From Streptomyces sp. I6 (GTDB lineage: Bacteria; Actinomycetota; Actinomycetes; Streptomycetales; Streptomycetaceae): a stretch of 64,000 nt of DNA. The notes beneath the pieces are model-generated. The model was not told the DNA's origin, did no database searches, and saw nothing but the letters and a program-made list of their open reading frames with translations. The position numbers and the translations under genes were made by a program. The DNA is taken from positions 6,675,501 through 6,739,500 of the forward strand of contig RHDP01000001.1 of the NCBI GenBank assembly GCA_003725745.1, written 5' to 3'. Shown here one piece after another: positions 1 through 64,000 of the stretch (position 1 is the stretch's first letter; every line of letters begins with the position of its first letter).

Positions 1-2142
1 TCGGCCGGCGTGGAGGACTCGTCGGAGGACAGATGGATGACGAGGTCGTCGAGCCGGGTGAGCAGTTCGTCCGGCGGGAGGTCGACATCGGCGAGGGTGC
101 GGACCGCGGTGCGCAGCCGTCCCATGGTGGCGGACGCCCTGATGCCGTGGCCGACGACGTCGCCGACGACGAGGGCGACACGCGCGCCGGACAACGGGAT
201 GACGTCGAACCAGTCTCCTCCCACGCCCGCTTCGCTGCCGGCGGGCAGATAGCGGGAGGCGATGTCGAGGGCGGGCTGCTCCGGCAGCGTGTGCGGGAGC
301 AGGCTGCGCTGCAGGGTCATCGTGGTGGTGCGCTCGCGGGTGAAGCGGCGCGCGTTGTGGATGCCGGTGGCGGCGCGGTGGGTCAGCTGCTCGGCGAGTT
401 GCAGGTCGTCCGGTGTGAACGGGTGCGGAGTGCGGCCGCGGGTGAACAGCGCGACTCCGAGAGTGGAGCCCGCCGTGAGCAGGGGGACGGCCATGAGGGT
501 GTGCGTGCCGGCCCGTTCCAGCCGCGCCGCCTCGGGATCGGCCGTCCTCCACTGGGCGAGGGACGGGTCGTCCATCCGGTACACGGCACTGCGGCCCGTC
601 GTCAGGCACCGGTTCAGCGGGGAGTGGGCGTGGTGGGTGACGGGGTCCGGCCCGGCCGGCGACGCAGTGCCCGGCGGATGCGAGCGGTAGGCGGTGCGCC
701 GCAGCGGGAGGGGGCCGGTCGGGCGGCTGTGCCGAGGGTTGCGCACAGATCGACGGCCGCGGTGTCCGCAAGCCGGGGAACGGCGGCGTCGGTCAGCTCC
801 TGCGCGGTGCGCTCCAGGTCGAGGGTGGTGCCGATCCCGGAGCCCGGGTCCTCCAGCAGCATCCGCTGCCGGGTGAGGTGGTGCTCGGGTTCCTCGGCGC
901 GGGCGTGGACGGTCAGGCACACGGCCCGGATGCCGCCGTCGTCGCCCCGGAGCGGTGTGGCGGTGGCGGGGCGGCCGGACTCCGCGCTGCTGCCCGTGGG
1001 GCGCAGGGCGATGGTCGTCTGCTGGGGGCGGCCGGTCCGCAGCACCAGGCTCATGGCACGCTCGGTGTCCTCGCTCACCGGGTCGGGAACGAAGTCCGTG
1101 AGACGCAGTCCGCGCATCCGGGCCTCGGGCAGCGACAGCGCGTGCTCCATCGCGGCGTTCGCCCGCAGCAGCCGGAGTTCGGGGTCGAAGACCGCGAACA
1201 TGCACGGGGACTGGGCGAACGCCCATGCCGCGAGCGCCTCGTCGGGGACCGGGCCGGTGGGCGGCGCCTCGCCGGCCGCGGGGCCCGGGTGCGGCGGCGC
1301 GGCCGCCGGGGTGCCGGCGTCCGGCGGCCCGCCCGCGGGGGACCCGCGTCCGGTGCCGCAGCGGCCGGAGGCTCATCCTCCGGAGGTTCCGGCTCCCGCG
1401 GCGCGGCGCCCGGAGCGCCGGCCACCGGAGCGCCGGCCACCGGAACCCCGGCCACCGGAGCGCCGCGGTCCGGCGGTCCGATGGCCGGCGTGCCGTGGTC
1501 CCCGGTCTCTGTGACCGGGGTCGCGCCGGACGGCGCGGGAGCGCCGGGCGCACTCTCCGGCGGGGCTGCGGCGGATGCCGACGTCCGCTCGGACGCGGCC
1601 GCTCTCGCGGGAACCGCCGCATCCTCGGACGCTGCCCCGGTATCAGGCGACCCCCCCTCCTCGGCCGGTGCCGCTCTCGCCACTGCCTCCGCGGCCCCGG
1701 ACGCGGTGGTCACCAGCCACTCGGTGACGCCGCCGGTGGTGGTCCGTCGGGTGGCGGTCAGCGGGAGGGCGACGTCGTGGCCGTCCCGGTGGCGCAGCGC
1801 CAGCGTGGCGCCGAGGTGCCCGGGCCACGGGACGGCAGGGGGCGCGACGGGTGCCGCGCCGCCGGCGAGGAGACCGGTGGCGGGCCGTCCCATGACGTCG
1901 GAGGGCGCGTACCCGAGCAGCCGGTGGGCGCCCTCGCTCCATCCCGTGACGATCCCCTGCTCGCTGATGACCGCCGTGGCGGCGGGCGGGAGTGGGCGCC
2001 CGGCGTCCTGCCCGGTGGTGCCGGGCCGTTCGCCGGGGACCGCGGCGGGAGGGTGTGCGTGGTCCGGCCGGCTGCCGGCCGGGGCGGGAGAGGGCTGCGG
2101 GGTTCCCGGAGGCTCGCCCGGTGAGGTGGGAAGACGTTCCAT
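1..2142 (-). CDS. PAS-PAS-GAF-SpoIIE type PP2C phosphatase (partial, two apparent frameshifts)
   Basis: Probable signalling Ser/Thr phosphatase of the RsbU/SpoIIE kind. The 3' end lies beyond the left edge. From the N-terminus: a PAS-like region (about residues 55-150), a long Ala/Pro linker with PVAGAPVAGAP-type repeats, a second PAS-like segment (FAVFDPELRLLRANAAMEHA), a GAF-like segment (TGRSAVYRMDDPSLAQW), then the start of a PP2C domain with GGDWFDVIPL and VALVVGDVVGHG, which carry metal-binding Asp residues. The domains lie in three different frames. Adding one base at the G5 run near 1337-1341 and one at the G5 run near 710-714 restores a single protein. Every domain reads well once corrected, so I favour sequence undercalls over a decayed gene. 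Start is ATG 2142; an alternative in another frame (2152) does not read into the PAS region. Confidence 0.7.
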
Positions 2143-2338
2143 CGCCGCTCATCTCGACCCTCTGCTAGTGGCGCGGCTCCCGCTGCCGGCGGGGGACCTC
2201 ACGGCCAGGGCTCTCGTCACCAGCATGATCCCGGGTGCCGTGGAACACCAACGCGGACGCCCCCGCGTCCCTGGCCGCCCACGGGGCGCGGGGCCGGGCG
2301 TCCATGAGCCGTGCGTGCGCGGCGGAGCCGGACGTCGC

Positions 2339-3484
2339 TCACGGACGCGGCGGCTGCGCCGTCGTCCCCGGCCCCCGGCTGTTGGGGCATGTCACGGCGA
2401 GCGCGGCGATGTCGTCGTCGAGCCGCCCGCCGCTGTAGCGGAGCAGGTCGTGGTGGAGCCGGTCCAGCAGGTCCCGCGGTGCCGCCGGGCCGTTGCGCAG
2501 CATCCACTCCGGCAGCGGGAAGAACGCGCCGGCGCGGTCCCGGGTCTCCGTCACGCCGTCCGTGTAGAGCAGCAGATGATCGCCCGGATCGAAGGGAACG
2601 GTGTCGACGTGGTAGCGGTCCCCGATGAGGGCCGCCAGATTCAGCGGCGGAGACGGGGTGGACGGCTCCAGGACGCGGATCTCACCGCGGTGTACGAGCA
2701 TCGGCGGGGGATGGCCGCAGTTGAGGATCCGGATGGTTCCGCCGTAGCGCGGGATCTCGACGAGCAGGGCGGTGGCGAAGTGCTCGGGGAGGTCCTGGGC
2801 GGGGAACGCGGCGGTGTAGCGGGTGATGCTGGTCTCCAGCCGCCGGGTGATCCCCCTGAGGTCGGGCTGGTCGTACGCGTTCTCCCGGAAGCAGTTGATC
2901 ACCGCCGAGGCGGCCCCGACCGCCGACAGCCCCTTGCCCCGGACATCGCCGATGAGCAGCCGTACGCCGTAGGGGGTGTCGGCCACCTCGTAGAAGTCGC
3001 CTCCGATCCGGGCCTGCTCCTGGGCCGCCAGGTACAGCGACTCGATCTCGACGTCGTTGATGCGGCTCGGCAGCGGGCGCAGCAGGACCTTCTGGGCGGC
3101 GTCGGCGACGAGCCGCACATGGAAGAGTGCCTCCTCCCGCCGGATCCTGACATGGCTCGCGTACCCGGCCGCCAGGGTCACCAGGATGATCGCGGCAGCG
3201 GTGTACGGCGTCCCCAGGTCGGTGTAGAAGAAGCTGAGGCTGACCATGACCACCAGGCAGAACGCCCCCAGCAGGAGTGTGGGGAGCACGGGCCACATGG
3301 CAGCGGCGAGCGCGGGTGCGGCGGGCAGCAGCCTGCTGAAGGCGATCTCCCTCGGTGTGGAGAACGCGAGGGAGGTGATGACGACGGTCAGGATCGCGGG
3401 CGACAGCAGGGCAGCCTGCCACCTGGCTCCGTAGAGACGACGAGGACGCCGCTGCCGACCGAACATGATCACAAAATGCATCAT
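2339..3484 (-). CDS. Membrane-anchored SpoIIE/PP2C phosphatase
   Basis: Integral membrane Ser/Thr phosphatase, likely acting on an anti-sigma-antagonist-type protein; the substrate is not identifiable here. Three or four N-terminal hydrophobic segments (for example AILTVVITSLAF and LLLGAFCLVVMVSLSFFY) are followed by a complete SpoIIE domain: IGGDFYEV, LLIGDVRGKG, LNCGHPPP, LLLYTDGVTE and a terminal LDDDIAALAV. These supply the usual acidic metal ligands. The upstream reading frame is open to 3559, but the MMHFVIM start at 3484 fits the usual short cytoplasmic N-terminus better; no strong Shine-Dalgarno is visible for either. Same strand as the larger phosphatase at 1-2142, 196 bases apart, so they may be co-transcribed. 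Confidence 0.85.
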   Translation of the reverse strand: MMHFVIMFGRQRRPRRLYGARWQAALLSPAILTVVITSLAFSTPREIAFSRLLPAAPALAAAMWPVLPTLLLGAFCLVVMVSLSFFYTDLGTPYTAAAIILVTLAAGYASHVRIRREEALFHVRLVADAAQKVLLRPLPSRINDVEIESLYLAAQEQARIGGDFYEVADTPYGVRLLIGDVRGKGLSAVGAASAVINCFRENAYDQPDLRGITRRLETSITRYTAAFPAQDLPEHFATALLVEIPRYGGTIRILNCGHPPPMLVHRGEIRVLEPSTPSPPLNLAALIGDRYHVDTVPFDPGDHLLLYTDGVTETRDRAGAFFPLPEWMLRNGPAAPRDLLDRLHHDLLRYSGGRLDDDIAALAVTCPNSRGPGTTAQPPRP

Positions 3485-4047
3485 ATCCGGGCAAAGAGGT
3501 GTTGGGGTGGGGCGGTCGGTGTGAGCTGATCGGCCGACGAGCCTGACCGCACCCCGCACCGGGAGGGGGCGTCTCCGGCCGGTGCCGGTGCCGGTGCCGG
3601 TGCCGGGTGCGGGCCGCGGGATGCGCCTCGATCAGTGCGAGTGCGAGTGGTGGGTGGTGGGTGGCGAGCGGTGGGTGCGAGTGGCGGGTGCGGGTGCGGC
3701 GGATGAACGGCCGGGGTGGCCCGGATTCCGTCCGGGGCCGGGGCGGCACCGCGGGGCCGGGGCGGAGCGGCCCGAGCGGCGGACGCGCCGGGGCGTCGAC
3801 CGCCCGTACCCGCGCTGCGCTGACAGGCTCTGGCCCGCTGCGGTGACCTGTTCGTGCCGCACGGTGCCCCGGACGGAGGCGCCGTGGCCGTCGTACCGCG
3901 CGGCTCGACCGGCACCGGGCACCGCTCGCCCGGCGGCCCGGGGCCGGCGGGCGCCGCACCGGGCCGGGGGATCGGCACCACGTGGCGGCCGCAGCGCCGT
4001 TCCTCCGGGGCAGGGCACCGGCGGCCGCAGCGGCGTCGGCCGCGCCG
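3485..4047. other. Intergenic stretch, GGTGCC tandem repeats
   Basis: No gene recognised. It holds four consecutive GGTGCC units at 3581-3604 and, from about 3640 to 3705, a G/T-rich patch of imperfect GGGTGC/GAGTGG words. It separates the operon ending at 4048 from the phosphatase at 2339-3484, which reads the same way, so it should contain the end of one transcript and the promoter of the next. I could not pick either with confidence. Confidence 0.5.
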
Positions 4048-5130
4048 TCAGTCCCTCCGGGCCACCAGGCGGTACGCGTTGCACAGTCCGAGGCGACCGG
4101 CGAAGGGCGCGACCGCCTGATCCAGCAGGGCCGCGCCCGCCAGCACCGGAACGCCCGCCAGCAGCGCGGCGCCCCGCAGCGCACGCCGCGCCGGACCGGC
4201 GGGCGGAAGCCACGGCAGGTCGTCCCGCGGCACGGCCCCTTCCAGCGCCAGCCACACGGCGGCCACCAGATCCACCGGCTCGTGCGCCGTCCGGTGCTGC
4301 TCCGCCAGCACCGTGAATCCCAGGTCCGACAGCGCTCCGCGCAGATTGCCCACCGGCATGAGATGGAGGTGCTGGGGCTGGAGCCAGGGCAGCCACCAGC
4401 GGCCGAGCAGGTGCGCGTACCGGCTCTCCGGGTCCGGCACCTCCACGACGAGCAGCCCGCCCGGCCGCAGCGACGTACGGGCCGCCGCCAGCTCCCGCAG
4501 GGGCTCCGTGCAGTGCTCCAGGTAGTGGAACAGGCTCACCGCGTCGTACTCCCCGGCGAGTTCCCGAGCCAGCTCCGTGAGGCCGCCGCGCAGGCCCCGT
4601 TCCACCCGCCCCCTGCGCTCGGCCACCTCGACCCCCTCGGACCGGTCGAGCCCGTCGAACGCCACCTCGGGCAGGAGCGTCCGGGCCACCTCGCAGAAGT
4701 GCCCGTGCCCGGTCCCCACGTCGAGCCACCGCTTCACCCCGCCGAGATGGGGCCGCAGGGCCTCCGCACGCCGCCGGTAGGACCTGGTGCGCCCGCCGAA
4801 CATCGCGTCCAGCTGCTGCTCGCCGAGCCGGTCGTAGAAGTCGCGGTAGTAGAAGTCGAGCCCCCGGGCGTTCAGCCGCGGGTTCTGGAAGAGATGGCCG
4901 CAGGAGCGGCAGCGGTCGACCCGGAAGCTCCCGGGCTTGTGCTGGAACAGATCCCGGGTCAGCAGATGCCCGCCGATCCGGACCGAGCCGCACCACGGGC
5001 AGCTGTGGCGCAGCGGCTCGAAGTACGCCCGTGGCCCGCCGGAAAGCGCGGCCCCGTACTCCGCCCGCAGTGCCGCCACGGTCGCCCGCCTGGCCCGGCG
5101 TCCTCGGGAGTGCTGCTCTCGGGACGTCAT
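4048..5130 (-). CDS. SAM-dependent methyltransferase with N-terminal zinc-finger-like Cys pairs
   Basis: Class I methyltransferase of 360 residues. The SAM-binding motif LDVGTGHGHF is at 136-145, with a later YDAVSLFHYLEH strand and LRPGGLLVVEVP. Two CxxC pairs (Cys44/Cys47 and Cys74/Cys77) resemble the N-terminal zinc-binding module of sugar and small-molecule C-methyltransferases. The start ATG overlaps the stop of the glycosyltransferase by 4 bases, so it is translationally coupled as the last gene of the six-gene synthase operon. It probably methylates the lipid/polyketide product or its sugar; the acceptor cannot be read from sequence. Confidence 0.85.
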   Translation of the reverse strand: MTSREQHSRGRRARRATVAALRAEYGAALSGGPRAYFEPLRHSCPWCGSVRIGGHLLTRDLFQHKPGSFRVDRCRSCGHLFQNPRLNARGLDFYYRDFYDRLGEQQLDAMFGGRTRSYRRRAEALRPHLGGVKRWLDVGTGHGHFCEVARTLLPEVAFDGLDRSEGVEVAERRGRVERGLRGGLTELARELAGEYDAVSLFHYLEHCTEPLRELAAARTSLRPGGLLVVEVPDPESRYAHLLGRWWLPWLQPQHLHLMPVGNLRGALSDLGFTVLAEQHRTAHEPVDLVAAVWLALEGAVPRDDLPWLPPAGPARRALRGAALLAGVPVLAGAALLDQAVAPFAGRLGLCNAYRLVARRD

Positions 5131-6407
5131 CCGGCCTCCCGGCCCTCGGGGTCCTGACGGTTCTCAGGGATGCGAGGCGTCTCGCTCATTCGTTCGAGGT
5201 GGTCTGCCGCGGCCGAGGCTCCGCCCGCCGCGCGCAGGGCCGATCCCACGGCACGGGCGGCGGCCCGGTGGCCGGGGTCGTACAGCACGGCGTCCACGGC
5301 GGACCCGATACGGGCCGCGGTGGCCCGCCCGAACCGGACGCGGACCCCGGCACCCGCGTCGCAGACCTGTGCGGCGACGACCGGCTGGTCGTCCCGGATC
5401 GGCGCCACGACGAGGGGGACTCCGTGCCCCAGCGCCTCGACCACCGTGTTGTGACCGGCATGGCAGACCACGGCGTCGACGTGCCCCAGCAAGGCGAGCT
5501 GCGGTACGGCGGGGAGGGCGAGCAGATCCCCGTCCGGCCGGACACCACCAGCCCCCGCCCCCGCCTCCGGGGACGCGTCGCATGCCCCGGTGGTGCGGGG
5601 GCGGTCGGCGAGGGCGCCCTCCGGGTCGACGACGACGGCCTGCAACCGGTCCGCGCGGGCCCGCAGGGCCTCGGCGCACGCCCTGAGGAAGCGCCCACCG
5701 GCACCGGTGTTCGCGGTGCCGAGGGTGACCAGTACCGTCGCCCGCCCGGGGTCCAGCCATTCCCAGGGGAAGTCCGCGGGCGAGGGACGGGCGCCCAGCG
5801 AAGGGCCCACCCAGCGGATCGCGTCACCGCCCCGGGCGGGCGGCCCGGTCAGCTCCGGCACGGTGAAAGCCAGCACCAGGCGCGGGGAGAACCGCGGATC
5901 CGCCGCGCCCGCCGGGTCCCCGATGCGCGACCGCAGCTCCCGCAGCAGCCCGTCGATCCACGCGGCGGCCTTGGGCATGCCCGCCAGCGCGTCCGTGAAC
6001 TCGGCCGGCGTCGTCGCCGACGTCGCCCACGGCACTCCGAGCCGCTCCGCCACCAGTGCCCCCGCCGGCGCCTGCTGGTCCGCGACGACCACATCGGGCC
6101 GGAACGCCAGCACCGCATCCCGTACGCCGTCGGCCATCGCGTCCGCGAGCGGCACCAGGAACCGCTCCCACAGGAACCGCAGGGCCTCCGGTCCCCGGAT
6201 GTCCGCCGGCCTGACGGGGCGGTCCGCCTCGGCCCAGGACGCCGGTGAAGGGAAGACGTGCGCGTCCGGCCCGGCGAGACGGTGCACCAGCTCGGGCACC
6301 CCCGCCCAGGCCACCGGATGGCCGCGGGCGGCCAGCTCCGCGGCGACCCCCACCAGCGGATTGACGTGGCCCACGAGCGGGGGCACGACGAACAGGAAGC
6401 GGCTCAC
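5127..6407 (-). CDS. UGT/MGT-family glycosyltransferase
   Basis: GT-B fold glycosyltransferase of 426 residues, expected to move a sugar from a nucleotide donor onto a hydrophobic acceptor. The N-terminus has the family opening FVVPPLVGHVNPLVGVAAELAARGH. The C-terminal donor-binding signature CHAGHNTVVEALGHGVPLVV is near residues 315-335 and is followed by the conserved DQPVVAAQV. TVLVTLGT marks the start of the second Rossmann lobe. It overlaps the upstream hydrolase and the downstream methyltransferase by 4 bases each. Its place in the operon suggests that the synthase product is glycosylated. Confidence 0.9.
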   Translation of the reverse strand: MSRFLFVVPPLVGHVNPLVGVAAELAARGHPVAWAGVPELVHRLAGPDAHVFPSPASWAEADRPVRPADIRGPEALRFLWERFLVPLADAMADGVRDAVLAFRPDVVVADQQAPAGALVAERLGVPWATSATTPAEFTDALAGMPKAAAWIDGLLRELRSRIGDPAGAADPRFSPRLVLAFTVPELTGPPARGGDAIRWVGPSLGARPSPADFPWEWLDPGRATVLVTLGTANTGAGGRFLRACAEALRARADRLQAVVVDPEGALADRPRTTGACDASPEAGAGAGGVRPDGDLLALPAVPQLALLGHVDAVVCHAGHNTVVEALGHGVPLVVAPIRDDQPVVAAQVCDAGAGVRVRFGRATAARIGSAVDAVLYDPGHRAAARAVGSALRAAGGASAAADHLERMSETPRIPENRQDPEGREAG

Positions 6408-7270
6408 GGGGCGTTCACCTCCGCCGGCACGGCCACCGCCCGGCGTCCTCGTCCGGGCCCCCTGCCGGGGCCGCCGGCCGCGGAGTGCTCAGCGATCCAC
6501 GCGAGGACCTCATCGCGTACCCGGCCCGGGGCCTCCACCAGCACCGAGTGCTCATGGCCCGGCACCAGGACCGTCCTGCTGCGCGGCAGCAGGGAGCCCA
6601 GCCACGGGGCCTGTTCGCACAGGTCGGAGTCGCCCCCGTACACGGCGAGCACCGGGCGGTCCAGCAGGCGCAGCGCGTCCTCGGTGACCGGGTCGCAGAC
6701 GGTGAGCTCCTCGGCGATCGCGGTGTCCCGCACCAGCCTGCCCGCGGACCTCGCCAGCCGGGCCGTGCGGCGGCCCCGGTGCGCGGCGATCCAGTCGAGC
6801 GCCTCGCTCTCGTTGACGGTCATCTCGTGCCGCACCCGGTCCAGCAGCCCGGCGATCTTGCGCGCCCAGGAGGCCGTGGCCGGCTCGGACTCGACGACCG
6901 AGATGCTGGCGACCCGGTCCGGGTGGCGCAGGGCGTAGCCGAAGGACACCGTGCCGCCGAACGAGTTGCCGACCAGATGCACCGGGCCGGGGACCTCCAG
7001 ACGGTCCAGCAGTGCACCGAGATCGTCCGTGAACCTTCCGAGGCCGTAGCCGCTGGCCGGTCTCCCGCTGCGGCCGTGTCCCCTGTGGTCGTACATGACG
7101 ACGTCCAGCCCGGCCGCGGCGAACGCGGGGGCCACGGTGAAGTAGTAGCTGGCCAGGCTGTCGGTGAGCAGCCCGTGCAGCAGGACGACGGTCTCCCGGG
7201 CCCTCCGCGCGTCGGGTGGGCCGAGCCGCTGGACGTGGAGGCGGACACCGGCGGTGTCGATGATCGCCAT
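6404..7270 (-). CDS. Alpha/beta-fold hydrolase
   Basis: Cytoplasmic serine hydrolase of 288 residues. It has the oxyanion-loop region VVLLHGLLTD, a YDHRGHGRSG strand and the nucleophile elbow GNSFGG (Ser near residue 102). Probable acid and base residues are in VYGGDSD and GHEHSVL (near 245). It begins 3 bases after the ACP stop and overlaps the glycosyltransferase start by 4. In this operon it most likely acts as a stand-alone thioesterase releasing or editing the acyl chain, because neither multienzyme shows a thioesterase domain. That role is inferred from context only. Confidence 0.85.
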   Translation of the reverse strand: MAIIDTAGVRLHVQRLGPPDARRARETVVLLHGLLTDSLASYYFTVAPAFAAAGLDVVMYDHRGHGRSGRPASGYGLGRFTDDLGALLDRLEVPGPVHLVGNSFGGTVSFGYALRHPDRVASISVVESEPATASWARKIAGLLDRVRHEMTVNESEALDWIAAHRGRRTARLARSAGRLVRDTAIAEELTVCDPVTEDALRLLDRPVLAVYGGDSDLCEQAPWLGSLLPRSRTVLVPGHEHSVLVEAPGRVRDEVLAWIAEHSAAGGPGRGPGRGRRAVAVPAEVNAP

Positions 7271-7273
7271 CGG

Positions 7274-7597
7274 TCAGGACGCTCCCGCGCTCTTCAGGCA
7301 GCTCGCCACGTGCTCGACCAGCCGGCCGACGGTCAGCTCGATGATGTCGTCGAGCTCCATGGAGGCCACGAACTCGGCGAAGTTGACGTCGCGCCCGTAC
7401 CGGGCCTCCAGATGGCCGGCGAGGGTGACCAGGTCGATGCTCTCGAACTCCAGGTCCCTGCCGAACCGGGTCTGCGTTCCGACGTCGGCGCCGTCGAGGC
7501 CGTCGTCCTCGAGAACCTCCGCGATCATGGCCGTGATGTCGGCGAGTATCGCGTCCTCGTCCGCCCCCGGCGGACCCGCCGGATGAGTCGTGGTCAC
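7274..7597 (-). CDS. Discrete acyl carrier protein
   Basis: ACP of 107 residues. The core FGRDLEFESIDLVTLAGHLE contains the expected phosphopantetheine-attachment Ser (near residue 53) in an F-E-S-I-D context rather than the common L-G-x-D-S-L. The C-terminal half (DVNFAEFVASMELDDIIELTVGRL) follows the four-helix ACP pattern. The start is GTG 7597: it overlaps the stop of the preceding synthase as GTGA and has GGAGGACAG just upstream. It could be loaded by the PPTase domain at the C-terminus of the adjacent synthase, and could supply or receive the chain or act with the hydrolase and glycosyltransferase. Confidence 0.9.
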   Translation of the reverse strand: MTTTHPAGPPGADEDAILADITAMIAEVLEDDGLDGADVGTQTRFGRDLEFESIDLVTLAGHLEARYGRDVNFAEFVASMELDDIIELTVGRLVEHVASCLKSAGAS

Positions 7598-10500
7598 GTC
7601 CTGTCCTCCTCCTCGTGTCCGTTCCGGTGCCGTTCCGGTCCCTCGGTCCACGCCACGACGTACGAGCGCGGGGGAAGTCCCGGGGGGTTGCCCACCTCTT
7701 CGCACCTGACCCGGTACGCCCGGACCGGCGTGCCCGGGGCGCCGCGCACCTCGACCGCCAGCCGGTCCCCGGACGCCACCACGACGGCGAAGTCCTTGGG
7801 ACGGCCGTCGAATCCGGTCCCCTCCGCCTTGGCCGCCGCCTCCTTCGCCGCCCAGAAGCGGGTGAACCACAGCGCCGCCGAAGCGCCCGCCCGCCCGTCG
7901 CCGCCCGTGCCGGTCCGGGTGCGGCAGGCCGTCAGCAGCTCGCGCTCACCGGGTGTCAGGGCCGCGGCCAGCGTGGCGCCGGACGGCTCGGCGACCTCCT
8001 CGATGTCGATGCCCGGACCGGTGACCGCGCCCCCGCCCGGGAGCGGCCGGTACGGGCGCACGATCGCCGCGGCCGCCTCGGCCCGGTGGGCGAGGGAGAC
8101 GGCCAGCGGCGGCAGGGTCCGCCCGTGCGTCCCGGTCACCCGGGGGCGTCCCCGCTCGTCGTTGCCCACGCTCAGCTCGGCGGGGAAGACCGGGCCCTCA
8201 CCCCGCTGCCACAGCCACTGCCGTACGGCGTCCTTGGCGGCGATCCGGCCGAGCAGCCACTGCCGGCGGCCGCGTGGCGAGTGCCGTTCGTACGCGGCGC
8301 GTTCGGCGCTTCCGAGCATGTTGCGCATGATCAGGTCGCGTGACGCCAGGTCCGGCCAGCGCTCGTGCACCAGTGCCCAGCCGCCGGGGCGGGCCTCCGA
8401 CAGCGTGTGGCGCTCCGGGAAGCGCTCGACCGGACGCGTGTGCGGGTCGTTGTCGAACCGGCGGTCCTGCCAGCCGGTCAGCTCCGCCCAGACACGGCCG
8501 CCGGTGGTCAGCTGGGCATCCGCCTCCAGGAGGTCCCCGGTGAGCGAGGTGACGCGGACCAGGCACTCCACCGCGCTGCCGGGCCGCGGCGCGGGACCGA
8601 AAAACCGCATCTGCCGCATCCGCACCGGGAACACCACCGTCCGCTCGGTGCCGGTCGCCATGATCCAGTAGCCGAGGACCTGCCCGACGTTGTCCAGCAG
8701 CGCGCCCGGCGCCGGTGGCGTCGTCAGCAGCGCACGGACGTGCCGCCGGCCGATGCCCCGCAGCGCGGTGACCCCCTGGTACGCGGGGCCGTGGAACATC
8801 CAGCGCTCGGAGTACAGCTGGGCGGCCGAGTGGTCCGGCGCGCGTTCGTCGCCGCATCCCGCCGGATCCCAGGGACGCGGGGGCGCGGGGTACCGCGCGG
8901 CGACCTCCACGACGCCGCGGGCGTGCGGCCCGAAGGACACGGCCACCCGCCCCGGGCCCGCGGGGGCGGTGCCGACCGCCACGTCCGCGGGCTCGGCGGC
9001 GGACAGCCACCGGTCGAACCGGGCGTCGTGCACGGCGACCGCGCGCGTGCCCGGCGCACTGCGCTCGGCCGCCTCCATCAGGTGGTGGACGATCGTCGTG
9101 GCCGGGACGACGGGCCATCGGTCGGCCACCTCCGGCCAGTCCGCCCGCTGCCGGAAGAAGCAGTGGTCGAGCAGGTACGGCATCGCCGCGGTGCCCACCC
9201 GGACCGGGTACTCCGAGCGGCCGCCGGGCACCGCGGGGGCCGCCCCGTCCGGCGGTGCGCCCGAGGGCGCGGCCGGACCGGCGCCGGAGGACGGGCGGAC
9301 CGGGCGGGCCCCGGGAGACCGGTGCGAGGGAACGGCGGCGCGGGCGTGCGCCGCGCCGCCGGGCCGGCGAACCGGCGTGGGGCGGCGGCCGGCCGCCTCG
9401 ATGAGTTCGGCGGCGGTGGCCGCCGTCTCCCGCATCAGCGCGTCCAGCTCCGCCAGCGCGGGGAAGCGGTCCGCGGGGCGCCAGGCCCCGGTGCCGGTGC
9501 CGGTGCCGGTCCCGGTGCCGGTTCCGGGCCCGGTTCCGGTGCGCTGTCCGCCGCCGTCGGCAGCGGGCAGCGCCGCGGCCCCGGCGACGGCGTGTCCTGC
9601 CGTACCCGCGCCGGCCGGTCCCGCCGTACCCGCGCCGGCCGGTGGCGGAGCAGCGGTCCCGGGCACGGCCGTCTCGGCCGCGGCGTCCCCGCGCCCGGCC
9701 CGCAGCGACAACCGCAGCCCGGCGAGCACCCCCGGATCCAGCGAGACCAGTCCGCCGCCCAGGTCCAGACGTACCGGAAGCCGCGGCGGGACGGCGCCGG
9801 CCGCGCCACCGCCACCGTGACCGGCCGGCGCGGAGGCGGAGACGGGCCCGGCGGGCGCGCCTCCGGCATCGGCGCGGGTGGCGCGCCCCCGGCGCTCCGG
9901 CGCCCCGGCCGGCGCGGTGCCACGGCGGTCGACCACGCCGGGGTCGACCGCCGCGCCCACCGCCCACAGGGCCACCGCGACACGTCTGAGCTGGGCCAGG
10001 CCCGGCCGGTGCGGCGAGTTGGCGGCGACGGCGAGATGGTCCCGGCCAGCCAGCGTGTCCCCGATGAGCGACGCCAGGGCTCCCGTACCGACCTGGACGA
10101 AGGCCCGGAACCCCGCCGCGTACAGCGCCTCCGTCAACTGGCGGAAGCGCACCGGCTCCAGCAGATGGCGGACGAACAGTTCCCGGACCGCGGCCTCGTC
10201 ACCGGGGAAGGGGGACGCCGTCGTGCCCGACCAGACCGGCACGGTCGGCGGGTGCAGCGCGAAGCGCTCCGCCGCGGCGCGGAACGGCCCCAGCGAGGGC
10301 TCCAGCATGGGCGTGTGGAATCCCGAGCGGAACGGCAGCACGCGGCACAGCACGCCCTGCGTGCGGAAGACGCGCACGAACTCCCCGACCGCGTCCGGCG
10401 GCCCGCAGACCATCGACTGGCTCGGCGCGTTGTCGTGGGACAGGGTCACCGGCAGCCGAAGGGCCGCCAGACCCGCCAGGACCCGGTCCGCCGAAGCCCC

Positions 10501-12726
10501 CACCACGGCGAAGGCGAGGTCCGGCACTTTCACCGAGTCGGGGTCGAGCGAGGCCATGAAGTCGTCGACGGCGCCCTCAGCGTACAGGCCCGCGGCCGCC
10601 ATCGCGGTCCACTCGCCGATGCTGTGCCCGGCCACCGCCTCCGGCACCACGCCCATCCGGCGCAGTGCGGCGTCCAGCAGCCTGCCCACCGCGACCACGC
10701 CCAGCCCGTGCCGGCCGACGTCCCCGACCCGGGCCGCCGCCGCGCCGCTCCGCGGCCCCGAGCCGGCCGGGCCGAAGCGCTCGGCGACGTCGTCGACGCG
10801 CGGTTCGAACTCGGCCTCCAGCCCGGGGAAGACGAAGGCGATCCGGCCCGGCCGCTCCCCGTCGAGCAGCGGGTACGGGGCGAACCACACATCGCTGCGG
10901 CCGTGCCACGCCCGGCCCTTGGCGGCCACCCGGCGGGCGAGCGCCAGCCGCTTCGGTGTCGGGCCGACGATCCCGAGACGCGTCCGCCCGGCGGGTCGCC
11001 CGGCGGGGTCGGGCACCGACGCCAGCACGGTGGAGTCGTCGGCGTCCAGCCGGGCGGCGAGACCCTCCGGTGTACCGGCGCTCAGCAGCAGCACGCGCTC
11101 CGGCTCGGTCACGGCGGTGACCGCCGGCGTCCGGCCCGGACCGCCCGGCACCCCGCCGGAGGCCGCCGGGAACGCGGCCCGCCCTCCCGGCACGGCCGTG
11201 AACGTCCTTACCTCCGGCGCCTGTTCGAGGACGACATGGGCGTTGATCCCGCCGAACCCGAAGGCGTTCACCGCCGCCCGGCGCGGAGTGCCCCCGGGGC
11301 CGGGCTCCCAGGGCGCAGCCTCGGCGAGCGGACGGAAACGCGTGCCCGCGAGCGCGGGATGCGGATCGTCGCAGTGCAGGGTCGGCAGCAGCGTCGCGTG
11401 GTGCACGGCGAGAGCCGCCTTGACCAGCCCGGCGACCCCCGCCGCCGGCATCGCGTGGCCGATCATCGACTTCACCGAGCCGATCACGGCCGTCCGGCCG
11501 CCTTCGCCGCCCTCGCCGCTGCGGCCGCCCCGTCCGTCCGGCGGCCCGAACACCTCCCTCAGCGTGTGCAGTTCGGCCGTGTCACCGGCGGGGGTGGCCG
11601 TGCCGTGCGCCTCCAGCAGGCCGACCGACCCCGGCTCGGCGGGATCCAGCCCTGCCGCCTCCCACGCCTGCCGTACGGCGCGGACCTGGCCGTGCGGATC
11701 GGGGCTGGCCAGTCCGGCCGTACGCCCGTCGCTGCCGACCGCGGTGCCTCTGACGACCGCGTAGATCCGGTCCCCGTCCCGCTCGGCGTCCGCCAGCCGC
11801 TTCAGTACGACCACGCCCGTGCCCTCGCCGATGAGGATGCCGTCCGCGTCCCGGTGGAAGGGGCGGATGCGCTGACTCGGGGACAGGGCCCGCAGCTGCG
11901 AGAAGACGCTCCACAGCGTGATGTCGTGGCAGTGGTGCACACCGCCCGCGAGGACCACGTCGCACCGCCCGGACGCCAGCTCGCCCACCGCCTGGTCCAC
12001 GGCGACGAGCGAGGAGGCGCACGCGGCGTCCACCGTGTAGGCGGGCCCCCGCAGGTCGAGCCGGTTGGCCAGCCGGGAGGCCGCCAGATTGGGGACCAGG
12101 CCGATGGCGTTCTCCGGCCGGTCGGGGCCCAGGCGCTCGGTGAACGCCTCCCGTACCCGGGCGAGCTGCTCGGCCCCGAGGTCCGGCAGCAACTCCCCGA
12201 GCGTGCGCACCAGCTGGGCCGCGGTGCGCACCCGCTGGTCGAGGCGGACCAGCCCCGGCGTCAGATAGCCGCCCCGGCCCAGCACGACGCCGACCCGCTC
12301 CCGGGCCGGCAACCGGTCCCCGCCGCCCGCGTCGGCGATGGCGGAGGCGGCCACCTGGAGCGCTATCAGCTGGTCGGGTTCGGTACCGGAAACCGAGCTG
12401 GGCATGATGCCGAAGCGGGCCACGTCCACGTCCGCCAGCCCGTCCACGAAGCCGCCGCGCCGGCAGTACACCCGGTCCGCCGCGGCAGGCCCGCCCGCCT
12501 CTCCGGGGCGGTAGTACGCGGCGTCCCAGCGGCCCTCGGGCACCTCGCCGATGGCGTCGGCCCCGGCGGCCAGATTGCGCCAGTACGCCGTCAGATCGCG
12601 GGCTCCCGGCAGCAGTACGGCCATTCCCGTGATGGCGACGGGTACACCGCGGCCGCCGTGGCCGGACTCGGCGCGCCCGCCGCCCGCGGTCCGGTCCGCG
12701 CCGGTCCGCGCCCCTCCCTCGGCCAT
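7594..12726 (-). CDS. PUFA-synthase-like multienzyme: KS-AT-DH-PPTase
   Basis: Iterative type I synthase of 1710 residues. KS (about 30-505): active-site DAACASSL near residue 233, then EAHGTATPAGD, SVKSMIGHAMPAAG and NAFGFGGINAHVVLE. AT (about 635-960): GHSIGEW near 702, though the first motif is altered (FVFPGLEAEF instead of the usual GQGSQ). A Gly/Ala/Pro/Thr linker (about 960-1165) includes a GTGTGTGTG run. The DH-like hot-dog region (about 1170-1440) has the enediyne/PUFA-type signature LLDHCFFRQRADWPEVAD and VVPATT. The C-terminal 4'-phosphopantetheinyl transferase has GIDIEEV near 1573 and FWAAKEAAAKAEGTGFDG near 1630. No ACP or KR is visible; those are in the preceding protein. The start lies 1 base after the upstream stop (TGACATG). 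The family resembles the PUFA-like locus annotated in S. coelicolor, from memory only. Confidence 0.88.
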   Translation of the reverse strand: MAEGGARTGADRTAGGGRAESGHGGRGVPVAITGMAVLLPGARDLTAYWRNLAAGADAIGEVPEGRWDAAYYRPGEAGGPAAADRVYCRRGGFVDGLADVDVARFGIMPSSVSGTEPDQLIALQVAASAIADAGGGDRLPARERVGVVLGRGGYLTPGLVRLDQRVRTAAQLVRTLGELLPDLGAEQLARVREAFTERLGPDRPENAIGLVPNLAASRLANRLDLRGPAYTVDAACASSLVAVDQAVGELASGRCDVVLAGGVHHCHDITLWSVFSQLRALSPSQRIRPFHRDADGILIGEGTGVVVLKRLADAERDGDRIYAVVRGTAVGSDGRTAGLASPDPHGQVRAVRQAWEAAGLDPAEPGSVGLLEAHGTATPAGDTAELHTLREVFGPPDGRGGRSGEGGEGGRTAVIGSVKSMIGHAMPAAGVAGLVKAALAVHHATLLPTLHCDDPHPALAGTRFRPLAEAAPWEPGPGGTPRRAAVNAFGFGGINAHVVLEQAPEVRTFTAVPGGRAAFPAASGGVPGGPGRTPAVTAVTEPERVLLLSAGTPEGLAARLDADDSTVLASVPDPAGRPAGRTRLGIVGPTPKRLALARRVAAKGRAWHGRSDVWFAPYPLLDGERPGRIAFVFPGLEAEFEPRVDDVAERFGPAGSGPRSGAAAARVGDVGRHGLGVVAVGRLLDAALRRMGVVPEAVAGHSIGEWTAMAAAGLYAEGAVDDFMASLDPDSVKVPDLAFAVVGASADRVLAGLAALRLPVTLSHDNAPSQSMVCGPPDAVGEFVRVFRTQGVLCRVLPFRSGFHTPMLEPSLGPFRAAAERFALHPPTVPVWSGTTASPFPGDEAAVRELFVRHLLEPVRFRQLTEALYAAGFRAFVQVGTGALASLIGDTLAGRDHLAVAANSPHRPGLAQLRRVAVALWAVGAAVDPGVVDRRGTAPAGAPERRGRATRADAGGAPAGPVSASAPAGHGGGGAAGAVPPRLPVRLDLGGGLVSLDPGVLAGLRLSLRAGRGDAAAETAVPGTAAPPPAGAGTAGPAGAGTAGHAVAGAAALPAADGGGQRTGTGPGTGTGTGTGTGTGAWRPADRFPALAELDALMRETAATAAELIEAAGRRPTPVRRPGGAAHARAAVPSHRSPGARPVRPSSGAGPAAPSGAPPDGAAPAVPGGRSEYPVRVGTAAMPYLLDHCFFRQRADWPEVADRWPVVPATTIVHHLMEAAERSAPGTRAVAVHDARFDRWLSAAEPADVAVGTAPAGPGRVAVSFGPHARGVVEVAARYPAPPRPWDPAGCGDERAPDHSAAQLYSERWMFHGPAYQGVTALRGIGRRHVRALLTTPPAPGALLDNVGQVLGYWIMATGTERTVVFPVRMRQMRFFGPAPRPGSAVECLVRVTSLTGDLLEADAQLTTGGRVWAELTGWQDRRFDNDPHTRPVERFPERHTLSEARPGGWALVHERWPDLASRDLIMRNMLGSAERAAYERHSPRGRRQWLLGRIAAKDAVRQWLWQRGEGPVFPAELSVGNDERGRPRVTGTHGRTLPPLAVSLAHRAEAAAAIVRPYRPLPGGGAVTGPGIDIEEVAEPSGATLAAALTPGERELLTACRTRTGTGGDGRAGASAALWFTRFWAAKEAAAKAEGTGFDGRPKDFAVVVASGDRLAVEVRGAPGTPVRAYRVRCEEVGNPPGLPPRSYVVAWTEGPERHRNGHEEEDRT

Positions 12727-12727
12727 G

Positions 12728-15700
12728 TCACCACTCCGAGGCGGTGTGGACGACCGCCCCGGCCGACGGGCCGCCCCAGGCGAGCTCCCGCAGCAGCGCC
12801 AGCGGCCCCTCCTCGGGGTCGATCAGGGTGATCCCGCGCCTGGCGTAGGCCCGGGCGAGTTCCGGCTCGACCATCCCGGTGTGGAGGCCGCCCGGGGCCC
12901 AGGGGCCCCAGTGGACCGTCAGCGCCCGCCGTCCGGTACGGGCTCCCCACTGCTCGCCCAGGGTCTCCAGGGCGTCGTTGGCCGCCGCGTAGTCCGCCTG
13001 GCCCCGGTTGCCGAGCACCGCGGAGATGCTGCCGAACAGCACCACGAACGAGGGTCCGGCGTCGGGGAGTTCGTCCAGGGCCGAGAGCAGTGCGGCGGCC
13101 CCGCCGACCTTGGTGTGGTACACCCGCTCGAAGGACTCGGCGGACTTCTCGGCGATGAGCCGGTCGTCGATGACCCCCGCCGCGTGGACGACCCCGTCGA
13201 GGCGCCCGTGGTCGGCGTGGATCTCCTTCACCGCCTGGAGCACGGCCGCGGAGTCGCGGCAGTCGGCGCTGCGGTAGCGGACCCGGCTCCCGGCGGCCTC
13301 GAGCGCGGCCAGGGTCGCGGATATCTCCCGCTGGGCGAGGAGCAGTCCGGCCGCCCGGTCGACGTCGGCGGGGGAGCCGTACCCGCCCTGTGCGGCGAGC
13401 ACGCGGCGCAGGGCCGACCGGTCGCGGGCCGCGGCCGTCAGCGGGTCCTCCGGCCCGGCGGGAGCGGGAGTCCTGCCGAGCAGTTCGACGCGGCAACGGG
13501 AGGCGCGGGCGAGCGCGACGGCGCAGGCGGCCGTGATACCCCGGGCGCCACCGGTGAGCAGGACGACGGAGTCCTGGTCGAGTCCCAGCGCGGCCGCTTC
13601 GGCCGCCCCGTCCCCGGCCGGTCCCGCGCCGGTCACCGCCGTCAGCCCCAAGGGCGCCTCGGCCAGCTCCCACCCGTGACGGCCGTCGGCGTCACGCACG
13701 ACGACCGGCGTGCCGCCGGCGGCCCCCAGCTCCTCGACGACCGCGGCGGCGGCGCCGTCCGGCGTGCGCAGCCGGCCGGCCCCGCCGCGCGGGTCGAGGT
13801 CGAGCACGGTCGCCCCGGTGTCCGGGCACTCCCGGGCGATGGTGCGGAAGAGCCCGCGCAGCCCCGCCGAACGCCCGGCCGCCCGGCCCTCCTCGGCGAG
13901 CCGTACGGCGACGAGCCGTGCGGGGCGGCGGGCCAGCGCGGCCTTGACGGCCTGGAAGGCGGCGGGCAGGACCGGCGGTCCGGACGTCGCCAGCGGATCG
14001 AGGAGGACGACGCCGTCGAGCGGGCCGCGGTCCTCCTGCGGCAGCGGTTCCCGCCCGGCGCCGAGGACGACGGGCAGGGCACCGTGCCGCTCCAGCGCCG
14101 CCGCGAGCGCACCCGCGGTCCCGGCGAGCGCGCCGTCCCCGTCGCCGAGCACCGCGAACCGCCGCCCCCGCAGGGCCGTGGGCGCCGGGGCCCCCGGACC
14201 GCCAGCCAGGGGCACCTTCCGCGCCCGGAGGCGTCTCGGCGCCGCGACCAGGGGAGCTGCCGCGCCCCGGGGGGCCTGCGCCGCCCCGGTCGCCCCGGCG
14301 CCGACGGTGTCCGTGGTGTCCGTGGTGCCAGCGGTGCCTGCGGTACCTGTAGTGCCTGCGGTGCCTGCCGTTTCCGAGGGGTCCCTGAAGTCCCCTGCGC
14401 CCGCGGCGTCCCTGACGTTCCCGGTGTTCCCGGCTTCTGCGGTGTCCGCGGTGTCCGCGGCACGGGAGGGGTCCGAGGGATGCGACCGCTCTTCCGGCCC
14501 CACCGGGGGCGGGAACCTGCCGGCCGCCGGATCCGCCCCGCCGGTGTACGCGTCCCCGGTGGCGGCCGGCGCCGCGGCGGGCAGCGGCGACGGCAGGGCC
14601 CCGGGGCCGCGGGCCCGCCGTCCGGCTCGTCCCCGGCACCGGCCAGCAGGGCGCGGATCCTCGCGGCCAGGGTCTCGGCCGTTCTCGCCCGGGACAGCTC
14701 CTCCATCGCGGCGTCGTCCAGCGGGCCGCTGTCCGCCGGCACCGCGCCGGCCGAGGCCAGCCGCCCGGCCAGCTCTCCGACGATCTCGGTCCGCTTGATC
14801 GAGTCGATGCTCAGATCCGCTTCCAGGTCGAGACCGGGCTCGACCATGTCGGCCGGATAGCCCGTGCGTTCACTGATGATGTCCACGATCATGCGCAGCA
14901 CCTCGCCGCCGGACGGCGGCACGACGGTGTCCGCGTCACCGCCCGAGGCGGCCGCCCGCACCGTCCCCGGCTGCGGCCCCGGAACCCTCCCGGCGGTGGT
15001 GCCGGGGTCCCGCGTCTGCGGGCTCCGTGCGGGCGTGGCGGACGCGAACGGGACGCCCGCCGGGGCGGGGAGCGGGTCGCCGGCCGCCCGGCCGCCGAAG
15101 TACGTCAGCAGCACGTCGCGTTGGGCCGCCACCATCTCCCTGCTCGTTCGCAGGAACTCCGCGATCAGCGCGTCCTGGCCGGTCGCGGCGTCCTCGGCCG
15201 CCCAGCCCCCGTGTTGGCTCGTCACAGTCGCCTCCGCGACACGTCGGGCCGGTGCCAGCGCACCGGGCAGGAGTTCACCGGACACGGTGCGGACGAGGTG
15301 CCCGTCGACCGTCCATCCGGCAGGCCGTCCGCGCCCGGCCCGGCTCGGGTCCACCGCGTCTCGTCCGCGGAACATCCATCCGGTGGCGACGGGCAGCCCG
15401 GCCACCGCGAGCCGGGCCAGCGCGTCGAGGAGGTCCGGCAGTCCGCGCCCCGGCCGGGGAGCGCACGCGACGGTCAGGTGCGGCCGGTCCCCGAGGATGT
15501 CGGCCACCAGCCCGGTCAGCGCTCTTCCCGGGCCGCACTCGACGAAGACCCGGGCGCCTGCCGCGTACATCGCCTCGACCTGCTCGGTGAACCGCACCGG
15601 CGCACCGATCTGCGCGGCCAGTTCCGCGCGGATCCCGCCGGGGGAGGCCGGGTAGGGCTCCGCGGTACGGTTCGACCACACCGGGAACTCCGGTGCGCGC

Positions 15701-18700
15701 AAACGGTGTTCGGCCAGTGTCCGGGCGAACCGCTCACCCGCGGCCGCGACCAGCGGGCTGTGGAACGCGCACGCCACCGGCAGGCGCTTCGCCCCGAGCC
15801 CGGCCTCGCGCAGCAGCCGCAGCGCGGTGTCCACCGCCGCGGTGGGACCGGAGACCACCGTCTGCCGCGGTGTGTTGCGGTTGGCCACCACGAGCCCGCG
15901 GTCCGGGAGCCCGCGGTCCGGGAGCCCGCGGTCCGGGAGCCCGCGGTCCGGGAGCCCGCCGTCCGCGCCGTCGCCGTCGTGTCCGCCGCGGTCCCCGCCG
16001 CGACTGCCGGCCGCGCCCAGGATCCGCTCGACGTCCGCCGGGGAGGCGGCCACCGCCGCCATGGCCCCCGGGTCGTCCCCGGCCGCCGCGAGGATCGCGG
16101 CGGCCCGCTCCGAGCTGAGCGTCAGCAGGGTCTCGGGATCCACCGCCCCGGCGGCGCTCAGGGCGACCAGTTCCCCGTAGCTGTGGCCCCCCGCCATGTC
16201 GGGCACCACCCCGGCCCGGTTCAGCAGCGTGTGCGCGGCGAGGCCCACCATGCCGAGCGCCGGCTGCGCGGCCCGGGTGTCGGTGAGGGCGGCGGTGTGG
16301 CGCCCGCTCGCCGCCTCCGTGAACGCGGCCGGGGGATACAGCGCGGACGCCGTGCCGCGGTCGAGCGCCAGCAGGTGCTGCAACTCGGGGAAGGCGCCGA
16401 AGAGGCCGGCGAACATGCCCGTACGCTGGCTGCCCTGCCCGGGGAAGAGGAAGGCGACCCTGCCTCCGCCGCGCCCGCTCCGGGGCCCGCCGTCCGCCGG
16501 GTCCGCCGCGTCCGATCCGCCCGCCGCGCCCGCGGCCGTCACCTCGTCATCGGCGAGGTGGACACCGGCACCCGGATCGTGCTCACCGTCCAGGGCCCGC
16601 CGCAACCGCAGGCGCAGCCCCTCGGGATCCTCCGCCACGACGGCGATCCGCACCGGGCCGCGGTCCGTCTCGGCGCGCCGCGACGCGGCGAGCGCCAGAT
16701 CCCGCAGCCGCCACCCGCCCGTCCCGTCCCCGGCCGGCGACGCGGTCTCCAGCAGCCACTCCGCGGCCCGGCGGGCGGCCGCCGCGTCCGCCCCGCGGAA
16801 CAGGAACAGCTCCGCGGGCCACGCGGCACGCCCGTGCGAGGGCGGCGCCCCGCCGCCGTGAGCGCCGAGCACCACATGGAAGTTGGTGCCTCCGAAGCCG
16901 AACGCGCTCAGGCCCGCCACGCGCCGCTCGGGCGGCGCGGCCCACGGCAGCGCCTCGCGGTGGAAGACGAACGGGCCGCGGTCCTCCTCCCAGGCGGCGT
17001 TGGGCCGCTCCAGGTGCAGGGTGGGCGGCCGTACGCCGGTGTGCAGGGCCATCACCGTCTTGATCAGCCCGGCCAGGCCCGCCGCGCACTTGGTGTGCCC
17101 GATCTGGGACTTGACCGACCCCAGGACGCAGCCGCCCGGGGCGGCGCCCGCCTCCTCGAACACCTCGGTGAGGACGCCCAGTTCGGTTCTATCGCCGACG
17201 ACGGTGCCCGTCCCGTGCGCCTCCACCAGCCCCACCTCGGCGGGCGATGTCCCCGCGTTGCGGTGCGCCCGCTCCAGGGCCCTGCGCTGCCCCTCGGGGC
17301 GCGGCGCCGTCAGCCCGAGGGACCGGCCGTCACTGGAGCTGCCGATGCCCTTGACCACCCCGTACACGCGGTCGCCGTCCCGCTCCGCGTCGGCCAGCCG
17401 CTTCAGCACCACACACGCCACGCCCTCCCCGAGGGTGATCCCGTCGGCCGAGCCGTCGAAGGCCCGGCAGCGGCCCGTGGGGGAGAGGGCGTGCACCGAG
17501 GAGAACAGCAGGTAGTCGTTGATGCCGTTGTGCAGGTCGGCGCCTCCGCACAGCATGATGTCGCTGGTGCCCGCGACCAGTTCCTTGCAGGCGACGTCCA
17601 CCGCCGCCAGGGAGGAGGCGCAGGCCGCGTCGACGGTGAAGTTCGGCCCGCCCAGGTCGAGCCGGTTCGCTATCCGCCCGGAGATCACGTTGGCGAGCAT
17701 CCCGGGGAACGAGTCCTCGGTCAGCGGCGGCAGCTGCTCCTCCAGGCCCTTCGGCACCTCGCCGAAGTACGAAGGGAGCACCGCGCGCAGCGTGGTCGCG
17801 TGGGACAGGTCGCTGCCCGGCTCGGCGCCGAACACCACACCCGTCCGCGTCCGGTCGAAGTCCCGGCCGCCGTCACCGAGTCCCGCGTCGTCCAGCGCCC
17901 GCCGCGCGGCCTCGAGGGCCAGCAGCTGCACGGGCTCGATGCTGCCCAGCGAGGCGGGAGGGATGCCGTAGCGCAGGGCGTCGAAGGGGATCGGCGGCAG
18001 GAACCCGCCCCAGCGGGAGGTGACCGCACCGCCCGCCTCGACGCCGTGCACATCGGGATCCCAGCGGTCGCGGGGCACCTCCCCGACCGAGTCGACCCCG
18101 TCGAGGACGTTGGCCCAGAACGACGCCAGATCGGGTGCGCCCGGGAACATGCAGGCCATGCCGACCACCGCGATGTCCAGGGGGCGCGGCGGTTCCGGTC
18201 GGGTCTGCGCTTCCGCCCGCCCGCCGAGTCCGGTGCGGGACGCCAGTGCGGAGGCCCGTCCGGTGAGGAAGCGCGCCGCACCCTCGGTGACGGCGGAGTG
18301 CAGCCCCGCGAGGGTGGTGGTGGCCGACCGCAGCACCGCCACCTCGCCGGCCATGAACATGCCCTCCGCGAGCTGGCGTTCCTCGCCGACGGTCCCGAGG
18401 CCGCCTTCGGCGGTGCGTTCCACGCCCTTGGCCGCGATCCGCAGCCTGCCGACGTTCAGCCGCTCCAGCCGCTCCCAGACCTCCCGTTCGGCGAGTCCCT
18501 CCGCGCGCATACGGGCCGCCAGGGTGCCGAAAGCGTCGCTGAACGGGCTCGGCACACAGCGTGTGGCATGGCCGGGCGCCGTCTCCAGGAGCGAAGTGCG
18601 CTCAGCCGCGAGCACCCGGCGCTGGAACAGCGGCCGGACGGCGCCGTGGGCGACCGCCTCCTCGGTGAACAGGTACGCCGTGCCCATGAGGGTGCCCACC

Positions 18701-20232
18701 GCGCAGCCGCGCGCGGTCAGCGGGGCGGCGAGTGCGGCCGCCATCGCGGCGGAGCGCTCGTCGTGGATGCCGCCCGCGAGGAAGACCTCGATCCGCCCGG
18801 CGGTGGCCCGTGCCTGCTCGTCCCCCTGCCGGACGAGCCCGTCGAGGAAGTCCTCCAGGACCGCCAGTTGGGCCTCCCAGAGCGGGAAGCTGTTGCGGGG
18901 GCCGACATGGCCGCCGCACTCGGCGCCCTCGAAGACGAACCGGCGGGCACCGGCGTCGAGGAACTGCCGCAGCAGGCCCGGCGAGGGCACGTGGAGGAAC
19001 GCCTTGATCCCGGCCTCCTCCAGCACCCGGGCCTGGGACGGCCGGCCGCCCGCCACGATCGCGTGGGTGGGACCCGCCTCCCGGACCGCGGCAAGCTGGG
19101 CGGCCCTCGTCTCCTCGGGCGCGAAACCCAGGATGCCGACCCCCCAGGGCCTGCCGTGCAGGACCCGGCGCGCCTGCTCCAGCATCGCCGCCGAACGCTC
19201 CGCGCCGGCGAGCGCGAGGGCGATGAAGGGCAGAGCCCCGTCGCCGGCGACGGCGGCGGCGAACTCGGCGCCGTCGCTCACCCGGGTCATCGGGCCCTGG
19301 GCGACCGGCAGCCGGGTCCCCAGGGCCCGGCTCATCGGCGAGCCCGGCCGCAGGGCCCTGACCGCGGCGCCGTCGCCCGCGCCGCCGGTCACGGCGTCCC
19401 GCACGGCACCGGCCACCGCGCGGACCGCGCGGCCGGTGCCTCCCCAGCGCTCGGCGAACAGGGCCGCCAGGTCGGCGTCCTGCCCCACGGGCAGGCCGTC
19501 GGGCGGGGCAGACGCGTCGCCGGTGGCCGCGGACCGCCCGACGGGGCCGCGCCGGCGCAGCGTACGGCGGCCGCCGGACACCACGGTCTGCGAGCCGTCG
19601 GCCGTCCGCAGCAGCGCCGCGACCTCCTCGGGCAGCTGTGACTCGGCCAGCAGCGCGAGCTGGGTGTCCAGCACCACTCCGGCGGCCCCGCCCACCACGG
19701 CGGCCGCCGCGGTGCGCGGCGCGATCCCACCGCAGGCCCACACCGGAACTCCCGGCCCGTCCGCGGCGAGGAGCCGCTGCAGGAGGACGAAGGTGCTCAG
19801 CTCGCCGACGGGGCCGCCGCACTCGCTGCCGCGCGCGATCAGGCCGCCGGCGCCCGCGTCCACGGCCCGGCGGGCCGTCTCCAGCCCGGTGACCTCCACC
19901 AGCACGCGGAGCCGGGTGTCGGTCGGGATCGCGGACAGGTCCCAGGCGGAGTCCGGCGCGAGCACCACCGTGTCCGGACCGCCCGGGGAGCCTGGCTCCG
20001 GGAGGAGTTCTCCGGGGGCGGGCCGGCAGCGCGGGCCGATCCGCACGCCGTAGCGCCCGGGTGACCATCGGCGCACAGCGGCCAGGGCATCCCTCGCCCT
20101 CCGGTCCCCCTGCCCCAGGTCGAGCACTCCGAGCCCCCCGGCGCGGCTCACCGCGGTGGCGAGGCGGGCGTCCGGTTCACCGAAGGGGGTGATTCCGATG
20201 ACCAGGTCCACATTGCGCTCTACCGAATTCAT
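12728..20232 (-). CDS. PUFA-synthase-like multienzyme: NMO-NMO-KS-AT-ACP-KR (one apparent frameshift)
   Basis: About 2,500 residues if one missing base near 14596-14606 is restored. The N-terminus has two nitronate-monooxygenase/PfaD-like TIM barrels in tandem, each with an E-C-G-G motif (RGSECGGPVGE near 134, EGAECGGHVGP near 436); these probably act as enoyl reductase. KS (about 684-1120): DAACASSL near 870, EAHGTGTVVGD, SVKSQIGHTKCAAG. AT (about 1255-1585): FLFPGQGSQ and GGHSYGE near 1349, interrupted by four GLPDR repeats. A single ACP near 1807 has the PUFA-type motif LSIDSIKR. A Pro/Ala/Thr linker follows, then a KR with TGGARG near 2227 and S/Y/N in SISAVLGNRGQADYAAAN near 2410. As read, the KR sits in another frame and could start at GTG 14503 as a separate protein; one protein is likelier given the other undercalls. 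Start ATG 20232 (GGGGA just upstream) is preferred over the upstream in-frame ATG at 20328. Confidence 0.85.
15900..15962 (-). repeat. 15-bp in-frame tandem repeat inside the AT domain
   Basis: Four to five near-identical 15-bp units (GTCCGGGAGCCCGCG on the + strand) encode GLPDR repeats inside the acyltransferase domain of the first synthase, directly before VVANRNTPRQTVVSG. It follows a Gly/Asp-rich tract (GGDRGGHDGDGADGG), so it is a low-complexity loop expansion that keeps the frame. Confidence 0.9.
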
Positions 20233-20354
20233 CATTCCCCGAAAAGGCTTTGGTGTTGCCCGGAGGTTAAATGTCGGCCGATCTGCGGTGCGGGACGTGC
20301 GGGATCTCGCAATACCCGCGGAAATCAATTCATGTCATTCGCGCGGCGGTTCGA

Positions 20355-20395
20355 AAGATAGCGGCAAGTTACTCAAGGGTCAACCATCGGTCAAT
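20355..20395 (-). promoter_or_regulatory. Promoter of the synthase operon with doubled TTGACC
   Basis: On the minus strand, -35 TTGACC (20383-20378), a 17-bp spacer and -10 TATCTT (20360-20355) give an almost ideal vegetative promoter with a leader of about 115 nt before the ATG at 20232. A second TTGACC lies exactly 11 bp upstream (20394-20389). Direct heptamer repeats with 11-bp spacing over the -35 are typical of SARP activator sites, so the pair may be an activator site; this is inference. The surrounding 230 bp are clearly less GC-rich than the rest. Confidence 0.65.
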
Positions 20396-21139
20396 GGTGG
20401 TACTTGGCCTGCCGAGACAGACATGAAGAGGGGGTGGAAAATCGCGGGCATGGCGAAATGGGGTGACGGGCCGGAGGCCCGGCAGCCCGGGTACGCCACG
20501 GAATTTCGCGAGGGGGAGGAGCGGGAGGCGCGGGGGAAGAGGTGGGGGATTCCGGCGGCGCGGCCCGCCATCCTGGCGTCTCGGTCATGCGGTGTCAACG
20601 TGATCGCCGGGATTCTCCGGCCGTTCAACGGTCAACGTTGGCTGATTGCCGACGCCCGCCGTCCGGGCGTTCCCCCGCGGGAGGGCACTTTCGGCGCGTT
20701 CACCTGGCGATGCTTCCCGGAGCAAACGCCCGGTCGCCCTGGAAAGCCCATTGCGGAACGAATGCGTCCGGCCGAATCGCGCCGATGCCGCCGGTTCGGG
20801 GACCAGGGCGGCCCGTCCGGGCGAAGAACCGGGGACGCAAGGGCCCCGAGCGTGCCGCGCCGCCTCGCCCAGCGTGTGCCGCTCCGGCACCGCGTGACGC
20901 CGCCCGCTGCCGACCCGCACGCCGGCGGTGGGCGCGATCCCACCGGCCGGCCCCGCCCCCGGCCCGGCCCTCGGCCCGGCCCCGGCCTGCCCCCGGCCCG
21001 CCGTCGGCCCGCCCCCGCCCCCGCCCTCGGCCCGGCCGGACCCGGGGGCGGCACGGCGACCCGCGGGCGACCGGCGTACAGCACGCCCGACGCGGCGTCG
21101 AGTCCGGCGCTCCCGTCCACACGCGGAGGGCCCAGCTCG
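20396..21139. other. Long intergenic region upstream of the synthase operon
   Basis: No gene recognised on either strand. The part near 20396-20460 and 20580-20660 is relatively AT-rich and contains a further GGTCAACG word near 20634. From about 20930 to 21060 the sequence is a C/G low-complexity tract of CCGGCCC-type words. Confidence 0.5.
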
Positions 21140-21228
21140 GAGGGGCTCACGCGGTGGTGCTCATCCGGAAGGTTTCACGAGGTGGCGCTCATTCCGAGGG
21201 GCTCACGCGGTGGCGTTCATCCGGAAGG
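21140..21228. repeat. Imperfect tandem repeat over the 3' end of the GNAT gene
   Basis: Two 33-bp copies (21140-21172 and 21196-21228, 2 mismatches) with a more degenerate copy between them, giving a period of about 28 bp. The right-hand copy includes the real stop codon of the GNAT gene (21217-21219); the others repeat the same stop-proximal sequence downstream of it. Confidence 0.85.
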
Positions 21229-21687
21229 AAAGGTGAGCCGCAGCACGATCTCCCCGTCGTCGATCTCGCCGGTGGGTTCGAACCCGAACTTCCGGTAGAA
21301 CGGCCACGGTTCACCGTCGCCGGGCTCATAGCTGGTCAGCAGTTCGGTGGCGCCGTCGGCACGAACCAGCGCGGCGACCTGGGCGAGGGCTTCGCGGCCG
21401 ATGCCCCGCCTCTGGTACCTCTTGTCGACGAGGAGCCGCCAGAGGAAGTGCCGTCCCCGGAAGGGACCGGTGGGCGGTTTCCACGCCAGCATCACGAACC
21501 CGACCGGCTCGTCACCGCGGTAGACGGCCCGGTACCACGGGTGGGCCTCGGGCGTCTTCGCCGCCTCCTTGAGCGACGTGGACACGGAGGCGACGAACTG
21601 CTTCTGGTTCCGCCGGACCCGAAGGGCGCGGACGGCATCCCGGTTGTCGTCGGTGATCTCCCGTAGCTGCACCCCTGGGGACCTCAT
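21217..21687 (-). CDS. GNAT-family N-acetyltransferase
   Basis: Acetyl-CoA-dependent acetyltransferase of 156 residues. The acetyl-CoA-binding motif A is VDKRYQRRGIGREALAQV near 88-105, and WPFYRKFGFEPTGE near 128-141 is the conserved strand-helix near the C-terminus. The acceptor is unknown; the N-terminal EITDDNRDAVRALRV is common in small-amine or peptide acetyltransferases. Start ATG 21687 gives the normal family length. The stop region is repeated in tandem immediately downstream. Confidence 0.85.
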   Translation of the reverse strand: MRSPGVQLREITDDNRDAVRALRVRRNQKQFVASVSTSLKEAAKTPEAHPWYRAVYRGDEPVGFVMLAWKPPTGPFRGRHFLWRLLVDKRYQRRGIGREALAQVAALVRADGATELLTSYEPGDGEPWPFYRKFGFEPTGEIDDGEIVLRLTFPSG

Positions 21688-22064
21688 GCCACCGCACGCC
21701 TTTCTGGTTCCGGCGGCTGAGCCGTCCGGGCCGACCTGAGGAGCCGCCACCGGGGGCGACTGCCGATGCGTACACGGTGTCCGGGAGGGCGGGCCGGACG
21801 TCCTCACCGCGTCATGCCCGGCGGACCCGAGCGGGACGGTCGCGCCGGGTGCCTGCGGGGGAGAGGCGTCCGGCCGCCGCTGATGCCGCGAACCCGCGGC
21901 CCCGGCGGGGGTTTCCCCGGCGGCACCCCGGCGCCGCTGGAAAGACCCGAGGGCCGGACCCCCGGTGCGAGGATCCGGCCCCCGGCCCCCGGGCACCGAC
22001 GGCCGGCCCGCGGGGCAAGCCGTCCGGGCCCCGGCCGCACCCGTACCGGGGCGGTGGGGCCTGC

Positions 22065-22301
22065 TCAGCCGTTGATGCAGGCGTTGCCGACGGCCGGGTT
22101 GAGCAGGCTGACGACACCGAGCGAGTTGCCGCACATGTTCAGCGGAACGTGCAGGGGGACCTGGATGACGTTGCCCGACAGCACACCCGGGCTGCCGAAC
22201 GCCGTGGCCGACGCCCCGCTGTCCGCCACGGCGCTGCCGGCGCCGGCGAGGACGCCGGTCACGGCGAGGGCGGCCACGGTGGACGCGATTCGCATGCGCA
22301 T
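22065..22301 (-). CDS. Short chaplin, hydrophobic cell-surface protein
   Basis: Secreted chaplin of 78 residues. An N-terminal signal peptide (AALAVTGVLAGAGSAVADS) precedes one chaplin domain, GSPGVLSGNVIQVPLHVP...CGNSLGVVSLLNPAVGNAC, with the two conserved Cys residues that form the intramolecular disulfide. Short chaplins assemble as amyloid-like fibres at the air interface and coat aerial hyphae together with SapB, whose cluster is in the same window. Start ATG 22301 has TAGGAGAG 3-4 bases upstream; a second in-frame ATG lies two codons later. Confidence 0.93.
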   Translation of the reverse strand: MRMRIASTVAALAVTGVLAGAGSAVADSGASATAFGSPGVLSGNVIQVPLHVPLNMCGNSLGVVSLLNPAVGNACING

Positions 22302-22451
22302 GATCTCTCCTAGAGGGGTCTCGACGAAACGAGTCGGGCACGATCACACCGGACCCGCGCGGCCGCCCCCGGGCATTCGGCGGCTCGGGGGCGTGTCGGA
22401 ACCGCCTCGTCCGACACTCCGGACGGCTTCGGACCTCGTGTACGGCCCGGC

Positions 22452-22955
22452 TCAGGCATCCCAGTCCCAGGTGTCGAAGTACGCCGTCACACCCGTCCGG
22501 CGGGCCTCCAGCACCGCCCGCAGCCGCGCGAAGTCCCGCTCCGGCATGTGCGGCCGCCACTCCTCCGGCGACAGGACGCGCGCCTCGTCGTGCTCGGCCG
22601 GGTCCAGGGTGATACCGGCGATCCGGTCGGCGGTGAGCCGGCCGCCGTCGAAGACGAACCCGATCGTGCTGAACGGCCACGCCGCGCCCGGCAGGCCGTA
22701 CACCGCGGCCAGCAGCCGGGTGGGCCCCTCGACGGTCATTCCGGTCTCCTCCCGGCACTCCCGCACAGCCGTTTCCCACGGACGCTCGCCCGGATCCATG
22801 GTCCCGCCGGGCCACTGCCACGGATGCTCCCGTGAGTACACCGCCCGCAACTGCAGCGGCCGGTCGTCCTCGTCGGTGAAAAACAGGCAGGCGAAGGCGG
22901 TCGCCTTCATCAACGTCTCGGCGTACTGCTCCGGTGGCAGCCACGTCGTGCTCAT
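22452..22955 (-). CDS. NUDIX hydrolase
   Basis: NUDIX pyrophosphohydrolase of 167 residues. The box is recognisable as GGTMDPGE...RECREETGM (near residues 50-72), with the metal-binding Glu cluster REcrEETG intact. The C-terminal [18 protein letters not shown]-like region is usual for the family. Substrate unknown (a nucleoside diphosphate derivative). The start ATG 22955 overlaps the stop of a possible 54-codon ORF by ATGA. Confidence 0.85.
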
Positions 22956-23116
22956 GACGCCCCGCCACCGCGGAGTGCCGGCCGCCGGGCTGCCGGCATC
23001 CGCGCGGTGCCGCTCGCGTGTACGGGAGCCGTACACCGGGGCGGGCGGGAGAAGAGCACCTCGGCCGACGGATCGGCGATTCCGCCGGCGCCTGCGGTGG
23101 CACGGGGAGTGGTCAC
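22952..23116 (-). CDS. Possible 54-residue small ORF coupled to the NUDIX gene
   Basis: GTG-started ORF ending in TCATGA, where its stop overlaps the NUDIX start codon. AAAGG lies about 7 bases upstream of the GTG. The peptide ([20 protein letters not shown]...) has no recognisable domain, signal or membrane segment and is Ala/Arg/Pro-rich, so it may be a translational-coupling leader or chance. I do not recognise it. Confidence 0.3.
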
Positions 23117-23824
23117 GGTTGGGCCTTTCTCACGGCGCCGGCCCACGGGGCGGCGGCGGGGCGACACCGACTCGGGTCGTCGAACGGAACGTCAAGGGCT
23201 GGTCCGGACCTTCGCCCGGCGCGACCGGAGCCCCGGGACGTACCTGGCGCGGTCCTGGGCCCGCCCGCCGGGACCAACGAGGGACGGCGGCCGCCGGGAC
23301 GGCCGGTTTCGGACGGAATCCACGCGGGTGCGCATGGGCGCGGGGGAGGACGCGGGATGCCCGGCCCCGCCGTCCCGCCACCGGCAGGGCGGAGTGGTGC
23401 CGGTGCACGCCGCCCGCGGCCCTCCCACCCGGGGAGGATCAGGTCGCGGGCCGGATGGCCGAAACGCCGCGCCCGTGTCCCTCGAGTGGCACGACTCGCG
23501 CCCACCGGAACCGGTCGGCGGAACTCCCGGACCTGGCGGCACCCGCGGGGCCGCGGCGGCCGGCCGCCGCGCCCCCGCAGGCAGCGGGCGGGCACCACAC
23601 CCACCCAAGGAGGGAGCACGCCCGGTACAGCCGCGGCCGTGCGTCGATCCGGCGGTACGGGGCAAGCGCTGGGTGAGCGCGGGACCGATCCCGCACGCTT
23701 CCGCCCCCGAGGGCGGAGCAGCCCACCGGCGATCAGCGCCGCCTCCCGCCACGAGCCCGGCGGGTCGGGCGCCCCGCCGCGGGGAGCGCGCCGTTCCCCG
23801 CAACCCCGACACCGGGAGGACAGG
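23117..23824. other. Intergenic stretch without a recognisable gene
   Basis: About 700 bases between the NUDIX-side small ORF and the 39-residue membrane ORF. Several long open frames exist on both strands but look like GC-rich shadows: Arg/Pro/Gly-dominated, no domain, no convincing ribosome binding site. Confidence 0.45.
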
Positions 23825-23944
23825 ATGACCTCGATCGTGACGGCCGCGGCGGATGCCACGGCCGCCCCCGCATGGCTGCACATGACGGTCATGGCAGTGG
23901 CGTTGCTCGTACTCCTCCACAGCCTGGCCAGGCACGGCGACTGA
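23825..23944 (+). CDS. Small single-pass membrane protein, 39 residues
   Basis: Short ORF with an excellent GGGAGGACAGG ribosome binding site just before ATG 23825. The peptide has one predicted membrane helix, LHMTVMAVALLVLLHSLA, after an Ala/Thr-rich N-terminus and before a short charged tail RHGD. Not a family I recognise. It stands alone on the + strand among minus-strand genes. The strong translation signal and clean hydrophobic helix support a real gene. Confidence 0.6.
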   Translation: MTSIVTAAADATAAPAWLHMTVMAVALLVLLHSLARHGD

Positions 23945-24150
23945 TGTCCCCGGCGCCCGGGCGGCACGGCCCCGCACCGCCCGGACCCCGTCAGCTGACG
24001 GGCACTGCGGGCCGACGTGGACTGCGGGAGCGCGAGACCGACCCGAGGACGATCGGCCTTCGCCGGTACCCCCGCGTCCCCGTCGGCACCCCCGTGTCCC
24101 GTGCGGCCGCCGGCTCCGCGTGTGGCGGGAGCCGGCGGCCGCGGTGCCGC

Positions 24151-24735
24151 TCAGACCCCGAACTCCGCCGGTGAGATGCCGAGCGCGGCGCAGGCGTCGC
24201 GGACCGCTTGCTGCTCGGAGGGCTCGACATACCCGTCGGCGCCCGCGACGACCATGCCGGTCTGGACGACCGCGCGGGCCTCCTGAGGCTTCTTGGCGGC
24301 CTTGGCGATGTCCTTCAGCGCCTCCGCCCTGCCCAGCTCGAAGTTCGCCGTCAGCCGGTCCACGTGCTGGTGGAAACGCTGGCGGAGCTGGTCCGCCGGG
24401 AAGTTCTGCAGGACGTCGTTCGACACGATCAGCTCCTCGACGCGCTGACGCTCCGTCGGGTCGACATGTCCGTCGGCCGCGGCCACCAGAGCGCACATCG
24501 CCATGCTGGCGTCCCGGTAGGCGCCGCTCTTGAGTTCGGTCTTCGCCGCTGCGAGCTGGGACTTGAACAGCCCGATCAACTGGGCTTTGGAACCACCGGA
24601 CGAACCCTGTCCGCGACCGCCGTGCTGTACCTGCCCCACGGGGCCGTACCCCTGCCCGTGCCCGCCGCCTCCCCGAGCGTTCTGGGTCTGCTGGAGGTTC
24701 TTGGCCTGCTCCTTGAGCCGGTCCCACATCGCCAC
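24151..24735 (-). CDS. TerB-like tellurite-resistance domain protein
   Basis: Cytoplasmic protein of about 194 residues. A Gly/Gln/His-rich N-terminal segment (GGGGHGQGYGPVGQVQHGGRGQGSSGG) is followed by an all-helical TerB domain with the two acidic signatures AAADGHVDPTE and AGADGYVEPSE, which resemble calcium/metal-binding loops. TerB proteins take part in membrane-associated stress systems in actinobacteria. Start is uncertain: GTG 24735 sits 8 bases after GAGG, with ATG 24729 and GTG 24744 as alternatives. Confidence 0.8.
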   Translation of the reverse strand: MAMWDRLKEQAKNLQQTQNARGGGGHGQGYGPVGQVQHGGRGQGSSGGSKAQLIGLFKSQLAAAKTELKSGAYRDASMAMCALVAAADGHVDPTERQRVEELIVSNDVLQNFPADQLRQRFHQHVDRLTANFELGRAEALKDIAKAAKKPQEARAVVQTGMVVAGADGYVEPSEQQAVRDACAALGISPAEFGV

Positions 24736-25040
24736 TAATGCCACCTCGGCTTCTGCTGTCGGTCCGCTGCCGGTCGTCGGCCGCGCTTCACTGCGTGCCG
24801 TACCCGGTCAACGCCGGGCGGCCGGGTCCAGGTTCCCGCAGGACGGAGCGAACGAGGGGGAGGATCGCCGGGCAGGTGCCACGCGAGGCGGAGGCGGCCA
24901 CGTGTGCGTGCCGGACATCAGGACGTCCGGCAGGTCCGGCAGGTCCGGCGCGGCCGCCTCGTGTGGCGGGATGCCCGGCCCGCACGGTGCCGCGCCCCCG
25001 GGGTGCCCGGGGTGCGCGGCCCATGGGCGAACCGCCTCGA
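24736..25040. other. Intergenic, short GGTCCGGCA repeats
   Basis: About 300 bases between the TerB-like gene and the fasciclin gene. A small run of GGTCCGGCA-like words occurs near 24925-24950. No gene or clear terminator recognised. Confidence 0.4.
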
Positions 25041-25622
25041 TCAGGACGGTGGCAGGAGCACCTGGTCGATGATGTGGACGACGGCGTTGCTCGTGGCCAC
25101 GTCGCCGCAGAGGATGGCCGCCGAGTCGTTCACCTTGAAGGAGTCACCCGACCCGGACGTGGTCAGCTCGGCTCCCTCGAGGGTCTTGAACCGGCCGTCC
25201 GGCAGCTGGTCGACGGTGACCTCCGAGCCGACGACGTGGTACGTGAGGATCTTCTTCAGCTGCTCCTGGTCGTTCAGGATCGCGTCGAGCTGGGCTTGGG
25301 GAATCTTCGCGAAGGCGTCGTTGGTGGGTGCGAAGACCGTGATCCCGTCGGCGTTGTTCAGCGTCTCCACGAGCCCGGCCTTCTTCACGGCGCTGACCAG
25401 GGTGGACAGATCAGGCTGCTCCGAGGCGGCGGTCGCCACCGGCTGGTCGGCCATCGCCGCCGGGCTGCCCGCACCACTCGTCGGCAGCGCGGAGCAGCCG
25501 GGTCCGAACGGTTCCAGCGCGGGGCCCGCCTGGGCCGTGGGAGCGACCGCGAGGAGCGGAAGCGGTACGAGGAGCGCACCTGCTGCGGCGAGAGCGGCGC
25601 CCCTGAGGCGATCGGTGGTCAT
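25041..25622 (-). CDS. Secreted fasciclin (FAS1)-domain protein
   Basis: Exported protein of 193 residues with an N-terminal signal peptide (LRGAALAAAGALLVPLPLLAV...AQA). One FAS1 domain covers about 65-190: the H1 motif ITVFAPTNDAFAKIP, then LKKILTYHVV, and a closing AVVHIIDQVLLPP. FAS1 domains mediate cell-surface adhesion; related single-domain actinobacterial proteins are major secreted antigens. Start ATG 25622 has AAAGGTGA upstream. Not a lipoprotein: no Cys sits at the signal cleavage site. Confidence 0.9.
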   Translation of the reverse strand: MTTDRLRGAALAAAGALLVPLPLLAVAPTAQAGPALEPFGPGCSALPTSGAGSPAAMADQPVATAASEQPDLSTLVSAVKKAGLVETLNNADGITVFAPTNDAFAKIPQAQLDAILNDQEQLKKILTYHVVGSEVTVDQLPDGRFKTLEGAELTTSGSGDSFKVNDSAAILCGDVATSNAVVHIIDQVLLPPS

Positions 25623-25825
25623 GAGCTTCACCTTTGCTGGGAGGGGTACGGCGGGCTCCCTCGTGCTGCCCGCCACATCTCACTCTTCGCGGGAACCCCG
25701 CCTCCCGGATGACACCGGCGGGCGTTTTCACCGTCCGGGTGATCGCCGGTGCACGCCTCGCCCCCGCGCCCTCCCCACTCGCGCCCTCTCGCGCTCACAC
25801 CTCGGCGCGTCCACCCCGCCACCCC
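25623..25825. other. Intergenic, fasciclin promoter region
   Basis: C-rich sequence between the fasciclin start and the duplicated pyc 3' end. No gene recognised; it should hold the fasciclin promoter, but no convincing -35/-10 pair was identified. Confidence 0.35.
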
Positions 25826-26264
25826 GCCGCGCGCCCCAGCCCCCCTCGCCCGCCCGCAGGGCCGCCGGGACCGCGGAGGCCACCCCCTCCTCGCCCACTC
25901 GTGGCGGGGCGGCGGCGACGGGTGGCGGTCCCGACGGCTTGCCCGACGCCGGCGCGTCCCGTCCGTCACGCGGTGCGGCAACCCGTCACGTGATCTCCAT
26001 GAGGAGGTCGCCGCCCTCCACCTGCTGGATCCGGTTGATGGCCAGCCGCGCGCCCCAGCCCCCCTCGCCCGCCCGCAGGGCCGCCGGGACCGCGGAGGCC
26101 ACCCCCCTCCTCGCCCACTCGTGGCGGGGCGGCGGCGACGGGTGGCGGTCCCGACGGCTTGCCCGACGCCGGCGCGTCCCGTCCGTCACGCGGTGCGGCA
26201 ACCCGTCACGTGATCTCCATGAGGAGGTCGCCGCCCTCCACCTGCTGGATCCGGTTGATGGCCA
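25826..26264. repeat. Direct tandem duplication (219/220 bp) including the 3' end of pyc
   Basis: Two head-to-tail copies: 25826-26044 and 26045-26264. The only difference seen is a C5/C6 homopolymer. GCCGCGCG occurs at both ends and at the junction, as expected for duplication between 8-bp microhomologies. The right copy contains the last ~19 codons and stop of the pyruvate carboxylase gene; the left copy repeats these codons (LAINRIQQVEGGDLLMEIT) fused to non-homologous sequence. Confidence 0.92.
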
Positions 26265-29200
26265 GCCGCGCGACCCGGCCCGCCTTCGGGGCGGTGATGG
26301 TGGCCTCCATCTTCATCGCCTCGATGGTCGCCACCGTGGCGCCCGCCTCCACCTCGTCCCCCTCGGACAGGGCGAGCGTCACCACACCGGCGAACGGCGC
26401 GGCGACATGACCCGGGTCCGAGCGGTCGGCCTTCTCGGTGACCGGCATGTCCGAGGCCGCCGACCTGTCGCGCACCTGGATCGGCCGCAGCTGGCCGTTC
26501 AGTGTGGCCATCACGGTCCGCATGCCGCGTTCGTCGGCCTCGCCGACGGCCTGCAGCTCGATGAGGAGCCGCACGCCGGGCTCGAGGTCGACCCCGTACT
26601 CCTTCGACGGCCGCAGTCCGTAGAAGAAGGCCTTGCTGTCCAGCACGCTGGTATCGCCGTAGGCCTGCCGGTGCGTGTCGAACTCGCCCGTCGGGCCGGG
26701 GAACAACAGCCGGTTGAGCGTGGCCCGGCGGCTCTTCTCGAGACCCGCCCGGTCCTCGGCCGTCAGCTCCCGCACCGGCCTGGCGCCGGCCCGGCCCTGG
26801 AGCGCCTTGCTGCGGAAGGGCTCCGGCCAGCCTCCCGGCGGGGTGCCGAGTTCACCGCGCAGGAATCCGACGACGGAGTCCGGGATGTCGAACCTCTCCG
26901 GCGTGGCCTCGAACTCCCGCGGTGACACCCCGGCACCGACCAGATGCAGGGCGAGGTCGCCGACCACCTTCGAGGACGGGGTGACCTTCACCAGCCTGCC
27001 GAGGATCCGGTCGGCGGCGGCGTACATCGCCTCGATGTCCTCGAAGCGGTCTCCCAGACCGAGGGCGACCGCCTGGGTGCGCAGATTGGACAGCTGCCCG
27101 CCCGGGATCTCGTGGTGGTAGACACGCCCGGTCGGCGAGGCCAGTCCGGCCTCGAACGGCGCGTAGATCCGGCGCACGCCCTCCCAGTAGGGCTCCAGGT
27201 CGCCGACGGCCTGCAGATCCAGCCCGGTGGGGCGCGAGGTGTGGTCGGTCGCGGCCACGATGGCCGACAGCGACGGCTGCGACGTCGTGCCCGCCATCGT
27301 CGCGACCGCGCCGTCCACCGCGTCCGCTCCCGCGTGGATCGCCGCCAGGTAGGTGGCGAGCTGACCGCCCGCGGTGTCGTGGGTGTGCAGATGCACCGGC
27401 AGGTCGAACTCGCGCCGCAGCGCCGAGACGAGCGTGGCCGCCGCCGGGGCGCGGAGCAGCCCGGCCATGTCCTTCACGGCCAGGACATGGGCGCCCGCGG
27501 CGACGATCTCCTCGGCGAGACGGAGGTAGTAGTCCAGCGTGTAGAGGCGCTCCGAGGGGTCGGACAGGTCGGAGGTGTAGCAGAGGGCGACCTCCGCCAC
27601 GGCCGTCCCGGTCTCCCGTACCGCCTCGATCGCGGGCCGCATCTGGCCCACGTCGTTGAGGGCGTCGAAGATCCGGAAGATGTCGATGCCGGTCGCCGCC
27701 GCCTCCTGGACGAAGGAGTCGGTCACCTCCGTCGGGTACGGGGTGTAGCCCACGGTGTTCCGCCCGCGCAGCAGCATCTGCAGGCAGATGTTGGGGACGG
27801 CCTCGCGCAGTGCGGCCAGCCGCTCCCAGGGGTCCTCGGCGAGGAAGCGCAGGGCCACGTCGTAGGTGGCACCGCCCCAGCACTCCAGCGACAGCAGCCG
27901 CGGCAGTGTCCGGGCGACCGTCGGGGCGACGGCGAGCAGGTCCTTGGTGCGGACGCGGGTGGCGAGCAGCGACTGGTGGGCGTCGCGGAACGTGGTGTCG
28001 GTGACGCCGATGGTCGGCGATTCGCGCAGCCACCGGGCGAAGCCCTCCGGGCCGAGCTCCACCAGTCGCTGCCGGGAGCCGGCGGGCGGCTCCCCGGAGG
28101 GCAGCGGGGGCAGCTTGGTGATCGGGTCGACCAGGTCCGGCCGTTCGCCATGGGGCCTGTTCACCGTCACGTCGGCCAGATACGTGAGCAGCTTCGTGCC
28201 GCGGTCGGCGGAGTGGCGCGCGGTGAGCAGATACGGCCGCTCCTCGATGAACGACGTGGTGACCCGCCCGGCCTGGAAGTCCGGGTCGTCCAGCACGGCC
28301 TGGAGGAACGGGATGTTCGTGGCCACGCCGCGGATGCGGAACTCGGCCACCGCACGCCGGGCCCGGCCGATCGCGGCCCTGAAGTCCCGGCCCCGGCAGG
28401 TGAGCTTGACCAGCATCGAGTCGAAGTGGGCGCTGATCTCGGTGCCCGCGTGGGTCGTGCCGCCGTCGAGGCGGATGCCGGAGCCGCCCGGTGAGCGGTA
28501 GGCGCTGATCCGGCCCGTGTCCGGGCGGAACCCGTTCGCTGGGTCCTCGGTGGTGATACGGCACTGCAGAGCGGCACCGCGCAGCGTGACGGTCTCCTGC
28601 GCGAGCCCGAGGTCCGCGAGTGTCTCACCGGCGGCGATACGCAGCTGCGCCTGGACCAGGTCGACGTCGGTGACCTCCTCGGTCACCGTGTGCTCGACCT
28701 GGATGCGCGGGTTCATCTCGATGAAGACGTGGTGGCCGTCGCGGTCGAGCAGGAACTCCACCGTGCCGGCGTTGCGGTAGCCGATCTCCCGGGCGAAGCG
28801 CACCGCGTCCGCGCAGATCCGGTCCCGCAGGGCCGGGTCGAGGTTCGGTGCGGGGGCCAGCTCGATCACCTTCTGGTGCCGGCGCTGGAGCGAGCAGTCC
28901 CGCTCGAAGAGGTGGATGACGTTCCCGCTGCCGTCGGCGAGGATCTGCACCTCGATATGGCGCGGATCGACGACGGCCTTCTCCAGGAAGACCGTGGGGT
29001 CGCCGAACGCCGACGCCGCCTCGCGGGACGCCGCCTCGATCGACTCGCGCAGCGCGGACGGGTCCTCCACACGGCGCATGCCGCGCCCTCCGCCGCCGGC
29101 GACCGCCTTGACGAACACCGGGAAACCGATGTCCTCCGCGGCCCGGACCAGTTCGCCCACGTCGGTGGAGGGCTCGGACGAGCCGAGCACCGGCACCCCG

Positions 29201-29580
29201 GCGGCGCGGGCGGCGGCCACGGCGCGGGCCTTGTTCCCGGTCAGTTCGAGGGTGTCCGCGCTCGGCCCGACGAAGGTGATGCCCGCCTCCTCGCAGGCGC
29301 GGGCCAGTTCCGGGTTCTCGGACAGGAACCCGTACCCCGGGTAGACGGCGTCCGCACCCGCCCGGCGGGCGGCGCCCACGACCTCCTCGACGGAGAGGTA
29401 GGCCCGCACCGGGTGCCCCTGCTCGCCGATCTCGTAGGCTTCGTCGGCCTTCAGCCGGTGCAGCGAGTTGCGGTCCTCGTAGGGGAAGACGGCGACGGTA
29501 CGCGCCCCCAGTTCGTAGCCGGCGCGAAACGCGCGAATCGCAATCTCGCCGCGGTTGGCGACCAGCACCTTGCGGAACAT
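26206..29580 (-). CDS. pyc: Pyruvate carboxylase
   Basis: Biotin-dependent anaplerotic enzyme of 1124 residues making oxaloacetate from pyruvate and bicarbonate. Biotin-carboxylase half: FRKVLVANRGEIAIRAFRA at the N-terminus, KAVAGGGGRGM (ATP grasp) and EMNPRIQVEHTVTEEVT. Carboxyltransferase half: DTTFRDAHQSLLATR with its metal site, and HLHTHDTAGGQ. The allosteric/linker region precedes the C-terminal biotinyl domain with the biotin-accepting Lys in EAMKMEA. Full length for the family. Start ATG 29580 is chosen over the in-frame start at 29628 because FRKVLVANRGE begins immediately after it. Its 3' end is duplicated downstream. Confidence 0.96.
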   Translation of the reverse strand: MFRKVLVANRGEIAIRAFRAGYELGARTVAVFPYEDRNSLHRLKADEAYEIGEQGHPVRAYLSVEEVVGAARRAGADAVYPGYGFLSENPELARACEEAGITFVGPSADTLELTGNKARAVAAARAAGVPVLGSSEPSTDVGELVRAAEDIGFPVFVKAVAGGGGRGMRRVEDPSALRESIEAASREAASAFGDPTVFLEKAVVDPRHIEVQILADGSGNVIHLFERDCSLQRRHQKVIELAPAPNLDPALRDRICADAVRFAREIGYRNAGTVEFLLDRDGHHVFIEMNPRIQVEHTVTEEVTDVDLVQAQLRIAAGETLADLGLAQETVTLRGAALQCRITTEDPANGFRPDTGRISAYRSPGGSGIRLDGGTTHAGTEISAHFDSMLVKLTCRGRDFRAAIGRARRAVAEFRIRGVATNIPFLQAVLDDPDFQAGRVTTSFIEERPYLLTARHSADRGTKLLTYLADVTVNRPHGERPDLVDPITKLPPLPSGEPPAGSRQRLVELGPEGFARWLRESPTIGVTDTTFRDAHQSLLATRVRTKDLLAVAPTVARTLPRLLSLECWGGATYDVALRFLAEDPWERLAALREAVPNICLQMLLRGRNTVGYTPYPTEVTDSFVQEAAATGIDIFRIFDALNDVGQMRPAIEAVRETGTAVAEVALCYTSDLSDPSERLYTLDYYLRLAEEIVAAGAHVLAVKDMAGLLRAPAAATLVSALRREFDLPVHLHTHDTAGGQLATYLAAIHAGADAVDGAVATMAGTTSQPSLSAIVAATDHTSRPTGLDLQAVGDLEPYWEGVRRIYAPFEAGLASPTGRVYHHEIPGGQLSNLRTQAVALGLGDRFEDIEAMYAAADRILGRLVKVTPSSKVVGDLALHLVGAGVSPREFEATPERFDIPDSVVGFLRGELGTPPGGWPEPFRSKALQGRAGARPVRELTAEDRAGLEKSRRATLNRLLFPGPTGEFDTHRQAYGDTSVLDSKAFFYGLRPSKEYGVDLEPGVRLLIELQAVGEADERGMRTVMATLNGQLRPIQVRDRSAASDMPVTEKADRSDPGHVAAPFAGVVTLALSEGDEVEAGATVATIEAMKMEATITAPKAGRVARLAINRIQQVEGGDLLMEIT

Positions 29581-30127
29581 CCTGGATCCCTTCAGCCTGG
29601 TGGCGACATACCCCATGGTCTCAGCCACCCCAGTCCCTACCCGGCGGTAGCGTCAAGAGTCCCGTGGTGGTCGGGGCATCGGCGCGGCGTTGCGTTGGTC
29701 ACGTCGCCCGGTCCGCCGTCCCCGGCCGGTCCGCTGTCCCCGCCCGGTCCCCTGTCCCCGGCCGGTCCGCCGTTCCCGCCCGGCACGTGGACGGGGGTTT
29801 GCCCCGGCCCCGCGGACCCGCGGCCGGGCAGGGGGCACCGCCGACGGCGTTCCCGCGCGGACCGCGGCGGCCGCGCGGACGGTGCCCGCGCGGACGGTGC
29901 CCGCCCGGACGGGCCGAGGCCGTCGCGGCGGCCGTGTGCGGCGGTGCGTCCGTGTCCGCGTCCGGGCACCACGCCGCGACGGGGCCGTCGCACCCGGTGA
30001 GGTGACGGCCACGGGTGCGGCGGGCGGCACGTGCGCGGCGGGCGGGGTTCCGGAACCGCACGGCGACGCGGACGGTGCACCCCGTGTGCCGCAGGGTGCG
30101 CCGTCCGCGGTGGCGAGGGCTCCCGGA
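29581..30127. other. Intergenic with four 18-bp tandem repeats
   Basis: Four consecutive 18-bp units (consensus GGTCCSCYGTYCCCGSCC) occupy 29710-29781. On the minus strand they would read as GTADRP/GTGDRA hexapeptides in an open frame from about 30148, but that frame has no recognisable domain or good start. The 5' part is the pyc upstream region. No gene called. Confidence 0.6.
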
Positions 30128-30155
30128 CCCGCCGGTGCCGGCCGGCACCGGCGGG
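30128..30155. terminator. Perfect 28-bp palindrome after katG
   Basis: A 14+14 perfect inverted repeat centred on GCCGGCCGGC (outer arms CCCGCCGGTGCCGG), 14 bases beyond the katG stop. It has no loop or T-run, as is usual for GC-rich actinobacterial terminators; termination is inferred from position and structure. Confidence 0.55.
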
Positions 30156-30169
30156 CGGAGGCGCCGGGA

Positions 30170-32698
<2,529 letters not shown>

Positions 32699-32745
32699 TC
32701 ATCCGCCGGCCGGCACGGTGCGGATCGGCGGCGGTGTTCCCGTCA
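32699..32745 (-). other. Possible 15-codon leader ORF upstream of katG
   Basis: ATG 32745 preceded by GCAGGAGACGAGGAC encodes MTGTPPPIRTVPAGG and a stop. It lies within the roughly 400-nt leader expected from the katG promoter at 32805-32832, about 300 bases before katG. Pro-rich; whether it is translated or regulatory is unknown. Confidence 0.3.
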
Positions 32746-32804
32746 TGTCCTCGTCTCCTGCCGTGCTGGAGGTCCTCTTGCACCCTTGGCTGTCGCCGGA
32801 ACCG

Positions 32805-32832
32805 ATCCTACGATGGACGCAGTCCAGGTCAA
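32805..32832 (-). promoter_or_regulatory. Probable katG promoter
   Basis: Minus-strand -35 TTGACC (32832-32827), 16-bp spacer and -10 TAGGAT (32810-32805). Transcription would start near 32798 and give a long leader of about 400 nt before the katG ATG. Confidence 0.55.
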
Positions 32833-32842
32833 GAAGCTCGCG

Positions 32843-32859
32843 TGATCCATATCCGATCA
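32843..32859. promoter_or_regulatory. Inverted repeat, candidate Fur-family operator
   Basis: TGATC-N7-GATCA in an AT-rich island of the katG-fur divergent region, 11 bp upstream of the katG -35 and about 60 bp before the fur start. Its symmetry, AT-content and position fit an operator for the adjacent peroxide-responsive repressor; assignment is by position only. Confidence 0.45.
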
Positions 32860-32920
32860 GATTTCGGACATCCGCGGGTAGACTTCGGCCGTCCCGTCGA
32901 GTGCGAGTAGGTGAACCCAC

Positions 32921-33331
32921 ATGAGCGACCTGCTGGAGCGGCTGCGAGGGCGTGGCTGGCGGGTGACCGCCCAGCGGCGCGTCGTGGCGGAGGTCCTCGA
33001 CGGCGACCATGTGCACCTCACGGCGGACGAGGTGCACGCCCGCGCCGCGCGGCGGCTGCCCGAGATCTCCCGGGCGACCGTCTACAACACGCTGGGCGAG
33101 CTGGTCTCTCTCGGCGAGGTCGCGGAGGTCTCCACGGACGGCCGAGCCAAGCGCTACGACCCCAACGCACACCACCCGCACCAGCACCTGGTGTGCTCCG
33201 GCTGCGGCACCATCCGCGACGTCCGCCCGGCCGGCGATCCACTGGACCGCCTCCCGGCGGACCAGCGGTTCGGGTTCACCGTGTCCGGTGCGGAGGTCAC
33301 CTACCGCGGGCTGTGCCCGTCCTGCGCCTGA
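32921..33331 (+). CDS. Fur-family peroxide-responsive repressor
   Basis: Metal-dependent repressor of 136 residues. The winged-helix N-terminal part (LRGRGWRVTAQRRVVAEVL...EISRATVYNTLGELVSLGEV) is followed by a dimerisation/metal domain with the H-x-H cluster NAHHPHQHLVC. Two CxxC zinc pairs are CSGC (mid) and CPSC (C-terminus). Length and metal-site layout match FurA/CatR/PerR types, which repress catalase or catalase-peroxidase until oxidised by peroxide. Divergent orientation to katG, with an intervening inverted repeat, supports this target. Start ATG 32921 has AGTAGGTG upstream. Confidence 0.9.
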   Translation: MSDLLERLRGRGWRVTAQRRVVAEVLDGDHVHLTADEVHARAARRLPEISRATVYNTLGELVSLGEVAEVSTDGRAKRYDPNAHHPHQHLVCSGCGTIRDVRPAGDPLDRLPADQRFGFTVSGAEVTYRGLCPSCA

Positions 33332-33677
33332 GGCCCCGCCCGGCCTCCGGGCCCGGCCTCTCGGCCCCAGGACCGGTCACCCGCGGCACCGGGCCCCGAC
33401 CCGGGGAGCCGTCCGTGCGACCGCCGACCGCCGACCGCAGGTCGAACCCGCCCGTCTCAGGCCGCCCCGTCCGCGGTACCCGCAAAATCGCAACCAACGC
33501 GCTACTCGGAACGCTTCAATGCGCCGGGCGCACAGGGGGCGCGCTCTCTTCCAGGTGAGCACCCCCGTGCCTCATCGACGTCGACTACGTGCCCGATCGG
33601 CGGGCACTGGCTGTACGTACCACCACCGGTATTCGGCCGGTCACATGAGGCTGCGAGGCAGTTGAGGGGGAGCGAAC
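33332..33677. other. Intergenic between the Fur-family gene and ramR
   Basis: C-rich 5' half, then a more AT-balanced segment (about 33480-33660) that should contain the ramR promoter. GAGGGGGAGCG immediately before GTG 33678 is the ramR ribosome binding site. No gene seen. Confidence 0.5.
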
Positions 33678-34283
33678 GTGATCAGGGTGCTGCTGGTGCA
33701 CGACGCCTACCTGATGAGATCGGCGCTGACGGCGTTGCTGGGGAGGGAAAGAGACCTGCAGGTGAGCGGTGCCTCGTGGGGGGCGGCCGTCGTGCAGGCG
33801 CGCTCCGTCCGGCCGCACGTCTGCGTCGTGGACGTCGACTGCCCGGGCGCGTTGAGGCCGGCGGCCCTGACGGCCCCGGCCCGGGGTGTGACCGGACCCG
33901 CCCCCGCACTGCTCGCGCTGGCCACGGCCGCCAAGCCCGGCGCGCTGCGCCGCGCCTTCGACGCGGGCGCCCTCGGCTACGTCAGCAAGGACGCAGGGCC
34001 GCGGCGATTACTGGAAGGCATAAGGCAGGTGGCGAAAGGCGAGCGGTTCGTCGACGAGTCGCTCGCCTTCGGGTTCCTCCAGGCCGCGGAGATGCCTCTG
34101 ACGCCTCGCGAACTCAGCGTGCTGCGGATGGCCGCGGAAGGGTCGACGATCGCCGAGATCGCACGCCAACTGCATCTGTCCCTCGGAACCGTGCGCAACT
34201 ACATGTCCGCGATCACCCGCAAGACCGGAGCCCGCAACCGGGTCGACGCGATACGGAAATCCCAGCATGCGGGCTGGGTCTGA
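33678..34283 (+). CDS. ramR: RamR-type NarL/LuxR response regulator of the SapB cluster
   Basis: DNA-binding activator of 201 residues. The receiver-like N-terminal domain has an incomplete acidic pocket (VLLVHDAYL rather than a DD pair), a candidate phospho-Asp in VCVVDVDCPG, Thr in LALATAAKP and Lys in YVSKDAG. The C-terminal LuxR helix-turn-helix is TPRELSVLRMAAEGSTIAEIA...LSLGTVRNYMSAITRKTG. Convergent with ramAB and 93 bases from its end, which with the ram genes identifies it. Codon 111 (34008-34010) is TTA, the rare leucine codon read by bldA tRNA, so translation is probably developmentally gated. Start GTG 33678 follows GAGGGGGAGCGAAC. Confidence 0.88.
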   Translation: MIRVLLVHDAYLMRSALTALLGRERDLQVSGASWGAAVVQARSVRPHVCVVDVDCPGALRPAALTAPARGVTGPAPALLALATAAKPGALRRAFDAGALGYVSKDAGPRRLLEGIRQVAKGERFVDESLAFGFLQAAEMPLTPRELSVLRMAAEGSTIAEIARQLHLSLGTVRNYMSAITRKTGARNRVDAIRKSQHAGWV

Positions 34284-34376
34284 GCGGCGGACGCACCCGC
34301 GGGAGGGGCTGCCGTGCCGGTGGGCTACCGGGGCCGGCCGGCCGCCCCCGTCCCGGGAGCGCCACCGGCCCTCCGG

Positions 34377-37300
34377 TCACGCATGCCGGGGGGCCCAGTG
34401 ACCGACGAGGTCCCGGTAGGTCTCCGACCGCCGCAGGAGTTCTCCGTGCCGTCCCGCGACGGCTCTCGTGCCGTCCAGCACGAGAACGCGGTCGGCGCGC
34501 CGGGCCGAGGAGAGCCGATGGGCGATCACCAGCAGGGTTCCGGGCCGGTCGGCGAACGCGTGCTCGGCGCGGGCCTCCGCTGCCGGATCGAGGTGGCAGG
34601 TCGCTTCGTCGAGCAGGGTGAGCCGGGCGGGGGCGAGATAGGCCCGTGCGAGGGCGATGAGCTGGCGTTCCCCCTGGGAGAGGGCGGAGGGGCGGACCGG
34701 TGAGTCCAGTCCGCCCAGTCGCCGTGCCAACTCCTCGAGGCCGACGGCGCGTACCGCAGCGTCGACGGCGGCGGCCGGCGCTCCGCCGGAGCGCAGGTAG
34801 AGCAGGTTGTCCCGGAGGGTGCCGCTGAACACGTAGGCCTGCTGGGGGATCAGGGCCCGCCGTGCGGCGAACGGGTCCTGGTCGGGCCGCTGGACGGGCG
34901 CTCCGTCGACCAGCACCCGGCCGTGGGCGGGCGTGAGCAGTCCGGCGACGAGAGCGAACAGGGTGGACTTGCCGATGCCGCTCGGCCCCACCACGGCCAG
35001 GTGCTCTCCCGGCTCCACCCGCAGGTCCAGGCGGTCGATCACGGGGATGGCGCCGGGGCCGTAGGAGAAGGAGAGGGAGCGCAGCTCCAGGACCGGCACC
35101 CCGCCCTGCGGCGCAGCGGGCGGCGCCGCGCGCGGGCGCGCCGCGGCCGGAGAGTACGCCCTCTGGCGGGGCGCCGCTCCCGGTGTGCCGTCGCCCGCCA
35201 CCACCGCCCGGGGCGTGGTGCCGACGGGAAGCGGCGGGTCCTCCTGGCCGGTGAGGCGGTCGAGGATGACCAGCAGCCGCGTTCCGGCCGTGCCCAGACC
35301 GGTCATCAGGGTGTTCAGGGCCGGCAGCAGGGCCTGTGTCAGATAGGTGAGCGCGCCGAGTAGTTCTCCCGCGGTGACTCCGCGCTCCAGCAGCCACGGC
35401 GCGGCGGCCAGCAGGAGGACGACGGGGGCCTGCCCGGCCAGCTGGAGGGTGAGCGTCCGGACGGCGGCCCACCGCGCGAGCGCCCGTGCCGCCCGGGTCT
35501 GAGCGTCGATCAGTTCGCCCGCCGCGTCCGCGGTGCGCCCCTGCGCGCCGCAGGCGGCGATGTCGCGCAGACCGGAGACGGCGGTGCCGATCCGTGCGGC
35601 GAGTTCCTCGTCGGCGTGCAGGTAGTCCCGCTGCCGCGCCGCCGTGGGACGCAGCGCGGCGGCGAAGAGCGCGAGCCCGGCGGCCAGTGGCGGAAGGACG
35701 ACGACCAGCAGCTCCGGGGCAAGCGCCGCGAGGCCCGCCACGACTCCCGCGACCGTGAAGACGAAGGATCTGGTCACCATGACCACTCCCGCGAACGCGT
35801 CCCGCGCCGCCTCCGTCTGGTGCGTCAGGCGGGAGACGGCGGTCCGGCCGCCGGACGCGTCCCGCCCCGCGACCGCTGCGGACAAGGCGGCGTCCACGAC
35901 CCGGCGGACCAGGCCGTCCCGCAGCGGCTCCACCAGGCCGGCGAGATGGTGGAACACCCTGTTCGTGGCCGCTCCGCCGACGACCACCGCCGCGGCGGCC
36001 ACGGCCAGCCAGCCCAGTCCCACCCCCGGCCGCCCCGCCAGGAAACCGCGGTCCAGTGCCGCGGCCACGCCGTATCCGCCGAGGAAGGTCTGCGCGGACT
36101 CCAGCAGCGACCAGCAGCCGAGGCGCACGACTGCGCCCCGCCGCCGGCCGAGGAACGGGACCGCGTGCGGCAGCGTCCTGCGCAGCACCCCCCGGACCGG
36201 GCCGGTCTCACGCGGCGCAGAGGGGCGGTGGCCGTGCGGATCGGGGCCCTTCTCCCCGTGCCCGACCGCACCCGTGGCCGCGGGCACCCGCCCCCGGCCG
36301 TCAACGGACGCCCCCGCGGGGCCGCTCCCGCCCGCCGGGCCGCCCCGCGCCTCGCGGCCGGGGTGACCGTCGGCGCGCGGGTGCGCCTCCGCGGCGCTGC
36401 TCGCCGTGCGCTCGTCGCCGCGGTACGGGCCGTCGCCCGGGCGGTTCTCCGGCGGGCCGTGCGGTTCGCGGCCCGCGTCGCCGTCCGGTGCGGCGAACAC
36501 GGCACGGTACCCGGGCAGCGCCCACAGCGCGGCGTGCGGGCCGACGGCCCGGATACGCCCCTCGTCGAGCCAGGCCACGAGGTCGGCCCGAGCCGCGGAC
36601 GAGATCCGGTGGGCGACGACGAGACGGGTGCCGGGCCGGACCTGGTGCAGCAGGGCCCGGGCTACCCGGCGTTCGGTGACGCTGTCCAGGCTCGATGTGG
36701 CGTCGTCCAGGACGAGCAGCCGTCCGGCGTGTGCGAAGGCCCGTGCCAGGCCCAGTCGTTGCGCCTCCCCGCCGGACAGCGGCGCGCGGTCCAGCCGCGT
36801 GCCGTAGCCCTCCGGCAGCCGCCGGACGAAGCCGTCGGCGTCCGCGGCCCGGGCGGCGGCGACCACCTCGGCCGGGGGAGGGGCGTACGGCCCGAAGGCG
36901 ATGGAGTCCGCCACGGTCGTGCCGAACAGCGCGGGCCGCTCGAAGGCGTACGTCACCTCCCGCCGCAGGACACCCGGTGCGATCTCGGGCACGGGGACGC
37001 CGTCCAGGTGGACGGTGCCGGCGTCGGCGTCGGCCAGCCGTCCGGGCAGCCGGGCCAGTGCCGTCTTGCCCGAGCCGGAGCGGCCCACCAGGGCCAGGGT
37101 GGCGCCGCCGGGCACGACCAGGTCGACGTCGTGGAGCACGGGCCTGCCGTCGAGTACCACCGACACGCCGCGGAACTCCAGCCGTCCGGGACCGCCTGCG
37201 GGGAGGGTGCGCTCGCCGTACGCCACGGCCGGCGCGGCCGCGGCCTCGGCGGTACGCACGGCCGCGGCCCGGCTGCGCAGAAGCCCCGCCAACTGCGCGA

Positions 37301-38228
37301 CGACGGCTCCCAGGCCCGCGGCCAGCGCCGCGTAGCGGACCGCCGCCAGCAGTTCACCGACGCTCATGTGCCCCGCCGCCACCCGCAGCCCGCCGACGGC
37401 GAGTACGCCGGTCTCCAGCAGCGGCAGCAGCACCGCGCCCCGGGCGACCGCGCGGCCGTAGACGTGCCACATGCGCCGCCCGGTGGCGGCGAGTTCGGGC
37501 AGCGGCGCCAGGATCCGGGCGCGTTCCCGTTCGGCCGTGCCGGCGGCGGCGACGGTGCGGGCCCCCTGGAGTGCCTCGACCAGACGGGCCGCGATGTCCC
37601 CCTGGACGCGCTGGTACTCGGCCACCCCGGAGCGGGTGTCGCGGGTGAACGCGCGGAGGAGGAGCAGCAGCAGCGGCGCCCCGGCCGCGAAGACCGCGGC
37701 CGTCCACAGGTCGGTCACGGCGAGCGCGACAAGCCCGCCGACCGGGAGCAGGACGGCCGGTACGGCCGCGGCGGCGGTCGCGGGCGCCGCGGCGGCCTCC
37801 GTCGCGTTGGCCGTCAGCCGGGTCACGAGGTCGCCGGGGGTGAACCGCTGCGCCGCTCGCGGCCCCGCGGCGAGCACCCGGCCCAGGGCCCGGCGCCGGG
37901 TGCGCGCCGCAGACCGTGCGGTGAGCGTGCCGGTGAGATGGGCGGAGGCCGCGTCGCACAGGAGGTCAGCGACCACGAGCGCCGCACAGAGCGCCAACCA
38001 CGGTCCGGCGTGCGCGCTGCCCGCGAGAACGAGGTCCAGTGAGCGGCCGAGCAGGGCCGGCAGTGCGACGGCGGCGGCCGCCGACAGCAGGCCCGTCGCG
38101 ACGAGAGCGGCGGTCCGTCCGGCAGACGCCCGTACCGCGTCGGTCAGCAGCGACCGGGCGGCGCGGGCCGCCGGTGGCGCGTCCGCACCACGGTCGCCGT
38201 CCGCGACCACCGGACCTTGGGGACTCAA
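34377..38228 (-). CDS. ramAB: Fused RamA-RamB ABC exporter for SapB
   Basis: A single polypeptide of 1283 residues made of two complete half-transporters. Half 1: membrane domain (about 25-345), Walker A GRSGSGKT near 381, signature LSGGEAQRLGLARA near 484, Walker B LLVLDDATSSLD near 508. A hydrophilic linker rich in Gly/Pro/His (about 600-680) follows. Half 2: membrane domain (about 690-1000), Walker A GPSGIGKST near 1083, signature LSQGERQLIALARA near 1183, Walker B LTLLDEATCHLD near 1205. The first ATPase site is degenerate: Asp replaces the catalytic Glu, and the Q-loop reads AFERPALF. This gives the asymmetry of heterodimeric exporters in one chain. In characterised ram/amf clusters RamA and RamB are separate. 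Follows ramS and should export the processed lanthipeptide. Confidence 0.9.
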   Translation of the reverse strand: MSPQGPVVADGDRGADAPPAARAARSLLTDAVRASAGRTAALVATGLLSAAAAVALPALLGRSLDLVLAGSAHAGPWLALCAALVVADLLCDAASAHLTGTLTARSAARTRRRALGRVLAAGPRAAQRFTPGDLVTRLTANATEAAAAPATAAAAVPAVLLPVGGLVALAVTDLWTAAVFAAGAPLLLLLLRAFTRDTRSGVAEYQRVQGDIAARLVEALQGARTVAAAGTAERERARILAPLPELAATGRRMWHVYGRAVARGAVLLPLLETGVLAVGGLRVAAGHMSVGELLAAVRYAALAAGLGAVVAQLAGLLRSRAAAVRTAEAAAAPAVAYGERTLPAGGPGRLEFRGVSVVLDGRPVLHDVDLVVPGGATLALVGRSGSGKTALARLPGRLADADAGTVHLDGVPVPEIAPGVLRREVTYAFERPALFGTTVADSIAFGPYAPPPAEVVAAARAADADGFVRRLPEGYGTRLDRAPLSGGEAQRLGLARAFAHAGRLLVLDDATSSLDSVTERRVARALLHQVRPGTRLVVAHRISSAARADLVAWLDEGRIRAVGPHAALWALPGYRAVFAAPDGDAGREPHGPPENRPGDGPYRGDERTASSAAEAHPRADGHPGREARGGPAGGSGPAGASVDGRGRVPAATGAVGHGEKGPDPHGHRPSAPRETGPVRGVLRRTLPHAVPFLGRRRGAVVRLGCWSLLESAQTFLGGYGVAAALDRGFLAGRPGVGLGWLAVAAAAVVVGGAATNRVFHHLAGLVEPLRDGLVRRVVDAALSAAVAGRDASGGRTAVSRLTHQTEAARDAFAGVVMVTRSFVFTVAGVVAGLAALAPELLVVVLPPLAAGLALFAAALRPTAARQRDYLHADEELAARIGTAVSGLRDIAACGAQGRTADAAGELIDAQTRAARALARWAAVRTLTLQLAGQAPVVLLLAAAPWLLERGVTAGELLGALTYLTQALLPALNTLMTGLGTAGTRLLVILDRLTGQEDPPLPVGTTPRAVVAGDGTPGAAPRQRAYSPAAARPRAAPPAAPQGGVPVLELRSLSFSYGPGAIPVIDRLDLRVEPGEHLAVVGPSGIGKSTLFALVAGLLTPAHGRVLVDGAPVQRPDQDPFAARRALIPQQAYVFSGTLRDNLLYLRSGGAPAAAVDAAVRAVGLEELARRLGGLDSPVRPSALSQGERQLIALARAYLAPARLTLLDEATCHLDPAAEARAEHAFADRPGTLLVIAHRLSSARRADRVLVLDGTRAVAGRHGELLRRSETYRDLVGHWAPRHA

Positions 38229-38257
38229 CGGGCGCTCCTCGAAGTAACGGACCGGAC

Positions 38258-38286
38258 GGTCCCGGGCGCCTGGGGCGCCCGGGACC
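38258..38286. terminator. Hairpin between ramS and ramAB
   Basis: Perfect 13-bp stem (GGTCCCGGGCGCC / GGCGCCCGGGACC) with a 3-base loop TGG, between the ramS stop (38337) and the ramAB start (38228). Likely an attenuator or 3' stabiliser that lets ramS mRNA exceed ramAB mRNA; that effect is inferred. Confidence 0.7.
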
Positions 38287-38336
38287 GCCGGTGCGATGTC
38301 ACCGCCGCCGCGCGCAGTGCCGCCGCGGCGGACCGG

Positions 38337-38468
38337 TCAGTTGCAGGTGGTGACGCTCAGGCTGCTGTCACCGCACAGCAGCAGGCTCGCGCGGCTGCCG
38401 CCCGTGGCGATCTCGTCCGTGAGCTCGTCCTTCGGGGTCTCCATGGTCTGCAGGTCGAGAAGCGACAT
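38337..38468 (-). CDS. ramS: SapB lanthipeptide precursor RamS
   Basis: Precursor peptide of 43 residues. The leader begins MSLLDLQTMETPKDELTDE, including the LLDLQ-type recognition motif of class III leaders. The core region has GSRASLLLCGDS and SSLSVTTCN. It contains two S-x-x-S-x-x-x-C motifs (Ser25/Ser28/Cys32 and Ser35/Ser38/Cys42), the arrangement used for the two rings of SapB. From memory, the core differs from S. coelicolor SapB by a single Ile to Val change and by the residue before the first Ser. Start ATG 38468 has GAAAGGAAAG upstream; spacing from ramC is 58 bases. Confidence 0.96.
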   Translation of the reverse strand: MSLLDLQTMETPKDELTDEIATGGSRASLLLCGDSSLSVTTCN

Positions 38469-38526
38469 GATTGCTTTCCTTTCTCGAGGACGGATGTGCC
38501 TTGCCATGACCTCCGGTGACCGGAGG

Positions 38527-41121
38527 TCAGCTCTGGGGGCCGTAAGAACGGCCGGGAGGGACGGGCGGGAGGAACGGCAACTGCACCGGGGCGCCGTGCA
38601 GTGCGGAGCCGAGCGCCAGCAGGCAGCCCGCCGTGCCCGTGGCGAGGTCCATGGAGAGCCGCATCATCTGCTCGCCGGGGAAGGCGAGCCGGCCCTCGTA
38701 GGGCAGGGCGTGCCAGGACAGCACACCGATCTGCCGCGCGAGATCGGCGGACGAGGTACCCGGGCCGGTCGCCGCCGTCCGGCTCAGGTGCAGCACCATG
38801 CCCGCCGCACCCCTGAACAGGCCGGGCTGCGCATAGAACTTCGCCTGCGCCGCCCGCACGATCTCCTGCCTCGCCCGGGCGAAGCGCTCGTCGTCGCCGT
38901 GGACGAGCCAGTCGTCGAGGACCATGCCGATACCGGCGCTTCCCGCACCCAGGTACGGCATGGTGCGCCACCCCTCGTCGACCTGGAGAGCACCGCCCGC
39001 CCCGTGTACGCACCGGTCCAGGTCGCGGTGCAGCGCATCGGCGGCGAGGCGGAGCAGGGCCGGGTCGCCGGTCCTCTCGTACAGGCGCAGATGCAGCAGG
39101 GCCGCCCCGGAGGCGCCGTGCAGCAGTCCGGCCCGCCGGCCCGGCCGTCCGGCCGGGCCCGCCGCACCGGCGACGAGGCGGCCGCAGCGCCGGGCGGCGT
39201 CCCGCAGGGAGCTTTCGCCGGTGGACTCGGCCAGCGAGTCGAGGGCGAGGCCGATACCCGCCAGGCCCCCGTACAGGTCCGGACCCATACCGCTCCAGTC
39301 CTCGGCGAGGACGACGTCCACCAGGTCCAGGGCCGCCTTCCGGTGCCCGAGGCGGTCCAGCGTCCACGCGACGCCCGCGAGCCCGTCGTAGAAGCCGAGC
39401 GGGCTGCCGGACGCGGGCCGGCGGACGGACCGCAGCAGCCACTCCTCGGCCTCGGGCCAGCCGCCGCAGCCGGTCTCGGCCAGCGCGTACAGGACGCCGG
39501 CCGTCCCGTGCGCGAAGCAGGCGCCGCCGACGGGGGTCGCGAACTGGGCGATGTCGCCGGGCACGCAGCGGTCGTCCCGGTCGAACCGGGCCGAGGCCCG
39601 GATCGCCTCCGCCATCGAGTCCCTGCTGTGCGGCCAGTCGCCCGGCTCGGCCGGCAGATAGCCCGGCCGGTGTGCCGGTGCGGCGCCCGTGGACGGCGCG
39701 CCCCGGGTGATCTCCGCGACCGCCTCGTCGAGGAACGCGCGGTCCACCGGGAAGTTCTCGGCGACGATGTCCGCCAGATGGGCGGCCTTCGCCCGGTCCA
39801 CCGCGAACAGGCTGGTCAGCGGCAGGAACAGGGCCAGACGCAGGCAGGCGAGGGCGTACCGGTCGACGTCGGCGCCCCTCCGGTCGGCCGGGGCCACGAA
39901 ACCGGGGTTGGCGATGACCTGCCGCCGGCCTTCGGCGGCCGGCGCCGCGGCCTCGAAGTCCAGCAGCACCACGGAGGACTCGTCCTCGCCGACCATGATG
40001 TTGAACAGGTGCAGATCGTTGAAGACCACTCCCCGCGCATGGACCTGCGCCACCGCGTCCTCGACGAGCCGGTGGACGCGGAGTGCCCACCGGGTGTAGG
40101 CGGCGAGCGCCTGCTCGCCGGGGTCCTCCTCGATCAGCGGGTGGCGCCGGGCGAAGAAGGAGTTGAGCGGACGCCCCTCGATGTACTCCAGGACCAGGAA
40201 GCGATGGTCCGCCAGCGTGAACCAGTCCAGCACCTCGGGCGTGCACGAGAGCCCGGACAGCCGTTGCAGCGCGTCTCTCTCCCGCTCCAGCCGGGTCACC
40301 GCGTCCGCCCCGTCGGCGGCCAGCCCCGCATGGGGCCGGGCCTCCTTGAGCACCACGCGCCTGCCCGTGCGGTCGTCCCGGCCGACGTAGACGCCGCCGC
40401 CGTTGGAGAAGTGCAGGGCGCGCTCGACGGTGTAGGGGATGCCGTCCGTGGTGACGGCCGCCCGGGCCTCCGCGTGCGGACGGAGGAAGTCCGGCAGCGC
40501 GACCCAGTCCGGCAGGTGGAAGGCGGGGCCGCGGACGTCCGGGACGAGCCGGCCCGAGGGGTCCTCGACCGCCGGCCGCAGCTCGCCCTGCTCGTCGCGG
40601 CAGTGCCGCTCGGTGAAACTGCCGTAGCGGACGAACACCGGGCCGGCTCCCCACCGCAGGTCGCTGAGGATGTACGGGCCGTCCTCCCCGGCCAGGAGCG
40701 CGTCGAGGTCCTCGGCCACGGTCCGGCACTGCTCGTCGCCGGCGGGGTAGACGGTGATGAACTTGCCGCTCCCCGCCCGGTCCGCGTACTTGGCGTTGCG
40801 GTTGTGCAGCAGATAACGGCTCGGTACGAACTTGAAGGCGATGTCGCGCGGTACGCAGTAGTCCCACACCTGGGCGAGCACCTTCTCGGCGTTGTCGAGG
40901 CGGGCCGTGACGTGGATCTTCCAGCCCTGCGCCGGCAGGCTGCCGTCGAGCGGGCGGTAGGCGAGCCAGTCCCCGGTGCGGTGGCGCTGCCAGCCCGCCG
41001 GGGCCTCGCGCCGTGCCGCCTCGTACAGCCTCCCCGGTCCGTCGCCGTCCTCGGCGAGCAGGTGGGGAGCGTCGTAGAACCGCCGGTCGGCGTCGCAGAA
41101 GACGGCGTACCCCTTGTTCAT
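38527..41121 (-). CDS. ramC: Class III lanthipeptide synthetase RamC
   Basis: Trifunctional synthetase of 864 residues that phosphorylates and dehydrates Ser in RamS and cyclises onto Cys. The N-terminal lyase-like region (about 1-225) has the family opening YAVFCDADRRFYDAP. The kinase-like domain (about 230-500) has the ATP Lys in VVLKEARPH, the catalytic loop GVVFNDLHLFNIMV and the metal motif LLDFEAA (DFE for DFG). The C-terminal LanC-like cyclase (about 540-860) has FAHGTAGVLYAL, GLAGIGLAL and LLHGASGAAL but no C-H-G zinc motif, as expected for class III. Start ATG 41121 follows GGGGGGACGAG. First gene of the ramC-ramS-ramAB operon. Confidence 0.95.
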   Translation of the reverse strand: MNKGYAVFCDADRRFYDAPHLLAEDGDGPGRLYEAARREAPAGWQRHRTGDWLAYRPLDGSLPAQGWKIHVTARLDNAEKVLAQVWDYCVPRDIAFKFVPSRYLLHNRNAKYADRAGSGKFITVYPAGDEQCRTVAEDLDALLAGEDGPYILSDLRWGAGPVFVRYGSFTERHCRDEQGELRPAVEDPSGRLVPDVRGPAFHLPDWVALPDFLRPHAEARAAVTTDGIPYTVERALHFSNGGGVYVGRDDRTGRRVVLKEARPHAGLAADGADAVTRLERERDALQRLSGLSCTPEVLDWFTLADHRFLVLEYIEGRPLNSFFARRHPLIEEDPGEQALAAYTRWALRVHRLVEDAVAQVHARGVVFNDLHLFNIMVGEDESSVVLLDFEAAAPAAEGRRQVIANPGFVAPADRRGADVDRYALACLRLALFLPLTSLFAVDRAKAAHLADIVAENFPVDRAFLDEAVAEITRGAPSTGAAPAHRPGYLPAEPGDWPHSRDSMAEAIRASARFDRDDRCVPGDIAQFATPVGGACFAHGTAGVLYALAETGCGGWPEAEEWLLRSVRRPASGSPLGFYDGLAGVAWTLDRLGHRKAALDLVDVVLAEDWSGMGPDLYGGLAGIGLALDSLAESTGESSLRDAARRCGRLVAGAAGPAGRPGRRAGLLHGASGAALLHLRLYERTGDPALLRLAADALHRDLDRCVHGAGGALQVDEGWRTMPYLGAGSAGIGMVLDDWLVHGDDERFARARQEIVRAAQAKFYAQPGLFRGAAGMVLHLSRTAATGPGTSSADLARQIGVLSWHALPYEGRLAFPGEQMMRLSMDLATGTAGCLLALGSALHGAPVQLPFLPPVPPGRSYGPQS

Positions 41122-41850
41122 CTCGTCCCCCCTGTGGCCGGTGTGACGCCCCAGAGGCTGTCATGGTCGCGCAGGGCGCCGACAGTCGCAGCCGTCACCA
41201 AGGGACTGTGAGGAACTCACGAGTAACGACCGTCCGGCCGCTGTCCGGGAAGCACGCGGCCCCGCGGTACGCGGTGCGCCTCATCGGCTCACCGCCGCGG
41301 CGGGCGAGCGCCGCGGACCCCGTCTCGGTGCCCGTGGACCACACCGCGCCCGGGCGCCGGCCATGCGGCCGACCGTCGCGGACACGGCCCTCCGCCCGAC
41401 GGCGGAACCCGCCGCCGGGCACGCGGCGCCGCGCGACCGGTTCGGGGTGTTCCCCGGCGTGCACCGGGCGGGGCCGTGCCGCACGACGGCGGCGGCTGCC
41501 CGGCCGGGTGCGACCGGGTTCGTCGGCCCGGTTCGCCACGGCCTCGCTCAGGCTTCCGGCCGTCCCCTTGCGGCGGGACGGTCACGGGTCACATCCACCT
41601 GGCCCCGCTGGGCGGGTACCGGGTCGGGCGGGTCGACGCCCACCCACGCCGTGGCGCCCCGCCCGGCGACGCCGGATCCGCCGACGTCAGCGGAAGGAGC
41701 GGGTGCGCCGGTCGGCGCGCTCGGCACGGCGTGGGTGGGCAGCGCTGCGAGGTGCGGGCCGGGTCCACCTCGAGGAACGGCACTCGGGCGGGTTCGGCCT
41801 TGCAGCCGATCGCACATCCGCTCTTCTCGCGCACCCGAGTCCCCGCGCGG
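41122..41850. other. Intergenic, ramC promoter region and beyond
   Basis: About 730 bases. The 120 bases next to ramC are relatively balanced in composition and must contain its activator-dependent promoter; no consensus -35/-10 is evident, as expected for a RamR-activated gene. The remainder (41250-41850) shows only Arg/Pro-rich shadow frames and no recognisable gene. Confidence 0.5.
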
Positions 41851-42243
41851 TCATGGGGCGGCCGCCTCCTGCGGCAGCCGTTCGCGCAGCGTGGCGGCGA
41901 ACTCCTCGGCCCGGGCGAGCCGGGTGCGCAGGTCCGCCACGGCCTGCTGCGCGGCCTGCTCGAAGGCGCGGATCCGCCCGAGCAGTTCCGCGCGCTCCGC
42001 GGCGGGCAGTTCCTCGCGGGAGTCGAGGCGGTCGGTCGCGGCGAGCAGTTCGCGCATCTGGTCCAGGGTGAAGCCCAGCGGCTTCATGCGGCGGATCACC
42101 ATCAGGCGGGCGACATCGGTCTCGGTGTAGAGGCGGAACCCGCCCTGGGAACGGGCGGACGGGCTGACCAGGCCGGTCTCCTCGTAGTGCCGGATCGTGC
42201 GCAGCGACAGCCCGGTCCGCACGGCGACCTCGCCGATCTGCAT
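41851..42243 (-). CDS. MerR-family transcriptional regulator
   Basis: Regulator of 130 residues. The N-terminal winged helix MQIGEVAVRTGLSLRTIRHYEETGLVSPSARSQGGFRLYTETDVARL is textbook MerR; a dimerisation coiled coil (about 75-120) follows. No Cys is present, so it is not a metal or redox sensor of the Cys-dependent kind. The start is set by the domain at ATG 42243; the frame is open upstream but the ribosome binding site is weak. A 24-bp near-perfect palindrome lies 115 bases upstream and is the probable operator. Confidence 0.9.
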   Translation of the reverse strand: MQIGEVAVRTGLSLRTIRHYEETGLVSPSARSQGGFRLYTETDVARLMVIRRMKPLGFTLDQMRELLAATDRLDSREELPAAERAELLGRIRAFEQAAQQAVADLRTRLARAEEFAATLRERLPQEAAAP

Positions 42244-42357
42244 GTGCTCGCCGCTCGTGAGAGGACCATCCGTGCCGCGGTCCTCATCGGTGGGGTCGTG
42301 ACCTCGCACCCGCCCGCCTTCCTCGTCCCGGCCGCCCTCTCGGAGGTCGGCTTCCAT

Positions 42358-42381
42358 CTCTACCGTAACGTTAGGGTAGAG
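42358..42381. promoter_or_regulatory. MerR-type palindromic operator
   Basis: Near-perfect 24-bp palindrome with arms CTCTACC / GGGTAGAG around TAACGTTA, typical of MerR-family operators. On the + strand it overlaps a -10-like TAGAGT (42377-42382), with a weak TTCCAT 19 bp upstream; the long 19-bp spacer is the MerR hallmark. It could control the + strand SulP transcript, merR itself, or both. Confidence 0.7.
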
Positions 42382-42720
42382 TTGCCGTGCCGGGGCGGGC
42401 CCGTGGGCCGGCCCCCTGCCGTGGTGCGGGACATCCTCCCGCACTTCTCCGCCCGCCGGGGCCGACGACGCCCCCGGTCGAGACCGAGCCCGCAGGAGAG
42501 AGAGCGTGCGCATGCCCATGGTGCCGAGCGCCGCCGCCTGCCCGCCGTGATCCCTCGTTCCCGGGTGGCACCCGGGCCCCCGGGGCCGGTGGCCGCAGCC
42601 ACCCCCTGCCCTTGAGTCCGCCGTCGGCGGGCCCCGCGGAAGGCCGCCCGGCCTGCCGCGCCCCTCCTGCGCGCCCCAGGTGATGCCGGGCGTGCCCGAG
42701 CACGACAGGTTCTGCCTCCG
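42382..42720. other. Leader between the MerR operator and the SulP gene
   Basis: No gene or obvious structured element recognised in these 339 bases. If transcription starts at the MerR-type promoter, this is a long 5' leader of the transporter mRNA. Confidence 0.4.
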
Positions 42721-44226
42721 TTGTCTTCCTCCGCACTGTCCCCTGCCGCGCGGCTGCGCGGCCTGAAGCCCGACTGGCTGTCCGATCCGCGGGTCTGGCG
42801 CACCGAGATCCTGGCCGGCCTGGTCGTCGCCCTGGCACTGATCCCCGAGGCGATCTCCTTCTCGATCATCGCGGGGGTCGATCCGGCGATCGGGCTGTTC
42901 GCCTCCTTCACGATGGCCGTGACCATCGCCGTCGTCGGCGGCCGACGCGCGATGATCTCCGCGGCGACCGGCGCGATCGCCCTGGTCATCGCCCCGCTCA
43001 ATCGCGAGCACGGCCTCGGCTACCTGATCGCCGCGGTCATCCTGGCCGGTGTCTTCCAGATCGTCCTCGGCGCGCTCGGTGTCGCGAGGCTGATGCGGTT
43101 CGTGCCCCGCTCGGTCATGGTCGGCTTCGTCAACGCGCTCGCCATCCTGATCTTCATGGCCCAGGTGCCCGAGCTGGCGGGGGTGCCCTGGGCGGTCTAC
43201 CCGCTGGTCGCGGGCGGGCTGGCGCTCATGGTGTTCTTCCCGAGGGTCACCAGGGTGATCCCGGCGCCGCTGGTCTCGATCGTGGTCCTCACCGTCATCA
43301 CGGTCGCGGCCGGGATCGCCGTGCCGACCGTCGGCGACAAGGGAGACCTGCCTTCTTCCCTGCCCGTGCCCGGCCTGCCCGAGGTCCCGTTCACCCTGGA
43401 CACGCTGACCACCATCGCGCCGTACGCGTTCGCCATGGCGCTGGTCGGCCTGATGGAGTCGCTGATGACGGCCAAGCTGGTGGACGACATCACCGACACC
43501 CACTCCTCCAAGACCCGTGAGTCCATCGGCCAGGGCATCGCCAACATCGTGACCGGTCTGTTCGGCGGTATGGGCGGCTGCGCCATGATCGGCCAGACCA
43601 TGATCAACGTACGGGTGTCCCGTGCCCGCACCCGTCTGTCGACCTTCCTGGCCGGTGCCTTCCTGATGGTGCTGTGCATCGTCTTCGGCCCCGTGGTCTC
43701 GGACATCCCCATGGCCGCGCTCGTCGCCGTGATGGTGATGGTGTCCTTCGCGACCTTCGACTGGCACTCCATCGCCCCGAGGACCCTCCGGCGGATGCCC
43801 GCCGGGGAGATCACCGTGATGACGGTCACCGTCGTCTGCGTGGTCGCCACCCACAACCTCGCCGTCGGTGTCGTCGCCGGTACCCTCACCGCGATGGTCG
43901 TCTTCGCCAAGCGCGTCGCCCACCTGGCCAACGTCACCTCGGTCACCGACCCCGACGGCAGCAGTGTCGTGTACTCCGTCACCGGCGAGCTGTTCTTCGC
44001 CTCCTCCAACGACCTCGTCGGCCAGTTCGACTACGCCGCCGATCCGGACAGGGTCGTCATCGACCTGAGCGGCGCCCACATCTGGGACGCCTCCTCGGTC
44101 GCCGCTCTCGACGCGATCGAGACGAAGTACGCCCAGCGCGGGAAGACCATCGAGATCGTCGGCCTCAACCGGCCCAGTGCCCGGATCCACGAGAAGCTCA
44201 GCGGCGAGCTGACCGGCAGCCACTGA
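42721..44226 (+). CDS. SulP-family anion transporter with C-terminal STAS domain
   Basis: Integral membrane protein of 501 residues. About 10-12 hydrophobic helices begin with ILAGLVVALALIPEAISFSIIAGVDP, the conserved SulP opening, and a family motif GGMGGCAMIGQTMINV lies near 275-290. The last ~110 residues are a cytoplasmic STAS domain (VYSVTGELFFASSNDL...VVIDLSGAHIWDASSVAALD). It probably imports sulfate, bicarbonate or another inorganic anion. Start TTG 42721 is the only reasonable initiation codon: there is a stop in frame at 42613 and no ATG/GTG between. Its ribosome binding site is weak. Confidence 0.9.
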   Translation: MSSSALSPAARLRGLKPDWLSDPRVWRTEILAGLVVALALIPEAISFSIIAGVDPAIGLFASFTMAVTIAVVGGRRAMISAATGAIALVIAPLNREHGLGYLIAAVILAGVFQIVLGALGVARLMRFVPRSVMVGFVNALAILIFMAQVPELAGVPWAVYPLVAGGLALMVFFPRVTRVIPAPLVSIVVLTVITVAAGIAVPTVGDKGDLPSSLPVPGLPEVPFTLDTLTTIAPYAFAMALVGLMESLMTAKLVDDITDTHSSKTRESIGQGIANIVTGLFGGMGGCAMIGQTMINVRVSRARTRLSTFLAGAFLMVLCIVFGPVVSDIPMAALVAVMVMVSFATFDWHSIAPRTLRRMPAGEITVMTVTVVCVVATHNLAVGVVAGTLTAMVVFAKRVAHLANVTSVTDPDGSSVVYSVTGELFFASSNDLVGQFDYAADPDRVVIDLSGAHIWDASSVAALDAIETKYAQRGKTIEIVGLNRPSARIHEKLSGELTGSH

Positions 44227-44834
44227 CGCGACCGCGACCGCGACCACCGCCGGCCGTCCGCCGTCCCGGAGGCGGCCGACGGCTCCCGTCCGGCGGCATC
44301 CCGGCAGTGCGGCGGGCGCTTCACGATCGGGAATCTCGGCGAGGCCCGGTGCCCGGCAGCGGGCTGCCCCGCCGCCCGGCCGGTCTCCCGGCGCCGCCCG
44401 GCACGGTCTTCCCGCGGGCGGGGCGGCGTATGCCGGCGGCCGCCGGGCCACTCGGGCCCACCGGCGCGCAGCCCCGGTGGGCCCGGGAGGCCGGCCGAAG
44501 ACGCCGCACCGGCGCCGACTCCGGGGGAGCGGCCCGCGCGCTGCCGGTGCAGAACCGGGAGGTTGTGCCCGACGGCACGCACCCCCGAGGATGAGTCCAT
44601 GACAACCCGTCAGTTCATGGCGGCCCCCCTGCTCGGCAACGGCCACCGGACCGCGCCCCCGTCCACGCGCGACGACGCCGGCGGAGCCAAGGCGGGGTGC
44701 GGGGGCTCCCCCGGCCCGGCCTCGCCTGCCGCGGCCCGCCGGGCGGCCGCACGCGTCCCGCACCGGCCGGTGTGTGAGCGGCGGTTCCCCGTAGTGCCAG
44801 CGCTCCCCGCCTCCCCCGAGAGAAGGGCCGGAAC
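44227..44834. other. Intergenic, no gene recognised
   Basis: About 600 GC-rich bases between the SulP gene and the secreted hydrolase. A short + strand frame starting MTTRQFMAAPLLGNGHR (44599) has no recognisable domain and no good ribosome binding site. GAGAGAAGGGCC just before 44835 belongs to the next gene. Confidence 0.45.
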
Positions 44835-45776
44835 ATGTCGGTGCCCCAGAGAGGACCACGGGCCGGTCTGCTCGCCGTGAGCATGGCGGTGGTCACCGCG
44901 GTCGCGGTCGCCACTCCCGCCGCGCATGCGGACGGCCCTCCGGCCGCACCCGTCACCGGCACCTTCAGCGTGCTGACCTACAACGTCGCAGGCCTTCCCG
45001 AACCCCTCTCGGGCAGCCGGCCGGCGAAGAACACCAAGGAGATCTCCAAGAGGATCAACCCCTACGACGTCGTCAACGTCCAGGAGGACTTCGCCTACCA
45101 CGCCGACCTCATCGCCCACGACGAGCACGAGTACCGGACCCGTCCGTCGGTCCCCTCCTGGGTGCCCGTGGCCGGCGTACCCTTCTCGGACGGGCTCAAC
45201 ACCCTGTCGAACTTCAAGATCGGGAAGCTCGACCGGGTGACCTGGGACCGGTGCACCAACGCCGACTGCCTCACGCCGAAGGGCTTCACGTATCTGCGGC
45301 TGGAACTTCCGGGCGGACGCTCGCTCGACCTCTACAACGCGCACATGAACGCCGGGTCCGGCACGGAGGAGATGCTGCGCGTCCGCCGGGACAACATCCG
45401 CCAGCTGTCGCACTACATCGGGAAGCACTCCGCCGGGCGGGCGGTCATCGTCACCGGCGACACCAACAGCCGCTACACGAGGTCGGGCGACGCCGTCCGC
45501 GAACTGCGGGACGGCAACGCGCTCACGGACGCCTGGGTCGAACTCGTCCGGGGCGGCTCGACGCCCGGCATCGACGACGGCGCTCCCACGTGCAAGGACT
45601 CCACCGGGTGCGAACTCCTCGACAAGGTCCTCTACCGCAGTGGTCCGGGAGTGACGCTGGAGGCGATCCGCTACGGCAACGAGTACGCGCGCTTCCTCGA
45701 CGCCAAGGGGAAGCCGCTGTCCGACCACAACCCGCCGTCCGTGACGTTCACCTTCACCACCGACGGCGGCGGCTAG
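44835..45776 (+). CDS. Secreted endonuclease/exonuclease/phosphatase-fold hydrolase
   Basis: Exported protein of 313 residues. The signal peptide (LLAVSMAVVTAVAVATPAAHA) is followed by an EEP domain: SVLTYNVAGLPEP (Asn), VVNVQEDF (metal-binding Glu), LYNAHMNAG (His), VIVTGDTNSRYT (Asp/Asn) and the terminal SDHNPPSVTF (Asp-His). This is the sphingomyelinase C/DNase I catalytic set; a phosphodiesterase acting on lipid head-groups or nucleic acid outside the cell is expected. Two Cys pairs (CTNADC, CKDSTGC) probably form disulfides. Start ATG 44835 has GAGAGAAGG upstream. Confidence 0.88.
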   Translation: MSVPQRGPRAGLLAVSMAVVTAVAVATPAAHADGPPAAPVTGTFSVLTYNVAGLPEPLSGSRPAKNTKEISKRINPYDVVNVQEDFAYHADLIAHDEHEYRTRPSVPSWVPVAGVPFSDGLNTLSNFKIGKLDRVTWDRCTNADCLTPKGFTYLRLELPGGRSLDLYNAHMNAGSGTEEMLRVRRDNIRQLSHYIGKHSAGRAVIVTGDTNSRYTRSGDAVRELRDGNALTDAWVELVRGGSTPGIDDGAPTCKDSTGCELLDKVLYRSGPGVTLEAIRYGNEYARFLDAKGKPLSDHNPPSVTFTFTTDGGG

Positions 45777-45790
45777 GGCCCCGCCGTGAC

Positions 45791-45820
45791 CGGGCCGGGC
45801 CGCTGACCGGGCCCGGCCCG
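45791..45820. terminator. Terminator hairpin after the secreted hydrolase
   Basis: Perfect 11-bp stem (CGGGCCGGGCC / GGCCCGGCCCG) with an 8-base loop, 14 bases beyond the stop codon at 45776. Confidence 0.65.
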
Positions 45821-45893
45821 GCCCTCGGGTACCCGGGGTTCCGGCGCAGCCCCGTGCCGGTTGCAACCCGTGCCCCGGGGGGATTCCCATGCT

Positions 45894-45938
45894 CCGCGCC
45901 ATCCGCGCCATCCGCGCCATCCGCGCCATCCGCGCCAT
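45894..45938. repeat. Five 9-bp tandem repeats
   Basis: Five exact units of CCGCGCCAT. They directly follow an ATG (45889) preceded by GGGGGGATTCCC, so a frame reading MLRAIRAIRAIR... opens here, but it soon becomes Arg/Pro-rich and runs antiparallel into the exporter gene. I treat it as a repeat, not a gene. Confidence 0.85.
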
Positions 45939-46189
45939 CCGTACCACCGTCAGCGCCCTCGCCGCCGCCGGCCCCGCACCCCGCCGAAGGGCCGCCGCCC
46001 GTGCCCGGGCGCCCGGTGGCGCGCCGTCGTGCTGCGGGCTCCGGGTCCGGCGGGGCCCCGACGGGTTCCGGCACCCCCATCACGACGGCGTGTACGCGAA
46101 CCGGCCGGGGGATGCGAGCCCGATGCGAGCCCGATGCGATGCGATGCGGTGCGGTACCGGTGGCGGACCGGCACCCGGGCCGACCGGCT

Positions 46190-46281
46190 GTCACCTCCGC
46201 GCGTGTGCGCGGTACGGGCGGGACGAGCTGCCGGAGCGAGCATGGGGGACGTCACCTCCGCGCGTGTGCGCGGTACGGGCG
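46190..46281. repeat. 31-bp direct repeat at the 3' end of the exporter gene
   Basis: Identical 31-bp copies at 46190-46220 and 46251-46281 (offset 61). The second contains the last codons and stop of the exporter gene. Short GATGCGAGCC/GATGCG repeats lie just before, at about 46110-46150. Confidence 0.9.
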
Positions 46282-47805
46282 CCAGAACAGCGGCAGGGTC
46301 AGGGCGGACACGACCGCCACCAGCCCCGCCAGCCAGATCGCCTGCCCGGTACCGTATTCCTGCGCGTCGCGGAGGACCGCCTTGATGACCTCCTTGGTCG
46401 CGGGCGAGACACCCGACAGCAGCCGATCGGTCAGGGTGGACTCGGTCAGCGCGTTCGGCAGCGTGCGGGCGTCGTCCTGCGGCAGGCCTTCCGCCCGCGC
46501 GACATCCACCGCGACGTCGTCCTCGAAGTAGCGCTGAGCGGCGGAGAACACGGCCACACCGAAGGCGCCGCCGAGCATGCTGGACACCTTGAACACCCCT
46601 GACGCGGTGCCGGCGAGCCTGAGCGGCGGTCCCGCGACCAGCGCACGCGACATCGGGATGGACATCAGACCGAGCCCGACCCCCGCCACCACCAGGCCCG
46701 TGACGACGACGGGGAACCCGGCGCCGCGCCCCAGCGCACCCATGATCAGCGCGCCCACCCCCAGGAACACCAGACCGGTCATCACGGGCAGCCGGGGGCC
46801 CCGGCGGGACTCGAACCGCCCGCCGACCGGAATGAACGCCAGGATGGTCACGCTGGCCGGTAGCAGCAGGAGTCCGGCGGCGAAGACGGAGAACGCCTGC
46901 ACGTCCTGGAGGTAGACGGCCAGCAGGAACACGACACCGCCGAACACGGCGTTCATCACGGTGTTGGCCAGAAGCGCCCCCCGGAAGGACGGGTAGGAGA
47001 ACAGGACGAGATCGAGCAGCGGCTCGGCCGCCCGCCGCTGGAGGAGCACGAAGGCCGTGCCGAGGAGCACCGCGGCGCCCAGCAACCCCAGCGTCACCGG
47101 ATCGACGAACCCGCGCTCCTGCCCCAGCATGCAGCCGTAGATCAGGCAGAAGAAGGACGCTCCGCTGGTCAGCAGCCCGGGGACGTCCACGTGCCGGGAG
47201 GCATCGGGATCACGTGACTCGACGAGCACACTCCTGCGCACCAGCCACAGGGCCGCAGCCCCCAGGGGCAGCGCCACCCAGAAGACGGAGCGCCAGCCGA
47301 GAAGGGGGGTGAGCACCCCGCCCACCGCCGGGCCCGCCGCCTCGCCGATCCAGGTGGTGCCCATCCACGCACCGAACGCCCGCGCCTGCTCGTGCGGAGG
47401 GAACATCGCGGGAATCAGGGCGAGCGTGGCGGGGAGCACGAAGGCCGCGGCGCAACCCATCAGCGCGCGGCTCAGCAGCAGGCCCGGATACCCCGGTACG
47501 AGCACCACGAGCAGGGAGAAGGCACCCATCCCGAGGAGTCCGAGTTCCAGCATCCGCCGGCGCCCGTATGCGTCGCACAGGCGTCCCGCCGCGAGGACGA
47601 GCACCCCGGTCGTCAGCCCGAAGGCGTTGTTGGCCAGCTGAAGCTGCGGAAGGGTGACGGGAATCTCCGCGGCGACGGTCGGAATGACCACGGCGAAATC
47701 GGCGAAGACCAGCCACACCACGGCGGCGGCGAGGCAGATACCCGTCAGGGCCTGCCAGCGGCGCTCGGGGTGGTTCCCGCTCGGGGGTGCGGTCGGACCT
47801 GCCAT
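46252..47805 (-). CDS. DHA2-type MFS drug exporter
   Basis: Membrane protein of 517 residues with about 14 hydrophobic segments, the DHA2 (EmrB/QacA-like) topology. WLVFADFAVVIPTVAAEIPVTLPQLQLANNAFGLT matches motif D1/helix 1. GRLCDAYGRRRMLELGLLGMG is the loop 2-3 MFS motif. Motif C lies near GTTWIGEAAGPAVGGVLTPLLGW. A proton-driven multidrug or antibiotic exporter is expected. Start ATG 47805 has GGTGGAGGCAGG before it; the frame is open upstream but Arg/Gly-rich. The stop region is repeated downstream. Confidence 0.92.
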   Translation of the reverse strand: MAGPTAPPSGNHPERRWQALTGICLAAAVVWLVFADFAVVIPTVAAEIPVTLPQLQLANNAFGLTTGVLVLAAGRLCDAYGRRRMLELGLLGMGAFSLLVVLVPGYPGLLLSRALMGCAAAFVLPATLALIPAMFPPHEQARAFGAWMGTTWIGEAAGPAVGGVLTPLLGWRSVFWVALPLGAAALWLVRRSVLVESRDPDASRHVDVPGLLTSGASFFCLIYGCMLGQERGFVDPVTLGLLGAAVLLGTAFVLLQRRAAEPLLDLVLFSYPSFRGALLANTVMNAVFGGVVFLLAVYLQDVQAFSVFAAGLLLLPASVTILAFIPVGGRFESRRGPRLPVMTGLVFLGVGALIMGALGRGAGFPVVVTGLVVAGVGLGLMSIPMSRALVAGPPLRLAGTASGVFKVSSMLGGAFGVAVFSAAQRYFEDDVAVDVARAEGLPQDDARTLPNALTESTLTDRLLSGVSPATKEVIKAVLRDAQEYGTGQAIWLAGLVAVVSALTLPLFWRPYRAHARR

Positions 47806-48295
47806 GCCCTGCCTCCACCTGCCGGCGCCCGCCCGCCGGCCGTGCCTGGTACCGGTGCGGATGCCGGACCGAGTCCCCGGCCGCGGCGGCACCAGCACCA
47901 TAGACGAGCAGGACATTTTTCCGGCGCCGCCGCGCCACCGTGCCGCGAGGACCAAGCGCACGGGTGGCGGTCGCGGTGCGCCGCCGACCGTCGTCCGCCC
48001 GGGCCGCCTCCCGGCCGGGGAGACCGAGCGGGATCCGCGCCGCCCGGGCGAACCGGCCCACCCCGGCACCAGCGTCCAGCCGGTTCCGGCCGCGCTCGCG
48101 GATGCCGCCGCGCCGGAGCCGCGGTACCCGCGAGCATCCCCGTGCCGTCATGAAACCCCGACCGCGGACCACCCGCCGCGGACCGCGGATCGTGAAGGAC
48201 CGATCGAGCACCGCTGCGCACCGCGGCGGAAGGGGAGGGCGGAGCGCGCTGCCCGGGGCGGCAGGAGACGCCGTGCCGTGGGGCGGCACGCACCG
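47806..48295. other. Intergenic, no gene recognised
   Basis: About 490 bases between the exporter start and the histidine kinase stop, both minus strand. GC-rich shadow frames only. It should hold the exporter promoter; no consensus was found. Confidence 0.45.
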
Positions 48296-49543
48296 TCATC
48301 GCTGCTGCCGCCGGGGCGGCGGCTCGAGCGGCAGCTCCACCACGGCCGTGGTCCCGCCGGGCCCGCGCGGATCCAGACGGAGGCGCCCGCCCGCCGTCTC
48401 CACCCGGACACGCAGGGAGGCCAACCCGATGTGCCCGCCGCGCAGGCTCTCGCTCTCCGCCTGCGGGGGCAGACCGCGGCCGTCGTCGGCCACCACGAGG
48501 CGCAGCCGCCCCTCCCCGGCCTCCAGGCCGACCCGCACCTCGTGTGCGGCCGCGTGCTTGACGACGTTGGCGAGGAGCTCACGCGCCGCGGCGAACACGA
48601 CGGACTCGTTGGCGAACGGCGGCACGGGCGAGCACACCACCGTGACGCCGAAGCCGCCGCGCTGAGCGGCGCTCTCGGCGAGGCCGCGCACCACCTCGGC
48701 CAGGCCAAGCCTCCTGAGCACCGCCGGATGCAGCTCGCCGACGATCGACCGCATCCTCCGCGCCGCCTCCTCCAGAGCCCGGTCCGCACGCTCCAGGGCC
48801 TCCCCGCGCCCGCTCCCACGGGCCTCGTCCAGGTCCTGGCGCGCCGCCAGCACATCCTGCAAGGCGTCGTCGTGCAGAGCCTCGGCCAGTTTGCCGCGCT
48901 CCCGCTCCTCCGCGCCGATGGCCTGACCCAGCAGATCGTGACTGCGCTCCAGAAGCGCCCCGACCGTTCTCACCCGGTCCTGCTGCACCCACGTCAGCGC
49001 GGTGCAGACGGCACCGAGCAGCAGCAGGCCCAGGACGAGCAGCACGCTGCGCCCCCACCCGTAGCCCGAACCCTGCAGGCCCGCGGCCGCCAGGTAGGCC
49101 GCGCCGGCGGCCGCCGTCATCGCGGCCGTCACCCGCGCCGAGGGCTGGAACGCGGCGAGCACCGGAACGAGGAAGAAGGCGTCGTCGACGAGTGGTCTGA
49201 TGCCCGGGGGAGTGGCGAAGCCGCCCGACAGCGTCAGCAGCGCGCCGAGCACGACCAGGTCGAGCAGCAGCAGCTGCCACGTCCGCGGCAGCCCACCGGA
49301 ACCTCGCCAGGCCGCGTACACCAGGGACAGTGCCCACAGGGCGTAGCCGGAGACGAGCACCCCGCAGACCGCGGCGTTCTCACGCGGCGGGAAGAGCAGG
49401 AGCTGCAGCACCAGCAGAACGACGATCAGCAGCCGCACGAGCATCTGGGTCCGTGCCGCGTTGCGGTTCCGCGTCTCGGCCACGGACCGGGCCGTGGGGC
49501 CGGCGCGCGCTTCCCCGACGCGGTCCTGTGCGCCTCCCACCAT
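48296..49543 (-). CDS. NarL-type sensor histidine kinase
   Basis: Membrane sensor kinase of 415 residues. Five or six N-terminal hydrophobic helices (for example LLIVVLLVLQLLLF and SVLLVLGLLLLGAVCTALTWV) form the sensor. The HisKA_3 box EALHDDALQDVLAARQDLDEA contains the phospho-acceptor His near 212. The HATPase region has ELLANVVKHAAAHEV (N box), VVADDGRGLP (G1) and GGHIGLASLRVRVE (G2). Start ATG 49543 has GGAGAGTG upstream. It is the second gene of a pair, 33 bases after the response regulator stop. The stimulus cannot be told from sequence. Confidence 0.92.
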   Translation of the reverse strand: MVGGAQDRVGEARAGPTARSVAETRNRNAARTQMLVRLLIVVLLVLQLLLFPPRENAAVCGVLVSGYALWALSLVYAAWRGSGGLPRTWQLLLLDLVVLGALLTLSGGFATPPGIRPLVDDAFFLVPVLAAFQPSARVTAAMTAAAGAAYLAAAGLQGSGYGWGRSVLLVLGLLLLGAVCTALTWVQQDRVRTVGALLERSHDLLGQAIGAEERERGKLAEALHDDALQDVLAARQDLDEARGSGRGEALERADRALEEAARRMRSIVGELHPAVLRRLGLAEVVRGLAESAAQRGGFGVTVVCSPVPPFANESVVFAAARELLANVVKHAAAHEVRVGLEAGEGRLRLVVADDGRGLPPQAESESLRGGHIGLASLRVRVETAGGRLRLDPRGPGGTTAVVELPLEPPPRRQQR

Positions 49544-49576
49544 GGATCACTCTCCGTTGCCGCCGCGGCCCCGCGG

Positions 49577-50230
49577 TCACTCCAGAAGGCCGCGGCGCAT
49601 CGCCTCGGCCACCGCGGCGGCCCTGTCGCCGACGTCCAGCTTCCCGTAGAGCCGCTTGGTGTGGGTCTTGATCGTGCTGGGGGCCAGGAACAGTTCCTCG
49701 GCGATCTGGGGGACGCTCTTCCCCTCGGCGAAGCCCCGCAGCACCTGCTGCTCTCGTGCGCTGAGCAGCCCCCGGTCCTCGCCGGCGCCGGTCCTGAGCC
49801 GGACCTGCTCCATCAGCCCGCTGGTGAGGTCGGGCGGAAGTGCCGTGCCGCCCCGGGCGACCTTCAGCACGGCCTCGACGATCTCACGGCGGGTGGCGTC
49901 CTTGGCCAGATAGCCGGCGGCGCCCTCGCCGACCGCCCGGAACACCAGGGAGTCGTCGGTGTAGGCGGACAGCACGATCACACGCACCGGAAGGCCGTCG
50001 CGCTCCACCGCGTGGACGACGGCAAGGCCGTCCAGCGCGGGCAGCTTGTAGTCCACCACGGCGACGTCGGGCCGGTGGGTGCGGAGTTGCTCCAGTGCCT
50101 GCGCACCGTCCCCGGCCTCGGCCACGACATCGATCAGCCCGCTCTCCGCCAGCGCCCGGGTGATGCCCTCGCGGTACATCGGGTGGTCGTCGGCCACGAC
50201 GACACGTACGCGGTTCTCGTGTGTATGCAT
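49577..50230 (-). CDS. NarL/FixJ-family response regulator
   Basis: Response regulator of 217 residues. The receiver domain has the acidic pair VVVADDHPMYREG, phospho-Asp in VAVVDYKLPALDG (near 58), Ser/Thr in VIVLSAY and Lys in YLAKDA. The C-terminal LuxR helix-turn-helix is LSAREQQVLRGFAEGKSVPQIAEELFLAPSTIKTHTKRLYGKL. Unlike RamR, its phosphorylation pocket is complete. It is transcribed before the kinase at 48296-49543. ATG 50230 is preferred to GTG 50239, where the GGAC motif is too close. Confidence 0.93.
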   Translation of the reverse strand: MHTHENRVRVVVADDHPMYREGITRALAESGLIDVVAEAGDGAQALEQLRTHRPDVAVVDYKLPALDGLAVVHAVERDGLPVRVIVLSAYTDDSLVFRAVGEGAAGYLAKDATRREIVEAVLKVARGGTALPPDLTSGLMEQVRLRTGAGEDRGLLSAREQQVLRGFAEGKSVPQIAEELFLAPSTIKTHTKRLYGKLDVGDRAAAVAEAMRRGLLE

Positions 50231-50638
50231 GCGGCACACCGTCCTGTCCGCCTGTGGAGCCGTACCGGATCACGGCCCTGAAGACATTGTCCTGCCGTGC
50301 ACGCGCCGTGTTCCACACGTGCCCGGTGCGGTCCTCGGGCGGGCCGCCGCCCCGGCGCGGAACCGCCCCGGGGCGGCCGGCGAAAGCGGCGGCCGTGCGG
50401 GCCGCCCGAGGCGCCGCAGGTTCGTCCGCACCCGTTCGCACACCGGACACCGGGCTCCGGATACCGGACACCGGCCCGTGAACCGTCCAGGGCCGAACGG
50501 CCCGGCCGGGCCGCGGGGGATCCGGCCGCACCGCACGACCGGAACCGGCCCTCCTTTGTCTCGTTCACGGCGTTCCCATCCGCCATACCCGCCAGTAGAA
50601 ACCGGCGGTAACCCGTTCCGCGAACAGTGAGGACGCCC
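50231..50638. other. Divergent intergenic region
   Basis: About 400 bases between the response regulator (minus) and the secreted SGNH hydrolase (plus). The right end near 50550-50600 is less GC-rich, which suits a + strand promoter. GGACACCGG-type words repeat near 50445-50475. No gene seen. Confidence 0.45.
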
Positions 50639-52170
50639 ATGCCCCGCAGAAGACGCAGGCTCAGACACACCCTCGCGGCCCTCGTCGCCTCGGCCGCCGC
50701 CCTCGGCGGCCTCCAGGCCACGGCGCCGCCGGCCGCGGCCGACACCGGGACCGGGACCGGGACCGCCGTCTCGGCACCCCTGCCGGCCGAGTTGGAGCAC
50801 ATCCGGGCCGCACAGGCCACCGCGCTCTACGGCAGCCCCGCCGAACGCCCCTTCACCGAGCGCAAGACGTCCATCGTCTCGCTCGGCGACAGCGAGATCT
50901 CCGGAGAGGGCATCGGCACCTACGAGCCCGGCACCAACGGCCCCGACAACTGGTGCCACCGGTCACCCGACGCGGCGATCCACCGCACCGGCATCGGCAC
51001 GGACACCACCTACAACCTCGCCTGCTCCGGAGCCCGCACCGGCCACATCGTGATCGGCGGCACCAAGCAGCACGCCGACGAACTCGTACAGAGCGACCAT
51101 CTCGCCATCAAGGCCCGCAACACCACCGTGAAAATGGTGCTGCTGGTCGCCGGAGCCAACGACGACCTCCGCTTCGGGTCCGTCATGACCGACTGCGTCA
51201 CACGCTGGTTCCTGCTCAAGGGCGCCTGCGAACCCGGCTACGCACCCGGCTGGCAGGCACGGGTCGACGGACTGCGGCCCAAGGTCGAGCAAGCCGCACG
51301 CGACCTGCGGACCGTGATGCGCGAAGCCGGGTACGCGGACACCGACTACAAGCTCGTCGTCATGGGCTACCCGAGCCCCATCGGCCCGGACGTGTACGAC
51401 AACCCTCGATTCAAGGGCAAGCTGCTGGGCGGCTGCACCGGCTACGACTCGGACGCCGCCTGGGGCCGCAACCAGGCCGTACCCGCCTTCGAACGCGGAA
51501 TACGCGAAGCGGCGCGCAACACCGGCGCGGTCTACCTCGACAACTCCCGCCTCTTCCACGGACACGAGGTGTGCATGGACGGAGCGTGGGCGCGAGGACT
51601 CTACATCGACCTCTTCAACCCCTTCCCCCCGACTCCAACTCCCTGCGCCAGTCCTTCCACCCGAACAAGAGCGGGCACGCCGCCTTCGCGTCCTGCCTGA
51701 CCCAGCTCTACGCCGTCGACTGGCGCGAGGCGAGCTGCGCCGACCCCGCGAGCACCTCGCGCCCCGTGCTCCACGAGGGCGCCTGGGACGACATGTTCCG
51801 CCCGCTGCGCAACCGCGCGACCGGCACCTGCGTCGACGTCGGCCGCTCCAGGACCGCGAACGGCTCGGACGTGGGCGGCTGGGACTGCCACGGCGGCCGC
51901 AACCAGGAATGGTGGTACGACGGGCAACGCGGCTCGCTGCACAGCGCCCTCACCCACGACCGGTGCCTGGACGTGCCCCGCGGCGACTACACGGCGGGAG
52001 CGTCCCCGCACCTGTGGAACTGCCACGGCGGCACCAACCAGCGGTTCGTCCTCAGAGGCGAGACCATCAGCCCCCTGTCGGCACAGCACCTCTGCCTGAC
52101 GCTCGCCTCCGCCAGGGACGACCTGGCCCTGCTTCCCTGCGACGGCTCGGCGCGGCAGCGCTTCGCCTGA
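50639..52170 (+). CDS. Secreted SGNH/GDSL hydrolase with C-terminal ricin-type lectin (one apparent frameshift)
   Basis: Exported esterase/lipase-like enzyme of about 510 residues once corrected. The signal peptide (RHTLAALVASAAALGGLQATAPPAAAD) is followed by an SGNH domain: catalytic Ser in VSLGDSEISGEG, Gly in LACSGARTGHI, Asn in LLVAGANDDL and the C-terminal SFHPNKSGH with catalytic Asp/His. Then a beta-trefoil ricin-B repeat region (CVDVGRSRTANGSDVGGWDCHGG, NQEWWYD, CLDVPRGD, CHGGTNQRF) should bind carbohydrate. The catalytic His and the lectin lie in a different frame; adding one C to the C6 run at 51625-51630 restores FNPFPPDSNSLRQSFHPN. Start ATG 50639 has GTGAGGACGC upstream. Confidence 0.88.
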
Positions 52171-52602
52171 GTCCGCGCGACCCCGCGCCCGGCGCCGCAC
52201 GCGGGCCCGGAGGGGTGCGGTCGGGGTGGGGCGGAGAAGGCCCGCTCCCACCCTCCCGCGAGCGCTCCGCCGCGTGCCGGTTCGCACAGTCGGCCACGGG
52301 GCGCCATGCTGGTGAGGGAGCCGGCGGACGGCCGTCCCGGCTCTCCTCGTCGAACACCGCCCGGCGCGGGGACGGGCCGGCCGGCTCCTCCCGCCGGGCG
52401 GACCGCGGCCTCCCGGCCAGAAGCCGGAACCGACAGGGCCGCCACCGCGCCCCGCGGATCGCCCCGGGCCGCGAGCCACCCGGTGGGTGCACCACACACC
52501 CCGCGGCCGCGAACCGTTACGACCGCCTTACCAGCCCCTCCGTACGGTGGAGGGAAGGACCCGGCGCCCGGCACCGGCCACAAGGGACCCCAAGGAAACG
52601 CC
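52171..52602. other. Intergenic upstream of the P450 gene
   Basis: No gene recognised in about 430 bases. The last 80 bases (52520-52600) carry lower GC and a CAAGGAAACGCC ribosome-binding region in front of ATG 52603. Confidence 0.45.
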
Positions 52603-53836
52603 ATGACCCAACCCCTGATCCGGCAGATCCTCGACTACGACAACCGCGCAGACCCCTACCCCCTGTACGCGAAGCTCCGCGAGACGCCGGTGCTCCACGA
52701 CGGCCACGGCACCTACGTCGTCAGCACCTACTGGGAGATCCTCAGCCTCCTCCACGACCCCGGGTCAGCTCCGACCGGCGCAAGCGCACCGTGCAGGACA
52801 TCTACGGCCTGACCCAGGACCCGGACGAGGGCTCGACCCTGCCGCCGCCCTTCCTCCGCCTGGACCCCCCGGAGCACGACAGGCTGCGCACGGTCACCAA
52901 CCGCTCGTTCGGGCCGCCGCATTCGCCCCACCGCGTCCTGGGGATGCGCGACGAACTCGAAGCGGTCGTCTCCGGCCTCATCGACGGCATCGAGGACACC
53001 GACCGGATCGACCTCGTCGAGCACGTCTCGTACCCCTTCCCCGTGACCGCGATCTGCCGACTGCTGGGCGTCCCCCACGAGGACGAACCACGCTTCCACA
53101 CCTGGGCGGACACCCTCGCCGCCAGCCTGGACCCCATGCCCGGGGAGGACCCGACCGAACGCAACCAGCGCACCCGCGACGCCCAGCTGCAACTCGGCGG
53201 ATACCTCGCCGAACTCATCGAGAAGCGCCGCGCCCACCCGGGCGACGACATGCTCTCCGAGCTGGCGGCCGGCGCGGGGGAGCACGGCGAGCTGTCGACG
53301 ATCGAGGCCATCACCACAGCGGCCCTGCTGCTGATCGCCGGCCACGAGACCACCGTCAACCTGATCACCAACGGGATGCTCACCCTGCTGCGCAATCCCG
53401 AGGTCCTCAAGCGGCTGAGCGAGGATCCCCGCATCGCCCCGCGCATCGTGGAGGAACTGCTCCGCTACGAGCCGCCGGTGCAGCTCATCCCCAACCGGAC
53501 CGCCGTCGCGGACATCGACATCGGCGGCGTCACCATCCCCAGCGGAGCCGCCCTCTGGCTGGTGCCCGGCTCCGGGAACCGGGACCCGCTGCGCTTCACC
53601 GACCCCGACCGTTTCGACCCGACCGCGAGGACATCGAACACCTGGGCTTCGGCAGCGGCATCCACATCTGCTTCGGCGCGCCACTCGCCCGGCAGGAGAC
53701 CGAACTCGCCCTGAGCCATCTGGCGCGCAGACTGCACAATCCCCGGCTGCTGGAGGACCCTCCGCCGTACCGCCGGAACGCGGTCCTGCGCGGCCCCCGG
53801 CACCTGTACATCGGCTGCGACGACATCCGGCCCTGA
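52603..53836 (+). CDS. Cytochrome P450 (two apparent frameshifts)
   Basis: Bacterial class I P450 of about 411 residues if two single-base gaps are filled. I-helix oxygen-activation motif LLIAGHETTV, K-helix VEELLRYEPPVQ (E-x-x-R), and haem-binding loop FGSGIHICFGAPLARQE with the axial Cys. The first segment (MTQPLIRQILDYDNRADPYPLYAKLRE) is separated from SSDRRKRTVQDIYG by a missing C near 52758-52761. The haem loop is separated from FTDPDRFDPT by a missing C near 53623. All sequence is conserved on both sides, so undercalls are likelier than a pseudogene. Substrate unknown; no ferredoxin gene is adjacent. Confidence 0.85.
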
Positions 53837-53952
53837 CCCCCGGACCTCCCCTCGGCCCGCCCCTCCCGCTCCACGGCCCCGCCACCCACCAGGGCGGGCC
53901 GTGGAGCGGGCGCATGACCCCGGCCGTTGTCCACCGGGGGAGGGACACCTGT

Positions 53953-54000
53953 CCCCCGGACGGTTCCCGCGGTTCCCCCACCGCGGGAACCGTCCGGGGG
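53953..54000. terminator. Long perfect hairpin between P450 and repeat-protein genes
   Basis: Perfect 20-bp stem (left arm CCCCCGGACGGTTCCCGCGG) with an 8-base loop TTCCCCCA. It lies 117 bases after the P450 stop and about 100 before the next ATG. Probably a strong terminator. A TAGCGT -10-like word follows at about 54025, so the next gene is likely transcribed separately. Confidence 0.75.
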
Positions 54001-54105
54001 ATCACGGCGGCGGGCCGCACTTCCTAGCGTGGAGGTCACAGGCCGGACCCACCGGCGACGACGAGGACCCGGAGGGCCCACCGCACCACCGGAAAGGAAC
54101 CCGTC

Positions 54106-54840
54106 ATGCATGCCATCGCCAAGACCGCACTGTCCACCGCCGCAGCGGGCGCACTCACCCTCGGAGGCGCCGCCGTCGCCACCGCGGACGCGAAGATGGC
54201 GGTACCCGCGGACGCGAAGATCGCGGTACCGGCGGACGTGGCTGCTGCGCGCGCGGCGAAGCAGGCCGCGCAGGCGGACGCGAAGGTCGCGTTCGCAACC
54301 GACAAGGTCGTTGCCGGGGACGTCGCCGTCACCTCGCTGCCTGAGCACAGGAGGGCGGCCGCGGTGGCCTCGCTGCCCGAGGTGAAGGCCCTCACTGAGG
54401 GCAAGGACTTCGTCCAGGCCCCCACCGGCCCCAGGGACATCGCCCTCGCCTCCCCGGCCGAGTCGCGGGAGGCGCTCGCGGTGGCCTCGCTGCCCGAGGT
54501 GAAGGCCCTCACTGAGGGCAAGGACTTCGTCCAGGCCCCCACCGGCCCCAGGGACATCGCCCTCGCCTCCCCGGCCGAGTCGCGGGAGGCGCTCGCGGTG
54601 GCCTCGCTGCCCGAGGTGAAGGCCCTCACTGAGGGCAAGGACTTCGTCCAGGCCCCCACCGGCCCCAGGGACATCGCCCTCGCCTCCCCGGCCGAGTCGC
54701 GGAAGGCGCTCGCGGTGGCCTCGCTGCCCGAGGAGAGGGAGGCAAAGGGTAGTGCCGCAGTGGCCTCGCTGCCCGAGCTGAAGGCCGGTACCGGGGACAC
54801 CGCCGAGGTGATCGCTGCCGCGAAGCCCGATAAGTTGTGA
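54106..54840 (+). CDS. Secreted protein with three identical 39-residue repeats
   Basis: Exported protein of 244 residues, family unknown to me. The signal peptide (TALSTAAAGALTLGGAAVATADA) precedes an Ala/Lys/Asp-rich stretch with ADAKMAVPADAKIAVPAD. Three nearly exact 39-residue repeats follow, each starting AVASLPEVKALTEGKDF and continuing VQAPTGPRDIALASPAESRE, then two decaying partial units (VASLPEEREAKG, VASLPELKAG). The DNA period is 117 bp with almost no differences, which indicates recent expansion or homogenisation. No Cys, no membrane anchor and no sorting signal, so it is probably released or wall-associated. GGAAAGGAACCC precedes ATG 54106; a terminator hairpin follows at 54870. 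Confidence 0.85.
   Translation: MHAIAKTALSTAAAGALTLGGAAVATADAKMAVPADAKIAVPADVAAARAAKQAAQADAKVAFATDKVVAGDVAVTSLPEHRRAAAVASLPEVKALTEGKDFVQAPTGPRDIALASPAESREALAVASLPEVKALTEGKDFVQAPTGPRDIALASPAESREALAVASLPEVKALTEGKDFVQAPTGPRDIALASPAESRKALAVASLPEEREAKGSAAVASLPELKAGTGDTAEVIAAAKPDKL
54364..54725 (+). repeat. 117-bp coding tandem repeat, three copies plus partial
   Basis: Copies start at 54364, 54481 and 54598 with an exact 117-bp offset; a partial fourth begins at 54715. Copy-to-copy identity is almost complete at DNA level, including synonymous positions. Confidence 0.92.
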
Positions 54841-54869
54841 CACGCGGCGCGGACTGCCCCACCGCAGTA

Positions 54870-54899
54870 CGGCCGGACCGCTGGGAAGCGGTCCGGCCG
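54870..54899. terminator. Terminator hairpin after the repeat-protein gene
   Basis: Perfect 13-bp stem (CGGCCGGACCGCT / AGCGGTCCGGCCG) with a GGGA tetraloop, 30 bases beyond the stop codon at 54840. Confidence 0.75.
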
Positions 54900-55152
54900 C
54901 ACGCGGTCCACGCGGCGCTGCCTCCTGCGCACCCGCGCCGGCGCCGCTCGCCGGATCGGCAGCCGCCACCCGCTCGCCGGATCGCCAGCCCCCCTGGGGC
55001 GTGGTGAGGAAGGGGGCGGCGCGGGTGCCGACCGGACTTCCCCGCACCGGTCCTCTCCCCGGAGTGAGCCGGTTCGAGGCACGGGCCCGGGCGCGGTGTG
55101 GGCCCGAGGCCGGGAGGCGCGGACGGGAAGGAACGGGGGAGGGCCGGGCCGT
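54900..55152. other. Convergent intergenic spacer
   Basis: Between the repeat-protein terminator and the stop of the maleylpyruvate-isomerase-like gene. Short CGCTCGCCGGATCG duplication near 54947-54985; nothing else recognised. Confidence 0.45.
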
Positions 55153-55860
55153 TCAGATCCAGAAGGGCGCCGGGGGAACCGTGCCGGCCCCGGAGACGCG
55201 GAGTCCGTCGCCGGGGGAGCGGCCGCTGAGCCACGCGAGGAGATCGGCCTGGCGTCCGCTGATCGCGGGGCCGCCGGTCCCCAGGACGTGGACGGCGCCG
55301 GTGTCCGTCGCCTCCATGCGCAGCGGCGGTGTTCCCCGCCGCCGGGCGAGTGCCTCGACGATGTCGTCGATGATCCACCGTGCGGCGTCGGCGGGTATGT
55401 CGGCGAACCCGTAGCCGGCGTCCAGATCGGCGTGGTGGATCTCCAGTTCGCGCAGCCGGGTGGGAACCAGCGTCGCAGGTGTGCGGAGTTCGCCGGTGCG
55501 CATCCTGACCTCTGCGCGCCAGGCGGCCGGAGGCAGGGCACGCACCGCCTCCTCGAAGCGGGCGGCGGTGTCGAGAACATCGGCGGTGAGATCGGCGACC
55601 GGCCGTGCGGCCCCGGCCTCGATCTCCGCGGCACGGGCCGCCATGCTCGCGTACTGCGGTGTCTCGACGCCGGTACGCGCCCATGTCAGCAGCCGGCACA
55701 GGCTGTCCGTGGCACGCGCCACGTGGGTGATCACATGGCCGCGGGTCCACGGCGGTACGAGCGTCCCTCCCGCGACCTGGGCGGCGGTGAGCGAGGCGAC
55801 GGTGGCGGCGAACCGCTCCGTGGACGCGGTGACCGGTTCCAGGACCGCGACTCCCCGCAC
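55153..55860 (-). CDS. Mycothiol-dependent maleylpyruvate isomerase-like (DinB superfamily) protein
   Basis: Protein of about 235 residues with the N-terminal DinB-like four-helix bundle. VPPWTRGHVITHVARATDSLCRLL contains the first metal His residues, and LRELEIHHADLDAGYGF (near 145-160) supplies the others. This is the signature of mycothiol-dependent isomerases and transferases. A C-terminal domain with LGTGGPAISGRQADLLAWLSGR is typical of the family. Mycothiol use fits an actinobacterium. Start chosen at GTG 55860, preceded by TTGGGAGGG; TTG 55872 is also open but overlaps that ribosome binding site. Confidence 0.8.
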   Translation of the reverse strand: MRGVAVLEPVTASTERFAATVASLTAAQVAGGTLVPPWTRGHVITHVARATDSLCRLLTWARTGVETPQYASMAARAAEIEAGAARPVADLTADVLDTAARFEEAVRALPPAAWRAEVRMRTGELRTPATLVPTRLRELEIHHADLDAGYGFADIPADAARWIIDDIVEALARRRGTPPLRMEATDTGAVHVLGTGGPAISGRQADLLAWLSGRSPGDGLRVSGAGTVPPAPFWI

Positions 55861-56159
55861 GAACCCTCCCAAGTTGTTTCATGATGTGGAATTGTTTCTT
55901 CGTATAGCGAAAAGATCTTGACTTTAGCGGTGACTGCTCGGCGCCGTCAATCGATGCGCCGTCAGTCGACGCGCCGGCCGCCGGGGCGGCCGGCCGGCCC
56001 GGCGGCGAGGCGGAGCCGGCGGAGGTCCGCCGAGGTCACGATCCGATCTCACCCGCCACCCCACCCCTTGCGGGCTCCATGTGGAATCGATTCCAATCCT
56101 TCCTGCACCCCTTCGTGTAATCGATTCCACGATGTGTTCCCCAAGGAGGTGGACCAGCG
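55861..56159. other. Divergent control region with lacI operators
   Basis: AT-rich at 55870-55925, probably the promoter of the minus-strand isomerase-like gene. A GC-rich middle part has no gene. The right end carries two LacI-type operators and the AAGGAGGTGG ribosome binding site of the lacI-family gene. Confidence 0.6.
56082..56129. promoter_or_regulatory. Two LacI-family operators
   Basis: Operator 1 at 56082-56095 is the perfect palindrome TGGAATCGATTCCA. Operator 2 at 56116-56129, TGTAATCGATTCCA, has one half-site change. Centres are 34 bp apart. Both show the central CG expected of LacI/GalR operators and lie 31-78 bp upstream of the regulator start, so autoregulation of the whole operon is likely. 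Confidence 0.85.
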
Positions 56160-57196
56160 ATGGCGAGCATCAAGGACGTCGCCGCCGAGGCGGGAGTCTC
56201 CGCCGCCACGGTCTCACGCGTCCTGAACGACCACCCGTCGGTCAGCGCCGACGCCCGCACGCGCGTACTGGCCGCCGTCGCGACGCTGGGCTACCGCCCG
56301 AACGCCGTCGCCCGCTCCCTGCGCACCGACCAGACCCACACCCTCGGCCTGGTCATCAGCGACGTGCTGAACCCCTACTTCACCGAACTCGCCCGCTCCG
56401 TCGAGGAGGAGGCCCGAGCGCTCGGATACAGCGTCATCATCGGGAACGCCGACGAACGGCCCGACCTCCAGGACCACCACGTACGGAACCTGCTGGACCG
56501 CCGCATCGACGGCCTCCTCGTCTCCCCCACCGACGGCGGCTCGCCGCTGATGCTCGACGCCGCACGTGCGGGGACGCCGATGGTCTTCGTCGACCGGTGG
56601 ATCCCGGGAGTGGACGTGCCCGTGGTCCGCTCGGACGGGCAGGCGGCCGTACGGGACCTGGTCGAGCACCTCCACCGCCTCGGGCACCGGCGCCTCGCGA
56701 TCATCGCGGGACCTGCCGCGACCACCACCGGGCGGGAGCGCGTGGAAGCCTTCAGGGAGGCGCTCCGCGCACACGGCCTCGACCTCCCCGACGCCTACGT
56801 GGGCCAGGGCGACTTCCAGGCGCAGAGCGGCCGACGGGTCACCGAGCGCTTCCTCGACCTGCCCGAGCCCCCCGAGGTCGTCTTCGCGGCCGATAACCTG
56901 ATGGCCCTCGGAGCCCTGGACGCCGTACGCGCCCGGGGCATGCGCGTCCCCGGCGACATCGCGCTCGCCGCCTTCGACGACGTCCGGTGGTTCGTGCACA
57001 CCGACCCGCCGGTCACCGCCATCGCCCAGCCCACCGGCGAACTGGGGCGCGCCGCCGTGCGCGCGCTCGTCGCCCGGATCGAGGGCCGGCCCGGTGAGTC
57101 ACTCACCCTGCCCGCCCGACTCGTCATCCGCCGATCGTGCGGCGAGCCCCCCTCGTCCGTACCGCCCCCGCCCCCGTACGAAGGAGTATGCCGTGA
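56160..57196 (+). CDS. LacI-family repressor of the ribose-type operon (one apparent frameshift at the 3' end)
   Basis: Repressor of about 345 residues. The N-terminal helix-turn-helix SIKDVAAEAGVSAATVSRVLN and hinge YRPNAVARSLRT are followed by a periplasmic-binding-fold ligand domain (LGLVISDVLNPYFTELARSVEE, VPVVRSDGQAAVRDLVEHL, VFAADNLMALGALDAVR, AFDDVRWF). As read, the frame runs 200 bases into rbsA. Adding one C to the C6 run at 57147-57152 gives a stop at 57194-57196 that overlaps the rbsA start as GTGA, the usual coupling. Perfect AAGGAGGTGG ribosome binding site. Likely ligand is ribose or a related pentose. Confidence 0.9.
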
Positions 57197-58713
57197 GCGA
57201 CCCGGACGAGTTGCTGCGTATCGAGGGCATCCGCAAGACCTTCCCCGGCGTGGTCGCGCTCGACGGCGTCGACTTCGATCTGCGCCGGGGCGAGGTGCAT
57301 GTACTGCTCGGCGAGAACGGGGCCGGCAAGAGCACCCTCATCAAGATGCTCTCCGGTGCCGGCACACCCGACACCGGACGGATCCTGGTCGCCGGTGAGG
57401 AGGTGCGCATCAAAGGAGCCCAGGACTCCGAACGGCTCGGAATCGCCACCATCTACCAGGAGTTCGTCCTCGTACCCGATCTGTCCGTCGCCGAGAACAT
57501 CTTCCTCGGACGCCAGCCCCGGCGCTTCGGGATGGTCGACCGCAAACGGATGGAGGCCGACGCCGAGGAACTGCTCGCCCGCGTGGGCGTGAACGTCTCC
57601 CCACGCGCCCGCGTGCGTGAACTCGGCATCGCCCGGCGGCAGATGGTCGAGATCGCCAAGGCACTCAGCCTCGACGCCCGCGTGCTCATCATGGACGAGC
57701 CGACCGCCGTGCTGACCACCGAGGAGACCGACAGACTGTTCGCCATCGTGCGGCAGCTGCGGGCGGACGGGGTCGGAGTCGTGTTCATCACGCACCACCT
57801 CGAGGAGATCGCCGCCCTCGGGGACCGCGTGACCGTCATCCGCGACGGGAGGACCGTCGGGCAGGTGCCCGCCTCCACCGGCGAGGACGAACTCGTCCGC
57901 CTCATGGTGGGGCGGCCGATCGAGCAGCAGTACCCGCGGCAACCGGCAGAAGCCGGAGCCGCCCTGCTGACCGTCGAGGGCCTCACCCGGGACGGCGCCT
58001 TCCACGACGTGAGCTTCGAGGTGCGGGCCGGCGAGGTGGTGGGCATCGCGGGACTCGTCGGGGCCGGCCGTACGGAGGTCGTACGGGCCGTCTTCGGAGC
58101 CGACCCCTACGACGAAGGAACCGTGAAGGCCGGGGGAGCGGCGGTCAGGCGCCATGACGTCGGCGCCGCCATGGCCGCCGGGATCGGCCTGGTACCCGAG
58201 GACCGCAAGGGCCAGGGGCTGGTCCTCGACGCCTCCGTGGAGGAGAACCTCGGGCTCGTCACCCTGCGGCAGGCCACCCGCGCCGGGCTCGTCGACCTCG
58301 GCAGGCAGCGCGAGGCCGCCGCGCGGATCGCGAACCGGCTCGGGGTGCGGATGGCCGGCCCCGGGCAGCAGGCGCGCACCCTGTCCGGCGGCAACCAGCA
58401 GAAGATCGTCATCGGCAAATGGCTGCTCGCCGACACCAGGGTGCTGATCCTCGACGAGCCGACGCGCGGCATCGACGTCGGAGCAAAAGTCGAGATCTAC
58501 CAGCTCGTCAACGAGCTGACCGCCGCCGGTGCCGCCGTCCTGATGATCTCCAGCGACCTGCCCGAAGTGCTCGGCATGAGCGACCGGGTGCTGGTGATGG
58601 CGCACGGACGGATCGCGGGCGAACTCCCCGCAGGCGAAGCGACCCAGGACGCCGTGATGGCGCTCGCCGTCAGCAACCCCACTACGGAAACGGAGGCCTC
58701 CCGTGGCCACTGA
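57193..58713 (+). CDS. rbsA: Ribose-type ABC transporter ATPase
   Basis: Sugar-importer ATPase of 506 residues with two fused nucleotide-binding domains. NBD1 has Walker A GENGAGKST, Q-loop TIYQEF, signature-region LGIARRQMVEIAKAL and Walker B VLIMDEPTA. NBD2 has a degenerate Walker A (GLVGAGRTE), signature LSGGNQQKIVIGKWL and Walker B LILDEPTRGIDVGAK; this asymmetry is normal for RbsA/AraG/XylG. Start GTG 57193 follows GAAGGAGTATGCC. It overlaps the permease start by 11 bases. Confidence 0.93.
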   Translation: MSDPDELLRIEGIRKTFPGVVALDGVDFDLRRGEVHVLLGENGAGKSTLIKMLSGAGTPDTGRILVAGEEVRIKGAQDSERLGIATIYQEFVLVPDLSVAENIFLGRQPRRFGMVDRKRMEADAEELLARVGVNVSPRARVRELGIARRQMVEIAKALSLDARVLIMDEPTAVLTTEETDRLFAIVRQLRADGVGVVFITHHLEEIAALGDRVTVIRDGRTVGQVPASTGEDELVRLMVGRPIEQQYPRQPAEAGAALLTVEGLTRDGAFHDVSFEVRAGEVVGIAGLVGAGRTEVVRAVFGADPYDEGTVKAGGAAVRRHDVGAAMAAGIGLVPEDRKGQGLVLDASVEENLGLVTLRQATRAGLVDLGRQREAAARIANRLGVRMAGPGQQARTLSGGNQQKIVIGKWLLADTRVLILDEPTRGIDVGAKVEIYQLVNELTAAGAAVLMISSDLPEVLGMSDRVLVMAHGRIAGELPAGEATQDAVMALAVSNPTTETEASRGH

Positions 58714-60664
58714 CACCCTCAAGAGCCCCGCGGGCACGGGCGGCTCCTCCGGTCCCGGCGGGCTGCGCCGGCTGCTGCTCGACAACGGGGCGCTCACCGC
58801 GCTCATCGTCCTCGTCGTCGCGCTGTCGGCACTGTCCGGCGACTTCCTGACAGCGGACAACCTGCTCAACATCGGTGTCCAGGCCGCCGTCACGGCGATC
58901 CTCGCCTTCGGCGTCACCTTCGTCATCGTCTCGGCGGGCATCGACCTGTCGGTCGGCTCGGTCGCCGCCCTGTCCGCCACCGTCCTCGCCTGGAGCGCCA
59001 CCAGCGAGGGCGTACCGGTCGTCCTGGCGGTGATCCTGGCCGTGGCCACCGGCACGGCCTGCGGCCTGGTCAACGGCTTCCTCGTCTCCTACGGCAAACT
59101 CCCGCCGTTCATCGCGACACTCGCCATGCTGTCCGTGGCGCGCGGGCTGTCACTCGTCATCTCGCAGGGCTCGCCGATCGCCTTCCCGGAATCGGTCTCA
59201 CGCCTCGGTGACACCCTCGGCGGCTGGCTGCCCGTGCCCGTCCTGGTGATGGTCGCCATGGGGCTGATCACGGCGTTCGTGCTGAGACGCACCTACCTCG
59301 GGCGGTCCATGTACGCGATCGGCGGCAACGAGGAGGCCGCCCGGCTCTCGGGGCTGCGGGTCGGCAAGCAGAAGCTCGCCGTCTACGCCCTGTCCGGGCT
59401 GTTCGCCGCCGCCGCGGGCATCGTGCTCGCCTCCCGGCTGTCCTCCGCGCAACCGCAGGCCGCCCAGGGCTACGAACTCGACGCCATCGCGGCCGTCGTC
59501 ATCGGCGGTGCCTCGCTCGCGGGCGGTACCGGCAAGGCGTCCGGGACGCTGATCGGCGCGCTGATACTGGCGGTGCTGCGCAACGGCCTGAACCTCCTGT
59601 CCGTGTCCGCCTTCTGGCAGCAGGTGGTCATCGGTGTGGTGATCGCCCTGGCCGTGCTGCTCGACACGGTGCGGCGCAAGGCGGGGGCGACTCCGGCGGT
59701 CACCGGTGCCGGCGGCGGCCCCGGCAGGGGCAGGCAGGCGGCCACCTACCTCCTCGCCGCCGTCGTCGCCGCCGCGGTCGTGGGGGCCACCTCGCTGCTG
59801 CACGGCGGCGCGCAGACGGCCGCGCAGCAACGGATCGGGCTGTCGCTGTCCACGCTCAACAACCCCTTCTTCGTGCAGATCAGGGCGGGCGCGGAGGCCG
59901 AGGCGAGGAAGCTCGGCGTCGACCTCACCGTCACCGACGCGCAGAACGACGCCTCGCAGCAGGCCAACCAGCTGCAGAACTTCACCAGCGGGGGCCTGGC
60001 GTCGATCGTCGTCAACCCGGTGGACTCGGACGCGGCCGGCCCGGCGGTCCAGGCCGCCAACCGGGCCGGCATACCCGTCGTAGGCGTCGACCGGGGCGTC
60101 AACAACGCGCAGACGGCGGCGCTGGTCTCCTCCGACAACGTCGAGGGCGGCAGGCTCGGGGCCCGGGCACTCGCCGAGAAGCTCGGCGGCAAGGGCACGA
60201 TCGTCATCCTGCAGGGCCAGGCCGGCACCTCCGCCAGCCGGGAGCGCGGCGCGGGCTTCGCCGAGGGACTGAAGGCCTACCCGGGCATCAAGGTGGTCGC
60301 CAAGCAGCCCGCCGACTTCGACCGCACCAAGGGCCTCGACGTGATGACGAACCTCCTCCAGGCGAACCCCGACATCGACGGCGTCTTCGCGGAGAACGAC
60401 GAGATGGCGCTCGGCGCGACCAAGGCACTGGGCTCAAAGGCCGGCACGTCGGTCCAGGTGGTCGGCTTCGACGGCACGCCGGACGGGCTGAAGGCGGTCG
60501 AGAACGGGACACTGTACGCGTCGGTGGCCCAGCAGCCGAGGGAACTCGGCCGGATCGCCGTGGACAACGCCCTGCGGGCCGCGGCGGGCGAGAAGGTGAG
60601 TGCGACGGTGAAGGTGCCGGTGAAGGTGGTCACCAAGGAGAACGTGGCCGGTTTTGGTGGCTGA
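58703..60664 (+). CDS. rbsCB: Fused RbsC permease - RbsB sugar-binding protein
   Basis: Single polypeptide of 653 residues. Residues about 1-330 are an RbsC-type permease with 8-10 helices and the family motif GIDLSVGSVAALSATVLAW. After a Gly-rich linker an extra helix (TYLLAAVVAAAVVGATSLL, about 350-370) acts as membrane anchor. It is followed by a complete ribose-binding-type domain (IGLSLSTLNNPFFVQIRAGAEAEA, GIPVVGVDRGVNN, GVFAENDEMALGATKAL, VQVVGFDGTPDGLKAV). No lipobox, so the binding domain stays tethered to the permease at one copy per subunit. Start GTG 58703 with CGGAGGCC before it. Confidence 0.92.
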   Translation: MATDTLKSPAGTGGSSGPGGLRRLLLDNGALTALIVLVVALSALSGDFLTADNLLNIGVQAAVTAILAFGVTFVIVSAGIDLSVGSVAALSATVLAWSATSEGVPVVLAVILAVATGTACGLVNGFLVSYGKLPPFIATLAMLSVARGLSLVISQGSPIAFPESVSRLGDTLGGWLPVPVLVMVAMGLITAFVLRRTYLGRSMYAIGGNEEAARLSGLRVGKQKLAVYALSGLFAAAAGIVLASRLSSAQPQAAQGYELDAIAAVVIGGASLAGGTGKASGTLIGALILAVLRNGLNLLSVSAFWQQVVIGVVIALAVLLDTVRRKAGATPAVTGAGGGPGRGRQAATYLLAAVVAAAVVGATSLLHGGAQTAAQQRIGLSLSTLNNPFFVQIRAGAEAEARKLGVDLTVTDAQNDASQQANQLQNFTSGGLASIVVNPVDSDAAGPAVQAANRAGIPVVGVDRGVNNAQTAALVSSDNVEGGRLGARALAEKLGGKGTIVILQGQAGTSASRERGAGFAEGLKAYPGIKVVAKQPADFDRTKGLDVMTNLLQANPDIDGVFAENDEMALGATKALGSKAGTSVQVVGFDGTPDGLKAVENGTLYASVAQQPRELGRIAVDNALRAAAGEKVSATVKVPVKVVTKENVAGFGG

Positions 60665-60755
60665 CATACGGCTACGGCGTCTGACGTCTGACATGTGACG
60701 ACTGACGGATGACATCTGACGGATGACAGCTGACGATTCCTGTCATCTGTCATTA
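60665..60755. repeat. CTGACGGATGACA repeat cluster with hairpin
   Basis: A run of imperfect TGACG/TGACA words directly after the rbsCB stop, including two adjacent CTGACGGATGACA units. It ends in a hairpin with 8-bp stem (GATGACAG 60722-60729 / CTGTCATC 60740-60747). Position suggests an intra-operon attenuator or 3' processing element before rbsK. Confidence 0.6.
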
Positions 60756-60818
60756 TCAGGTGGCCGGTGCCTCGGCTCCGGCCACCTGCCGTGTACGGGG
60801 TATCAGGGGAGACCTTTC

Positions 60819-61721
60819 ATGTACGACTACGACCTCCTGGTCATCGGGTCGGCCAACGCCGACCTGGTGATCGGGGTCGACCGGCGGCCGGGCCCCGGGG
60901 AGACGGTGCTCGGCTCCGATCTGGCCGTCCATCCGGGCGGCAAGGGCGCCAACCAGGCCGTCGCGGCCGCCCGGCTGGGAGCCCGTACGGCGCTGCTGGC
61001 CCGGGTCGGCGACGACGCGCACGGCCGCCTGCTGCTCGACGCCCAGCGGGCGGCCGGGGTCGACACGGTGGGCGTACTGGTCGGCGGCGCGCCGACCGGC
61101 GTCGCGCTGATCACCGTGGACCCGTCCGGTGACAACAGCATCGTGGTGTCGCCCGGGGCGAACGGGAAGCTCACCCCCGGGGACGTCCGGGCCGCGGGGA
61201 GCCTCTTCCACGCCTCCCGGGTGGTGTCGGCGCAGTTGGAGATTCCGCTGGAGACGGTGGTGGAAGCGGTACGGAACCTGGCGCCGGGCACCCGCTTCGT
61301 ACTGAACCCGTCGCCGCCCCGCCCCCTGCCGCCGGAGGTGCTGGCGGCGTGCGACCCGCTGATCGTGAACGAGCACGAGGCGAAGGCGATCCTCGGCGAC
61401 GCACCGGTCGGCGAGGGGCCCGCCGAATGGGCGCGGCTCCTGCTCGCCCGCGGCCCGCGTTCGGTGGTGGTGACGCTCGGCGCACAGGGGGCTCTGGTGG
61501 CGTCGGCGCTGGGCGTGGCCCTGGTGCCCGCGGTGCGGGTGGACGCCGTCGACACCACCGGCGCGGGCGACGCCTTCACCGCGGCGCTGGCCTGGCGGCT
61601 GGGGCGGGGCGACGCGCTCGCGGACGCGGCGGCGTACGCGTCGAGGGTCGGGGCCGCGGCGGTGACGAGGGCGGGGGCGCAGGAGGCGTACCCGACGCCG
61701 GAAGAAGTCGCCGCGCTGTGA
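60819..61721 (+). CDS. rbsK: Ribokinase
   Basis: PfkB-family sugar kinase of 300 residues making ribose 5-phosphate. The N-terminal GSANADLVIGVDRRPGPGET and GGKGANQAVAAARLGA form the substrate-binding glycine motif. The C-terminal DTTGAGDAFTAALAW supplies the anion hole and the catalytic Asp. Start ATG 60819 follows CAGGGGAGACC; an open frame upstream overlaps the repeat cluster and is not coding-like. Stop overlaps the rbsD start as GTGA. Confidence 0.94.
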   Translation: MYDYDLLVIGSANADLVIGVDRRPGPGETVLGSDLAVHPGGKGANQAVAAARLGARTALLARVGDDAHGRLLLDAQRAAGVDTVGVLVGGAPTGVALITVDPSGDNSIVVSPGANGKLTPGDVRAAGSLFHASRVVSAQLEIPLETVVEAVRNLAPGTRFVLNPSPPRPLPPEVLAACDPLIVNEHEAKAILGDAPVGEGPAEWARLLLARGPRSVVVTLGAQGALVASALGVALVPAVRVDAVDTTGAGDAFTAALAWRLGRGDALADAAAYASRVGAAAVTRAGAQEAYPTPEEVAAL

Positions 61722-62106
61722 GGAGGACCGGGATCCTCAACCGCCATCTCGCCGGGGCGCTGGCGGAGTTGGGGCACGGTGACCTGGTGCTGGTGTGTGA
61801 CGCCGGGATGCCGATCCCGGGCGGGCCCCGCGTCGTCGACCTGGCCTTCCGGGCCGGGGTGCCGTCGTTCGCCGAGGTGCTCGACGGGCTGCTGGCCGAA
61901 CTGGTTGTGGAGGGCGCGACCGCGGCGAAGGAGACGCGGCGGGCCAACCCGGCGGCGGCCGCGCTGCTGGACGGTCGCCTCCCCGCGCTCCGTCTCGTAC
62001 CGCACGAGCGGCTGAAGAGGCTTTCGGGAGGCGCGCGCCTCGTCGTGCGCACGGGGAGGCGTCGCCGTACGCCAACGTGCTGCTGCGCTGCGGCGTCTTC
62101 TTCTGA
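61718..62106 (+). CDS. rbsD: D-ribose pyranase (one apparent frameshift)
   Basis: Ribose mutarotase of about 129 residues, converting beta-pyranose to the furanose form used by RbsK. Family landmarks: GILNRHLAGALAELGHGDLVLVCDAGMPIP with the catalytic His, VVDLAFRAGVPSF and a C-terminal YANVLLRCGVFF. The last segment is in another frame; one G added to the G4 run at 62053-62056 gives VVRTGEASPYANVLLRC and the normal terminus. Start GTG 61718, with its ribosome binding site inside the rbsK end. Confidence 0.88.
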
Positions 62107-62150
62107 GGCCCGTCCCTCCGGGCGGGGGCGCGACGGCTTCCGCCGCACCG

Positions 62151-63058
<908 letters not shown>

Positions 63059-63252
63059 GAATCATGGGCCGTGGAGGTGCGTGATGGGGTCGGCCGACGC
63101 TCTCACCGCGCCGTCTCGGCCCTCGCTCTCACCCCGGTGGACGAGCCCCGCCGCCCGGGTGCCTGCTCGGCCCGCCGCCCGGGTGTCTGCTCGGCCCGCC
63201 ATCCCGCAGGGGCCGGGGTGCGGGCGGGTGCGGCCGCCTTCCCCGGGAGTGG

Positions 63253-64000
63253 TCAGCTCTCGGCCGGGCGCAACGCGTCGGCGTAGAGCGCGAACAGGCG
63301 GAGGGCCGGAGGGCCGTCCGCCCGCGGCGTTCCGCGCAGTTGCCTCCAGCAGTCCGCCGCCAGGCGGCGGGCGCGGTTCCCGGGCCAGGGCGCGGGCAGG
63401 AGCTGCGGCGGCAGGAGAGGGTCGGGCTCCATCGCCGCGGTGAACAGGGCGGCGAGTTCGACGGCGGTGGTGAGGCGCTCGGCGTCCGACGGCCCGGGGC
63501 CCTCGGCGAGGCGGGCCAGGCGTGCGCCGGCGAAGGCGGCGAGGTCTTCGTGCCGCCGGGCGATCTCGCCGAGCGGCCACAGCGCGGCGGCCAGTGCGCG
63601 GGGGTCGGTCAGCTCGCCGATCCGCAGGTCGGTGGTGGTGAGGCGGGTGAGGGTGGCGAGGACGCCCAGGTGCCCCGCCCGGGCTTCGACGAGTTCGGCG
63701 ACGGGGTTGGCGGTGACGTACAGACCACTGTGGACGGATGCGGCCCCGAGGTGGAGGAGGTGCTCGCGGAGGGTGTCGCGGGCGGTCCGCCGGGACTCGG
63801 GAACGGCGAAGGCGAAGAGGTGCCAGGTGCCGTCCCAGGGGGCCAGTCCGGCGTCCTGCCGGTAGGCGTGGCGCACGAAGGCGGCGTCGGGTGCCAGGGA
63901 TCCGGTGACATCGGCCACGGCGTGCAGGGTCGCTTTGCGGCCCCGGCCCTCCTGGGTGAACCGGCCTTCGGCGACCAGGCGTTTGACGCAGAGCCTGATC
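63253..64000 (-). CDS. PaaX-family transcriptional regulator (partial)
   Basis: The frame is open to the right edge of the window, so the N-terminus and start lie outside. Visible: the end of a winged helix (IRLCVKRLVAEGRFTQEGRGRKATLHAV), then the PaaX central region WDGTWHLFAFAVPESRRTARDTLREHLLHLGAASVHSGLYV and the PaaX C-terminal domain (LWPLGEIARRHEDLAAF, LLPPQLLPAPWPGNRARRLAADCW). PaaX-type proteins repress phenylacetate or similar catabolic operons in response to CoA thioesters; no such genes are inside the window. Confidence 0.88.
   Translation of the reverse strand, partial: IRLCVKRLVAEGRFTQEGRGRKATLHAVADVTGSLAPDAAFVRHAYRQDAGLAPWDGTWHLFAFAVPESRRTARDTLREHLLHLGAASVHSGLYVTANPVAELVEARAGHLGVLATLTRLTTTDLRIGELTDPRALAAALWPLGEIARRHEDLAAFAGARLARLAEGPGPSDAERLTTAVELAALFTAAMEPDPLLPPQLLPAPWPGNRARRLAADCWRQLRGTPRADGPPALRLFALYADALRPAES

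Follow-up and report, generated by a model that had tools for sequence, protein, structure and literature searches.

A six-gene operon of Streptomyces sp. I6, located in a 64,000-nucleotide stretch of DNA (the whole stretch analysed, hereafter the window), probably encodes a secondary lipid synthase of type I that works iteratively and belongs to the Type M/Type P kind, together with tailoring enzymes. Judged from sequence, this synthase would build a very-long-chain acyl product, largely saturated and possibly carrying hydroxyl groups, which after release would receive a sugar and, in most relatives, a methyl group. The synthase kind has been known since 2011; the constant carrier and tailoring set, the residue clues and the promoter motif described herein are new detail. 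In many Streptomyces, as well as in Frankia, four constant genes for carrier and tailoring proteins accompany a synthase kind that has no assigned product. In addition, clues to a division of labour are present, namely a malonyl-loading AT in synthase A, a long-chain-type AT in synthase B, and one competent and one degraded NMO domain. Taken together, the constant gene set, the residue clues and the cluster-specific motif make the question of the product directly testable.

The operon occupies the minus strand from about 20235 to 4048 (Table 1), and the tight coupling of its six genes, as claimed in the first-pass annotation, was borne out by direct reading of the sequence. Genes A and B are separated by a gap of 1 base, the ACP gene overlaps B by 4 bases with GTG 7597 as its start codon, a gap of 3 bases lies between the ACP and hydrolase genes, and the hydrolase/UGT and UGT/MT junctions are overlaps of 4 bases each. 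Position 20395, the upper limit given previously, is no gene start, and the likely start is ATG 20235 (or 20232). The earlier observation, taken as a whole, is partly confirmed.

Table 1. Features of the operon (positions within the window).
Feature	Position	Strand
Gene A (synthase 1), first part: NMO1, NMO2, KS, AT, ACP; frame stopping at 13642	14614..20235	-
NMO1, FabK/PfaD-like, GGH histidine lost	19336..20208	-
NMO2, FabK/PfaD-like, GGH kept	18256..19338	-
KS of A, DAACASS	16861..18189	-
AT of A, limits approximate, malonyl determinants present	15421..16473	-
ACP of A, DSIKR	14641..14910	-
Coding-frame switch at the ACP/KR boundary, about 14600	14580..14660	none
Gene A, second part, other frame: linker and KR (KR 12896-13567)	12728..14503	-
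Gene B (synthase 2): KS 11221-12642, AT about 10084-10701, DH about 8407-9177, PPTase 7750-8013	7594..12726	-
AT of B, GHSIGE kept	10084..10701	-
Discrete acyl carrier protein, 107 aa	7274..7597	-
Alpha/beta hydrolase, nucleophile motif GNSFGG	6404..7270	-
Glycosyltransferase, GT1 (UGT/MGT-like)	5127..6407	-
Class I SAM methyltransferase, N-terminal CxxC..CxxC motif	4048..5130	-
Promoter-like site TTGACC-17-TATCTT, conserved spacer TGAGTAA	20355..20383	-

Domain content, residue states, gene order and conservation were read directly from the sequences. The motifs noted previously, DAACASS in both KS domains and DSIKR in the ACP of A, were recovered, with one DSIKR in the window and one ACP stretch in an intact Streptomyces orthologue (L163). 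Two NMO domains are present in synthase A as annotated, but the GGH histidine is retained in NMO2 only. The GGH motif of NMO2 is found in all 76 aligned rows, and the corresponding histidine position of NMO1 is R in 70/76 rows and P in 4/76, including the window. NMO2 is the likely enoyl reductase. In the AT of A, both malonyl determinants, Q (S-28) and R (S+25), are present in 76/76 rows. In the AT of B, position S-28 is G instead of Gln in 78 of 80 rows and position S+25 is F, L or V instead of Arg in all 80, and none of these rows keeps either malonyl residue. PfaB has been described as a long-chain acyltransferase that likewise lacks the malonyl-binding Gln and Arg (PMC12895367, in the portion available). 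However, bacterial PfaB is reported there to have GYSxG in place of GHSxG, whereas the AT of B has GHSIGE, conserved in the alignment. The annotated content of the second multienzyme, KS-AT-DH-PPTase, was confirmed, although the DH gave no Pfam match at E 0.001 and was recognised by alignment with the PS-DH proteins of Beijerinckia and Methylosinus. Neither a FabA-type DH2 match, in the synthase domain searches, nor a KS-CLF was found.

The domain order NMO-NMO-KS-AT-ACP-KR is present in gene A, but not within a single open frame in the window: the stretch from NMO to ACP uses the frame stopping at 13642 and the KR that of ORF 14503..12728, with the switch at about 14600. A programmed frame break was rejected because ACP and KR lie within one ORF in 75 of 79 relatives and all six domains in 70 of the 79, a set that includes two loci cut by contig ends (L014 and L061). 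In two relatives (L029 and L071) no ACP was detected and the reading frames differ as well; the others have no such break. The break is likely an assembly error or a private mutation. A decayed and non-functional copy would fit a break between ACP and KR that is private apart from these two loci, and yet this seems unlikely, as the five other genes carry no stop or frame break and the promoter motif is intact. Moreover, the genome, in 2 contigs, is 87.42% complete, compared with 93-100% for same-genus genomes of 1 or 2 contigs, and contig 2 likewise carries a KS divided between frames. The low completeness and the split KS point to indel errors, although neither is proof.

The KS phylogeny, which had been put forward as the test that could refute the initial proposal, bears on two further readings. 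In a quick tree, the KS of A fell into a joint clade with Type P and pfaA-like KS (SH-aLRT 93), apart from the modular PKS of this genome, and the clade of A plus Type P received a value of 92, under 95. The KS of B formed its own clade outside modular PKS, without settled placement. Thus, the claim that the KS domains are not of the modular type stands for A, which does not fall inside modular clades. An ordinary modular PKS cluster, suggested by the type I KS-AT domains, is extremely improbable, since seven modular KS domains from this genome cluster together (SH-aLRT 98) to the exclusion of A and B, and the NMO and DH-PPTase fusions also argue against it. The closest solved KS match is 7zma. 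A PUFA synthase proper, whose polyunsaturated fatty acid would subsequently be glycosylated, is also improbable, if less so. The sister position of the A-KS to the pfaA-like plus Type P group, the best NCBIfam match of A (TIGR02813 PfaA, 651 bits, below the cut-off of 1010.1) and the PfaD-type reductase fold of the NMO domains are consistent with it. However, B has no KS-CLF didomain, a single rather than tandem ACP is found in both the window and L163, no FabA-type dehydratase was matched, the NMO is fused and in two copies, and in architecture the synthase is nearer to Type P than to Types A/B or L. The PUFA product proposed earlier is accordingly not favoured, whereas a glycosylated, methylated lipid can fairly be deduced from the tailoring genes. 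The original interpretation as a whole is partly supported.

Of the 79 loci, 13 have less than 5 kb of sequence beyond B and were left aside; in 55 of the remaining 66 relatives, B is followed by the ACP, hydrolase, UGT and MT genes in this order, and the operon is therefore not a chance arrangement. The MT is absent in 9/66 relatives, and 9/67 have Cys as the nucleophile of the hydrolase. The nearest solved relatives of the UGT and the MT are weak (for the MT, best E 6e-7; fold TM 0.38-0.49); the fold matches of the MT are general sugar/lipid methyltransferases only, and those of the hydrolase general esterases only. The core synthase occurs in about a third of the sampled Streptomyces genomes and also in Frankia, with A, B, ACP, hydrolase, UGT and MT all present in Frankia torreyi CpI1 (L071). 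An intact cluster is found, for example, in S. wuyuanensis (L046), and the NBC_01243 plasmid also carries the six genes. Among the matches listed, 18 of 20 Frankiaceae-like (f20) genomes reach at least 53% in their match to B and 14 of the same 20 exceed the nifH cut-off; non-matching genomes of this family may sit among the 145 outside those listed. A link to nitrogen fixation, considered for the Frankia carriers, was rejected: five f20 genomes below the nifH cut-off (G230, G240, G260, G326 and G370) match B at 58-63%, so no pattern specific to nif carriers emerged. Beyond the operon, flanking families recur in at most 14 of 65 regions, a set that includes the window, and the window itself has none of the recurring families listed. 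Upstream of gene A, TTGAC-N6-GTAA was observed in 44/75 relatives and elsewhere twice in 3.46 million strand-bases, with no match at the Frankia locus L071. This is a cluster-specific, promoter-like motif. Resemblance to a BldD box was considered and rejected, the spacing being one base off the consensus.

Herein, we propose the following route; its catalytic steps, as well as the length and saturation of the chain, are all inferred. The PPTase of B would prime the ACPs, the AT of A would load malonyl units and the KS of A would extend the chain, with reduction by the KR of A, the DH of B and NMO2; NMO1 may be structural. The AT of B, devoid of the malonyl-binding residues, might handle the long acyl chain and pass it to the KS of B and/or the discrete ACP. 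The hydrolase would then release or transacylate the chain, the UGT would add a sugar, and the MT would methylate sugar or lipid. Fattiviracins from Streptomyces contain C22-28/C22-24 trihydroxy fatty acids with glucose, and the sugars of cycloviracins are methoxylated at C2 (both from the accessible part of a review, PMC4365757). Tentatively, the operon could be an unrecognised route to macrocyclic glycolipids of this kind: the AT and KS of B would take a hydroxylated C22-28 chain from A, the UGT would add glucose, the MT would O-methylate the sugar, the hydrolase, with Cys in some relatives, would join two glycosylated monomers as a transacylase, and the operon's own operator-like motif would be the switch. 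Producers of fattiviracin and cycloviracin include S. microflavus No. 2445 and Kibdelosporangium albatum ATCC 55061. The gene set fits the glycolipid chemistry given in that part of PMC4365757, and the occasional absence of the MT and a Cys nucleophile compatible with acyl transfer agree with it. On the other hand, several glucoses would need placing by one UGT, hydroxyl placement is not revealed by the sequence, and the match is partly post hoc; we consider this more specific product unlikely. If true, genes would be assigned to an antiviral glycolipid family for which no gene assignment was found in the open-access literature searched, as far as its available text goes. The broader reading, a glycosylated very-long-chain lipid from a Type M/Type P synthase, is preferred.

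Several known systems resemble the operon in part. Hgl (Type F) also combines a PUFA-like synthase with a glycosyltransferase and a glycolipid product, but has HglC with KS-CLF-AT, no DH (Shulse and Allen 2011, PMC3098273, here and below as far as its available text describes) and another gene set. The PUFA synthases (PfaABCDE, Types A/B) and Type L of S. coelicolor share the PfaA-type KS, AT, ACP (DSIKR) and KR and the PfaD-type NMO, and the AT of B resembles PfaB in its lost malonyl residues. In contrast, the window has a single ACP rather than tandem ACPs, a fused and doubled NMO and a fused PPTase, without CLF, DH2 or a KS-CLF-DH2 protein. The window architecture also differs from Type L, with its fused pfaBC (KS-CLF-DH2-AT) and separate 5' pfaD (PMC3098273); the PUFA-like S. 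coelicolor locus mentioned earlier (SCO0126-0127) is listed as Type L, with a different architecture. In architecture, gene A comes closest to the Beijerinckia Type P synthase, NMO(2 stretches)-KS-AT-ACP-KR, with which L163 shares 44% identity over 1659 aligned positions; the C-terminus of B is 27% identical to the Beijerinckia DH-PPTase protein over 579 positions (E 7e-51). This comparison was made with Beijerinckia indica (L161) and Methylosinus (L162), and the link to Azotobacter, where Type P (ars) makes the C22-26 alkyl chains of phenolic lipids, is via Beijerinckia, classed with A. vinelandii ArsA/ArsD by Shulse and Allen (PMC3098273). The NMO-NMO-KS-AT-ACP-KR plus DH-PPTase unit is shared, in the window only across the frame break. 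However, Type P clusters include a type III PKS, absent among the six window gene products, and the Beijerinckia DH-PPTase protein has no KS-AT, which is fused ahead in B. The UGT, MT, hydrolase and discrete ACP also set the window kind apart from Type P, and the glycosyltransferase near the Beijerinckia synthase is GT4-type, another family than the GT1 of the window. By text description and taxon occurrence, the window synthase is probably an iterative secondary lipid synthase of Type M, reported in Frankia, Streptomyces avermitilis, Actinosynnema and Renibacterium with an uncharacterised product (PMC3098273). Consistent with this, the window kind occurs in Frankia and other Actinobacteria. 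Type M PPTases have P1a x(G/D)xP, and the PUFA-type P0 hRxhLS is not listed for them in the available text of PMC3098273; in the PPTase of B, a single sequence read by eye, RGRP fits P1a and MRNMLG does not fit hRxhLS. As in Type M, this PPTase lies beside the synthase, and to it the window operon joins a UGT, an MT and a hydrolase, which that text does not describe.

The six-gene operon belongs to an already known kind, which is described better herein than before. In the host genome (7.05 Mb, two contigs; window at 6675501-6739500 of contig 1), gene A (synthase 1), gene B (synthase 2) and four discrete genes follow one another with two gaps of 1 or 3 bases and 4-base overlaps at the other three junctions, and the tight coupling proposed in the first-pass annotation is thus borne out. 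A SpoIIE-type phosphatase gene is located downstream of the operon, and a pyruvate carboxylase-like gene lies at its other side.

Coordinates (window) of the operon and neighboring features, and relatives with a Cys-nucleophile hydrolase
Feature	Position	Strand or location	Relatives
Promoter-like site TTGACC-17-TATCTT	20383-20355	upstream of A	
Gene A	start 20235 or 20232	minus	
Gene B	12726-7594	minus	
Discrete ACP gene	7597-7274	minus	
Hydrolase gene	7270-6404	minus	
UGT gene	6407-5127	minus	
MT gene	5130-4048	minus	
SpoIIE-type phosphatase gene	2339-3559	downstream of operon	
GNAT domain gene	within 21217-23103	between operon and pyruvate carboxylase-like gene	
NUDIX domain gene	22452-23036	between operon and pyruvate carboxylase-like gene	
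TerB domain gene	24151-24744	between operon and pyruvate carboxylase-like gene	
Fasciclin domain gene	25041-25676	between operon and pyruvate carboxylase-like gene	
Pyruvate carboxylase-like gene	26206-29628		
Cys-nucleophile hydrolase (GNCFGG)			L016, L017, L020, L022, L060, L064, L066, L067, L068

All the domains of the single NMO-NMO-KS-AT-ACP-KR protein claimed earlier for gene A were found, but KR lies in a different frame from the other five, with the change at about 14600, where third-position GC and the frame model agree. Among relatives found with protein B (79 distinct loci from the best 80 of 495 confirmed stretches), ACP and KR are within a single ORF in 75/79 and all six domains in 70/79; the exceptions for ACP and KR are L014 and L061, at contig ends, and L029 and L071 (Frankia torreyi CpI1), in which ACP was not found and KR is in another frame. 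On a plasmid of Streptomyces sp. NBC_01243 (L163), A is annotated as a single 2313-aa gene. The break could be a real mutation; however, because completeness of the host genome is low (87.42% vs 93-100% for the 1- and 2-contig same-genus genomes compared) and one KS on contig 2 is likewise split over two frames, we infer an indel error. Window 1-1983 holds three adjoining minus-strand coding segments in three frames, with PAS matches in two, perhaps another indel-broken gene or several genes.

The KS domains had been considered of PUFA rather than modular type. A quickly built tree of 49 KS domains, in which the pfaA-like labels were assigned from domain context in this analysis, bears this out for A: 11 A-KS, two Type P KS and one Rhodobacteraceae row form a group (SH-aLRT 92), which then joins six pfaA-like KS (93), and seven modular KS from the host genome stand apart (98). 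The 11 B-KS form a single clade (100) without a settled position, and therefore the tree gives no PUFA-type origin for them. The program flagged long branches, mainly those of one Azospirillum pfaC KS, the Rhodobacteraceae row and the CLF, FabF and type II sequences. The best NCBIfam model was TIGR02813 PfaA for both proteins, at 651 bits for A and with a narrow lead for B (439 vs 426), below the cut-off of 1010 in both cases. A lipid product is predicted from the architecture; no product for the six-gene kind was found in the accessible text of the open-access literature searched.

The His of the NMO GGH motif matters for catalysis; GGH is present in 76/76 rows of NMO2, and NMO1 carries GGR (70), GGP (4), GGH (1) or GGV (1) in 76 rows. 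The malonyl-binding Gln (S-28, counted from the active Ser) and Arg (S+25) are kept in 76/76 rows of the A-AT and retained in control ATs (Type P, modular, pfaA-like). In 80 rows of the B-AT, S-28 is Gly (78) or Ala (2) and S+25 is Phe (75), Leu (4) or Val (1), with GLE-x-E/D replacing GQGxQ in most rows. According to the accessible text of PMC12895367, PfaB, which transfers long chains, is likewise without this pair; however, the B-AT departs from a full PfaB match in retaining GHSxG.

Using the KS-AT part of B as query, matches at ≥58% identity were observed in 42/121 Streptomyces genomes, the host counted, and at 36-49% only in a further 7; a class-wide search with a looser limit matched 81/246 genomes. 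Twenty of the class-search matches listed (18 at ≥53% identity) belong to one family, taken as Frankiaceae because 14/20 pass the nifH cut-off and the KS of one member (G172) adjoins that of Frankia torreyi CpI1. Several of these genomes carry two copies, and in one Frankiaceae-like copy (L173:11527-12234) two matches to the same A ACP stretch suggest a tandem ACP. In L163, a MOBP-typed linear plasmid carries the whole cluster, and the annotation places an IS3 transposase directly downstream. ACP follows B in all 66 relatives that have at least 5 kb beyond it, hydrolase in 64, UGT in 64 and MT in 57, with all four in order in 55. The hydrolase nucleophile is Ser in 57/67 relatives, Cys in 9 and unread in 1. 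The predicted structure of the MT (mean pLDDT 91.2) matches sugar and prenyl/lipid methyltransferases (TM 0.38-0.49, matches listed) and that of the hydrolase (88.6) general esterases; neither model points to a particular substrate.

Within 400 bases upstream of A, TTGAC-N6-GTAA, a core that presumably resembles GlnR half-sites, occurs in 44/75 relatives, compared with 2 occurrences elsewhere in 3,457,524 bases (both strands); spacings 5 and 7 gave 0. These rows share kinship, 26/45 (window included) being <85% alike. The strict core is missing in 31/75, L071 included, and two Actinoplanes-type loci have TT[TA]AC-N6-GTAACC. A longer form of the promoter pattern occurs once in the host genome (reversed control, 0).

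Concerning known systems, the PUFA-like locus of S. coelicolor, raised earlier as a comparison, is of another type, since the accessible parts of PMC5932044 and PMC3098273, respectively, name SCO0126-0127 as the eicosapentaenoic acid locus and place S. coelicolor under Type L. Fattiviracin and cycloviracin structures were taken from the accessible part of PMC4365757. On another Streptomyces plasmid (L164), a pfaA-like synthase stands beside salicylate synthase and related genes, resembling metallophore clusters in the accessible part of PMC13291983. Type P chains are C22-26 in the accessible text of Shulse and Allen (PMC3098273), and this type was compared through Beijerinckia and Methylosinus proteins. 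In Beijerinckia (L161), NMO (two stretches), KS, AT, ACP (two stretches) and KR form a single protein and PS-DH and PPTase are in a second, an arrangement shared by Methylosinus (L162). The A protein of L163 is 44% identical to the Beijerinckia NMO-to-KR protein over 1659 aligned positions, and identity between the C-terminus of B in the window and the DH-PPTase proteins is 27% for Beijerinckia and 28% for Methylosinus.
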